Shown here piece after piece: positions 1 to 43,331 of a DNA stretch of 43,331 nt. The stretch comes from Verrucomicrobiota bacterium. Lineage in GTDB: Bacteria; Verrucomicrobiota; Verrucomicrobiia; Opitutales; Opitutaceae. Position 1 is the first letter of the stretch; each line of letters begins with the position of its first letter. The stretch spans positions 1 to 43,331 of the forward strand of contig JAPLTN010000068.1 in NCBI GenBank assembly GCA_026398135.1, in the 5' to 3' direction. A program made the translations under genes and the position numbers. The notes under the pieces were generated by a model. That model searched no databases. It saw only the letters and a list, made by a program, of their open reading frames with translations, and was not told the DNA's origin.

Positions 1-17
1 AAAACCAGAACCACGGA

Positions 18-115
18 GCCCAACCAGGCGCTAGAGCCAACACGGATGCTTGTCACGGATCCTGCTGCGCAGGCTCCGAGCCAAGCACCCGTGCGGCTCA
101 TCTAAGACGTTCGGC
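18..115 (+). other. attC-like integron recombination site 1
   Basis: The site begins with GCCCAAC (18-24), which fits the R'' consensus RYYYAAC, and ends with GTTCGGC (109-115), one base off the R' consensus GTTRRRY. Between them are imperfect complementary arms (about 34-52 and 79-97) with an extra unpaired base on one arm, as is typical of the folded attC strand, and a variable central loop. It closely resembles the site at 826-925. The preceding cassette lies outside the window apart from bases 1-17. Confidence 0.8.
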
Positions 116-148
116 AAAGAAAGCACTGAATAACCGTAATCGAAGAAT

Positions 149-296
149 ACCATCAGCCTGAACCGAATAATCAGCACCATCAGCACGAAGAATAATTTTG
201 TTTCAGGAGTGAATATCGAGACTCGCGGCAGGAGCCGCAAAATAGAATACCGTAATTAAACTATCAGCCCGAAATAATTAATACTATCAGCCTGAA
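149..296 (+). repeat. Four copies of a 14-bp degenerate repeat
   Basis: The unit ACYATCAGCMYGAA occurs at 149-162, 176-189, 260-273 and 283-296, all in the same orientation and irregularly spaced. Each copy is followed or preceded by A/T-rich sequence containing GAATAAT or AATTAAT. The copies fill the leader between attC site 1 and the TonB-like cassette gene at 307. They may be decayed tandem duplications or binding sites for a regulator; the sequence does not decide between these. Confidence 0.5.
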
Positions 297-306
297 AAGA
301 AATAAA

Positions 307-822
307 ATGACACATACTTTAAGCAACGCTTTTCTCGCTACTGTAATTCTCACGTTTACCAGTTTTTGCTTTTCACAGGAAATTCGAGAACCTACTTCTC
401 CTGCTATTGCAGAGTTAATCGGACCAGAGCGAACCACGAGAGTAAGCGAAGAGCAAAACGCTCTTATCCAGAAATACATAGCAAGGTGGAATCTTAAATT
501 CACAGATCTACACAAACCATCAGAACTGGACTCGGTTCCGATTATAATAAGTATGGCATCGCCAATTTATCCACCTGAAATGCATCGCGCTAGCATCGAA
601 GGAAGTGTAATTATTGGGTTTATTGTAGACAAAAATGGGAATGTTGCGTTAGCCTTTCCAATCGATGACCGCCCTGAGGACTTTTCTTTTGCTGCGGCGG
701 CAGTTGTTGCAGCATGGAGTTGGAAATTTGAACCCGGAATAAAAAACGGCGTCCCTGTAATGTCTCGTATGCGTGTTCCAGTAAATTTTAAACTTAACAC
801 GCCAAAACAAATAAAGAACTAA
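307..822 (+). CDS. Secreted TonB C-terminal-domain protein (integron cassette)
   Basis: The 171-residue product has an N-terminal signal-like hydrophobic segment (about residues 5-23, ending near FCFSQ) and then a TonB_C fold from about residue 75. Visible family features are a PIYPPEMHRASIEGSV segment, a DKNGNV turn and a WKFEPGIKNGVPV stretch. True TonB proteins are anchored in the inner membrane and carry a Pro-rich periplasmic spacer. Here the spacer is short and the hydrophobic segment looks cleavable, so this is probably a soluble periplasmic TonB_C-like protein rather than an energy transducer. The stop codon lies 3 bases before the R'' box of attC site 2, the usual arrangement for an integron cassette gene. 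Base composition is clearly A/T-richer than the chromosome downstream, consistent with transfer. The physiological role is unknown. Confidence 0.8.
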   Translation: MTHTLSNAFLATVILTFTSFCFSQEIREPTSPAIAELIGPERTTRVSEEQNALIQKYIARWNLKFTDLHKPSELDSVPIIISMASPIYPPEMHRASIEGSVIIGFIVDKNGNVALAFPIDDRPEDFSFAAAAVVAAWSWKFEPGIKNGVPVMSRMRVPVNFKLNTPKQIKN

Positions 823-825
823 GAC

Positions 826-925
826 GCCTAACATGGCGCTAGAGCCAACACGGGTGCTTGTCACGGATCCTGCTGCGCAGTCTCCGCGCCAAGCACCCGT
901 GCGGCTAATATCTATGACGTTGGGC
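826..925 (+). other. attC-like integron recombination site 2
   Basis: GCCTAAC (826-832) matches R'' RYYYAAC exactly and GTTGGGC (919-925) matches R' GTTRRRY exactly. The arms containing GGGTGCTTG and CAAGCACCC pair, with one bulged base near AGCC/GGCT. Most positions are identical to site 1, including the GGCGCTAGAGCCAAC block, as expected for the uniform attC sites of a chromosomal integron. It separates the TonB-like cassette from the toxin-antitoxin cassette. Confidence 0.85.
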
Positions 926-970
926 AAAATCGAATCTTGCATTTCTTAGACACCGCGTTCTAGTGAACAC

Positions 971-1156
971 ATGAGCTTAAAGCAGAACGCAATACAAGTT
1001 ATTAGTGCGCTCCCGGAAGACGCTAATTATGAAGTGGTAAGCGAAGAGCTGGCGATTCTTGCTGCACTCGACGAGGCCGAAGAAGATATTAGCGCTGGCC
1101 GTATTATTTCACACGAGGAAGTTAAAAAGCGCTTTGCCTCATGGATTATGAACTGA
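971..1156 (+). CDS. Antitoxin of a ParE-type toxin-antitoxin pair
   Basis: This 61-residue acidic protein lies just upstream of a ParE/RelE-fold toxin and overlaps it by 16 bases, so the two are translationally coupled. Its C-terminal part (residues 33-58, with LDEAEEDISAGRIISHEEV) is the kind of short acidic helix with a GRIISHEEVKKRF motif found in many small antitoxins paired with ParE/RelE toxins. No clear DNA-binding domain is visible in the short N-terminus, so autoregulation cannot be argued from sequence. It belongs to the cassette between attC sites 2 and 3. The assignment rests mainly on size, order and motif. Confidence 0.75.
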   Translation: MSLKQNAIQVISALPEDANYEVVSEELAILAALDEAEEDISAGRIISHEEVKKRFASWIMN

Positions 1157-1446
1157 TTTGGACCTATCGGGCCTCGGCTGACTTAGCGGACATTGTAAAA
1201 TACTATAAGATAGAAAAGGGAAGCGAAGCCGTAGCCCTAAAGGTCGGTGGGGCAATAATTGATCGCGTAGAAATCCTTCGAGCGTTCCCTGATATTGGCC
1301 CGCAGTATCCACGATACGTTGGACCGCATCGTGAGATTTTTTGTTACACGTATCGTATATTTTATCGAGTTGATAAAGCAGAATTTAAAGTGTTCATTTC
1401 TAGAGTCTGGCATGGCAGAATGGATCTGTCGGCCCTTCAATTATAA
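1141..1446 (+). CDS. ParE/RelE-superfamily toxin (integron cassette)
   Basis: The 101-residue protein has the ParE/RelE plan: an N-terminal strand followed by an ADLADIVKYYKIEKG helix, a central GPQYPRYVGPHREIFCYTYRIFYRVD hairpin and a final FKVFISRVWHGRMD segment. The R-x-x-x-H-x-R-x-D ending and the RIFYRVD strand are typical of ParE-like members, which act on DNA gyrase. RelE-type ribosome-dependent mRNA cleavage cannot be excluded from sequence alone. It starts inside the antitoxin gene and ends 7 bases before the R'' box of the third attC. Toxin-antitoxin cassettes are common in large chromosomal integrons, where they are thought to stabilise the array. Confidence 0.85.
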   Translation: MDYELIWTYRASADLADIVKYYKIEKGSEAVALKVGGAIIDRVEILRAFPDIGPQYPRYVGPHREIFCYTYRIFYRVDKAEFKVFISRVWHGRMDLSALQL

Positions 1447-1453
1447 AACACTG

Positions 1454-1490
1454 GCCGAACCAGGCGCTAGAGCCAATATGGATGATTGTA
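1454..1490 (+). other. Truncated attC-like site 3
   Basis: GCCGAAC (1454-1460) is the exact reverse complement of the R' box of site 1 and is followed by CAGGCGCTAGAGCCAA, identical to site 1. Similarity fades after about 1490, and no second arm or R' box follows. The site is therefore broken, and the IS30-type transposase remnant begins at the break. It marks the right end of the cassette array. Confidence 0.7.
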
Positions 1491-1560
1491 TAGCAGCATG
1501 AAAAACCTCGGCAGGAGATTGACCGTCGAGAACGATGCGGGGGCGGTTATTGAGGCGCGG
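1480..1560 (-). pseudogene. Remnant of an IS30-family transposase C-terminus
   Basis: On the minus strand, 1560-1480 reads RLNNRPRIVLDGQSPAEVFH, which is the conserved C-terminal segment of IS30-family transposases (NNRPR, then a TPAEVF-like motif). Nothing before or after it resembles the rest of the transposase, and the reading continues without its own stop into the broken attC. It is a decayed fragment of about 80 bases. No terminal inverted repeat is recognisable. It suggests that an insertion sequence landed in or next to attC site 3 and was then mostly deleted. Confidence 0.65.
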
Positions 1561-1860
1561 GTGCCTAAAAAAGGGGCGGGGTGTTACATGGATACAAAAT
1601 GTGCATTTGGTCTTAGCAAGGTTCCCCAATATTATTCCCAACCGGCACGGGTCACGCCCGCCAGAGCCCCGGGCTGCGCTGTCAGTCACGCCGTCTGCTT
1701 CCTCCTCCGCGCCTAAAATCGCTCCGTCCGGTGGAGTGCAGCCCCGCTGCGCCCGGCAGCCTGCCGGGCGCACCTACACCCTCATTTATCCGCTATTCAC
1801 TGTCTATTAATGCTGCCCATCCAGGTACAATATCTCGCCCCACCCCACGAAGAACGCGGC
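1561..1860. other. Gene-free stretch between the cassette array and hpf
   Basis: No credible coding region is seen here. Open frames in this stretch have no recognisable motifs and overlap one another. The only structured element is the perfect 25-bp palindrome at 1748-1772, listed separately. Composition changes here from A/T-rich cassette DNA to GC-rich chromosome, so this is probably the right junction of the integron region. Confidence 0.6.
1748..1772 (-). repeat. 25-bp perfect palindrome downstream of hpf
   Basis: TGCGCCCGGCAG and CTGCCGGGCGCA are exact complements separated by one C. The element lies about 90 bases past the stop codon of hpf (minus strand). It could form a very stable hairpin that ends or protects the hpf transcript, but no U-rich tail follows on either strand, so it is not a standard intrinsic terminator. 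It could also be a dispersed REP-like repeat. Confidence 0.5.
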
Positions 1861-2250
1861 TTATTCCGCCACTGCCTTGGGCAAATCCACGCCCAGCTCC
1901 ACGGCGTGCGGGTGATGCCGCTTCTCCTTTAACGCGCTGTGCCGCTTGCGCAGCAGGCCATCGAGTTTGTCCATCAACAGATCGACCGACTTGTAAGCGG
2001 AATCGGAGTCAACCGAGGCCACCAAGTCAGGCCCGCTGATCTCGATCTGTCCCTTGGCCACGAAATGCGCCTGCGCGCCCTTCGTTTTATCCAGATCCAC
2101 ATCGATCCGCACCCGGTCGATGCGCGGTTCATGCCGCAGGAGGCGGCCCGCTTTTTCGTGAAAGGCAGTCCGCATCGTGTCGCTCAGATCGAGATGGATT
2201 CCGCGCAGGATAAGCTTCGAGGCAATAACTTCAGGGGTGATATTTGGCAT
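1861..2250 (-). CDS. hpf: Ribosome hibernation promoting factor (HPF/YfiA family)
   Basis: The 129-residue protein has the single HPF/YfiA N-terminal domain, which binds between the ribosomal subunits at the decoding site and inactivates ribosomes in stationary phase or stress. Visible hallmarks are LILRGIHLDLSDTMR near the start, RIDRVRIDVDLD, FVAKGQIEISGPDLVASVDSDSAYKSVDLLMDKLDGLLRKRH, and the usual beta-alpha-beta spacing. It is a short-type factor: the long-HPF C-terminal dimerisation domain is absent and the protein ends in a short His-rich tail. It stands divergent from pyrH. No strong Shine-Dalgarno sequence precedes the ATG. Confidence 0.92.
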   Translation of the reverse strand: MPNITPEVIASKLILRGIHLDLSDTMRTAFHEKAGRLLRHEPRIDRVRIDVDLDKTKGAQAHFVAKGQIEISGPDLVASVDSDSAYKSVDLLMDKLDGLLRKRHSALKEKRHHPHAVELGVDLPKAVAE

Positions 2251-2426
2251 GGGGTTTCAGGGGTATGCGGCACGCAGGTTTGCGGCCGCGCCCAGCATCG
2301 GTCATCCCCGCCCAACACGGAAACCAATTCGCACGCTCGTCTCACGATTTCCCGGCCCGGTCTCGCGCCTAAACCGGGCCGCGTCGCGCTTGACCCTTCC
2401 GCACCGCGCCCGCTTCCTCTGCCCGC

Positions 2427-3167
2427 ATGAGCGAACGCCCGGCCAAAACCTCCCCCAGCGCCAAATATAAACGCATCGTCCTGAAGCTCAGCGGCGAAGT
2501 CCTTCGCGGCAAGGGAGCCGACCCGATCGATCCGCAAATCCTCGAAGACATCTGCCGCCAGGTTAAGGTCGCGCACGACACCGGCGTCGAGGTCTGCGTC
2601 GTCATCGGCGGCGGCAACATCTTCCGCGGCCTCACCGGCTCCCAGCGCGGGGTGGACCGCACCACCGGCGACTACATGGGCATGCTCGCCACCGTGATCA
2701 ACTCGCTAGCCATCATGGATTGCCTCGAAAAAATGGGGGTGAGCTGCCGCGTGCAATCCGCCATTCCCATGAACCAGGTTGCCGAACCCTTCATCCTGCG
2801 CCGCGCCATCCGCCACCTCGAAAAGGGCCGCGTCGTCATCTTCGCCGCCGGCACGGGCAATCCGTATTTTTCCACCGATACCACCGCCGCCCTGCGCGCC
2901 TCCGAAATCCGCGCCGACATCATCATGAAGGCCACCAAGGTGGACGGCATCTACAACAAGGACCCGAAGAAACACGAGGACGCCGTCCGCTACGACAAGA
3001 TCACCTTCATCGACTGCCTGAAACAGCGCCTCAACGTCATGGACAGCACCGCCTTCAGCCTCTGCCTCGACAACAACATGCCCATCCTGGTGTTCGACTT
3101 GAACGCCCCTGACGTCATCACCCGCGCCATCCACGGCGAAACCGTCGGCACGCTGGTGCATAGCTGA
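2427..3167 (+). CDS. pyrH: UMP kinase
   Basis: The 246-residue amino-acid-kinase-fold enzyme phosphorylates UMP to UDP with ATP in pyrimidine nucleotide synthesis. The sequence shows KLSGE (20-24) and the GGGNIFRG loop (61-68), followed by the [18 protein letters not shown] segment that contacts UMP. Further on are the [17 protein letters not shown] motif and the [13 protein letters not shown] region typical of bacterial PyrH. Length is normal. In most bacteria pyrH is followed directly by frr. Here a histidine kinase gene on the same strand lies between them. Confidence 0.97.
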
Positions 3168-3328
3168 AATACACCGGAACGGTTCTCATCTCAACGACTG
3201 CCTCCTCGCGCAGGCGTTCACCATCTACGGCGGGTTCGCTCATCGAATTCACCCGCTTCTTTTCCGTTCTAAACGGTGCGCGTAGTTAAGGGGTTCTCAG
3301 CCAAATTCACCGCGAACGATTCCTCACC

Positions 3329-5452
3329 ATGCCCACGCAGTCCCGCCCCCTTGCCGACCCGGAACGTTTGGCTGCCCTGCAGCGTCTGCGCCTCCTCGAT
3401 AGCGAGGCCGAGCTCACCTTTGATCGCGTCTCCCGCCTGGCCGCCCGCCTGCTCAACGCCCCCGTCGCCTTGCTCTCGCTGGTGGACGACCGCCGCCAGT
3501 TTTTCAAATCCGCCATCGGCCTCGAAGGCCCGGTCGCGGCCGCCCGCGAGACCCCGCTCAGCCATTCCTTTTGCCAACACGTCGTGACCTCGGGCGCGCC
3601 CCTCGTTGTCGAGGATGCCCGCGCCCACCCCGTCGTTTGCGACAACCTAGCCATTCCCGACCTCGGCGTCGCCGCCTATCTCGGCGTCCCGGTGTGCGAC
3701 CCCGATGGTTACATCCTTGGCTCGTTCTGTGTGATCGACGGCCACACCCGTGCATGGGCCGGGTCCGATATCGCGCTACTCCAAGACCTCGCCGCCTTGG
3801 TCATGACGGAAATCGCCCTCCGCCAGAAAAACCACATCCTCACCGAGACGACCACCGAAGCCCGCCGCCTTACCGCCGAGGCCAATGTCGCCACCCAGGC
3901 CAAAGCCGAATTCCTGGCCAACATGAGCCACGAAATCCGCACCCCCATGAACGCGGTCATCGGCATGACCGAGCTCTTGCAGCACACCCCGCTCAACGAC
4001 GAGCAAAACGACTACCTCGGCACCATCCGCTCCAGCGGCGAGACGCTCATGGCGTTGATCAACGACATCCTCGATTTCTCCAAAATAGAATCCGGCAACC
4101 TGGAACTCGAATCCGTGCCCGTAAATCTGCGCGATTGCGTGGAGAGCGCCCTCGATCTCGTTGCCCGTTCCGCCGCCACCAAAGGTCTCGATCTGCTCGT
4201 CTCCTTCACCCCAGAAACACCCCTCGCCATATACGGCGACCTCACCCGCCTCCGGCAGATCCTCACCAACCTGCTGAGCAACGCGGTTAAATTCACCGAG
4301 CGGGGCGAAGTGGTTTTGAGCCTCTCCTGCCAATTCACCGCCGCGACCGACTCCACGCGCCCACCCGATTGCCTGCTGCGCTTCACCGTGCGCGATACCG
4401 GCATCGGCATCCCCGCCCACCGCCGCGATCGCCTGTTCAAATCCTTTAGCCAGGTCGATACCTCCACCACCCGCCACTTCGGCGGTACCGGTCTCGGGCT
4501 CGCCATTTGCGCTCGCCTCGCATCGCTGATGCAAGGCCGCATCTGGATCGATTCCCAGTCTGCCTGCGGATCGACCTTTCACGTGGAGATCCCCACCCGC
4601 CCCGCCCCCGCTCAGCCCCGCCCGGACCAAGACCCCGATGCGGAACACTTCAAAGGCCGTCGCGTGCTCATCGTGGACGACAACCCCGCCAGCCGACAAA
4701 TCCTCCAAAACCAAGCCCAAAGCTGGGGCATGATTGTCCGCCCCGCCGCCTCCGGTCCCGAAGCGCTCAACTGGATTGACGGTGGCGAACCCTTTGATCT
4801 GGCGATCGTGGATCTGCAAATGCCGGGCATGGATGGCTACAACCTCGCCGCCGCGATCCGTCGCACCCGCTCCGCCCGCCAGCTTCCGCTCATCGCCCTG
4901 AACACCCTCGGGGAAAGCACCTGCGCACGCGATGGCATGGATATTAACAAAATCCTGCCCAAGCCGGTCAAAGTCGGCGTGCTTTATTCGACGCTTCAGC
5001 AACTTTTCCACTCGCCCCAACACCCTGTTCCCGCCCCCGGACAACCGGCAACCAGCCCTTCGCTGGCTGAGCTCCACCCGTTCCGCATCCTCGTCGCCGA
5101 GGATGTGCCCATAAACCAACGCGTCGCCCTCCTCTTGCTGGAGCGCCTCGGTTATCGCGCGGAAGTCGCCTCCAACGGCCTCGAAGTCCTCGCCGCCGTC
5201 GCCCGCACCCCCTACGACGTCATCTTCCTCGACGTGCAAATGCCCGAACTCGACGGCCTCGCCTGCGCCCGCCGCCTCTGCGCCGACTACCCAGTCAGCA
5301 AACGCCCTTGGCTGATTGCCATGACCGGCAACGCCCTGGAAGGCGACCGCGAGACGTGCCTGGCCGCCGGCATGGACGACTACATCAGCAAGCCCATCAG
5401 CGGCCAAAGCCTCGCCGCCGCCCTCGCTCTCGCCGCAAATCATAAACGATAG
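3329..5452 (+). CDS. Hybrid histidine kinase: GAF, kinase core and two receiver domains
   Basis: The 707-residue protein has no membrane segment and is probably cytoplasmic. Domains in order: a GAF sensor (about 20-165), a short coiled linker, and HisKA with phospho-acceptor H201 ([11 protein letters not shown]). These are followed by HATPase_c (about 300-423) with N-box N314/N318, the G1 box DTGIG (356-360) and GGTGLGL (385-391). Two receiver domains follow: REC1 (about 445-560) with D450/D451, D495 and K545, and REC2 (about 585-700) with E591/D592, D635, T666 and K688. The kinase core and both receivers keep their key residues. REC1 has N525/T526 where a Ser/Thr switch is expected. There is no Hpt domain or DNA-binding output, so phosphotransfer would go through an unlinked Hpt protein or regulator. 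The gene sits between pyrH and frr, with no cognate regulator nearby. Confidence 0.93.
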
Positions 5453-5570
5453 TGCCTCCCGCCGGACTCGACAGATCTCGGACTTTTCCTAGAGCATTGC
5501 CCTTGGCTGACCAAGTCCTTGGTAATTGGTCTTTCAGTGTTTCGCACCCATTTAACTTTCCCTTCCACCC

Positions 5571-6119
5571 ATGTCCTCTCCCTTCGTTAACGACGCTCAG
5601 GCCCGCATGAAAAAAGCCGTGGATCACACCCTCCACGAGTTTTCCAACATCCACACCGGCAAAGCCTCCCCCTCCATGGTCGAGGGCATCATGGTCGAGG
5701 CCTACGGCGCCATGTCGCGCATCAAAGACTGCGCCGCCATCAGCACCCCCGATCCGCGCATGATACTTATCACCCCCTGGGACCGCAGCCTCACCCAAGC
5801 CATCGCCAAAGGCATCCAACTCGCCAATCTCGGTTTCAACCCCGCCGTGGACGGACAACTCGTGCGCGTCCCCCTCGCCGATATGAGCCGCGAGCGCCGC
5901 CAGGAATTCGTCAAAGTCGCCCAACGCCTCGCCGAGGAAGGCCGCGTCCACGTGCGCAACGTCCGCCGCGACGTTCTGGAAGCGGTTAAAAAAGCCAAGC
6001 TCCCCGAGGACGACGCCAAGCGCACCGAAAAAGACATCCAGACCAGCACCGACAAAGCCATCGAGGACATCAACAAACACCTCGCCTCGAAGGAAAAAGA
6101 CCTGCTCACCGTCGGCTAA
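5571..6119 (+). CDS. frr: Ribosome recycling factor
   Basis: The 182-residue protein has the standard length and motifs of bacterial RRF. The helical first part contains FSNIHTGKASPSMVEGIMVEAYG, and the domain II and hinge segment contains DPRMILITPWDRS, AIAKGIQLANLGFNP and LVRVPLADMSRERRQEFVK. The C-terminal helix has DVLEAVKKAKLPEDDAKRTEKDIQ. With EF-G it splits post-termination ribosomes into subunits. The start is the ATG at 5571. The gene is 118 bases downstream of the histidine kinase and 57 bases upstream of proB on the same strand. Confidence 0.97.
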   Translation: MSSPFVNDAQARMKKAVDHTLHEFSNIHTGKASPSMVEGIMVEAYGAMSRIKDCAAISTPDPRMILITPWDRSLTQAIAKGIQLANLGFNPAVDGQLVRVPLADMSRERRQEFVKVAQRLAEEGRVHVRNVRRDVLEAVKKAKLPEDDAKRTEKDIQTSTDKAIEDINKHLASKEKDLLTVG

Positions 6120-6127
6120 GCTTGCAG

Positions 6128-6149
6128 GGCGGGGTCGCCGAACCCCGCC
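6128..6149 (+). other. Stem-loop between frr and proB
   Basis: GGCGGGGT (6128-6135) pairs exactly with ACCCCGCC (6142-6149) around a 6-base loop, 8 bases after the frr stop. No T-run follows, so it is not a canonical terminator. It may be an mRNA-stabilising or partial termination hairpin separating frr from proB. Confidence 0.45.
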
Positions 6150-6176
6150 GTTCGCCATCCCTCGCGCGACCACTCC

Positions 6177-7283
6177 ATGCCCGCCGCCCTCACCCTGCCC
6201 CGCCGCCTGGTCGTTAAACTCGGCACCGGCGTGCTTACCCACGGCATTGGCCAACTCGATACCGCACGTATCGACAGCCTCGCCGCCGGCTTGGCCCTCC
6301 TGCGCTCCGAAGGCGTGGAAATCATCGTCGTTTCCTCCGGTGCCGTCGGCCTCGGCATGGGCCGGCTCGGTCTCAAACGGAAACCCGCCGACGTTTCCAA
6401 AAAACAAGCCTGCGCCGCCATCGGCCAAAGCCTGCTCATGCAAACCTGGCAGCGCGCCTTCGATCCCCAAAACCTCACCGTCGCCCAAGTCCTGCTCACC
6501 CACGAAGACCTCCGCTCCCGCGCCCGCCACCTCGGCGTCAAAGCCTGCCTCGAAGACCTCATCAGCTACGGCGTCATTCCTGTCATTAACGAGAACGACA
6601 CCGTCAGCGCCGCCGAGATCAAATTCGGCGACAACGACACCCTCTCCGCCCTCGTCGCCGGCCTCGTCGGCGCCGACCAGCTCGTCATCCTCTCCACCGC
6701 CCCCGGCCTTATCGACCTGAAGGGAAGCGGCAAAATTCTGCCCGTGGTACCCAGGATCACCCCCGAGATCGAAGCCATGGCCGGAGGCACCACCGACATC
6801 ACCGCCACCGGCGGCATGATCTCAAAGATCACCGCCGCCAAAATCGCCCTCCGCGCCGGCTGCGGCGTCTTCATCGCCAGCGGCGCAGAGCCGGATATTC
6901 TCGCCCGCCTCTTTCGCGGCGACAACCCCGGCACCTACTTCGTCCCCGCCGGCGTGCCCCTGGAATCCCGCAAACGCTGGATTGCCCACTACCAACGCCC
7001 CACCGGCAGTATTTTGGTCAACGCCAACGCCGTCCCCGCCCTGCGCGACCAAGGCCGCAGTCTGCTCGCCGTCGGCGTGACCGGCATGCGCGGCCGTTTC
7101 GCCGCCGGCGATATCGTTAACATTGTCGCGCCTGACGATACCATCATCGCTCGCGGCGAAACCACCTACAGCGACACCGAAATCGCCCAAATCGCCGGCC
7201 TGCCCAGCGAACAAGTCAAACCGCTCTACCCCACCCGAAAACACCTCGAAGTCATCCACCGCGACGACCTCGTCGTACTCTGA
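6177..7283 (+). CDS. proB: Glutamate 5-kinase
   Basis: The 368-residue enzyme makes gamma-glutamyl phosphate, the first step of proline synthesis. The amino-acid-kinase domain (about 8-255) shows VVKLGTGVL, SSGAVGLGMG, the NENDTVSAAEIKFGDNDTLSA segment that binds glutamate and nucleotide, and a GTGGM-like TATGGMISKI motif. A C-terminal PUA domain (about 275-355) includes GRSLLAVGVTGMRGRF and VNIVAPDDTIIARG. Length fits the long, PUA-bearing form. The usual partner proA is not in the window. The gene follows frr on the same strand and may be co-transcribed with it. Confidence 0.95.
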   Translation: MPAALTLPRRLVVKLGTGVLTHGIGQLDTARIDSLAAGLALLRSEGVEIIVVSSGAVGLGMGRLGLKRKPADVSKKQACAAIGQSLLMQTWQRAFDPQNLTVAQVLLTHEDLRSRARHLGVKACLEDLISYGVIPVINENDTVSAAEIKFGDNDTLSALVAGLVGADQLVILSTAPGLIDLKGSGKILPVVPRITPEIEAMAGGTTDITATGGMISKITAAKIALRAGCGVFIASGAEPDILARLFRGDNPGTYFVPAGVPLESRKRWIAHYQRPTGSILVNANAVPALRDQGRSLLAVGVTGMRGRFAAGDIVNIVAPDDTIIARGETTYSDTEIAQIAGLPSEQVKPLYPTRKHLEVIHRDDLVVL

Positions 7284-7295
7284 TAGAATGACGCA

Positions 7296-7324
7296 TTGAC
7301 AAGCCGCCGTGCCCTGCGATTGAT
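7296..7324 (+). promoter_or_regulatory. Candidate promoter for rpsR
   Basis: A perfect TTGACA (7296-7301) is followed after 17 bases by ATTGAT (7319-7324), 17 bases before the rpsR start. The -35 box and spacing are ideal and the -10 box is weak. The same TTGACA-N17-ATTGAT arrangement occurs on the minus strand at 35192-35220, which makes both slightly more credible. Confidence 0.4.
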
Positions 7325-7341
7325 TCCACCTCTTTTTCAAA

Positions 7342-7539
7342 ATGAGCGTCACCGAAACCACCACCACGCAGTCCCTCACCCCCGAGGCCTTTCCCTTCAC
7401 CCAGCCTGAGCTAATGGTCCGCTACGTAACGGACACCGGCAAGATCCTTCCCCGGAAGTACACCCACCTCTCCGCCAAGCAGCAGCGCCGCGTTACCGCG
7501 ACCATCAAGCGCAGCCGCGCCATGTTGCTCGCCAAATAA
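7342..7539 (+). CDS. rpsR: 30S ribosomal protein bS18
   Basis: The 65-residue protein carries the S18 signature YVTDTGKILPRKYTHLSAKQQRRVTATIKRSR, which spans the rRNA-binding core. The first 24 residues are a short Thr/Glu-rich lead without the zinc-binding Cys residues found in some S18 paralogues. S18 sits on the 30S platform next to S6. Here it is monocistronic-looking, with its own promoter candidate upstream and an intrinsic terminator immediately downstream, and not next to rpsF and rplI as in many bacteria. Confidence 0.93.
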   Translation: MSVTETTTTQSLTPEAFPFTQPELMVRYVTDTGKILPRKYTHLSAKQQRRVTATIKRSRAMLLAK

Positions 7540-7565
7540 GCCCGGCCGCATCAAGCAGCCGCAAA

Positions 7566-7597
7566 CTGGGGATGGCATCAGCCACCCCGGTTTTTTT
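7566..7597 (+). terminator. Intrinsic terminator after rpsR, ending at the sua5 start codon
   Basis: CTGGGGATGGC and GCCACCCCGG pair around ATCA, with one bulged base, and are followed by seven T residues (7591-7597). The next three bases (7598-7600) are the ATG of the downstream Sua5-type gene. The terminator should end most rpsR transcripts. Transcripts reading through would supply sua5. Confidence 0.85.
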
Positions 7598-8611
7598 ATG
7601 CCCAAAATCAAACCCGCCCTCTTCCGGCCCACCCCCGCCAATCTCACTCGGCTGGCCAACCAGCTCCGGCGCGGAGGTATCGTGGGTGTACCCGCCGAAA
7701 CCGTTTACGGTTTGGCGGCCAACGCATTGGACGCCACCGCCTGCGCCCGGATTTTCAAGGCCAAGGGCCGCCCCGCAAACGACCCGCTCATCGTCCACCT
7801 CGCCCGCGCCGCCGATATTGGAAACGTGGCCCTTACCAACCCGGCGGCGGAACGACTCGCCGAAGCGTTCTGGCCCGGACCGCTCACCTTGGTCTTGCCC
7901 AAAAAACCCTGCGTGCCCGATTTAGTGACCTCAGGCAGAAACACCGTGGCCGTTCGTGTGCCCGCGCACCCCGTTTTCCGACGCCTCATCAAGGCCTGCG
8001 GCTTCCCCCTCGCCGCCCCCAGCGCCAACCCCTTCGGCTACATCAGCCCGACCTGCGCCGCCCACGTACGCGATAGCCTGGGCAATACCGAACTGCGCGC
8101 CATTCTCGACGGCGGAGACTGCACCATCGGCGTGGAATCCACGATTCTCGACCTCTCCGATCCTGCTCATCCTCGATTACTCCGGCCCGGCGGACTCGCC
8201 TTGGAAAAAATCGAGTCCGTGCTTCAACAAAAAGTCCTTGGTCCAAAAAAATCAGGCAAGTTAACCCTGGGCTCCTCCGCCCCTGCTCCCGGCATGCTGC
8301 CCCAGCATTATAGTCCGCATACCCCCGTAAGGCTTCACCCCGCGCTTTCCCTAAAAAACATACAACGCATCCCCGCCAACGAAGCGATTGTACTCCTCCT
8401 CCGACCGCGCCAAAAAACGCTTTTAACGCCCAATGTATTCTGGCTGAGCGAAGCCGGGCAGCTGGCGTCAATCGCTCGTAATTTATTTGGTCAACTGCGC
8501 CAGCTCGATCAGGGCGCGTGGTTAAAAATCCACGTGGAGCTACCCACCAGCAACGAAGGCCTGGCACCCGCGATTCGCGACCGACTTACTCGGGCGGCCG
8601 CGAAAGTTTAG
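7598..8611 (+). CDS. L-threonylcarbamoyladenylate synthase (Sua5/TsaC type)
   Basis: The 337-residue protein matches the long Sua5 form. The N-terminal YrdC domain (about 10-205) contains GGIVGVPAETVYGLAANA, KAKGRPANDPLIVHL, FWPGPLTLVL, TVAVRVPAHPVFR and PLAAPSANPFGYISPT, and the GVESTILDL motif. A linker with APGMLPQHYSPHTP follows, then a C-terminal Sua5 domain (about 245-335). It makes threonylcarbamoyl-AMP for the t6A37 modification of ANN-decoding tRNAs. The ATG directly abuts the T-tract of the rpsR terminator, leaving no room for a Shine-Dalgarno sequence. Translation would depend on read-through mRNA with a GC-rich hairpin just upstream, or on a leaderless transcript. Confidence 0.92.
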   Translation: MPKIKPALFRPTPANLTRLANQLRRGGIVGVPAETVYGLAANALDATACARIFKAKGRPANDPLIVHLARAADIGNVALTNPAAERLAEAFWPGPLTLVLPKKPCVPDLVTSGRNTVAVRVPAHPVFRRLIKACGFPLAAPSANPFGYISPTCAAHVRDSLGNTELRAILDGGDCTIGVESTILDLSDPAHPRLLRPGGLALEKIESVLQQKVLGPKKSGKLTLGSSAPAPGMLPQHYSPHTPVRLHPALSLKNIQRIPANEAIVLLLRPRQKTLLTPNVFWLSEAGQLASIARNLFGQLRQLDQGAWLKIHVELPTSNEGLAPAIRDRLTRAAAKV

Positions 8612-8625
8612 CATACACGGCGGAC

Positions 8626-10839
8626 CTAAGCCGGATTATTATCCCGCGCCGGCGTGTCATCATCCGCCGCAACTACGTAATAATCCTTGTAAGATTTATC
8701 GTAATACTGCGCGTAATAATAACCCGAGACGGCCAGATTCAGGCCGTTTAACACCGCTCCATAACAAGTGATGTTCGATTCGAGCAAGCGCTTGGCCGAA
8801 GCTTGCGCCGCTTTACGCCGCACCTTGTTAAAGAAAATCGTAAAAATCGAACCATCCACCAAAGGCAACACCACCAAGGCATCGCTCACCGCCGCCAGAG
8901 GAGGCGTATCAATAAAAACCCGGTCGTAACGCTTGCGCAGGTCGGAAATCATGATCTCAAAACTCTTGTTGTTGAGGATTTGGGTAGGATTCTTGGCCCG
9001 ACCGCCCGTGGTAATCACATCTAGATTCGGATGCACTCCCTTGATAAGCACATCCTCAATCGTCGCCGCGCCTGAGCAGATATCAATAACGCCCTTCAAG
9101 TTTTCACGACGGAATGACTTGTGAATATTTGGTTTACGCAAATCGCAATCCACCACGCAGACCTTGTCACCGTGCGCCGCATAAGTCAGCGCGAGATTGG
9201 TCGTCGTAAACGACTTGCCTTCGCCGGGAACGGTGGAGGTCGTAAGGAAGACCTTGGCATCCTTGGCGTCATCCCGCAGCCGAAGGCTGGAATGAAGCGT
9301 TAAGAATGCCTCCGCCACCTGACGGTCCGCATTATTAATAACAATCTGAGCCTTGTCCGGCTGCTCCATTTTCTTAATTTGCGGAATGATACCCAGGAGC
9401 GGCAGGCCCACCACCGACTCAATATCAAAGGAGCTCTTCACCCGGTCATCAATAAAGGCAACGAACAAGGCAAAGGCCAAGCCCAAGCCCAAGCCACCCA
9501 CCAGGCCCATACCAATATAGAGCGTTATTTTAGGCTCCACATAACGATTTTCCGCCGAAGGCACCGCAGCATCGACCTTGCGCGCCCCCGTCTCTTCACG
9601 CGTCGCCTGCATATTGACTTCACGCATGCGTCCTTGAAGTTGCGCTAAAATAGCCTCGTTGATCTTTAATTCGTTTTCCTGCGCCTGATATTGTACACTT
9701 AAACGGTCCAGCGCCAAAGTGGCGGTAGATTGCTCCGTCAGGTTTTTCTGCGCCTTTTCGAAATTACTCAAAGCATTTTCATACTCAGCCTGAATACTCG
9801 CGGAGGTGGAGCGCAACGCGCGATCAAGCTCACGCTCCGCTTGCGACAACGAATTAGCCGCCTCCATCATCCTGGGATGCCGGTCGCGATAACGCTCGCG
9901 CATTTGCGCGATCGCAATTTTCTGCGTGGCAATTTGCTGTGTAAGCTGGGCAATCAGCGGATTGGCGGAGATAAAGGTCAGCTCCGTAAGATCACCCTTG
10001 TTCTTCAAACGATCCTGAACCTGCTTCCACCGAACCTCGGCTTCCTTGAGTTTGGAATCCGTTTGAGTAACCAGCATGTTGAGCTGCTTGAGCGTCTCGG
10101 TGACGATATCTTTGCGTTGATCAAGCGACACCATGTCGTTTTTCTCGCGATAGGATTGAAGCGAAAGCGCCTGCTCCTCAACGCGTTTACGTTGTTGTTC
10201 GGCACGAATCTGCAAATCCTGAACCACGATCATCGACTCATCAATGCGCACACGTGCATTCCATTGCAGGAATTCGTCCACGAACATATTGGCAATCTTT
10301 GCGGCAACCACCGGATCGGGATGGCGATAAGCTAATTGAACCACTAAACTAAGGCGTAAAGGAACGATTCGACGATTCTGGCCTAATACTTCAAGTGGGG
10401 TCAGCGGGTCGCCCCAGCGGCCCTTTTCATAAGGCTTCATGAACTGTCTCAGTTCATCGCCCGTGATACGCTCGGAAACCCGCTTGATAATAAGCGCGCT
10501 TTCCATGACCTTGACCAGCGTGTTCAAATCCTCGGTGCCTCGCACCGAAGTATCGATCACATTTTCCGAGTTAAACGCCTTCGCGTCCTGCCGAAGCACT
10601 TGTACACTCGCGGTGGATTCGTAAATCTTAGTCTGGCTAAAAGTATAAACCAGCGCAGAGGAAAAAACGACCAGGAATACCACCACTACATACCAAATAC
10701 GCTCACGTAAAATGAGCAGGTAGTCGTTTATACTGCGCTGGGCGGTGCCTTCACCGTAACCAACCGCAGGGTATCCATAACCGTAACCACCGTACTCGGC
10801 CGGGGCTTGGCCAACGGGTTTCTTAGATTGCGAATCCAT
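8626..10839 (-). CDS. Polysaccharide co-polymerase fused to BY-kinase (Wzc-type tyrosine autokinase)
   Basis: The 737-residue inner-membrane protein begins with a Gly/Tyr-rich cytoplasmic tail and transmembrane segment 1 (about 48-68). A Wzz periplasmic domain follows, with long coiled coils (about 200-415) and transmembrane segment 2 (about 438-462). The cytoplasmic bacterial tyrosine kinase domain shows Walker A STVPGEGKS (535-543), Walker A' VCVVDCDLRKP (560-570) and Walker B VFIDTPP (641-647). The C-terminus has a tyrosine cluster of eight Tyr between 707 and 721, the expected autophosphorylation tail. Such proteins control chain length and export of surface polysaccharide through a Wza channel. 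The next gene upstream on the strand encodes a Wza-like protein 21 bases away, so the two form an operon. No glycosyltransferases are in the window. Confidence 0.95.
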   Translation of the reverse strand: MDSQSKKPVGQAPAEYGGYGYGYPAVGYGEGTAQRSINDYLLILRERIWYVVVVFLVVFSSALVYTFSQTKIYESTASVQVLRQDAKAFNSENVIDTSVRGTEDLNTLVKVMESALIIKRVSERITGDELRQFMKPYEKGRWGDPLTPLEVLGQNRRIVPLRLSLVVQLAYRHPDPVVAAKIANMFVDEFLQWNARVRIDESMIVVQDLQIRAEQQRKRVEEQALSLQSYREKNDMVSLDQRKDIVTETLKQLNMLVTQTDSKLKEAEVRWKQVQDRLKNKGDLTELTFISANPLIAQLTQQIATQKIAIAQMRERYRDRHPRMMEAANSLSQAERELDRALRSTSASIQAEYENALSNFEKAQKNLTEQSTATLALDRLSVQYQAQENELKINEAILAQLQGRMREVNMQATREETGARKVDAAVPSAENRYVEPKITLYIGMGLVGGLGLGLAFALFVAFIDDRVKSSFDIESVVGLPLLGIIPQIKKMEQPDKAQIVINNADRQVAEAFLTLHSSLRLRDDAKDAKVFLTTSTVPGEGKSFTTTNLALTYAAHGDKVCVVDCDLRKPNIHKSFRRENLKGVIDICSGAATIEDVLIKGVHPNLDVITTGGRAKNPTQILNNKSFEIMISDLRKRYDRVFIDTPPLAAVSDALVVLPLVDGSIFTIFFNKVRRKAAQASAKRLLESNITCYGAVLNGLNLAVSGYYYAQYYDKSYKDYYVVAADDDTPARDNNPA

Positions 10840-10860
10840 ATCAAATTTTCAGTAATGCTA

Positions 10861-11523
10861 TTAAAATATACGCTCAGGAACCTCGATCACATCGTCCACT
10901 TGAAGCGACCAACTATTATCCGAAGTGCCGCTGATTAATTTCTCGGCGTTAATTGTATAAGTTACACTTACACCCTTGTCGTCCTTGCGTATAATCCGAA
11001 CCCGCGTCTTGTCCGCCAAACGGCTAAAGCCGCCCGCACGCGTGATGGCCTCAAGTAAATTCAAACCGCGTTCCGGAGGAAAGGGCACGGCCTGGGGAGT
11101 ATTGACCGAACCGATCACATTCACGGCGCGCTCAGCATATTTAAGCACTATCAGCGATACTTGAGGATTCACTAAGAAATCCCGGTCATACAGCTGACGG
11201 ATAAACTCCTCGGCCTGGCGCACGCTGCGCTTACGCACGTCAATGGTGCCGACCAAAGGCAGGGATATGGTGAAGTCCTGCGAAACCGAGACCTCTCGGG
11301 TCAAATCGTCCTCTTGGAAAACCCGGATCTGCAACACATCCGAAGGCCTCAATAAATAATCAGCCGTGGAGGGTGCCACCGAAGAGGACGTGCTGGGGAC
11401 CGGCATATTGCCGGCACCCGTTTTACCCTCTTGCGCGAGGGCGAAATGAGTAACCGCAAACAACAGAAATACGGTGCGAGGTAACAATCTGAATAACTGG
11501 CGACTGATAGGGAGAATACGCAT
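10861..11523 (-). CDS. Wza-type polysaccharide export protein
   Basis: The 220-residue exported protein has a signal peptide (about residues 1-32, ending ALAQ) and a polysaccharide-export domain (about 58-135: DYLLRPSDVLQIRVFQEDDLTREVSVSQD, then ISLPLVGTIDV). A SLBB domain follows (about 140-215: VNVIGSVNTPQAVPFPPERGLNLLEAITRAGGFS). It is shorter than E. coli Wza and lacks a lipobox Cys, so it may form a periplasmic or outer-membrane channel without a lipid anchor. I chose the ATG at 11523: an in-frame start at 11550 would lie inside the terminator hairpin at 11537-11562, and the signal peptide starts properly at 11523. It is transcribed ahead of the BY-kinase gene. Confidence 0.92.
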   Translation of the reverse strand: MRILPISRQLFRLLPRTVFLLFAVTHFALAQEGKTGAGNMPVPSTSSSVAPSTADYLLRPSDVLQIRVFQEDDLTREVSVSQDFTISLPLVGTIDVRKRSVRQAEEFIRQLYDRDFLVNPQVSLIVLKYAERAVNVIGSVNTPQAVPFPPERGLNLLEAITRAGGFSRLADKTRVRIIRKDDKGVSVTYTINAEKLISGTSDNSWSLQVDDVIEVPERIF

Positions 11524-11529
11524 GGGGAC

Positions 11530-11562
11530 AAAAAAACGGAAGAAGACCAAGATCTTCTTCCG
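11530..11562 (-). terminator. Intrinsic terminator between the barrel gene and wza
   Basis: On the minus strand a perfect 10-bp stem (11562-11553 with 11546-11537, loop of 6) is followed by seven T residues. It lies 42 bases after the outer-membrane protein stop codon and 7 bases before the wza ATG. It should end most barrel-gene transcripts, so the export genes would depend on read-through or a promoter inside the barrel gene. Confidence 0.88.
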
Positions 11563-11604
11563 TTTGTTCCTTACGAAGGTGTAAAACGACGAGTGCGAAT
11601 CCGC

Positions 11605-12735
11605 TTAGTAGCGGAAGTTAGCGGAGATGCTCAGAACGTTGCCGCTAAACTCAGAAGTCGAGATGTCGGAAGCGTTATCCAAGAAAGTATACGCAGCGGT
11701 GAGACTGGCATGCTCATTGATGGTATAAGTGGCACCGGTATTGAACACGATGTAGTCATCAGTCCGGGAAGGAGCACTATTCAGATAATCGATCTTCGAA
11801 TAGGAGATCGAAGCACGAAGGGTCAAATCGGCCGCAACACTGCTGCTAGCTCCGACGGTGGCCGCCATAACTTCTTGACCACCACCAGCCGAACCGGTGG
11901 CGAAATCGTTGCTCAAATCCAAACTGAATTGGGTCTTGGGCGAGTAGAGATAAGTCAAGCCGGACTTGAGACCGTAGGAACCTTGAGAATCATCAGCCGG
12001 AGCAGCAGCGTCAGTCTCGCGAAGGTTGTAACCCACGCTGAAATTGCCGACCAGCTTCGGGGTGAACTCGCCGCGAGCACCGACATTGAAGTAGTAGTCG
12101 TCGGAGTCAGAGTCGGTAGCATCGACATCAGTATGGCGGTATTGGATACCGGTGCTGAGATCGAGCTTGGGACGAACCGCGAAGAAGTAGTTAACCGGAA
12201 TGGTGTAGATGGAGCGGTCAGGAAGGGCGACTGGATCGTAGTTGACGTCGCTGAACTGAATACCGGCACCGATTTTGGACTTTTCGGTCAAGGTGAGCTC
12301 GCCATTCAGGCCGGCGGCCAATTCGGAACTTGCGATGATGGACTGAACATCGCGGGTGGCCTGGCTGGATTCGACGTAGGAAGCGTTGCTCTGGAGAGCA
12401 AGCTTGGCACCTTCGTAGCTGCTCTTGAAGAGCACGTTGGCGAGGTTGTCGTTATACGTGGTGTGATCGGAATAAGCGATAAAACGCTCGAAAACCGTCA
12501 AAGATCCGGAAGTGAGGGAACCCTTGCCGAAGACCAATTCCGCACCGGGGCTGAATTCGAAGATTTCGTCCGATTGCTCAGCGGAGGAGCTTAGCGTGAT
12601 GTTGTCTTCGAAGCGGGCATTGGTGCCTGCGGTTACGAAGAGCTCGGCATTCTCACCGATGGCGAGGAATGGAGCGGCGAAAGCCGGAGCGGCAGAGATA
12701 CCAGCGAGTAGAGCAAGGCGGCGCTTATTTTTCAT
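11605..12735 (-). CDS. Outer-membrane beta-barrel protein linked to polysaccharide export
   Basis: The 376-residue protein has a signal peptide (1-20, ending AFA) and a long run of alternating polar/hydrophobic strands with aromatic belts and acidic turns. It ends in the aromatic residue Tyr (ANFRY), as outer-membrane barrels do. Segments such as ARFEDNITLSS near the N-terminus and repeated GVGYNLR-, YGLKSGLTYLYSP- and NTGATYTINEHASLTAAYTF-like strands resemble the BBP2/EpsL-like barrels found beside Wza and Wzc genes. It probably forms, or helps form, the outer-membrane exit for the polysaccharide. A general porin is the alternative. The strong terminator behind it suggests it is expressed more highly than the two genes downstream. 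Confidence 0.85.
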   Translation of the reverse strand: MKNKRRLALLAGISAAPAFAAPFLAIGENAELFVTAGTNARFEDNITLSSSAEQSDEIFEFSPGAELVFGKGSLTSGSLTVFERFIAYSDHTTYNDNLANVLFKSSYEGAKLALQSNASYVESSQATRDVQSIIASSELAAGLNGELTLTEKSKIGAGIQFSDVNYDPVALPDRSIYTIPVNYFFAVRPKLDLSTGIQYRHTDVDATDSDSDDYYFNVGARGEFTPKLVGNFSVGYNLRETDAAAPADDSQGSYGLKSGLTYLYSPKTQFSLDLSNDFATGSAGGGQEVMAATVGASSSVAADLTLRASISYSKIDYLNSAPSRTDDYIVFNTGATYTINEHASLTAAYTFLDNASDISTSEFSGNVLSISANFRY

Positions 12736-12796
12736 AGGGAATTGTAAGAGGAAGTTGAGATGGGCAGTGAAAGTTCAGCTGGCAAGCTTAGTTTGG

Positions 12797-12828
12797 GTTT
12801 CAGAAGTGTAAGTTAACACGACTGAAAC
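12797..12828 (-). promoter_or_regulatory. 32-bp interrupted palindrome in the leader of the barrel gene
   Basis: GTTTCAG-AA-GTGT-AAGTTA-ACAC-GA-CTGAAAC is symmetric except for the AA/GA mismatch and the central six bases. It is 61 bases upstream of the barrel start in the 283-base divergent intergenic region. It could be an operator for a dimeric regulator or, if transcribed, a 5'-leader hairpin. I see no convincing -35/-10 pair to place it exactly. Confidence 0.45.
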
Positions 12829-13018
12829 TTTTCATCACTATGCCGAGCACAATAATCGCAATCAGTTAACGCCAAGCTGCGCCATGCAAGTAAAATCTTT
12901 TCCTAAAAAGCTCCGCCCTGGTCTTGAATCGCCTCGCCTAGTGAAGAAAGTCGCATTGACGACCGCCGAAGACCCTAACGGATTGGCGCCAAGTCTTTCT
13001 TCGCTCCCTTAACTTTTC

Positions 13019-14722
13019 ATGACCGCGTCTCCCCAGGACTCATCGCCATCCAAGTCCAAATCCGCGCACAAGCTGGAAGCGGTGCAACACGTCCCTCTTC
13101 CACCCGCCCGCGGATGGGCCAAACTGCTCCCATTTCGACTGCAACACACGAGCAAGGGCACACGTATTCGGATAGCATGGAAACAGGCACTCGCCGCCCT
13201 TGTGCTCCTGCTCTTGGCGAGCTGGTTCGGATTGGCGGGGGCGGCTTATTGGTTCGTCCGTTATCAGCGCAATTTCCCGGACGTTCGTTTCGTCCACATG
13301 CTCTTCTATCCCACCCAGAAAACCGCCTACCGTGAAGCGCGGGGCAACTACTTGGTGGGCGAGGCTAAAAAAGCGCTGTCCGAGCAAAAATACCGCGAGG
13401 CGTTCGAGGGCTTGAACTACGGTTTGAGCTTGGCCCCCGGTAATCGTGACGGTCGTATGCTCCTGGCGCAGTTTTTCGTGGCTTGGCAAAGACCTGATCG
13501 CGCAGAAAAACTTCTGGTGGACGGGCTTAAATTCCACGAACAAGACAGCGAATACCTCAAGGCTTTGTTCAGTTTCCTGCTGCAGCGTCAGTCTGACTTC
13601 GAGTTGATTGATCTTACCAACTCGCTCTTGGAAAAAATCGGGCCGAACCCGCCCCTGGATGAACGCCTGCGGCTTATCGTTCTATCTCAAGCGACGGCCA
13701 AATTCTACCGGGGCAACTACGATGCGGCCGAAGATTTGATCAAAAAATTCGGGGTCGCAAACTCACCCGATGGACAGCTCCTCTCCATTCGCATCGACTG
13801 GGATCGCGGTGAGCGCGAGAGTTCCCTGATCAAGCTTGAAACAATCGCCGAGCAGTTCCCCGAGAACGAAGCGCTTTACGCCCAATATGCTGCCTACCTG
13901 CGCGAAATCGGACGGGACTCCCAGTTGCGCCGCCTCGCCCTGCTCCGGCAATTTTCCTATCCCGACCGGCCCAGGCCACGCGTGGATTTGCTCTACCTCT
14001 ACGACAAAGCGAATGACCCGATCAGCCTAAATGCAGGCATTGAAGAGCTGTTTACCGATTTTAAAGCCAACGGAGAGACGCTCCTCGCCCTAGCCGACTT
14101 TGCCGCCAACACCGGCCGCCCCGAGTTGGCCCGCCGCATCTATGATCACTGCAAGGCCAACCTTTTGTCATGGGAGGGTGCCGCGCTGATGACGGTCGAA
14201 GCCTACGTGGTAGCCAAACAATACCGGGAAGCGCTGGAAGCCTCGCAAACCCTCATCAAAGAAAATCCTGAATGGGGCAAACGCTTCTATTCCGTTTTCA
14301 ACGGGCTCCAAGCCATCGCCAACTACGGACTCCAAGACGAAGAGGCCGCCAACCTTTTACTCAGCAACTTCCTAAACCACTCCGGCGTTCGCGCGGATAA
14401 CCTCGTCGCCGTATCCAACCGGCTCGTGAGCGTCGGAGCCAACCGGCAGGCCCGCCAAGTCCTCGCCCAAGCCATTAAAGCCGACCCGCTAAACCAAACC
14501 GCGTTGGTCGGCCTCATCAAACTAGACTTGGACGCAGGCAACGCCGACTCCGTCGCGACTCACATCCGCACGCTCATGACCATGCGCAAACCCCCGCGAG
14601 ACCTCCTGCAGGACGCTTACACCAAACTCAGCAGCGACCGTTTCCTTTACGCTCCGGGCCGCGCCACCTTGCTCGACGAACTCCGAAAAACCATCCAAAC
14701 GCAGCCCGAGAAACGCAGCTAA
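13019..14722 (+). CDS. Membrane-anchored TPR-repeat protein
   Basis: The 567-residue protein has a polar N-terminus with Ser/Lys-rich sequence, a single transmembrane helix (about 57-80) and then a long helical region. Tetratricopeptide-like repeats are visible, e.g. EAKKALSEQKYREAFEGLNYGLSLAPGNRDGRMLLAQFF (about 114-152), and there are later AAEDLI-, ARRIYDHCKANL- and ARQVLAQAIKADPLNQTALVGLIKLDL-type repeats. No catalytic motif is seen. It is transcribed divergently from the polysaccharide-export genes and may be a scaffold for that machinery, as TPR proteins often are in exopolysaccharide loci; this is inference from position. Its stop codon overlaps the hisC stop region by 4 bases. Confidence 0.85.
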   Translation: MTASPQDSSPSKSKSAHKLEAVQHVPLPPARGWAKLLPFRLQHTSKGTRIRIAWKQALAALVLLLLASWFGLAGAAYWFVRYQRNFPDVRFVHMLFYPTQKTAYREARGNYLVGEAKKALSEQKYREAFEGLNYGLSLAPGNRDGRMLLAQFFVAWQRPDRAEKLLVDGLKFHEQDSEYLKALFSFLLQRQSDFELIDLTNSLLEKIGPNPPLDERLRLIVLSQATAKFYRGNYDAAEDLIKKFGVANSPDGQLLSIRIDWDRGERESSLIKLETIAEQFPENEALYAQYAAYLREIGRDSQLRRLALLRQFSYPDRPRPRVDLLYLYDKANDPISLNAGIEELFTDFKANGETLLALADFAANTGRPELARRIYDHCKANLLSWEGAALMTVEAYVVAKQYREALEASQTLIKENPEWGKRFYSVFNGLQAIANYGLQDEEAANLLLSNFLNHSGVRADNLVAVSNRLVSVGANRQARQVLAQAIKADPLNQTALVGLIKLDLDAGNADSVATHIRTLMTMRKPPRDLLQDAYTKLSSDRFLYAPGRATLLDELRKTIQTQPEKRS

Positions 14723-15825
14723 CGGCGCTCCTGTAGCGCTAACGCCGCGTCGAGCGCACCCAGGAAACGAAGATTCTGGGCTTCGGTGCCTGCCGTGACG
14801 CGCAGCCATTCTGGCATCCCGTAAGGCTTCATCGGGCGCACGATGACGCCTCGTTTCTGCAGCTCTGCAAAAACCCGCGCGCCTTCTCCGACCTTGACCA
14901 GTAAAAAATTCGCCACGCTCGGGACCCATTCCAAACCACGCGATCGAAACGCGGCCTCCAACTGGCGCAACCCGGCCTCGTTCATCGCCCTCGCCCCGGC
15001 CACGAAACTCACGTCGTCCAGCGCCGCCAACGCCGCCGCCTGGCCGATCGCATTCACGTTAAACGGCTGGCGCACCCGGTTAAGCAGTCCGGCCAGCTCG
15101 GCCGATGCGTAACCATAACCAACGCGCAAGGACGCCAACCCGTAAATTTTGGAGAAGGTCCGCAATCCGATGACCTTCCGCCCCTCCGCGATCAGGGGCC
15201 GGATATCGGGCGGATTCTCCAGATACTCGGCGTAAGCTTCGTCGAAAACGAAGACCACATGCTCCGGCAACCCACGCACGAAGGCCAGGATCTCCGCCTC
15301 GCCATTGGCGGTGCCGGTCGGGTTGTTCGGGCTGGGCAAAAACACCAGCTTGGTGCGCGGCGTCACCGCCTTCGCCAGAGCCGCCAAATCGTGCCGATGA
15401 TCCACCAGCGGCACCTCGACCGCCCGCGCGCCGAAAAGCAGCGTCACCAGCTTGTAAACGATGAAGGCCGGCGCGCCCATCACCACCTCGTCGCCCGGTC
15501 TGAGAAACACGTGCCCGAGCAGCTCCAGAAGCTCGTTGGAACCATTGCCCACCACGACCTGCTCGGGCGCGAGCGCGAGCCGCACGGCAAGTTTCTGACG
15601 CAACACGAAACACCCTCCATCCGGATAAAGTTCCGCCTGCCCCAAAGCCCGGGTAGCCGCCGCGATACCGAGTGGCGAAGCGCCCAGGGGATTTTCATTG
15701 GAGGCCAGCTTGATGATGCCCGCCGGGTCCAGCCCCAGCTCGCGGGCCACGTCCTCGATAGGTTTGCCCGGCTCATAAACCGGCTGGCTGAGAACACTGG
15801 GATTAACGAGAGCGGAAAGTGTCAT
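14719..15825 (-). CDS. hisC: Histidinol-phosphate aminotransferase
   Basis: The PLP-dependent fold-type I enzyme has 368 residues from the chosen start. It converts imidazole-acetol phosphate and glutamate to histidinol phosphate in histidine synthesis. Key segments are IIKLASNENPLGASP, GNGSNELLELLGH, VFLPSPNNPTGTANG, VVFVFDEAYAEY, and RTFSKIYGLASLRVGYG with the PLP lysine. I prefer the ATG at 15825 because GGAG lies 5 bases upstream of it. An in-frame GTG at 15849 would add eight residues. HisC paralogues can also act on aromatic amino acids. The gene ends the minus-strand run that includes FloA and NfeD, a context with no obvious metabolic link. Confidence 0.92.
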   Translation of the reverse strand: MTLSALVNPSVLSQPVYEPGKPIEDVARELGLDPAGIIKLASNENPLGASPLGIAAATRALGQAELYPDGGCFVLRQKLAVRLALAPEQVVVGNGSNELLELLGHVFLRPGDEVVMGAPAFIVYKLVTLLFGARAVEVPLVDHRHDLAALAKAVTPRTKLVFLPSPNNPTGTANGEAEILAFVRGLPEHVVFVFDEAYAEYLENPPDIRPLIAEGRKVIGLRTFSKIYGLASLRVGYGYASAELAGLLNRVRQPFNVNAIGQAAALAALDDVSFVAGARAMNEAGLRQLEAAFRSRGLEWVPSVANFLLVKVGEGARVFAELQKRGVIVRPMKPYGMPEWLRVTAGTEAQNLRFLGALDAALALQERR

Positions 15826-15898
15826 GGAGTCTCCAGCCAAGCCACTCACTGCGCGCGGGCCAAGGCGTTTTCCTTATTCAACGCCGCAAAGCATCGGC

Positions 15899-16561
15899 TC
15901 ACCGCAACGCCACTGGAGCATCCAGCACTTCACGCAGAATAAACGCACGCCGCATAGCCCGCGGGTCTCGCAGCTCGGCACTCAAGCTACGGGCGCCTCC
16001 CGCCACGGAAACAGACGCCTGGGCAGGCGCCGGCCGATCTCCGACCTCGTTCCCGCGCCCGGCGTTAATCTGCGCCAGGCGACGAGCCTCGCGCCGCTGT
16101 TTCTCCAACTCCGCAAATTGCTCGGCCAGTCGCCGCTGCCGCTCGAGCGACGCCTCCTCCTCGGCTCTGGCCAGCTCTGCCCGGCTGGGCTCCGCAGGAG
16201 CGCGAAGGGGCGGCGGCTGCACCGGAGCTGATTCTTCGCGAAATACCGGCTGAAACGGGTCAAACACCGTGGAGGGACGCGGCAAGGCCTCGGGCACGGC
16301 GGGCGCAGGCTGACCGCGCCGCTCGGCAATCTTGCGGGCAATGTCTTCTTTGATGCGCCGCACGCGCTCGGCGGCTTCGGGGTCCTCGCCATCCCGGTTT
16401 ACCGGATCCAATTCCCGTTTCTGGCCGGGAACATCCGGCACGCCGTCTCCATCGTAGTCCGCCGCCTCGCCGTTCTTTTCCCGCTGCCGCTGGTTCAGCC
16501 AGTAAGCGATCACACCGGCGATGGTGAGAATTACATTAAAATGTTCCTTGATCCATTCCAT
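15899..16561 (-). CDS. Membrane-anchored Arg/Glu-rich coiled-coil protein, function unknown
   Basis: The 220-residue protein starts with a short amphipathic stretch and one hydrophobic helix (about 8-23: FNVILTIAGVIAYWLN). An acidic DYDGDGVPDVPG segment follows, with a D-x-D-x-D pattern like a calcium-binding loop. Next come a charged helix, a Pro-rich linker (about 85-120) and a long Glu/Arg coiled coil (about 125-165: ARAEEEASLERQRRLAEQFAELEKQRREARR). I do not recognise a family. It lies 44 bases after floA on the same strand and could be a partner of the flotillin-like protein, by position only. Confidence 0.7.
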   Translation of the reverse strand: MEWIKEHFNVILTIAGVIAYWLNQRQREKNGEAADYDGDGVPDVPGQKRELDPVNRDGEDPEAAERVRRIKEDIARKIAERRGQPAPAVPEALPRPSTVFDPFQPVFREESAPVQPPPLRAPAEPSRAELARAEEEASLERQRRLAEQFAELEKQRREARRLAQINAGRGNEVGDRPAPAQASVSVAGGARSLSAELRDPRAMRRAFILREVLDAPVALR

Positions 16562-16605
16562 AAGCGGGGAGGGTCAGGCGGTTGCCAGAATGGCCGGCCT
16601 CCGCA

Positions 16606-17607
16606 TCACTTCGCGCCTTCGGTGCCGATGGTTTTGCGCATGCCGGTGTCGGCATTGATGTTCTCCATCTTGTAGTAATCCATCACGCCCATGCGACCGG
16701 AGCGCAAGGCCTCGGCCAGAGCGCGAGGCACCTCGGCTTGGGCGCGCACGACCTCGGCCTGCATCTCCTGCACGCGGGCCTTCATTTCCTGCTCGAGCGC
16801 GACAGCCGCCGCGCGCCGGATTTCCGCCTGCGCCTGGGCGATGCTCTTGTTCGCCTCCGCCTGCGCTTCCTGGAGTTTCGCCCCCACGTTCTCGCCCACG
16901 TCCACGTCGGCGATGTCGATGGAGAGAATCTCGAAGGCCGAGCCCACATCCAGACCGCGCTTCAGCACGACCTTGGAAATGGTGTCTGGGGACTCCAGCA
17001 CCACTTTGTAGCTCTCGGCCGAGCCGATGGTGGAGACGATGCCCTCGCCGACGCGGGCGATGATGGTCTCTTCCTTGGCGCCGCCTACGAAGCGATCAAG
17101 GTTGGTGCGCACCGTCACGCGGGCCTTTACCTTCACCTGAATGCCGTCCTTGGACACGCCATCAATCGTGGTGCGTCCGGAGGCAGGGTTGGGGCAATCG
17201 ATGACCTTGGGGTCAACCGAGGTGCGCACCGCCTCGACCACGCTCTTTCCGGAGCCCTTGGTCGCGAGGTCAATCGCGCAGGCTCGGTCCCAGTTCAGCT
17301 CGATACCGGCTTTGCGCGCCGCGATCAGCGCCTGGATCGTGGGCACTACGTTACCGCCCGCGAGGTAATGGGCTTCCATGTCATCAATCGAAATATCAAT
17401 GCCGGCTTTTTTCGCGGTGATGCGGGCATCCACGATCAGGCCGTAGGGCACCTGGCGGAGGCGCATCGCCACCAGCGTGACGATGCCGACGTAGGCACCC
17501 GCCAGCCAGGCGCGCAGCCATACGCTGAAAAAGGAGAATACAATACCTAGAACGACAAGGGCCGCGATGCCGCCAGCGATCAGGACTACAGTGGTGAGAT
17601 TAATCAT
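16606..17607 (-). CDS. floA: Flotillin-like protein FloA
   Basis: The 333-residue protein matches the FloA (UPF0365) family at full length. It has two hydrophobic N-terminal stretches (about 5-27 and 29-48), then [89 protein letters not shown] and [22 protein letters not shown]. An Ala/Glu-rich coiled-coil domain follows (about 245-305). FloA forms functional membrane microdomains. The gene follows two NfeD-family genes, the known flotillin/NfeD partnership, and all read on the minus strand with short gaps. An A/T-rich run of nine T residues lies just upstream of the start. Confidence 0.95.
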
Positions 17608-17641
17608 GGTGGAATAAAAAAAAATTCAGCGTGAGTATGGA

Positions 17642-18121
17642 TTACAGGGCGACTTCCGCCATTACAACCAGCTGGAAGGATTCAACGCGCACCACTCGCA
17701 GACGAGCGCCTTCATCGGCAAAGCCGGAATCGCAGCGCGCCTCGTAGCGACGCCCCTCGATCTCCACCAGCCCGGTCGGCGAAAGCGCGGTGACGGCACG
17801 CGCCTCCTTGCCCATTACCGTCTCGCCCACTGCCACCGCCGGCTGGCTGGTGGCGTCAATCGAGGCCTTTAAAAACATGCGCTTCCCTATCCGTGTGCGG
17901 GGTAAAATCCTAAACTCGAAATACATCAACGCGACCACTGCGACCAGCGCCACCCCGAGCGCGAGCAGGCCGCCTTCCACGCCGTGTTGCGCGAACGCCA
18001 GCGCCACGCCTCCGAGCAAAAAGAGCCCGCCAAGGGCTCCCAATATCGCCCCTGGCACGACGACCTCGAAGCCCAGCAGCACGAGGCCGGCGGCAAATAA
18101 AACAAGCACGGGAGTATCCAT
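17642..18121 (-). CDS. Short NfeD-like membrane protein
   Basis: The 159-residue protein has two or three transmembrane helices (about 4-45 and 50-68) and then an OB-fold NfeD domain (about 90-155) with GKEARAVTALSPTGLVEIEGRRYEARCDSGFADEGARLRVVRVESFQLVV. The open frame extends further upstream to 18325, but that extension lies inside the preceding gene and is not membrane-like. The ATG at 18121 begins directly with the hydrophobic helix. Short NfeD proteins accompany flotillin-like proteins, which supports the link to floA 34 bases downstream. Confidence 0.88.
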   Translation of the reverse strand: MDTPVLVLFAAGLVLLGFEVVVPGAILGALGGLFLLGGVALAFAQHGVEGGLLALGVALVAVVALMYFEFRILPRTRIGKRMFLKASIDATSQPAVAVGETVMGKEARAVTALSPTGLVEIEGRRYEARCDSGFADEGARLRVVRVESFQLVVMAEVAL

Positions 18122-18158
18122 GATAGAATCGTAAGAGATGGTTTTTCGCCCGGCAGAT

Positions 18159-19616
18159 TTATTCGTGAGCAGCCACAATGAGCGTGCGTCCACTGCGCCC
18201 CACCACCCGCACCGCCTGGCCTCGCTCCAGCCCGCCGAGATCGGCCCGGGCCTCGTAGCGACGACCGCCGATCTCCACCTCGCCCATCGGGCGCAAGGCT
18301 GAGACCGTGACCCCCGCCGCCCCATCGGTAACGGAGAACTCGGCCTTGGTTGAATCCCCCATGCCGGCAGGAGGCATTCCTGCGTCTGCCGACACTGCGG
18401 CGTTCAGGATCATCTTATCCCAAAACCAGCCGCGCGGTAAAAACCTTCCCAGCGCGAGTCCGCTTACCACGGCCACCACCAGCGCCAGACCCATATTCAA
18501 CAAAGGGGCGTTGAGTGTCTCCGCATCAAAACTCGGCAGCTTGTCCGGCCAGACATCGATCATGGACCAAGCCAGCGCCCCCAACATCAGGGTCGCGCCG
18601 GCCAAACCGGCCACAATCGTGCCGGGAATCAAAAAAATCTCCAAGGCCACCAGCGCCAGACCGAGCAAGAAAACCAGCGCCGGCAAGTGCCCGGACAGTC
18701 CCGCCGTGTAGTGGCCGAAAAACACCAGCGCCAGCAACACTGCGCCGGTAATGCCGAAGACTCCAAAGCCCGGGGTTTTGAACTCGATGAACACGCACAA
18801 CAAGCCGAGCCCCATCAGCACCGGCGCGACCGCGCTGATCCAGGATGCCAGCGTCTCCGACCAGGTGATTTCCAAACGGGAAACCACATAGCCGTTTTTG
18901 CCGAATTTCGCATTCAACAAATCCTCCAGAGTGGCGTGGGTGCCGTCCGAAAGCAGGGCGCGCCCGGGCTCGCCGTAAACCTTGGCCGCCTCGACGTCGG
19001 TCAAGGAAAGCAGCTCGCCCTTGGGCTTGATCACGATGTCGCCGATTTTGAATTCATAATCCGCGTCCATCATGGCCTTGATCACCTCGGACCGGTACCC
19101 TTTGCCTGTGCTGAACGAGCGGACCTTGGCGTTAAGGTAGCTGTTTATTTTCTGCTTCATGGTTGCGGGCACCTCCGCACCGCCGCCGCTTACCGCCGCC
19201 GCCGCGCCGATGACCGCGCCCGGCGCGAAATGAATCTCGTCGGCCACGGAAGAAATGATCGCCCCCGCCGATATCGCCTCCTTGTTCACATAGACGAGCG
19301 TCTGGCCCTCGAACTTGTCCAGGGCCTCCATGATTTTGAGCGTGACCCCGAGTTCGCCTCCCGGCGTTTCCATGTCGATCACGACCGCTTCCATGCCCTC
19401 GGTCTGGGCCTCCTTCAAACCCCGGCGCAACACATAGAGAACCGGCTCGGCGATAGCCTCGCGCACCGGGATAACCTTTACCCGCACGGGTGCGGCCAAA
19501 GCCGGGATCGGCACCGGAGTCGACGGAGCGTCAATCCCTTCAGCCTGAGCCGACACCCACGACACAAAGCCGGTCAGTGAGACTATAAAAAAAACGATTC
19601 CGCGAAGGGGTTTCAT
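18159..19616 (-). CDS. NfeD-family membrane-bound serine protease
   Basis: The 485-residue protein has a signal sequence (1-23) and a ClpP-class protease domain (about 45-225), with TPGG (84-87) as part of the oxyanion region and nucleophile S116 in EAISAGAIIS. K154 or K156 probably supplies the dyad lysine, by spacing from known NfeD proteases. Several transmembrane helices follow (about 255-400), and then a C-terminal OB-fold NfeD domain (about 425-482: VTVSALRPMGEVEIGGRRYEARADLG). It resembles the long NfeD form that cleaves or processes membrane proteins near flotillins. It is the first gene of the run leading to short nfeD, floA and the coiled-coil protein. Confidence 0.92.
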   Translation of the reverse strand: MKPLRGIVFFIVSLTGFVSWVSAQAEGIDAPSTPVPIPALAAPVRVKVIPVREAIAEPVLYVLRRGLKEAQTEGMEAVVIDMETPGGELGVTLKIMEALDKFEGQTLVYVNKEAISAGAIISSVADEIHFAPGAVIGAAAAVSGGGAEVPATMKQKINSYLNAKVRSFSTGKGYRSEVIKAMMDADYEFKIGDIVIKPKGELLSLTDVEAAKVYGEPGRALLSDGTHATLEDLLNAKFGKNGYVVSRLEITWSETLASWISAVAPVLMGLGLLCVFIEFKTPGFGVFGITGAVLLALVFFGHYTAGLSGHLPALVFLLGLALVALEIFLIPGTIVAGLAGATLMLGALAWSMIDVWPDKLPSFDAETLNAPLLNMGLALVVAVVSGLALGRFLPRGWFWDKMILNAAVSADAGMPPAGMGDSTKAEFSVTDGAAGVTVSALRPMGEVEIGGRRYEARADLGGLERGQAVRVVGRSGRTLIVAAHE

Positions 19617-19669
19617 GATCGTAGGCCATGAAACTCAGCCAAGTCGCCAACCGCAAGCAACTGCGGCGA

Positions 19670-21799
19670 TCAGCCTACCACGGCGAAAGGCCAGACCTTG
19701 GCATACCACGCCGCGCCGGCGGCGAGCACGAGCAGCCCGAGCAGCACGCCGTAAGTCCATACACGGCGTTTGCGTGCGGCCTCGCGGTCCACGTAAGGAT
19801 CGTTCAAATCGAGTTTGCTGCCTTTCGGCAGACGGGCGCGCGCGGTAAGTTTCGTGCCAAAGGGGATGTTGATCTTGACCCGCCCGTTGATGGCCCAGCC
19901 GTTGGCTTCCAATATCGGCCCGATGGTGCGCTGGCGGAGCTTGAGCCAGGCAATGGCCATGGAGGGGCCGGAAATAACCAGGATGATGCCGAGCATGCCA
20001 GCGGGCATCCAGACGCCGAGGCCCAGGAATCCACTGATAAATCCGCCTACGATGGTGCCCAGGGCTCCGGCCGCGACCCCGAGGGCGGCGACGACGCCGA
20101 CATCAAATTTCTTGGGCGGGGCTGGCGGCGCCTTGTCCGCGTTGGCCGTCTTTTCGGCCGCGCTGGCGAGGCGGGCGTTGCTTTCGGCCTCGGCGGCGGC
20201 GGCGCGCTTGGCCGCCTGCTCCTCGACCATGCGAATGAATTTTTTGTACGGGGAGAAAAAGGCCTGCCGGATGCTGATCGGGTTATCCACGATGGCGCTT
20301 ACGGTGGCGTCCCAATCCCGGCCTTGGCGGTCATAGAAAACGCCGTTCCGCCCGACGAAAAGGTAATCGCTGTCGCCGTTGGTTAAACAGGCCGCGATTT
20401 TGCGCGGCGCGCACCCCGGGCGCTTGATGTCGCAGTAGGCGATATAGGCCTTGCTCATCGCGGCCAGCGGCGAAGGCCCGGCGACCTCGATGCAAAACTC
20501 GGTCGAACGGCTGTCGAGGTAAAGGGTGCCGGCCTGGAAAGCCGCCAGATATTCGGGCGAGTAAAAATCGAAGAAGTTAACGTAGTTGTGCAGCAGCGGC
20601 CGGAAGTCGCGGGAGTAGCGGAGAAGTTTTTCCACGCTCGCGATCGACTCAAATTCCGGCGCGAGGGCGAGGTCCTCGGCGATCAGCGCGGCCAGGGCGG
20701 CGCTTAAAGGGGCGGCGCCGGCCTTCAACTCGCGCAGTCGCGGAAGACCGAGTTTTTCCACCGTGACTCCGGCCTTGGCCGCGAAGTGGGCGGCGTAGGC
20801 GTCGGTACCGGCCTTGAGCGCGGTCCACTGCGACTCGGTGAGCGAAGTCGTCGCCGCGCCGAAGACCGGCGTGACGGCGGCTTGGTGCAAGGTCGCGATT
20901 CGCGCCGCCCAGGCCGGATTGATCCCGTGCAACAAAGCGAGCGGTTGGTCGGGGATGATGCGGGCCAGCGGAAAGCCTGCGATTTCATCGGCCGTGATCG
21001 TCATGTCCCTGGCCGCAAAGACGAGGTAGTCGGTCTCGGCGCGATTCACCGCCCCAAGCGCCCGGCTGTCGAACGCGGCCAGGCGGGTGCGGGCAAAGTA
21101 GTCGTCCACCTTGGTCCTCACCGCAGCCACTGCGGCGGTGGCGGTCGGCGTGGCCGCTCCGAGCGTGAGTACTTCGGGCGCGCCGGCTTGGTCGGCCCAG
21201 ACGAGGTGCGCCGAGACAGCGGCGAAAAACGTTTCGACTCGCGCGGCGTCGATCCCCGCCACGGTGGAGCGGTCAGGAGTGCCGCCCTGCGTCGCCAGAA
21301 TATCCATGATCAGCGCCGTTATCGCGGGATCGGCGCTGGAGGCGGGCGTGATCACGCCGTCGCCGTTGAGTTTGGTGGCGGCGAAGAGCTTGGCGGTGTC
21401 GCTCGCGTCGGCCAGCGAGATGGCGGAGACATCGGTTTTTCCCAACGAGGCGAGAATGCGCTTGGCCGAGGCCAGGGCGGCGCGACCTTCGGCGGTGTCG
21501 GCAAAGGCATCCAGCGAGATCTGATCCCGGCCAGAGAGCAAAATGCCCAAATCCTTGAAATAGGGCTTGGCCCAGGCGATGGCCGCCAGCAGCTCAGGGG
21601 CGCGAATGCGACCGTCTTTGTCGGTGTCGAGCAGGGCGAGGGTTTTTTCGTCGATCTCAAGCCCCTTCACCGGACAGGAAAGCGCGGCCCAGAGTTTTTG
21701 ATCGAGGTTACAGAGGTTTTCGAGGTCGGCGGCGGACGTGAGCGCGACTTGATCGAAGCCGCCAATACGAAAGAAATTCCAAACGTGTGCAGTGGGCAT
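19670..21799 (-). CDS. Large membrane protein with an EF-hand loop, function unknown
   Basis: The 709-residue protein opens with a conserved-looking W/F-rich start and a canonical 12-residue EF-hand loop at 58-69 (D58, D60, D62, G63, I65, E69). A second, degenerate loop, LNGDGVITPAS, follows near residue 140. The long middle part (about 150-540) is helical with no motif I recognise, and the segment around SRTEFCIEVAGPSPLAAMSKAYIAYCDIKR contains several Cys. A charged Ala/Glu-rich coil (about 540-575) precedes two glycine-rich hydrophobic segments (about 585-645). A soluble domain with AINGRVKINIPFGTKLTARARLPKGS follows, and a final transmembrane helix (about 685-703). Calcium sensing is plausible from the EF-hand. 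Stop and start spacing give no clear operon partner. Confidence 0.8.
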   Translation of the reverse strand: MPTAHVWNFFRIGGFDQVALTSAADLENLCNLDQKLWAALSCPVKGLEIDEKTLALLDTDKDGRIRAPELLAAIAWAKPYFKDLGILLSGRDQISLDAFADTAEGRAALASAKRILASLGKTDVSAISLADASDTAKLFAATKLNGDGVITPASSADPAITALIMDILATQGGTPDRSTVAGIDAARVETFFAAVSAHLVWADQAGAPEVLTLGAATPTATAAVAAVRTKVDDYFARTRLAAFDSRALGAVNRAETDYLVFAARDMTITADEIAGFPLARIIPDQPLALLHGINPAWAARIATLHQAAVTPVFGAATTSLTESQWTALKAGTDAYAAHFAAKAGVTVEKLGLPRLRELKAGAAPLSAALAALIAEDLALAPEFESIASVEKLLRYSRDFRPLLHNYVNFFDFYSPEYLAAFQAGTLYLDSRSTEFCIEVAGPSPLAAMSKAYIAYCDIKRPGCAPRKIAACLTNGDSDYLFVGRNGVFYDRQGRDWDATVSAIVDNPISIRQAFFSPYKKFIRMVEEQAAKRAAAAEAESNARLASAAEKTANADKAPPAPPKKFDVGVVAALGVAAGALGTIVGGFISGFLGLGVWMPAGMLGIILVISGPSMAIAWLKLRQRTIGPILEANGWAINGRVKINIPFGTKLTARARLPKGSKLDLNDPYVDREAARKRRVWTYGVLLGLLVLAAGAAWYAKVWPFAVVG

Positions 21800-21897
21800 G
21801 GGGGAAAAACGAAACGACGACGGTTCGCAAAGCGAAGCCCAAAACGCAGGGAACGTGTTAGAAATTCGTCACCCCGCGCCGCCCCCTGTCGGGTACC

Positions 21898-23298
21898 TCA
21901 GGGTGACGGCGCAGCAGTGGCCGCAGGCGTTTCGACGCCCAGTATGCGGGTTAAAAACATTTTTTGCGGCAGGGGTATTCGGCCAAAGCGCAAGGTCCAG
22001 TTGAGGTAGGCCTGAAGCAAGGGATGCTGGCGCGAATTGTTGCGGAGCGCCCAGACGGTGGAGCGCAGCAATTGCTCACGCTTAACCTCGGGCGGAATTT
22101 CACTTGGTGCGTCGGGGGAAGTTCCGGTTGATCGGGCCTGCCGCCAGCGTTCCCCGGCGCCGAGGTCCGGGTAATTCGCCAGCGGCCCTAAAAGGCTGCG
22201 AATCGCGCTGTAACTGCCATTGGCAAAGAAGCGGCCCCAAAGCGCTTCCAACTGCCCGGCCTCGGTGATGACCGCGTCGGCATCCAAGTCCCAATCGTGA
22301 ACCCGAAACTCCGCCAGGCGCGTCCAGGTATCCCCATCCATCCATGGCGGCGCGGTTGTGGCTTTGCGCCAGTGAAAACCCAGAACAAGCGAAAGCACGT
22401 AGGCTTCGTCCGTGTCCGCCATGGCCAGCCGCCCGGCAAAGATCGGCAGCAGCCAAGGGTTATCGAGGAGCACCTGATCATAAAACCCAAGCAGCGGGGA
22501 CATGTTCGCCTGCCGCCTATCCGCCGGTTGCGACCAATAGAGCGCGGTAAGTGCGGGCAAGGCCAGCTCGGGCGTGGGATTGGCGTAGTAAGTGGAATAC
22601 CACAAGGCGGCCGAAAAATCCGCCGGCAGCGGCGGCGGCACATAGTCGCGCATCACGATGGAGTGGGTGAATTCGCGCGACTCCTTCGACACCTGATCAA
22701 TCACCCGTGCAACCAGGGTGTAGGGGCCGGGCGCGTCGTTGGCCTCGGTCCAGAAACTCACATTCGTCTTCGGATAAAGAATCAGCCCCATGCCGACCAC
22801 CGGACCATCCCAAAGAGATACGCGCAAAACGTCCCCGTCGCGGGTGCCGTCGGGTTTGCGGGTTTCCAGCTCCAGCACCACATCGGCGCAACCATCGGCG
22901 TTTAGCCGGTAGTGGCGGATGAGCGGAATGACGTAGGCCCGCTGCCCGCGATAGACCTGCGCCGCCTCGACGTAATCCGGCACGATGTTGTCCAAGGTGC
23001 GGCTAAAAAGATCCCCGTAAGCGCTCTGGGTGGTCACCACGAAGCGGACCTCAAACGCATCGACCGCCGTCGCGGGAGTAAGCACGAGTTTGCTCGGCTC
23101 AGGCGGCGCCACCACAGCCTCGGGCACCGCCACCGGAACCGGCGCCGTGACGGTATCTCCGGGCGGAATAGTCGCCGACCCGGACCTGGTCTCCGCGACC
23201 GGACTTACCCTAAACGCATGATCGGCACGATGCGCACAGCCGGCCAACAGGGCGAAAACCGCCGGAGCGGCGAAAAACCAACGGGCGCGGTGCAACAT
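21898..23298 (-). CDS. Secreted lipoprotein, function unknown
   Basis: The 466-residue protein from the ATG at 23298 has a signal peptide with lipobox LLAGC (Cys about residue 20), so it is probably lipid-anchored. After a Pro/Val-rich spacer comes a domain with GDVLRVSLWDGPVVGMGLILYPKTNVSFWTE and PYTLVARVIDQVSKESREF, which resembles an Ig-like fold. The rest is helical and Trp-rich, with PELALPALTALYWSQPADRRQANMSPLLGFYDQVLLDNPWLLP. The frame stays open to 23964, but the upstream part lacks any signal and lies opposite the exosortase gene, so I reject it. No catalytic motif is seen. It is divergent from the exosortase gene with a 120-base gap, and a functional link between them is possible. 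Confidence 0.82.
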   Translation of the reverse strand: MLHRARWFFAAPAVFALLAGCAHRADHAFRVSPVAETRSGSATIPPGDTVTAPVPVAVPEAVVAPPEPSKLVLTPATAVDAFEVRFVVTTQSAYGDLFSRTLDNIVPDYVEAAQVYRGQRAYVIPLIRHYRLNADGCADVVLELETRKPDGTRDGDVLRVSLWDGPVVGMGLILYPKTNVSFWTEANDAPGPYTLVARVIDQVSKESREFTHSIVMRDYVPPPLPADFSAALWYSTYYANPTPELALPALTALYWSQPADRRQANMSPLLGFYDQVLLDNPWLLPIFAGRLAMADTDEAYVLSLVLGFHWRKATTAPPWMDGDTWTRLAEFRVHDWDLDADAVITEAGQLEALWGRFFANGSYSAIRSLLGPLANYPDLGAGERWRQARSTGTSPDAPSEIPPEVKREQLLRSTVWALRNNSRQHPLLQAYLNWTLRFGRIPLPQKMFLTRILGVETPAATAAPSP

Positions 23299-23418
23299 AA
23301 TGGGATATAGTGTAGCAAAGCCCGTGCTCGACGGGGGCGCAAGGCACGGCGCACAAACCCATCCCCCGGCTTGTGCCTTGGATAAGCGGAGGTAACAAAG
23401 GGTGGCCCTCCCGAACCC

Positions 23419-24300
23419 ATGACCGCCCCCGACGTAAACCCGCCCAATCCCAGCCCTACTCGCGGCGCGCCCTGGGCTTGGACTCTGGTCGTGCTCACCG
23501 GGGTGGTTTTCTGGCCCGTCACGCGCTGGATCGTGGCGGAATCCGCCGCCCGTCAACAAATCCGCCAGGGAGGCGTGCTTCTGCTCGCCGCCATCGGTTT
23601 GGTCGCCTGGCAGCACCGGCGCGAACTGCACGTGGCGGGGGACTTGAGCAACCGCACGCTGGCGCTGCTGGGGGCCTCGTTCGCCTTGGTCGGGGCAGCG
23701 GGTATCACCCACCTGGGCGCACTGCTCCTGCCGGCGTTTACGCTCGCGCTGGCGGGCTGCCTGCACGCGCTTTTCGGCGCGCAAAGCTACCGTTTTTTCA
23801 AGCCGCTGGTTACGGGGGTGGGCGCGCTGCTGGTGATCATCGTCGCCTTTCCCGTGCTCGACTGGCCTTTGCGCCAGCTCGCCGGCGTGCAAGCCGCCGC
23901 CCTGCTGGAAGCGATGCACCTCGCTCCCGGCCTGACCCTGACCGGCACGGCGGCAAATCCCCAACTGATCCTCACCGTCGGCGGCCGGGCCTTTCTGGTG
24001 GCGACCGAGTGCAACGGCTTCGGCCTCATCACCTCGGGGGCCTTGCTCGCGATTCTGGCCGGCGGTATCGCGGGACGTCGGGGCCGGGTAATCGCCGCGC
24101 TGGTGCCGCTGGCCATGGCCACGGGATTTGCGGTCAACGTTCTCCGGATTTTGACCATTTCTTTAGGCGCACCGCTTTTCCCCGACCATTACGACGTGCT
24201 GCACGAAGTCGTGGGCACGCTGTGTCTTTGGCTCGGGCTCGGCTTGGTCGGCTGGATGGCGTGGCGGCCGGTCGAAACCGGACGCCACGTCGCCGCCTAA
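23419..24300 (+). CDS. Exosortase/archaeosortase-family membrane cysteine transpeptidase
   Basis: The 293-residue protein has about eight transmembrane helices. It carries the family triad in order: Cys198 in VATECNGFGLITSG, Arg243 in FAVNVLRILTIS and His262 in HYDVLHEVVGTLCLW. The FPVLDWPLRQLAG segment (144-156) resembles the conserved exosortase loop before the Cys. Exosortases cut a C-terminal sorting signal (PEP-CTERM or variants) from exported proteins and attach them to the envelope, often together with exopolysaccharide genes. This copy is short, lacks the C-terminal EpsI-like domain, and no protein in the window ends in a recognisable PEP-CTERM-type tail. Its substrate is therefore either elsewhere or of an unfamiliar type. 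Confidence 0.88.
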   Translation: MTAPDVNPPNPSPTRGAPWAWTLVVLTGVVFWPVTRWIVAESAARQQIRQGGVLLLAAIGLVAWQHRRELHVAGDLSNRTLALLGASFALVGAAGITHLGALLLPAFTLALAGCLHALFGAQSYRFFKPLVTGVGALLVIIVAFPVLDWPLRQLAGVQAAALLEAMHLAPGLTLTGTAANPQLILTVGGRAFLVATECNGFGLITSGALLAILAGGIAGRRGRVIAALVPLAMATGFAVNVLRILTISLGAPLFPDHYDVLHEVVGTLCLWLGLGLVGWMAWRPVETGRHVAA

Positions 24301-24301
24301 A

Positions 24302-25615
24302 TCAGGCCTTGGCCAGGGCCTGTTCAAGATCGGCACGCAAGTCCGCGAAATCCTCGCAACCCAGGCTCAGGCGGATGTAGTCGGGCTGCACGCCGCTGCT
24401 GACCTGCTCGGCGGGCGTGAGCTGGCTATGGGTCGTGCTCGCAGGATGGATGGCCAGACTCTTGGCGTCGCCGATATTGGCGAGATGACTGAAAAGCCGG
24501 AATGCATTGATGGTGCGTTTGGCACCTTCGAAGCCGGCCTTTACTCCGAAACCCAACAGGCCGCCGTAACCGCCGGTCAGATACTTGTTGGCCGCAGCGT
24601 GGTATTTGGAACCGGGCAGACCGGGGTAATTAACCCACGCCACCTTCGGATGGTCCTGGAGGAAATGCGCGGTCGCGAGGGCGTTGGCGCATATGCGCTC
24701 CATACGCAGATGCAGGGTCTCGATACCGATCAGGGACTGCCAGGCGTTGAAGGGGGAAATGCATCCGCCCATGTCGCGCAGGAGCTGGAGGCGCATCTTC
24801 ATCACGAAGGCGATGTTGGCCCCGCCGGCGGGTGCGAAGGCCTTGAACGCATCCCAGTGCACCAAGCCATGGTAGGAAGCGTCCGGGGAGGTAAAGCCGG
24901 GGAAACGACCCGAGCCCCAGTCGAAATTGCCGCCGTCCACCACAATGCCCCCGATCGAGGTGCCGTGCCCCGCCAGATACTTGGTGGTGGAGTGAACGAC
25001 GATGTTGGCCCCCCACTCGAACGAGCGATGCAGGATCGGCGAGAGACAGGTGTTGTCCAAAATCAAAGGCACCCCGACGGAGCGGGCGATTTTGGCCACG
25101 TCCTCGACGGGAAAGATGTTCAAGGCCGGATTGCCCAGACCCTCGCCGTAAAACGCCTTCGTATTCGGCCGTACCGCGCGGCGAAACGACTCCGGATCGT
25201 CCGCGTCCACGAAGGTGATTTCGATGCCCAGCTTGGGCAGCGTGTGGTGAAACAAGTTGTAAGTGCCGCCATAGAGCTGGGCGACGGAGACGATGTGATC
25301 GCCCGCCCCCGCGAGATTGAGAATCGAATCGGTAATGGCCGCCTGCCCCGAGGCGTGCGCGAGCGCGGCGCTGCCGCCTTCCAGCGCGGCGATGCGCTGC
25401 TCGAACACATCCGTGGTCGGATTCATGATCCGGGTGTAGATGTTCCCGAGTTCCTTCAACGCGAAGAGATTGGCGGCGTGCTCGGTGTCGCGAAACACAT
25501 AACTCGTCGTCTGGTAAAGCGGCACCGCGCGGGAGCCGGTGGCGGAATCGGGCGTCTGCCCTGCGTGCAAAGAACGGGTGCCGAGGCCGGTGGGATAGGG
25601 TTTGAGTGAAGACAT
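24302..25615 (-). CDS. metY: O-acetylhomoserine sulfhydrylase (MetY-type)
   Basis: The 437-residue Cys/Met-metabolism PLP enzyme has TRSLHAGQTPDSATGSRAVPLYQTTSYVF near the start and ALAHASGQAAITDSILNL. Further on are VPLILDNTCLSPIL and the PLP lysine K212 in HSTTKYLAGHG. The C-terminal segment LSLGCEDFADLRADLEQAL closes the family fold. Length and the insert with NFDWGSGRFPGFTSPDASYHG fit O-acetylhomoserine sulfhydrylases, which use sulfide to make homocysteine. The frame runs open upstream to 25963, but homology begins at the ATG at 25615. A structured leader candidate precedes it. Confidence 0.93.
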   Translation of the reverse strand: MSSLKPYPTGLGTRSLHAGQTPDSATGSRAVPLYQTTSYVFRDTEHAANLFALKELGNIYTRIMNPTTDVFEQRIAALEGGSAALAHASGQAAITDSILNLAGAGDHIVSVAQLYGGTYNLFHHTLPKLGIEITFVDADDPESFRRAVRPNTKAFYGEGLGNPALNIFPVEDVAKIARSVGVPLILDNTCLSPILHRSFEWGANIVVHSTTKYLAGHGTSIGGIVVDGGNFDWGSGRFPGFTSPDASYHGLVHWDAFKAFAPAGGANIAFVMKMRLQLLRDMGGCISPFNAWQSLIGIETLHLRMERICANALATAHFLQDHPKVAWVNYPGLPGSKYHAAANKYLTGGYGGLLGFGVKAGFEGAKRTINAFRLFSHLANIGDAKSLAIHPASTTHSQLTPAEQVSSGVQPDYIRLSLGCEDFADLRADLEQALAKA

Positions 25616-25620
25616 GGTGA

Positions 25621-25708
25621 AAACGCCGAGCTTGAGGCCGCGCGCGCCCGCCGGAAAGCGGGAAGACCCGCCGGGGGAAAGAAATAAGCTTGGAGCCTGG
25701 CGGCGTTT
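25621..25708 (-). ncRNA. Possible structured leader of metY
   Basis: On the minus strand, AAACGCCG (25708-25701) pairs exactly with CGGCGTTT (25628-25621), which ends 5 bases before the metY ATG. Inside it AAGCT-type segments at 25686-25690 and 25629-25633 pair, leaving a 10-base bulge. The core folds into a GCGGG-TCTT-CCCGC hairpin. The closing helix would hold the ribosome-entry region. It does not match the SAM-I, SAM-II or SAH riboswitch consensus as I know them. High GC makes chance pairing possible. Confidence 0.35.
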
Positions 25709-25725
25709 AAAGATGCATTCGCCGC

Positions 25726-26190
25726 ATGAAGAACCCACCCAGGTGCCGCCTGTTCGCCTGCTGCAGTGTACTGATCGCCAGCGTCGGAATGGCGCGCGCT
25801 GAGCTCCGCACCCTGACCGACGTCCAAGGCCGATCCATCCAGGCCGACGTGGTCGAGGTGCACGGCGATCACCTGTGTGCGGAATATCTGCTCTTCGCCA
25901 CCATAGACAGTGTGTACGTCGAAGGCAAAAAAGAGGGCCTGCGGCGCAAAGCCTACCGCACAAAACTGGATAACATCGAAGCCAAAGGCCGCTTCGACTT
26001 CCGCACCGAGACCGTCTCGGCCTTTAAAACCAAATACAACGGCAACATCGTCTCGGCCAAAACCGGCGAAAGCTCCAGCCGCGAGACCCTCAACGGCATC
26101 TGGCTGCGAGTCTATCGCGGCGATGAGCTGATTTACGAAAACGCACTGCCCGACGGACTGCGCAAAAAAGAAACCTGGCCGAAGGACTGA
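25726..26190 (+). CDS. Small secreted protein with an SHD1-like N-terminal segment
   Basis: The 154-residue protein has a signal peptide (about 1-25, ending ARA). The mature start, LRTLTDVQGRSIQADVVEVHGD (26-47), resembles the short SHD1-type module seen repeatedly in exported proteins of Verrucomicrobiota and Planctomycetota (R-x-W/L-T-D-x-x-G-R-x-x-x-A). The rest (about 60-150) is Lys-rich with KYNGNIVSAKTGESSSRETLNGIWLRVYRGDELIYE and no known motif. It is divergent from metY across 110 bases that hold both promoters and the metY leader. Function is unknown. Confidence 0.75.
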   Translation: MKNPPRCRLFACCSVLIASVGMARAELRTLTDVQGRSIQADVVEVHGDHLCAEYLLFATIDSVYVEGKKEGLRRKAYRTKLDNIEAKGRFDFRTETVSAFKTKYNGNIVSAKTGESSSRETLNGIWLRVYRGDELIYENALPDGLRKKETWPKD

Positions 26191-26244
26191 GCCGCCATAC
26201 CGCACCCGGCGCGCTGGATTATCCCGACGGCATCACGAACCCTC

Positions 26245-27387
26245 ATGTCCTTTGTTTTATTGATCGCCGCCTTCGCCCTGCTCGCGGTTGCGCGATTTTC
26301 GATACAGCCCGCCCGCCGTTACCGCACCTGGCTGGTCGCGCTGATCGCCACCGAGCTCGGACATTTCTGGGCGCTACTCGCCGGCGCACTGGCAGCGGGA
26401 GCAGGGCCGGCCGCGGCGCGAGAACCCGATGTCGTGGCGTTTGCCACCGTCGGCCTCGCCATCGCCGCCGCGATCCTCTTCGCCCGCCCCGCCTGGTGCG
26501 CGTGGCGTCTGCATCGCGCCCTCGCCCACGACTTGGAAACGACCTTTGGCAAAACCCCCTGCCCGGCTCCGCTCTGGTCGTGGTTTCGCCTTTGGCGCTG
26601 GCCGCTGGCTGTTCGGCGCGGACCGGTGCGAACACTCGGCATCACTCCTGAGCTGCCTCTTGATTTTTACCCTGCGCAGGGCCTCCCCCTGCTTCCACAC
26701 TCCGGCGCGCCCTGCGTCGTGCTGGTCCACGGCGGCGGCTGGGACAGCGGCGACCGCACCCAACTCGCCGATTTTAACCACTGGCTGGCGGCCCGGGGCG
26801 TGGCCGTGGCGGCGATCACCTACCGCCTCGCGCCCGCCCATCCCTGGCCGGCGCAACGCGATGACTTGCGACGGGCCGTGGATTGGGTGCGCAGCCACGC
26901 GGCGGAGCTGGGCATTGATCCCGAACGACTGACCTTGGTGGGCCGGAGCGCGGGCGGCCAGATCGCCGCCGCCACCGCCTATGGCTCGCCCCTGCCGGGA
27001 GTCCGAGCGGTGGTGGCGCTGTACGCAGTCCATGATTTGAACTTCGTCTGGTCGATCCGCTCCGCCACCGACTCGCTCAACTCCGACAAGCTCATGCACC
27101 AATACCTCGGCGGCGGCCCGGAAGGGCGCGAAGCACTCTACCGCAGCGGCAGCGCGGAACAGCTCGCGCACTCCGGAGTACCACCGACCTTCCTGCTGCA
27201 CGGCGCGCTGGATCAACTGGTCTGGTGCCGCCACAGCGAACGCCTCGCCGCCGCGCTCCGGCGCGCAGGTGCGCCGCACGTTTTTGCCCGACTGCCTTGG
27301 GCGACCCACGCCGGTGAAGCCGGCCTGCACGGCCCGTCGGGGCAGCTCATCACCGGCGCGGTATTACGCGTCGCGCTGGGTCGCTAA
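26245..27387 (+). CDS. Membrane-anchored alpha/beta-hydrolase (esterase)
   Basis: The 380-residue protein has an N-terminal membrane part with three hydrophobic helices (about 2-17, 29-52 and 63-83) and an alpha/beta-hydrolase domain (about 150-378). The oxyanion motif HGGGW is at 162-166, the nucleophile Ser235 is in GRSAGG, Asp323 in LHGALDQLVW is the likely acid, and His355 is in WATHAGE. The HGGGW and RSAGG motifs place it with the hormone-sensitive-lipase/BD-FAE-like esterases. The substrate is unknown. The membrane anchor is unusual for this group and suggests action on an envelope or exported ester. It is 55 bases downstream of the small secreted protein gene on the same strand. Confidence 0.88.
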   Translation: MSFVLLIAAFALLAVARFSIQPARRYRTWLVALIATELGHFWALLAGALAAGAGPAAAREPDVVAFATVGLAIAAAILFARPAWCAWRLHRALAHDLETTFGKTPCPAPLWSWFRLWRWPLAVRRGPVRTLGITPELPLDFYPAQGLPLLPHSGAPCVVLVHGGGWDSGDRTQLADFNHWLAARGVAVAAITYRLAPAHPWPAQRDDLRRAVDWVRSHAAELGIDPERLTLVGRSAGGQIAAATAYGSPLPGVRAVVALYAVHDLNFVWSIRSATDSLNSDKLMHQYLGGGPEGREALYRSGSAEQLAHSGVPPTFLLHGALDQLVWCRHSERLAAALRRAGAPHVFARLPWATHAGEAGLHGPSGQLITGAVLRVALGR

Positions 27388-27391
27388 AAAC

Positions 27392-27775
27392 TTACGCGCA
27401 TAACGCCGCCTCCCACGCCACCGGGTCGAAACCAACCAGTCCAACTAGGGCGGCAGGCGAGCTATCCGGAGCGAAATCCCGCAGCAAAAACGGGCGCTTG
27501 ATCAAATTCCCGTTGGCCGCGAGACGTCCCAGGAAATCCGCCTCGGCAAGCGTGGCGAGCTGCTCCCCCAGTTTCTCCGCGCGGTAATCCACCCCGGATG
27601 TGTTGCACAGTCTCCGGCGCTCTCCGCCCAAAATACCGAGCATGACGCGCAGCTCGGCTGGGGACGGCGGCGTGTCGCGGATCGGTTTCTCGACATACAC
27701 GAGGCCCTGCGCCGCGAGCCACTTCACCGCACGACGACAGGCGTCGCAGTTCTTGTAAGTATAGACAACCAGCAT
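27392..27775 (-). CDS. ArsC/Spx-family thioredoxin-fold protein
   Basis: The 127-residue protein has the ArsC/Spx fold: VVYTYKNCDACRRAVKWLAAQG at the start with C10 and C13 as a CxxC pair, the family IRDTPPSPAELRVML segment, and the NLIKRPFLL motif near residue 90. It is closer to YffB/Spx-like proteins than to arsenate reductases because the CxxC and RPFL context match that group. Role (thiol reductase or redox regulator) cannot be fixed. It is convergent with the esterase gene, with 4 bases between them. Confidence 0.87.
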   Translation of the reverse strand: MLVVYTYKNCDACRRAVKWLAAQGLVYVEKPIRDTPPSPAELRVMLGILGGERRRLCNTSGVDYRAEKLGEQLATLAEADFLGRLAANGNLIKRPFLLRDFAPDSSPAALVGLVGFDPVAWEAALCA

Positions 27776-27944
27776 GGCTCAAAAGCAGCGGGTCTGGTTT
27801 GCCGCTGGCAAGCTTGGGGACGGAGAAAATCGCAAGCCCGAGGCAGGCATGGCGATGAGGTGGCTGCCGTTTCGAGAATCCAGCGGCCGCGACGGCAGTC
27901 GGGCGCGGTGGCCTAGAGATCAAGGCCTTCCTTGCGGCCTGAAG

Positions 27945-28102
27945 TTGGCCAGGTGCAACACCCAGTGATGTCAGCGTAGCCGCCGAAGTGACACTGACAT
28001 TCCGTCTGTGCTCAGGTTGCCGGGCTCCGCACAAACCCGCAGGCAGGAATGCCCGTGTCACCACCAGAGCCGACATCATTTGTGTTACACCCGAGTTGGC
28101 CA
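27945..28102. repeat. 158-bp fold-back element with nested inverted repeats
   Basis: The outer arms 27945-27972 and 28072-28102 are imperfect complements (TTGGCCA...TGATGTC against GACATCA...TTGGCCA). A middle pair, 27988-28003 and 28046-28061, complements at 13 of 16 positions with one 3-base internal loop. TGTGC and GCACA can pair in the centre. The whole element could form a long hairpin as DNA or RNA. It fills most of the gene-free stretch between the ArsC-like gene and the HDOD gene. It may be a MITE-like or dispersed structured repeat. I see no coding sequence in it and no clear target duplication. Confidence 0.65.
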
Positions 28103-28176
28103 GATGGCGGGGGTGAAGGGTGCGGCGGGCAAAAGGTCTCGTTCAAGTCGGGCGCGAATGTGCCGATGACGTCGCC

Positions 28177-29346
28177 ATGGCTTTTTGGCGGGCTTTATTA
28201 AATCGATCCGCCGAGATGGAAACCGGCGACGAAGAGACCACGGTCAATGATCCGGCCTTGGTTTCCGCCACAAATGTGGCCGAGCCCGGGGCAGAGGAGG
28301 GCGGAAACACCGAAGCCTTGTTGACGGCGCCGGATCGGGCGGAGCCCTCGGACGAGCAATCACCGGAGACACCTGTCGGCGTGATCGTTCCCTTGGCGAC
28401 TCTCGCCTCCACCTGTAAACTCAGTCCGGCCGAGGTGGAGCAACGTGCCATGACCGTTGGCCAGCAGATGCCGGACTGGCGACAGGTCGAGTGGGAGATG
28501 CAAAATTTAAAGACGATTCCGGTGCTGGGGCAAATGGCGCGCAGGTTTATCGCCACGATGGACCGGGATGACGTGGTGATCGATGACGTGGTGGCCTCGA
28601 TCGCGCACGATCCGGCCTTGTGCGTGGGAGTTTTACGACTGGCGAACTCGGTTTTTATTGGTTCGCGCGAGCCGATTGTGGAGCTGCCCGCCGCCGTGCA
28701 GGTGATCGGAGTGCGGCGCGTGCGGCAGATGGCAGGCACCCTGCAACTCTTCAAGGATAGCACGCGGCTGGGAGGCGGGCTGGAGTGGAAACACCTTTGG
28801 CAACATGCGCTCGCCACCCAGCTGCTGGCCGAGCGCTTGAACGAAGCCAGCGCCCAGCGCGCGAAGCCGGGCCTGGCGGCATGCGCGATTTTGCACGACG
28901 TGGGTAAAATCGCTTTGGCCTCCTTGCGACCCGAAGAGTATAAAGAAGTGCTGCTCGGCGCCTGGCAGGCGCGGCTTTCGCTGGCTAGTTTGGAACAGGC
29001 TCGACTGGGCATGGATCACTGCGAGGCGGGCTGGATTTTCGGGGCGGAGGCGGGTTTGCCGGCTTTGATTCTGGATAGCATCGCCTACCACGACGCCCCG
29101 GACCGGGCGCATCCCGACCATCGCTCGACGGTGGCGCTGGTGGCGCTGGCCAACCAATTAGCCAAGCAGCACGGGCTTGGGTTTAGCGGTGATGGCCTCT
29201 GCCCGGAGATGGAAATCTGGCAAAGCCCGGAGTGGAAGTACTGGAAAAACTCGCTCAATGGCACCTTGGAAACCGAAGAATTCGCCGCCAAGGAGGCCGG
29301 CTGGATCTACGAGGTGCGACGGGAATTGCAGATCTACGGCGGATAA
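28177..29346 (+). CDS. HDOD-domain protein
   Basis: The 389-residue protein has an acidic low-complexity N-terminus (first ~90 residues, Glu/Pro/Thr-rich) and then an HDOD domain over most of the rest. Hallmarks are LKTIPVLGQMARRFIATMDRDDVVIDDVVASIAHDPALCVGVLRLANS, VQVIGVRRVRQMAGT and the HD motif in CAILHDVGKIALASL with a later AYHDAPDR. HDOD proteins are signalling relatives of HD phosphohydrolases, often linked to stress, motility or chemotaxis regulation. An in-frame ATG at 28120 would add 19 residues; I prefer 28177 because the acidic domain starts there. No partner is adjacent. Confidence 0.87.
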   Translation: MAFWRALLNRSAEMETGDEETTVNDPALVSATNVAEPGAEEGGNTEALLTAPDRAEPSDEQSPETPVGVIVPLATLASTCKLSPAEVEQRAMTVGQQMPDWRQVEWEMQNLKTIPVLGQMARRFIATMDRDDVVIDDVVASIAHDPALCVGVLRLANSVFIGSREPIVELPAAVQVIGVRRVRQMAGTLQLFKDSTRLGGGLEWKHLWQHALATQLLAERLNEASAQRAKPGLAACAILHDVGKIALASLRPEEYKEVLLGAWQARLSLASLEQARLGMDHCEAGWIFGAEAGLPALILDSIAYHDAPDRAHPDHRSTVALVALANQLAKQHGLGFSGDGLCPEMEIWQSPEWKYWKNSLNGTLETEEFAAKEAGWIYEVRRELQIYGG

Positions 29347-29465
29347 GGGCACGTCAAGGGATGGTTTTTAACGACCGCGCAAAAGCAAAAAACCGGTATA
29401 AAACCGGCTCGCCATAAGAACCGGGGTTGCCGACGGTTTACGGTTGGAAACCACCACGTTCCCTC

Positions 29466-30608
29466 ATGAGCAAAACCAACCTCGCCACCCAGTTTTCCAA
29501 TATTTTTGGCCGCGCGCCCGAGATCGTTACCCGCGCACCGGGCCGTATCGAGTTTATCGGCAACCATACCGATTACAACGGAGGCACGGTGTTGGGCGCC
29601 TCGATTGACCGCGGCGTCGCCGTGGCCCTGGCCCGGCGCACCGATGGGAAACGTAATTTCCACAGCACCTATACGCATCAGACCGTCACCTTAACTGCGG
29701 GCGAGCCCGCGAAACAAAGCGGTGACTCAAGCTGGACCAATTACCCGCTCGGGGTGCTGGCGGCGTTGCCCCACTTCGGGCTGAGCGTGATCGAGGGTTT
29801 TGATTACCTGGCGGACAGTGATTTGCCGACCGGCGCGGGGCTTTCCTCCAGCGCGGCGATCGAGCTGGCGTCGGCCCTGGCGTTTTTGGGCGCTACGGGT
29901 CAGACGGCAGATCGCGAGACGGTGGTGAAAATCGGCAAACACGCGGAAAACCACTTCGTGGGCGTGCCTTGCGGTATTCTCGACCAAGGCGTGTCGGGCT
30001 TCGGCAAGTCGGGGCACCTGGTTTTCATCGATTGCGCCGGGCCGCGTTTCGCCACCGTGCCGATGCCGGCGGGCGCGAGTTTTTGGATTTTCAACACCCA
30101 CACCAAACACGCCTTGGTGGACGGGCTCTACGAAGCCCGGCACCGTGAATGCATGACGGCGGCGCGGGCCCTCGGGGTAAAGTGGCTGGTCGAAGTGACA
30201 CCTGAGGCCTTGCTGGCGGCGCAGGCGAAGATCGAGCCGACGGCGTTCAAGCGGGCGCGTCATGTGGTCGAGGAAATCGCTCGGGTAGCCGAGACGGTGG
30301 ACGCGCTAAAGACGGGCAACATCGACAAAGTCGGCAGCTTGCTCACGGCTTCGCATCGCAGTTCGCAGCGCCTGTTTGAAAACAGCACGGCGGAGCTCGA
30401 TTTCCTGGTGGATACGTTGGTGGCCTCGCCCGGAGTCTATGGTGCGCGCCTGACCGGCGGAGGCTTTGGTGGAGCGGTGATGGCGCTGGCCGGAGCGGGT
30501 TTTGGTGCCGCGCAGGCCGAGGCGGTGGCGGCGGCGTATGCGGCTAAATTCGGAGCCCGGCCCGACATCCTGCCCATGGGCACCGGCGACGGCGCAGTGG
30601 TGCTTTAA
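29466..30608 (+). CDS. galK: Galactokinase
   Basis: The 380-residue GHMP kinase phosphorylates galactose at C1, the entry to the Leloir pathway. It shows the galactokinase signature PGRIEFIGNHTDYNGG (25-40), the GHMP ATP loop PTGAGLSSSAA (121-131), the catalytic Asp in GILDQ (D173) and the C-terminal TGGGFGGA motif (330-337). The ATG at 29466 puts the sugar signature at the usual position; an in-frame start at 29427 would add 13 residues. No other gal genes are near. Its stop codon overlaps that of the convergent VOC gene by 4 bases. Confidence 0.95.
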   Translation: MSKTNLATQFSNIFGRAPEIVTRAPGRIEFIGNHTDYNGGTVLGASIDRGVAVALARRTDGKRNFHSTYTHQTVTLTAGEPAKQSGDSSWTNYPLGVLAALPHFGLSVIEGFDYLADSDLPTGAGLSSSAAIELASALAFLGATGQTADRETVVKIGKHAENHFVGVPCGILDQGVSGFGKSGHLVFIDCAGPRFATVPMPAGASFWIFNTHTKHALVDGLYEARHRECMTAARALGVKWLVEVTPEALLAAQAKIEPTAFKRARHVVEEIARVAETVDALKTGNIDKVGSLLTASHRSSQRLFENSTAELDFLVDTLVASPGVYGARLTGGGFGGAVMALAGAGFGAAQAEAVAAAYAAKFGARPDILPMGTGDGAVVL

Positions 30609-31009
30609 ACGCGGGGCTGAAGTTCGATCAGGTCCCAGCCGTTGCCGTAGAGATCGTCGAAAACGGCAACGGTGCCGTAATTCTCGCGGCGCGGCGCCTC
30701 CCGGAAACGAACGCCGCAAGCGAGAAAGGCGGCGTGCTCGCGTGCGAAGTCGTCGGTATGGAGGAAAAACGCGACGCGTCCACCGGCGGCGCGGCCAACC
30801 TGGGCGCGCTGTTCGTCGTTGGCGGCACGGGCGAGCAAGAGAGAGGCACCGCCCGCTCCAGCGCCCGGCGGCGCGACGACGACCCAGCGCTTCGTATCGG
30901 AAAGAGGCGTGTCCTCGATGAGCCGGAAGCCGAGTTTTTGGGTGAACCACGCGATGGCCTCGTCGTAGTCGCGGACGAGATAGGAAACAGCGGCGAGATG
31001 GGCGGGCAT
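30605..31009 (-). CDS. VOC (glyoxalase/bleomycin-resistance) superfamily protein
   Basis: The 134-residue protein has the two beta-alpha-beta-beta-beta modules of the VOC fold: HLAAVSYLVRDYDEAIAWFTQKLGFRLIED at the start, and HTDDFAREHAAFLACGVRF then GTVAVFDDLYGNGWDLIELQ at the end. H4 and E131 are positioned as possible metal ligands. The activity cannot be assigned. It is the last gene of the minus-strand NYN-hsdR-ygjP run, starting 5 bases after the ygjP stop, so it is probably co-transcribed with the restriction subunit. Confidence 0.85.
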   Translation of the reverse strand: MPAHLAAVSYLVRDYDEAIAWFTQKLGFRLIEDTPLSDTKRWVVVAPPGAGAGGASLLLARAANDEQRAQVGRAAGGRVAFFLHTDDFAREHAAFLACGVRFREAPRRENYGTVAVFDDLYGNGWDLIELQPRV

Positions 31010-31014
31010 GGGGA

Positions 31015-31335
31015 TCAGTTACGAGGCGATTTCTTAAGGCTGGCGTGGCATTTTCGCCACTGCGGAAGGTGGGCGGTAAGGAGTGCGTGGAAAACCCGGC
31101 CGTGGTTGGGGTGGCGGAGATGCAGCAGCTCATGCGCGATCACGTAATCTTGCTGCCGGGGCGGCAGGTCGAGCACGTCGCGGGCGAAACACACCCGGCC
31201 ACGCGTCGAGCACGAGGCCCACTTGCGGGTCATGCGCATGACCCTGATTTGGCGCGGCTGGGCCTGGAGGCGGCGCGCCCACTGCGCAACGCGGTGGCGG
31301 AATACCTCCATCGGCGTGAGCAAGACGCGCTTCAT
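31015..31335 (-). CDS. YgjP-type zinc metallopeptidase-like protein
   Basis: The 106-residue protein carries HELLH (68-72) with a third His at 78 in HLRHPNH, and the YgjP-specific MTRKWASCSTRGRVCF segment (about 35-50). This is the short YgjP/SprT-like metal-dependent family. E. coli-type members are longer, so this copy is only the C-terminal catalytic part. Homologues of this type are often seen beside type I restriction genes, but their job there is not established. Its ATG overlaps the hsdR stop codon as ATGA, giving translational coupling. Confidence 0.85.
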   Translation of the reverse strand: MKRVLLTPMEVFRHRVAQWARRLQAQPRQIRVMRMTRKWASCSTRGRVCFARDVLDLPPRQQDYVIAHELLHLRHPNHGRVFHALLTAHLPQWRKCHASLKKSPRN

Positions 31336-34300
31336 GACGAGGAGGCGGGCCGCGCGCGCATCACCTTTTCAGCTAACGCGATCATTTTGGCACCACCGAC
31401 AACTTTGAGCAGCACCTTGTAAATCTCCGCCTTGAGCTGGCGCAGTTCGTCGGCGTTGGAGCTCGCGTTGGGGAAGCGGCGATAGGCGTCCTCTATTTCC
31501 ACCGCAAGGGAGCGCGCCATGGTTTCGTCGTAGCCTTCGCGTTTCAGTTCCCAGAATACGCCAAAGGCACCCGCCGCCAAACCGCTCGCCTGGCGGGCAC
31601 GTTCTGCTTCGAGGCGTTCGCCCATGAGTGTTTCGAGCTGTTCGAGCGCTTGTTGGGTCGAGGCCTGGCGCTCGTCCAACGCTTCCATCACGCCGGCCGC
31701 GCGCTCGGCAATGGAAATGAGGTGGGGCTCGGTCGTTTCGTTTTCGTCCGGGTCCAGACTGCGGATCAGGTTAATGACCTTTTCCTCGTCCGGGCCTTTG
31801 CGCACGCGGAGGGCGGCGAGGGCGGCTTCGTCGAACTCGACGGTTTTCGTCAGGCGGTCGAGGCCGTGGGCGACGGCGTTTTTCTGGACGAGCATCGCCG
31901 TCTTGTTGGCGAGTTCTCCGACGAAGCTCGTGGTCCGGCCGTAGGCGGCCTGCATCATCGCGTAAAGATCGGCGAGGCGGTTGTAGGGCGCGATGTCGTC
32001 GGCCAGCGCGGGGTCGGGCGAGAGGATTTCGTAGAGCGTTTCTATCTCCTTGAACAACTCGGCGAACACCTCGCGCGCCTCTTTGCGGAAGAGGGTTTGG
32101 TAGAGCAGTTTTTCCAATTGGGCGTCGCGGTCCGGGCCGCCCGGCTTGGGCAGGTATCGTTTGGCGGGGCCGTCCATCAGTTCGCGGAAACGCACGAGCA
32201 GCACGTCGAGTCCTTCGATGACGCCGGTGTAGTCTTCGGAGTCGAAGGCGAGGGCCTTCTTGAGGTCCTTGAGGATGCCCACAAAGTCGATGATGAGGCC
32301 GCAGGGTTTCTCGACCCCGCGCGCGTCTTCGTAGGGGCGGTTTACGCGTGCGACAGCCTGCAGCAGCACATGGTCGCGCATCGGCTTGTCGAGATACATG
32401 CAGTAAAGGATCGGCGCATCGTAGCCGGTGAGGAGCTTGTCGGTGACGATGAGGATTTGTGGCTGCGTGCCGGGCTTGGGGAAGGTCTTGCGCACCGCTT
32501 TTTCCGCCACGTTTTCGAGCTGGAGTTCGGCCACCAGCGGGCGCTCCACTACGTCGTTCGGGCTCTGGCTGTAAACGACGGCCGAGCACTCGGGCGGCAG
32601 CAGGCGGTCGAGCGCCTGCTTGTATTTGGCGCAGGCCTCGCGATCCACCGCCACTAGGAAGGCTTTGTAGCCGAGCGGCTCCACGTTCTCGCGAAAATGC
32701 GTCGCCACGAAGGCCGCCACCTTGGCGACGCGGTGGTCGGCCTTGAGGAAGGCCTTCAGGTTAACCGCGCGGTCGAGGGCGCGGTTGAGGTCGTCGATGT
32801 CGCTCACGCCCTCGGTCTCGGCCAGGGCGAGGAATTCCGACTCCAGCAGGCTCTCGTCCAGGGTGAGTTCGCTGGGCGCGAGGCTATGGCGGAGTTTGAG
32901 CGTGGTGCGGTCGCGGATGGATTCGGCGATGGGGTATTTGTCGAGGTAGCCGTCGGCGTCTTGCAGGCCGAAGGTCTTGAAGGTGCCTTCGCCCTTCTCG
33001 GTTTTGGCGATGGGGGTGCCGGTGAAGCCGATGAAGGTCGCGGCGGGCAGCGCGCCCATGAGGTAGTTGCCGAGGTCGCCGCCGGTGGTGCGGTGGGCCT
33101 CGTCGATGAGCACGAAAAAATCTTCCCGCGCGGTGATGCGCGGCGGCATGCCGTCGAACTTGTGGATCATCGTGATGATGAGCCCGCGAAAATCCGCCTC
33201 CAGCAGCTCGCGCAGGCGGGTGCGCCGGTAGGCTTTTTCCACCGCGATGCCGGCCTGGCTGATCTCGCCCAGCAGGCGATCCACCCAGCCCGCGAGCTGG
33301 CCCTCGAGTTCGTTGCGATCCACCACGAGCAAGACCGTCGGCGCGGTGTCGGCGTTCGGCCCGGTCAGGAGCAGGCGCGCGGCCGTGATCATGGTGAAGG
33401 TCTTGCCCGAGCCTTGGGTGTGCCAGACGAGGCCGCGCGTCTTGCGCGGGTCGCGGCAGCGGGCGACGACCTTTTCGATGGCGCGGGTCTGGTGCTGGCG
33501 CAGGACGGTTTTCTTGAGGTCGTCGTCCTTGGTGAAAAACAGGATCCACTCGCGCAGCAGGGTGAGGAAACGCGGTCGGTCGAAGAATGATTTTACGTGC
33601 TCGCCATAGGTGGGCGGCGCGCTCGCGGCAGGCTCCGCAGCGAGCGGCAAATCCTCCAGGGGCTCGTCGCCGGTGGCGTAGGTGACGGGAGGAGGGATCA
33701 CGTAACGCACGCCGCCGCCCAGCCCGGCGGCCAGGTCTTGTTTCCAGTTAAAAACCGTCTTGTTGCCGTAGCCGCCCCAGGTGACGCCGTAGAAATACTC
33801 GATCAGGTGGGTGAGGTTAAAAACCTGCGGCGCGACCAGCATTTCGGGCGTCTCCTTTTCGTAGCGGCGCAGCTGCACGAGGGCCTTTTCCATCGCGCCT
33901 TTGAGCTTCGGATTTTTGCACTCCACGAGCGCGACCGGCACGCCGTTGATGAGGAAAACGACATCGGGCCGGTTGCCCTTTTTCCACTGCTGGCGAAAGG
34001 CCCATTCGACCGTGACCTGAAAGACGTTGCGGGTGGCGTCGAGCGGCGCGCCGAAGTCGATCAACCGCACGTTGCGCGAACGTTTTTCCTCCGCGACGAA
34101 GGTGGTGCGCTGGCCGCGCAGCCATTCGAGGAGCTGCTTGTTGCCCTCGATGGTGGGCGGGGCGGCCTCGATCTCGGCGATGACGGACGCGACGTTCTCG
34201 GTGGTGACCACCCCGGGGTTGAGGCGGAGGAGGGCGGCGCGGAGTTCGTCGTGGAAAAATAAGCCGCCCTCGCCGCCGCGCCGGTCGAGCGCCTCGACCT

Positions 34301-34385
34301 CGGAGACAAAGGCCCAGCCGGCGTCCACCGCATGGCGGACGAGCGGGAACTGCACGGTGGCGGCTTCGAGCGCGAGGTTGGTCAT
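31332..34385 (-). CDS. hsdR: Type I restriction enzyme, R subunit
   Basis: The 1017-residue protein has an N-terminal PD-(D/E)XK nuclease domain with D141 in RPDVVFLING and E155-x-K157 in LVECKNPK. The SF2 helicase motor shows Walker A TQGSGKT (323-329), DEAH (428-431), FTGTP (454-458) and a second RecA-like domain ending near QAVARVNRPY. A long helical C-terminal part should bind the methylase complex. It translocates DNA and cuts unmethylated DNA with HsdM and HsdS. The frame is open to 34436, but the ATG at 34385 overlaps the stop of the NYN gene as ATGA, which fixes the start. It lies 5 kb from hsdS, whereas these genes are usually adjacent or separated by one or two genes. Confidence 0.95.
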   Translation of the reverse strand: MTNLALEAATVQFPLVRHAVDAGWAFVSEVEALDRRGGEGGLFFHDELRAALLRLNPGVVTTENVASVIAEIEAAPPTIEGNKQLLEWLRGQRTTFVAEEKRSRNVRLIDFGAPLDATRNVFQVTVEWAFRQQWKKGNRPDVVFLINGVPVALVECKNPKLKGAMEKALVQLRRYEKETPEMLVAPQVFNLTHLIEYFYGVTWGGYGNKTVFNWKQDLAAGLGGGVRYVIPPPVTYATGDEPLEDLPLAAEPAASAPPTYGEHVKSFFDRPRFLTLLREWILFFTKDDDLKKTVLRQHQTRAIEKVVARCRDPRKTRGLVWHTQGSGKTFTMITAARLLLTGPNADTAPTVLLVVDRNELEGQLAGWVDRLLGEISQAGIAVEKAYRRTRLRELLEADFRGLIITMIHKFDGMPPRITAREDFFVLIDEAHRTTGGDLGNYLMGALPAATFIGFTGTPIAKTEKGEGTFKTFGLQDADGYLDKYPIAESIRDRTTLKLRHSLAPSELTLDESLLESEFLALAETEGVSDIDDLNRALDRAVNLKAFLKADHRVAKVAAFVATHFRENVEPLGYKAFLVAVDREACAKYKQALDRLLPPECSAVVYSQSPNDVVERPLVAELQLENVAEKAVRKTFPKPGTQPQILIVTDKLLTGYDAPILYCMYLDKPMRDHVLLQAVARVNRPYEDARGVEKPCGLIIDFVGILKDLKKALAFDSEDYTGVIEGLDVLLVRFRELMDGPAKRYLPKPGGPDRDAQLEKLLYQTLFRKEAREVFAELFKEIETLYEILSPDPALADDIAPYNRLADLYAMMQAAYGRTTSFVGELANKTAMLVQKNAVAHGLDRLTKTVEFDEAALAALRVRKGPDEEKVINLIRSLDPDENETTEPHLISIAERAAGVMEALDERQASTQQALEQLETLMGERLEAERARQASGLAAGAFGVFWELKREGYDETMARSLAVEIEDAYRRFPNASSNADELRQLKAEIYKVLLKVVGGAKMIALAEKVMRARPASSS

Positions 34386-35086
34386 GGTGAGGGCGGGAAT
34401 GGATTGGACTCGGGCAACGCGGCGGAAGGCGGGCAACGCCAGGCGTGCGGGCAGACCACGAACTTGCCGCTGGGCAGTTGCACGGCCTCGGGGAACTGGT
34501 GCCGCGCGTAGCTCTCGCGCGATAGTGTGAAGGAGTCGGGCGCGACGCGGGCCAGCTCCTTGTTTTTGCGGTCGAAGGGAAAGGCGAAGAGCAGGCGCTT
34601 GCCCGGGAATAGCTCGTGAAATACCGGCACGGCAGGGGCGTAGTCGGCGTCTCCGGAGACGATCACGGCTGTGTCGAAGGCGTTGCGCGCGGCTTGGCGA
34701 AACACCTCGGCGACGATGCCGATGTCGGTGGCTTTTTCCTGCCAGATGCGTTCGTAGCGGCCGAGCGCTTCGATCCAGATTTGTTTCGGCTTAAAGTGGC
34801 CGAGATGGTGGACGACGCCGGTGGCGGTGAGGGCGCGAACGTAGGTGCGATGGCGGGATATTTTATCGGGATCGGTCAGCGCGAGGTGTTCGGCGTAGGC
34901 GGTGAAATAGTGGACGCCAGCCAAGGTCGCGGCGGTGCTGATCGTATAGAGGTGGGCAGTGCCCAGTGCGGTGAGATCCAGCCATTTGAGCGATGCGTCC
35001 GGCATCGTTTTCTGCACCCGCTCAATGGAATGGTAGAGGTTGAATCCATCCACAAACAGCATCACTCGCGGGGCCGGATTACTCAT
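34382..35086 (-). CDS. NYN-domain (PIN-like) predicted nuclease
   Basis: The 234-residue protein has the NYN/LabA-like fold. The first Asp is D13 in VMLFVDGFNLYHS, with N16; the middle acidic residue is D121 in KATDIGIVAEVFR; and D146/D148 are in VIVSGDADYAPAV. This four-acid cluster is the metal-binding site of PIN-like RNases. The C-terminus (about 205-234) is Pro-rich. The start may be the ATG at 35086 or 35107 (MPETLAT...); the latter abuts the terminator T-tract. It is coupled to hsdR by an ATGA overlap. An RNase made together with the restriction subunit could act as a back-up abortive response. That role is inferred. Confidence 0.85.
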   Translation of the reverse strand: MSNPAPRVMLFVDGFNLYHSIERVQKTMPDASLKWLDLTALGTAHLYTISTAATLAGVHYFTAYAEHLALTDPDKISRHRTYVRALTATGVVHHLGHFKPKQIWIEALGRYERIWQEKATDIGIVAEVFRQAARNAFDTAVIVSGDADYAPAVPVFHELFPGKRLLFAFPFDRKNKELARVAPDSFTLSRESYARHQFPEAVQLPSGKFVVCPHAWRCPPSAALPESNPFPPSP

Positions 35087-35107
35087 GGTGGCGAGGGTTT
35101 CAGGCAT

Positions 35108-35137
35108 AAAAAAAGCCCGCCGGTCGTAACCGGCGGG
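35108..35137 (-). terminator. Strong intrinsic terminator before the NYN gene
   Basis: On the minus strand a perfect 9-bp GC-rich stem (35137-35129 with 35124-35116, loop TACG) is followed by GC and seven T residues (35114-35108). The next three bases are an in-frame ATG of the NYN gene. No gene on the minus strand ends just upstream of it, so it probably works as an attenuator on a short leader transcript rather than as a gene-end terminator. Confidence 0.85.
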
Positions 35138-35191
35138 GGGCCGACATGGCGCGGTAACAAAGTCCGGCACACGTTCGGGGATGATACCGCG

Positions 35192-35220
35192 ATCAATGCG
35201 CAAGCGCTTGCGCATGTCAA
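35192..35220 (-). promoter_or_regulatory. Promoter candidate with LacI-type operator in its spacer
   Basis: On the minus strand TTGACA (35220-35215) and ATTGAT (35197-35192) stand 17 bases apart. Overlapping the boxes by one and two bases is the perfect 20-bp palindrome ATGCGCAAGCGCTTGCGCAT (35196-35215). The CAAGCGCTTG centre with a symmetric CG core is the form of LacI-family operators. A bound repressor would block this promoter, which points to the NYN-hsdR operon through the terminator at 35108-35137. No LacI-family gene is in the window. Confidence 0.55.
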
Positions 35221-35964
35221 TACGCGGGTCGCGTAGGCCGTAAACAAAGCACCCGCCCTGGTGCGCAGTGCGTCCTCCTTGCGGACGAACGCCCGCGGCT
35301 TGGCGGATATGTTGAATTCAGGTTGCATGGGGAGGCGTCGCGCGGGCAAGTCGTTTTACCCAAGGGCGGGGCGTCCACCCACCCTCGTTAAATTTGACGC
35401 GGGAAAATTGTCCGGCAGGTCGAGGGAGGTGACGCGGCGGCGGAGGCCATGCGGCAATCGGGTTCGTTCTCCCCTCATGAAATCAAAGCGCAGACTTGCC
35501 GCCCAAGGCCCTTTGCGTGAGTCTGTGTCCGGAATCGCCCCCCAGACCGAACCGGCTCCGTATGGTGCTTTTTCCGAAAGGATAGGTCGGGGGGATTTCA
35601 TTTTGGCCAAAATTGGACATGTATCTTCCGACGGAAATTCAGTTTGCGGTAGAACCCCGGATTTTGCGGTGCACGGAAAAGACATGGCCTCCGATCCTGT
35701 AAAAGGACCGGAGGCTATTAAACGACTTGCACCGGTTCGCTGCCCATAAGGCGCGCGCGACAAATTCTGTTGCGGAATGGGTGGCACAATGAATTCCACA
35801 AGTGAAGCTCGGCTTGAGCGCCACCGCGATATGTCGCTTGTCACCATAGATTGTTGCGTTTTGTTACGCGCAGCCTGCCGCGTTTGAAAGTCGGCCTCGT
35901 GTCGTCGGAGGGTATCCTCCTCAGGGCGTTGGTGGGCGACCTTCTCATCTTCTAAACCACACCA
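35221..35964. other. Gene-free stretch between the restriction operon and the accessory genes
   Basis: No convincing gene is seen. A minus-strand open frame crosses the region but has no recognisable motif apart from the hsdS-tail repeat. Contents are the hsdS-tail repeat (35417-35443) and a hairpin at 35687-35715 (GCCTCCG-A-TCCT with AGGA-C-CGGAGGC) without a T-run. The remainder is probably decayed coding DNA. Confidence 0.6.
35417..35443 (-). repeat. 27-bp copy of the hsdS 3' end (right copy)
   Basis: This 27-base segment matches 40435-40461 at 26 positions and in the same orientation. In the minus-strand frame it reads RRRVTSLDL, against RRRVSSLDL in the C-terminus of HsdS. Similarity stops on both sides. 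With the left copy it forms direct repeats flanking the accessory genes. Confidence 0.75.
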
Positions 35965-36534
35965 ATGCGCCTTATGACCACTGACACCCCTCGCGTCATA
36001 CGTTTCGGTGCCCATAATACGCGCCGAAACCTTCCCGCCGCCTCCGCATCGAAGCGTGGAGAAAGCAACTTCCTGGCGCGGTTTGAGCGGGCCTATTTTG
36101 CGCAAGAAACTGGGCTTTCGGGTCACGAGTTCGCAGCTGGCCGGGAGTTTGGCTTGGATGGTTATGGGCGCGCCGATGTCCTTTGGATTGCTTGGAAAAA
36201 AACGCCCGATTCGAGCGATTTCTCGGCGTTGGCGTTGAGTAAGCGAATACATGTAACCGCAGTTGAGGCGAAGTTGAAGGACTGGAGAAAAGGTCTTCAG
36301 CAGGCGTCCCGTTATCGCTACTTTGCAAACCGGGCGTTGCTCGTATTGCCGCCAGACACCGCGCGTATCGCTCTCGGTTTTCTTGAGACATTTCGCAGTC
36401 TCAATGTGGGTCTGTGGGAATTTGACGCCGCAACCGGGCGGATCATCAAACATACCACGCCCCGCGTTCGCCGTGCCTTGAGTCGAAAGGCGCGACAGAA
36501 AGCCATTGAGATAATCCATCGGCAGTTAATTTAA
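35965..36534 (+). CDS. Predicted PD-(D/E)XK nuclease-like protein
   Basis: The 189-residue protein shows a nuclease-like core: D71 in GRADVLWIAW, E101-x-K103 in VTAVEAKLKDW and a helix with LQQASRYRYFANRALLVLPPD (111-131). The sequence D-(strand)-E-x-K followed by a Q/R-containing helix is the PD-(D/E)XK restriction-nuclease plan. This type of domain occurs in many proteins of defence loci and sometimes only binds DNA. It is the only plus-strand gene in the restriction island and is convergent with the AlbA-type ATPase gene, with stop codons overlapping by 4 bases. The N-terminal 30 residues are basic. Its partner is not clear. Confidence 0.72.
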   Translation: MRLMTTDTPRVIRFGAHNTRRNLPAASASKRGESNFLARFERAYFAQETGLSGHEFAAGREFGLDGYGRADVLWIAWKKTPDSSDFSALALSKRIHVTAVEAKLKDWRKGLQQASRYRYFANRALLVLPPDTARIALGFLETFRSLNVGLWEFDAATGRIIKHTTPRVRRALSRKARQKAIEIIHRQLI

Positions 36535-37703
36535 CTAGTATGGCTTCGGTCACCAAAACGCACGGTGACGCGAAAAAGCTGCCGGTCTTTGTCGTCCACA
36601 AAATCAATGCTCGGATAGCTGGCTACAGAGCGAGTGACTCCCGTGCCGATACCCCGGTAGGGCAGAAGTCCATTGGCCGCAAACGATACGATCACTGAAT
36701 TTCGGATCGACGAGTTGCCTGCCCTGATGTGCTCAACCGTCAGGTGATTGGGCAGACTGCCCGGACTGATGATTTCCACCCTATCATCAAAACCAAACAA
36801 GCGAATGGGGGCATTCAGAAGATAATTCCGATGCAACAATGCATTTACCACCAACTCCTCCCACACCGCCTCCGGGACAAGCGCCTTCCCTTGTGAGTTA
36901 ACGGACTGGTCAGCCTGATGAGCTACCACGTTACGTTTGATAAAAGACATCGCCGACGCGAACAACTGGTCCAGTCGCCCGTCAAAATCCGCACTGTCGC
37001 GATACGTCGAACCCGTTTCAACCAGGCCGTTAAACCAAACCGCTTTGATGACAAAGGCCGGCTTGAAGCGTTGGGGGTTGCGACCGAACAGCAGCAGGCC
37101 TGCAAGGTTCAGTTCCTCTCCATCGGCGAGGTTCAGGTTACCGAGCAGACGCGCGAGCGCGCGCGCATCGAGATCCCCCACCGGACTTCCGTAGCGCTTC
37201 TCATAGTAGCGACTAAATTCATCCAGGTTCAGCTGGGAAACATCACACCGCCGCACCGGGACTTCGTCTGGTTGGAGCAGATCGCTCGCTTGGAATAGAC
37301 GGCGCAGTTCCTCCTTGGCCACGATCTTGCGCTTATCAGCCCCCGATTTTTGCCAGATTACACCATCAGAGTCGAAATAGGGCTTGTCCTCGCCTGCTTC
37401 AACCGTGACGACCATCACAATTACCCCATTCACGTTCACGTTTTCCACAGTCGGAGCGATGGGGTTGCGAACATGCTGCGACGCGGCGTTCGAGATAAGG
37501 TTATTGTGACGAGCGACCTCGTCGGCAGACAGCCCTACCAGCGAGCCGTTGTCGTCCACGCCAAGCAGCATCATGCCGCCGTTGGAGTTGGCGAAAGCAA
37601 CCATTTCGGCCGCCGCCTGTTTTTCATTGTTCAGCAGGCGCTTGAATTGATGCCGGCTATCCTCGCCGCGCTGGATGATTTCTACGATTTCTAGTGCGTC
37701 CAT
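36531..37703 (-). CDS. AlbA_2 (Schlafen-like) and HATPase_c_4 domain protein
   Basis: The 390-residue protein has an N-terminal AlbA_2 domain (about 10-130) with SRHQFKRLL, EMVAFANSNGGMMLLGVDD and WQKSGADKRKIVAKEELRRLF. A middle helical part (about 150-250) follows, and then a GHKL-type ATPase remnant, HATPase_c_4 (about 275-390), with EELVVNALLHRNY (282-294), DDRVEIISPGSLP (306-318) and RGIGTG (350-355). Proteins of this type are annotated as RNA-binding or RecG-like regulators and are common in type I restriction loci. The start overlaps the end of the PHP/ATPase gene by 13 bases, so the two are translationally coupled. The AlbA_2 domain is related to Schlafen proteins that bind or cut RNA. 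Confidence 0.88.
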   Translation of the reverse strand: MDALEIVEIIQRGEDSRHQFKRLLNNEKQAAAEMVAFANSNGGMMLLGVDDNGSLVGLSADEVARHNNLISNAASQHVRNPIAPTVENVNVNGVIVMVVTVEAGEDKPYFDSDGVIWQKSGADKRKIVAKEELRRLFQASDLLQPDEVPVRRCDVSQLNLDEFSRYYEKRYGSPVGDLDARALARLLGNLNLADGEELNLAGLLLFGRNPQRFKPAFVIKAVWFNGLVETGSTYRDSADFDGRLDQLFASAMSFIKRNVVAHQADQSVNSQGKALVPEAVWEELVVNALLHRNYLLNAPIRLFGFDDRVEIISPGSLPNHLTVEHIRAGNSSIRNSVIVSFAANGLLPYRGIGTGVTRSVASYPSIDFVDDKDRQLFRVTVRFGDRSHTS

Positions 37704-40363
37704 TGTTGGTAAATACTTTGACGCAGCTCGAAGGCGCGCTGGCCGCCCTCCATCACCGCGATGATTTTATTTTGGATTTCGGGAGCGTCAGTCGAGCCCG
37801 TGTCGAGGCTCAACGCACCGTCCTCGTAGGCACAGGCCCCCACCATCTCAGCTTCACCGAGCACGGGTATGTTGGCATTGTGGGTGGCGAAAATAAACTG
37901 ATGCTTTCGCTTCATCTCACCGAGGCGAAGAATCACGTCGGCGTAAATAGTTTGATTGTCTAAGTCGTCTTCCGGTTGATCGATTAACAGCAGGTCGTAA
38001 TCACCCTTCTCCAACAAGAACAGGAGCAGGGCCGAAGTGCGCTGCCCCAGACTGTGTTTTTCGAGGGGCACTCCATTACGTTCCAGCACCAGCAGGTCCG
38101 GCACGCGATAAGCGACAAGATCAGCAAGCGAGTCACGAAGACGCTCCTCGAGTTTCACTTGGGAGCTGGGCGTGGTGACGATCTCCTTCCAGCGGGGCGC
38201 GGGTTGCTCCATGTCTTCGAACAAACTGATGCCGTCCACGAATTCGCTGGCGAGACGGGCAACGGTTTCCTCCCGAATGGACGTTCCGCTGACGAGGCTT
38301 AGCAAAAAACGGGCGAAGGCGTTTTTGTTTTCGCGATAACCAAGTTTCAAGCGGATGGGGAGCTTACGGGTATTGAGCTCGTCTGTCTTTCCCTTGAGGA
38401 AGGTGTATTCGGCGTGCCAGCATTCGCGCAAGGAGTGAAGGGCGTCGCGCAGCGCGCTCCGTGTGGTTTCCCGCCGTTGGTTTTCCTTTTCGAGCTCGGC
38501 CAATGCCAACTCCACCGCCTGTAGCTTGCGCTTCAGATTTACGTAGCTGTCTGCGTCCAGGGATACGTGGTGGATGGCCCGGCGGACGGCCGCGAACTCC
38601 TCGTCCAGGCTCTTGCGGCGGGTCTCGATCATGACGCGCAGGGACCGGATCGCAGCCTGCGCTTGGCGGAGTCGCTGCTCGCTGGTCTGAAGATCACGCA
38701 GGCTCTCCGAAACCGTGTCGAGCAGGCGGACAGCTTCGGCGATTTCCTGCGGATTTTCCACGGAGGCGATGCGGCGCCAACTCGCGAGATCGGCTTCGAT
38801 TCCCGGGCGTGCTTCAGAAAGCCCATCGGCGATGTTTCCGAGCCAGTCGGCTATGGACTGGAGATTGGAGAGGTCCGCATTGTAGGTGACCTGTCGCTGA
38901 AGCTTTTCGCCGACCTTCCTTTCCTCGAACAGGCGGAGCTCTTCCCGGAGTTTTGCCTGTTGCTCCAAATAAGACTGCCGCCGAGCGAGGGTGTCGGTTT
39001 GTTTGGTCAGGCGTTGCACCAGCTCGCGCGCCCGCCCTTCGGCAGCTTGGGTCGCGGCGCGACACTCGCGCAATTCGACACCGTAAAAGCGCTCCAAGAG
39101 GTCGGTGTTGCGGCTTGATTCACCTAGCTGGCTCAGGTCCTTCTGGCCGAAATAGAGCACACGGAGCAGGCTGTCCGGACGGAGGTTGTCGCGACGGATC
39201 CCTTGGGTGAAAACCTCGGGAGCCTGATTGAAGACACGGCGCACCTCGTATTCATCGCCTGCACTGTTGCGCAGGCGGATTTTGATGGTTCCGCCACTCC
39301 CGAGATGGGTATCGAGTAGTTTCTGGATGTAGGTTGGGTCGGCTGATTTTTGGTTCCCTTCGCTTTTGAGCTCCAATCCCAGGCCATAGCGGAGCAATTC
39401 AAGAATGGTGGATTTACCGCTGCCTCGTATACCGATGAGCGTATTCAGGCCGCTGTTCAGAGACCAGGACAGGCGGACGCCGCCCTCGACCTCCAGCGAT
39501 AGCAGGTGGGGGAAATCCGCTTTGGTCGGCTGTGTTGCCACGTGCGCTTCATGATGGCGCAAAGCCAGTTTGACCGCCGCGAAAGTGAAGGCGCCAAGGT
39601 GTAGGTAAGTGCGCTTCTCGACCCCGCCGACTTGGTGCGCCTGACCTACCTTGGCCATTTCATCCGGGTCGGAGCCTTCGATGAAGGCCGGAAGGCTCGG
39701 ACCGAGCCAGCCACGCCATTTTTTAATCTCATCGCCGGTGCGGACCTTTTGAAACCCCAGCAGATTCTCGGCGAAAAGCGGATTGCGGCCGAGTTGCTCG
39801 ATCCTCCCGCCGCCTAAACCGGACGGATGGAAAATCCCACTCGCTTGCTCCACGTGCGCCGCCACCGCGAAGCTGTCTCGCCCGTGTTTTTCGCGCTGAT
39901 CGTGTATTTCCTGCAGGAGTTTTTCCAGGCTCCACCCGCAGCGTTCGTTTTCCCCCGTGCGTTCACGAACGGAGGTTCCGTAAAATGCGGCGTCGAGAAA
40001 CGGGTTGATTGAGTCGCCGGGCTTTAACCACGAAGAGGGGTCGAAAATCACCAGCACATGGATGCCGTTGGCCCCGTCGTTCACCGATAACTCCACGCCA
40101 GGTAAGACCAGGATGCCGCGTTTGCGTCCGGCCTTTGCGAGTTGGTCGAATTCTTCGAGATCGAAAAGATTGTGATTGGTGACGACCGCGATTTCGACCT
40201 GCTCGGCCTCCAAACGATCCAGCCATAGCGAGACGAAGAAATTGGGGTCTCCGTTGAACCTGAATTTTTTGTCGGCGGAGGTGTGCAAGTGAAAATCCGC
40301 CCTCACCCAACGGTTGCCGTGAGGGAAGTGGGCGGTGGCAAAAGGGAGGGCTTCTGATTGCAT
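37691..40363 (-). CDS. PHP domain fused to an SMC/ABC-type ATPase (TrlF-like)
   Basis: The 890-residue protein begins with a PHP phosphoesterase domain (about 20-260): HLH (25-27), NH (63-64), GVEL (E91), H170 and SDPDE (231-235), most of the usual metal ligands. From about 290 follows an SMC/RecF-type ATPase. Walker A is GIRGSGKST (311-319), a long coiled coil fills about 420-680, an ABC-signature-like HSLGQRTSALL lies at 770-780, Walker B is LLLIDQPEDD (791-800), and the His switch is in ATHN (826-829). It resembles proteins I recall being named TrlF-family. Such PHP-ATPases occur in defence loci. A plausible model is DNA-end sensing by the ATPase that controls a PHP nuclease, but this is inference. 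It follows hsdS by 52 bases on the same strand. Confidence 0.88.
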   Translation of the reverse strand: MQSEALPFATAHFPHGNRWVRADFHLHTSADKKFRFNGDPNFFVSLWLDRLEAEQVEIAVVTNHNLFDLEEFDQLAKAGRKRGILVLPGVELSVNDGANGIHVLVIFDPSSWLKPGDSINPFLDAAFYGTSVRERTGENERCGWSLEKLLQEIHDQREKHGRDSFAVAAHVEQASGIFHPSGLGGGRIEQLGRNPLFAENLLGFQKVRTGDEIKKWRGWLGPSLPAFIEGSDPDEMAKVGQAHQVGGVEKRTYLHLGAFTFAAVKLALRHHEAHVATQPTKADFPHLLSLEVEGGVRLSWSLNSGLNTLIGIRGSGKSTILELLRYGLGLELKSEGNQKSADPTYIQKLLDTHLGSGGTIKIRLRNSAGDEYEVRRVFNQAPEVFTQGIRRDNLRPDSLLRVLYFGQKDLSQLGESSRNTDLLERFYGVELRECRAATQAAEGRARELVQRLTKQTDTLARRQSYLEQQAKLREELRLFEERKVGEKLQRQVTYNADLSNLQSIADWLGNIADGLSEARPGIEADLASWRRIASVENPQEIAEAVRLLDTVSESLRDLQTSEQRLRQAQAAIRSLRVMIETRRKSLDEEFAAVRRAIHHVSLDADSYVNLKRKLQAVELALAELEKENQRRETTRSALRDALHSLRECWHAEYTFLKGKTDELNTRKLPIRLKLGYRENKNAFARFLLSLVSGTSIREETVARLASEFVDGISLFEDMEQPAPRWKEIVTTPSSQVKLEERLRDSLADLVAYRVPDLLVLERNGVPLEKHSLGQRTSALLLFLLEKGDYDLLLIDQPEDDLDNQTIYADVILRLGEMKRKHQFIFATHNANIPVLGEAEMVGACAYEDGALSLDTGSTDAPEIQNKIIAVMEGGQRAFELRQSIYQQWTH

Positions 40364-40415
40364 GGCGTAGGGTTAAGGAAGGTTTCGCAGACGGCAGAAG
40401 GAAGGCGAGACGCGA

Positions 40416-41597
40416 TCAACTGGTCAAATGGGCGAGGTCGAGGGAGGAGACGCGGCGGCGGGCGGTGAGGAGGTCGTCGAGGAGGGTGCGGAAGAGCTCG
40501 CGCAAGAGCGCCTGCCTCGCCTCGTGGTGTGCGATCTTCGCGTCCAGCGTCGCCAGCATGGCGGCGATTTCGCGTTGCTCGGCGGGGGCGGGCAGCGGGA
40601 CAGGTTCATTCTCGAATGAGTTTCGATTTAGGGTCGGGACCGCGACCCCCGCACGAAACCGCGTAAGATCGATTAAATTGATCCAATGCGACGTGAAAGA
40701 AGGGTCATTTCCTTGAAAGTCCTTCACGTATAGCACGACATTATGAGCCCAAAAATCTGTCGGAATGAACATGGCCTTGCCGGCAGATGATCCACTTCTA
40801 ACGACCGTTACTCCAGGGCCACGAACGTTTGCGATGTCGTGGTAACCGATGATGCGTGTCGCTCCAATTACGGGCACGGTTCCCTCGCGAAAGTCGCCTT
40901 TGATGAGGTCTGCACCTCTTTGCAGCGTTACGAACTTTGAGAACGGCACGACCTCCCAGCTTTCGGGGACAGGGCCGATCGTAGTTTGTTTTTGGGATTC
41001 GTTGCGGAGGCCGCGGGTGAAGAGCTGGCGGAGGGCGGCTTGCTTGAGTTCGCGGGCCACCCGCACCAGGTCGCCCTCCACCGCCACCGCCGCCTGCACC
41101 TTCCCCAACACCGCCGCGATCTTCCGTTGCTCGTCGATGGGCGGCAGCGGCACCGCCAGCTCGGCGAGCCGGTTGCGGGACAAATTCGGGATAGTCGTGC
41201 GATTACCGACACCCTCAATCAGGCCGAAAAGCGTGATGCCTCCTTCGAGCGCGAATTGGTAGAACTCGGGGCTGATGTCCGGGCGTTTCGGACGGAGCCG
41301 GTGAAGGTGATTTTGAAAACTACACTCGTCAAACTGGCCTTGCCAGACGGCGGCACGGCCGATGTCGCCGCCTTCGCAGACCAGCAAATCGCCGGAGCGG
41401 AGATTTTTCGCGGCGAATTCGGCGTCGGTGAAAAACATGGTGTCCACGTCGGTGAGATCGAACCGGCCCCAGAGCACATTCGAGGTGCGCAGAAACGGAC
41501 GCTTAGGTTCTTGTCCGCGCGAGGCGGGGGTCACGGATTTACCCGCACCGATGTCGAACAAGTCGCCGATAGTGGTCGTAGGCCAAGGCGCGCTCAT
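40416..41597 (-). CDS. hsdS: Type I restriction enzyme, S subunit
   Basis: The 393-residue specificity subunit has two target-recognition domains, each followed by a conserved helix. TRD1 (about 1-150) ends in [47 protein letters not shown] (about 150-197). TRD2 (about 205-340) ends in [55 protein letters not shown] (about 336-389). The paired PLP...EQR-I-A-L motifs are the hallmark of HsdS. The two recognition domains differ from each other, so the target should be asymmetric and bipartite. The start overlaps the hsdM stop as ATGA. A minus-strand frame runs open upstream into hsdM, but it is out of phase with that gene and is not real. Confidence 0.93.
40435..40461 (-). repeat. 27-bp direct repeat inside the hsdS 3' end (left copy)
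   Basis: These bases encode RRRVSSLDL of HsdS, the conserved end of its last helix. A second copy with one mismatch lies at 35417-35443, 5.0 kb away in the same orientation. The pair flanks the PHP/ATPase, AlbA and nuclease-like genes. Confidence 0.75.
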
Positions 41598-43132
41598 ACG
41601 AGTTTCCCCAAGACGGCAGTGAGTTCGGTGGCCAGTGCGGCGGATTTGGCATCGAGCGCCGTAAGGTCGGCGACGATGTCGGGCAGCGGGCGGAGCTGGT
41701 TGTCGATCTCCGCCGCCACGAAGCGGCTCGGGCTGAGGTTGAAATCGTTGGCGGTGGCTTCGGCGGTGGTGATGGTTTTGACGAAGCCGGGGACGTCCAC
41801 GCCGGCGTGGTAGGCGGCGGCGATTTTTTGCACGGCCTCGGGCGGCAGATAATTCTTCGGCGTGCCTTTCTTCGCCTCGCCGGCGGCGTTGACGAGGGTG
41901 ATGCGGCCACGCCGGTCCTTCGGTTTTCCGCGGCGGAGGAAGATGATCACGCCGGGGGCGGTGGTGTTGTAGAAGAGGTTGTCGGGCAGGAGGACGACGC
42001 CGTCGATCAGGTCTTGCTCGACGAACCATTGGCGGAGGGCGCGTTCCTTGTCCTCGTTTTTGCTGCCGGAGCCGCGCGAGACGGCGCCGGTGTCGAGCAC
42101 GATGGCGGCGCGGCCGCCGTCGGCGAGGCTGGCGGCGGTGTGCTGCAGCCAGGCCCAGTCGCCTTTGCCGGAGGTGTTGCCGCCCTGGCGCTCGAAGCGG
42201 TCGAAGCCGTCGTGCTCGAACACGTCGGGGTCGAAGGTCTGGTTCCACATCGGGTTGGCGATGATGAGGGGGAACTGGCGCAGGCGGGTGCCGCCTTCGG
42301 CGCGGAACTTGGGGTTGCGCATGGAGTCGCCGCGCACGATCTCGGCCTGGAGGTCGTGGATGATGACGTTCATCCAGGCAATGGCGTAGCTGGAGCCCTG
42401 GAGTTCCTGGCCGTGGAGGCGGAGGGGGAGTTTTTTGGCGGCGGGGTCGCGTTTTTCGGCGACGAGCTGGAGCTTGATGAGCAGGCCGGCGGAGCCGCAG
42501 GCGTAGTCGTAGGCGTCCTCGCGGGGGCGGGGCTGGAGGATCTCGGCCATAAGGAAGCCGACCTCGGTGGGGGTGAAAAACTCGCCCGCGCTCTGGCCGG
42601 CGCCCTCGGCGAATTTGCGCAGGAGGTATTCGTAGCAGCGTCCGAGGAAGTCGGGCTCGACGTCTTTCAGGCCGAGGCGGTAGCGGGGATCGGAGAGGAT
42701 TTCGATGACGCCGCGCAGGGCGGAGTCGCTGATCTCGCGTTCGCCGCCGGCGCCGACGTGGTTGAAGTCCACTTGGTCGATGATGCCGAGGAGCTGGGTG
42801 TTTTGGCGGGCGACGGCGCGGGTGGCGGTGGTGATGTGTTCGCCGAGGCTGGCGGGTTTCTTGCCCTCGGGCCAGGCGTGGGGGGCGCGGCCGGAGAGGA
42901 CGGGCCAGCGGGCCTCGGGCGGGAGGTAGAAGCGGACGAGGGCGTGGTCGGCCTCGATCAGGGTGGTGGCGGTATCGGCGTCGCCGTAGGTCTGGGTGAG
43001 GCGGGCGACCTCGTCGTCGAAGACGTCGGAAAGGCGTTTGAGGAAGACGAGGGGGAGGAGGTAGTCCTTGAACTTGGGCGCGTCTTTCTCGCCGCGAATG
43101 GCGCAGGCGGCGTCCCAGAGCATCTGCTCCAT
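41594..43132 (-). CDS. hsdM: Type I restriction enzyme, M subunit (N6-adenine methyltransferase)
   Basis: The 512-residue protein has the HsdM N-terminal helical domain (about 1-130: [39 protein letters not shown]) and a methyltransferase domain. The latter has GEFFTPTEV (183-191), motif I as [10 protein letters not shown] (209-218) where DPACGSGG is usual, and motif IV as NPMW (293-296) where NPPF/Y is usual. These variants occur in a recognised group of HsdM proteins, so activity is likely. It modifies adenine at the HsdS target. Upstream of the ATG at 43132 the frame stays open to 43259 with the HsdM-like words STVLGNKS but no ATG, GTG or TTG, so the true start could be a rare codon or the extension could be fortuitous. 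A short partial gene ends at 43259. Confidence 0.93.
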
Positions 43133-43258
43133 GGATTTGTTGCCGAGGACGGTGGAGCGGGCGAGGCCGCGGCGGGGGCGGGCGGGATTTTCGATTTTGG
43201 ATGCTGAACTGTCGCTACGCTCGGTAACTGGATTTTTGATTCCGGCTGAGGCGGTAGA

Positions 43259-43331
43259 CTAAACGCCTAACTCTTCCGCCAGCTTGGCGATGGCCTCGCG
43301 TTGAGCGCGTTGCGGTGAAGACTTGCCCCCT
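43259..43331 (-). CDS. C-terminal end of an unidentified protein (partial)
   Basis: The minus-strand frame entering at the window edge reads GKSSPQRAQREAIAKLAEELGV and stops at TAG (43261-43259). The Ala/Glu/Lys-rich helical composition and the GC-rich codon use look like real coding sequence. It would precede hsdM by 126 bases. Only 23 residues are visible, too few to assign a family. A helix-turn-helix or restriction-accessory protein is possible, but this is a guess. Confidence 0.4.
   Translation of the reverse strand, partial: GGKSSPQRAQREAIAKLAEELGV

Follow-up and report, generated by a model that had tools for sequence, protein, structure and literature searches.

Between hsdS and hsdR of a type I restriction-modification locus, the window (the whole 43,331-nucleotide stretch of DNA analysed) is a palimpsest of a TrlF-AlbA_2 gene pair, a nuclease-like gene, a DUF3800-IX RNA, an hsdS-tail scar, an abiF-RNA-like relic and a hairpin-NYN cassette. 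We consider it likely, with a probability of roughly two in three, that this interval serves as a slot in which accessory defence genes have been overwritten several times over, and that a 27-bp repeat of the hsdS end is a scar; the proposed route is homology at one conserved hsd end. The features of the locus are as follows.

31332-34385, minus strand: hsdR (TIGR00348 and sequence), whose ATG overlaps the NYN stop (ATGA)
34382-35190, minus strand: NYN cassette, comprising a hairpin and the NYN gene (ORF 34382-35215; PF01936; PADLOC HEC-09)
35116-35137, minus strand: terminator-like hairpin just upstream of NYN, within a stretch conserved with NYN in other loci
35238-35313, minus strand: relic, 91% identical to G009 11448-11523 (sequence match)
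35417-35443, minus strand: scar, the second copy of the hsdS 3' end (repeat comparison, assembly search and shuffle test)
35537-35599, plus strand: DUF3800-IX RNA (Rfam RF02968, 49 bits, gathering threshold 36.8)
35718-35772, no strand assigned: relic, 82% identical to L063 9875-9929, which likewise lies between hsdS and hsdR (sequence match)
35872-35937, no strand assigned: relic, 79% identical over 66 bp to L073 9409-9474 (sequence match)
35965-36534, plus strand: nuclease-like gene (92% amino acid identity in G009 and L061; invariant D71, E101 and K103)
36531-37703, minus strand: SLFN_AlbA_2/RecG-C-like protein (PF04326, PF13749), overlapping TrlF by 13 bp
37691-40363, minus strand: TrlF-family ATPase, PHP plus SMC-like (NCBIfam NF045780, 433.7 bits, cut-off 350)
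40416-41591, minus strand: hsdS (Methylase_S)
40435-40461, minus strand: hsdS 3' end, first repeat copy (repeat comparison)
41594-43132, minus strand: hsdM (N6_Mtase, HsdM_N)

The hsdM, hsdS and hsdR genes are all open and collinear, as in a type I restriction-modification system, and the genes between hsdS and hsdR are non-hsd genes that differ among relatives, as in rlo- or HEC-like loci. Sequence comparison within the window confirmed the repeat reported in the preliminary description: 26/27 positions are identical between the two copies, which have the same orientation, and between them lie TrlF, SLFN_AlbA_2 and, on the opposite strand to both, the 189-aa nuclease-like gene, with NYN and hsdR beyond. 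We read the copy at 35417-35443 as probably non-coding, its RRRVTSLDL frame running antisense to the nuclease-like gene. The repeat goes beyond the coincidence against which that description had set it. Aligned without gaps to the 6-kb hsdS-hsdR interval, the hsdS tail scores 24 at best, compared with at most 15 in 300 dinucleotide shuffles of the interval, 16 in 300 shuffles of the tail and 14 in 6-kb stretches of the window containing neither copy, which gives Gumbel P values of 1.9e-7 (interval shuffles) and 4.6e-7 (tail shuffles). Searched against the whole assembly, positions 35300-35970 match nothing outside themselves better than the hsdS tail (E 4.6e-5; runner-up 0.04), and the hsdS genes of loci L061, L063 and G009 carry the 35417 version of the 27-mer, with 2-3 mismatches, at their 3' ends. 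The next-best match of the hsdS end region in the genome, on contig C73 (45 bp at 83%, E 2.9e-4), lies within a long ORF read as uvrA-like and was dismissed as chance. No hsdR head adjoining the scar was found in the hsdS-hsdR interval comparison, and 27 bp alone cannot show how the scar came about; most likely it is the leftover of a truncated second hsdS tail rather than the target-site duplication of one insertion.

Comparison with relatives locates the variable part of the locus. G009, from the same genus, shares the hsdM/hsdS/hsdR locus and the nuclease-like gene, and carries a kinase and a 400-aa protein in place of TrlF-AlbA_2; it has no TrlF match at E 1e-30, no NYN gene in the locus and, over the 19.9 kb examined, no further 27-bp copy (G009/L042 and L062 are one and the same contig). 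In L061, too, the cargo of the hsd locus differs from that of the window. That the nuclease-like gene is shared while other cargo occupies the same locus counts for an overwritten slot, and the proposal of a swap site for accessory genes in type I loci is supported by these two loci and by the range of hsdS-hsdR distances, from overlap to 9.4 kb over 72 loci. With the nuclease-like gene present in G009 but no second copy there, the swapped block has its right edge at the nuclease 3' end: against G009 the variable block ends at 36524 and not at 35417-35443.

This comparison is the reason for rejecting a single mobile module bounded by the two repeats, as had been proposed. Insertion of a single element at the end of hsdS, with the target duplicated or the gene end restored to give two 27-bp copies, agrees with the same-orientation repeat at both ends, with a cargo gene of L072 that lies between repeats of the hsdS tail and spacer, and with the presence of hsdS-NYN-hsdR in G054. 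It is nevertheless unlikely and not supported: besides G009, the nuclease gene, the RNA and the relics each have separate affinities, scar lengths vary from 27 to 209 bp across loci, and no recombinase family was found among the three genes between the repeats in Pfam, NCBIfam and PADLOC profile scans. Excision of such an element would restore hsdM-hsdS-NYN-hsdR. A possible counterpart is G054 (locus L164), where only NYN was seen between hsdS and hsdR, though its type I family is a different one and a TGA is reported inside the NYN match (its gap is understated because the predicted hsdR start runs over NYN).

By their family matches, the cargo genes of the window are candidate defence genes. 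The nuclease-like gene is accompanied in G009 and L061 by the kinase and 400-aa genes, and the window copy is apparently the remnant of a three-gene kinase/400-aa/nuclease module. Its residues D71, E101 and K103 are invariant in 9 nuclease-like sequences (the three weakest matches, L009-L011, were excluded) and form a D...ExK active-site motif, presumably that of PD-(D/E)XK nucleases. The gene has no Pfam match at E 0.01 and no PDB match better than E 0.29; its protein model is of low confidence (pLDDT 39.4), as is that of the 400-aa protein (pLDDT 50.6). Neither protein matches a Pfam family at cut-off or a PADLOC family. A plasmid search gave no relative of the 400-aa protein at E 1e-10, and the plasmid search at E 1e-80 returned a single distant HsdR (32%). 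SLFN_AlbA_2 adjoins TrlF in four of the six TrlF relatives examined, out of seven non-own matches (a partial match, G562 C34, was left out).

Other pieces of the interval lack their usual partners. DUF3800-IX RNA normally neighbours a DUF3800 gene; the window copy, the sole one found in the genome, has no such gene nearby, the one DUF3800 match of the assembly being on contig C49. All six Rfam matches to DUF3800-VII/IX RNAs in 145,673 bp of 7 loci fall inside the hsdS-hsdR gap, and L073 9409-9474, the counterpart of one relic, lies at and beyond the terminus of a DUF3800-like gene whose own Pfam score falls short of the cut-off. G009 11448-11523 resembles abiF RNA (29.4 bits, under the gathering threshold of 37); the Rfam scan gave no abiF match in the window relic itself. 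The NYN protein matches HEC-09 of PADLOC with 148.9 bits over profile positions 3-203 of 203, and homology to other NYN loci starts at 35184-35190 in four loci and at 35221 in a fifth. Two candidates were set aside: a repeat family around CCTTGCGG, whose segments later matched DUF3800-type and abiF-like RNAs, and a tRNA as target, since neither the window nor L063 has a tRNA by ARAGORN and a T-arm-like stretch read near 9700 in L063 was not confirmed.

Scars recur in other loci. The first sample comprised 81 loci (80 plus the window), not independent of the window or of each other because they were chosen by likeness to its HsdR; 72 had both hsdS and hsdR by HMMs. Gene ends of the window were set by hand (the hsdR start was taken as 34387, although the ATG lies two bases away, at 34385), and the cargo census scanned 121 of the 149 gap ORFs, excluding short or doubtful ones and those of the window. 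Truncated hsdS tails and/or hsdR heads lie on the same strand between hsdS and hsdR in 9/54 loci with a gap, and at this sensitivity the other 45 have no scar; the last 220 bp of hsdS were re-found in six gaps and the first 220 bp of hsdR in seven, none on the minus strand. End tiles matched in 13/108 cases versus 14/1231 for the other 24 tiles on the plus strand (P 2e-8, a value flattered, like those below, by the relatedness of the loci); six of the 14 are one short repeat in L073, and nine minus-strand matches of the non-end tiles, mostly in L073, are not counted among them. Without the window the end-tile count is 12/106 (P 1.5e-7), with L093, L110 and L134 (30-44 bp) also scored as misses it is 9/106 (P 3e-5), and with the 28-bp L072 head match, probably spacer, as a further miss it is 8/106 (P 1.7e-4). 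A second sample of other type I families, with an upstream hsdS in 34 of 41 loci (more than 12 kb away in L184 and L190) and a gap of at least 300 bp in 30, gave 2/60 versus 6/681, which is not significant (P 0.13); one of the six is a 208-bp match to hsdR bases 220-440 in L165. Most surveyed loci are MAG contigs, and no strain pair showing the replacement event itself was found.

The arrangement of the scars bears on a second alternative, the decay of a whole duplicated hsdS to its tail, which the preliminary description had also offered. L063 keeps a longer tail (about 150 bp) upstream of its last cargo gene, as such decay would leave. Yet the 54 gaps contain no internal hsdS piece at E 1e-3, an 18-bp tile match in L064 being the one exception. 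In both L063 and L071 the hsdS tail comes immediately after an hsdR head, and the pair has cargo on both sides; we regard this explanation as quite improbable and the earlier suggestion as unsupported in this form. Elsewhere, an hsdS tail lies between an AriAB-like (PARIS) gene and a pAgo gene (L104), and the repeats flanking the L072 cargo gene are imperfect (86/103 columns).

A phase-variable locus that used spare hsdS tails to switch specificity would fit the divergence of the second TRD region: hsdS 40592-40943 does not align to G009, while the tail at 40437-40591 aligns at 94%, and for this reason the tail may be a recombination arm. Beside the scar, however, hsdS has no match except the tail, and no recombinase family occurs among the genes scanned, which makes switching very improbable. 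Chance or codon-level coincidence in GC-rich DNA, to which the GC-rich 27-mer and the C73 match might point, is effectively refuted by P 2-5e-7 within the interval and by the end-tile enrichment over other loci.

From the scar, the swapped cargo, the partnerless pieces and the recurrence of scars in other loci we infer an order of events and a recombination route for the overwritten slot. The donor would be DNA of a relative carrying an hsdS tail, other cargo and an hsdR head. It would recombine by homology at one conserved hsd end, the other end being closed by illegitimate joining or the redundant part being lost by deletion, and would leave the hsd genes intact, the cargo changed, and bits of hsdS tails, hsdR heads and old cargo behind. 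In the window, TrlF-AlbA_2 would have replaced the first two genes of the kinase/400-aa/nuclease module, the DUF3800 cassette would have been reduced to its RNA, and one hsdS tail would have been retained, with the hairpin-NYN cassette set against hsdR. More tentatively, hsdS tails and hsdR heads might generally serve as homology arms for a cassette slot that needs no recombinase, with defence modules passing from lineage to lineage at these arms and the scars between modules recording successive replacements. One locus could then preserve, layer by layer, the history of its anti-phage systems. Orphan DUF3800- and abiF-type RNAs might persist as antidotes after the loss of their partner genes.

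How defence genes enter and leave restriction loci is, in our judgement, much less clear than their presence there. The hsdS-tail and hsdR-head scars would provide a sequence-level record of exchange and mark the borders of individual modules, here the kinase/400-aa/nuclease module and the TrlF-AlbA_2 pair, and would hence lead to unknown systems, while the exchange route could be put to the test in standard recombination assays. That type I loci harbour accessory genes is already known; the scars, and the exchange by homology that we propose, tentatively look new, no title or abstract start among the matches listed from the openly licensed literature describing such scars.

Among individual components, the window TrlF resembles the TrlF-family ATPase in exceeding the NF045780 cut-off, is less similar to the anti-phage protein Ppl, and differs from known members in its SLFN_AlbA_2 partner and its place in a type I locus; its activity is predicted. 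Of the DUF3800 RNAs (RF02967, RF02968), the window has a DUF3800-IX RNA above gathering but no adjoining DUF3800 gene. The abiF RNA (RF03085), described as an RNA antitoxin (PMC12373285), has its below-gathering homologue in G009 and is unmatched in the window. At the level of the locus, the window resembles the extensively rearranged hsd loci of Campylobacter jejuni, where rlo genes (R-linked ORFs) are variable ORFs between hsdR and hsdS (Miller 2005, as cited in PMC5183652); hsdS-tail or hsdR-head scars like those of the window go unmentioned in the passages of PMC5183652 on them. It also resembles the defence genes embedded in restriction operons, namely TgvAB in Vibrio cholerae VPI-2 (PMC11411939), PrrC in ecoprrI (PMC12707154) and the HEC genes of Payne et al. 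(as cited in PMC11411939), one of which, HEC-09, the window NYN matches; in the relevant passages of these sources they are described as single embedded systems, whereas the window shows the debris of several successive occupants.

The 27-bp direct repeat with one mismatch, taken in the preliminary description to flank a 5-kb defence module, was recovered, with window positions 35417-35443 and 40435-40461 identical at 26 of 27 nucleotides. The latter copy is the 3' end of hsdS, whereas the former is, by our reading, non-coding. The chance of such a repeat, estimated from shuffles within the interval between hsdS and hsdR (for any locus, hereafter, the gap), is 2-5e-7, and the best non-self match of the 35417 region in the entire assembly is the hsdS tail. 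Because hsdS of three relatives terminates in nearly identical 27 bp, exchange at an hsd end would bring in this sequence. The repeat is best read as one of the scars of an accessory slot, a scar being a truncated second hsdS tail or hsdR head within the gap.

The swap site postulated in the same description proved real and busy, with 2 related loci holding other cargo. The locus of G009, a genome of the same genus (L042, also L062; CAMCZZ010000002.1), aligns with the window across hsdM and most of hsdS (95% at the DNA level), the hsdS tail (40437-40591, 94%), the nuclease-like gene (35989-36524, 90%), a 76-bp segment (35238-35313, 91%), and hsdR together with the flank downstream of it (81%). 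The two hsdS genes differ in their second TRD region and have the tail in common. Between hsdS and the nuclease-like gene, G009 carries a Ser/Thr kinase and a 400-aa protein in place of TrlF and AlbA_2. It has no NYN match, and its own hsdS end is the only 27-mer-like site in the 19.9 kb examined. Locus L061 carries the same kinase/400-aa/nuclease set, plus a Bro-N gene ahead of hsdR. Identities of the nuclease-like protein among the window, G009, and L061 (92-94%) fall within the range of HsdM and HsdR (87-98%), which suggests that the gene was most likely already in the common locus and that the window lost its kinase and 400-aa partners.

Scars recur beyond the window. The first sample comprised the best 80 of 372 loci from an HsdR scan of genome contigs; with the window added, 72 had both hsdS and hsdR, 54 of them at least 300 bp apart and 18 abutting. 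In 9 of the 54, hsdS or hsdR ends recur in the locus's own gap (window, L063, L071, L072, L093, L104, L110, L129, and L134). When 220-bp tiles covering roughly 3 kb to each side were compared with the gap of the same locus, the hsdS-end tile matched in 6/54 and the hsdR-start tile in 7/54, none on the minus strand, against 14/1231 plus-strand matches for the other 24 tiles (end-tile enrichment, Fisher P 2e-8). The corresponding values were 12/106 (P 1.5e-7) without the window, 9/106 (P 3e-5) with the shortest-based cases (L093, L110, and L134) also counted as misses, and 8/106 (P 1.7e-4) with the L072 head match, which is probably spacer, treated likewise. A second sample, drawn from the same taxonomic order and from other type I families, showed the same direction without significance (2/60 end tiles versus 6/681, P 0.13). 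Enrichment may be most pronounced in the HsdR family to which the window belongs.

Gene order in the clearest scar cases
L063: hsdS, DUF3800, RNA IX, hsdR head then hsdS tail, Bro-N, RNA VII, hsdR
L071: hsdS, Bro-N fragment, NYN, hsdR head (6523-6665), hsdS tail (6664-6757), cargo including RNA VII, sub-threshold RNA IX, and a DUF3800 gene, hsdR
L104: hsdS, AriAB-like, hsdS tail, pAgo, ..., hsdR head, hsdR
L072: imperfect repeats of hsdS tail plus spacer on both sides of a DUF1186/SEC-C gene

Ordinary recombination is the most likely route: exchange at a conserved hsd end would be followed by an untidy second join. We favour it because no enzyme is required within the interval, tails and heads remain rather than hsdS middles, all end-tile matches share one orientation, and L063 and L071 show a head followed by a tail. 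It is also consistent with the differing TRD and common tail of the window and G009. Loss of the middle from two complete loci in tandem would leave the same joins, and the data do not separate this putative origin from the proposed recombination.

The cargo includes recurrent gene sets and RNAs.

Cargo units and their positions
Window 36531-40363: TrlF and SLFN_AlbA_2, adjacent; same order in L201, L203, L204, and L205
Window 35537-35599, + strand: DUF3800-IX RNA, 49 bits, between the nuclease-like gene and NYN
L042 8515-11186, L045 7372-10172, L046 9314-11427, L047 7227-9892: kinase/400-aa/nuclease module

The full module, with its nuclease-like gene convergent, was found in G019, G097, and G086, in regions 12-19 kb long where HMMs found no hsd genes; L075, L089, and L130 carry it in the gap. 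The 400-aa protein matched no Pfam family at its cut-off and nothing in PADLOC; D/ExK residues are invariant in the nuclease-like gene, the fold of which could not be predicted. Found apart from hsd or inside type I loci, the module is a candidate defence system. The 400-aa gene adjoins the nuclease-like gene in 12 of 15 non-window loci examined but not in L142, L144, and L147, so a lone nuclease-like gene can persist, and that of the window may be left over from the module. L142 (wider stretch L207, contig C507 of G180) is again a type I locus (hsdS, nuclease-like, Fic-N-like by our reading, AlbA_2-like, hsdR), different from the window's, with its lone nuclease-like gene (5066-5755) directly after hsdS and a weak abiF-like RNA (30.2 bits, below gathering). 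TrlF and AlbA_2 also form a unit: AlbA_2 lies directly downstream of TrlF in 4 of 6 TrlF relatives examined; HMMs found no hsd genes in the stretches examined around these four. In L202, TrlF adjoins hsdS, with an HsdM-like gene close by and no AlbA_2, and in L206 it has neither AlbA_2 nor an hsd neighbour.

The window's DUF3800-IX RNA is the only copy found in its genome, and the assembly's single DUF3800 match lies on contig C49 beside an HsdM-like gene. This contig (L211, 1-3584), which ends early, holds a second restriction-like locus with HsdM-like, DUF3800, and, by our reading, DUF262-like genes. Stretches near the window RNA resemble gap DNA lying by a DUF3800 gene in L063 and, in L073, by a DUF3800-like gene that scores under the Pfam cut-off. 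Across 7 loci (145,673 bp), all Rfam matches (6/6) were DUF3800-VII or -IX, lying antisense to hsd within the gap; another 16 loci yielded 4 Rfam matches, all outside the gap. RNA IX was found in 3/50 genomes, once each and always in the gap, with 2 of the 3 over the cut-off. RNA VII was found in 6/7 genomes, 5 of which have it in the gap (4 of these over the cut-off), the exception being the window's own genome, on C32, a contig without an hsd gene. Gap RNAs VII/IX opposite to hsd transcription were seen in L061, L063, L064, L071, and L073, in L061 without an adjoining DUF3800 gene. G009 has weak DUF3800-VII and abiF-like RNAs, both below gathering; a window segment 91% homologous to the abiF-like one yields no abiF match. 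An upstream hairpin accompanies the NYN gene: the homology shared with other NYN loci begins at 35184-35190 in L164, L229, L230, and L232 and, in L231, at 35221, an extent not seen in 4 more distant loci. In L164 (G054), the cassette occupies the gap of a type I locus from a different family, one TGA being reported within the match; NYN adjoined hsdR in 0/8 other NYN loci examined, several on short contigs.

Among 121 gap ORFs, 58 Pfam families matched, and the 25 listed include AlbA_2 (10), Fic (9), DUF3800 (6), Bro-N (6), protein kinase (4), RhuM, SIR2, and TIR (3 each), and Piwi, SMODS, and NYN (2 each), many of which we take to be linked to defence. Bro-N is recurrent type I cargo (L061 7221-8078, L063 10285-11139, L067, L077, and L123), the genes being 63-85% identical to that of L063, with record titles naming Verrucomicrobia, Patescibacteria, Gemmatimonadetes, and Desulfovibrio. 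In L104 (1620-10987), AriAB-like (PARIS) and pAgo_II-like genes share one gap, with the hsdS-tail scar between them.

The scar signature and the stacked relics were absent among the matches listed in literature searches. In published work, DUF3800 is tied to ncRNAs (PMC10910872) and abiF RNA acts as an antitoxin (PMC12373285). The accessory slot itself is already known, because other papers report ORFs between hsdR and hsdS, termed rlo (PMC5183652), TgvAB and embedded genes (PMC11411939), and PrrC (PMC12707154).
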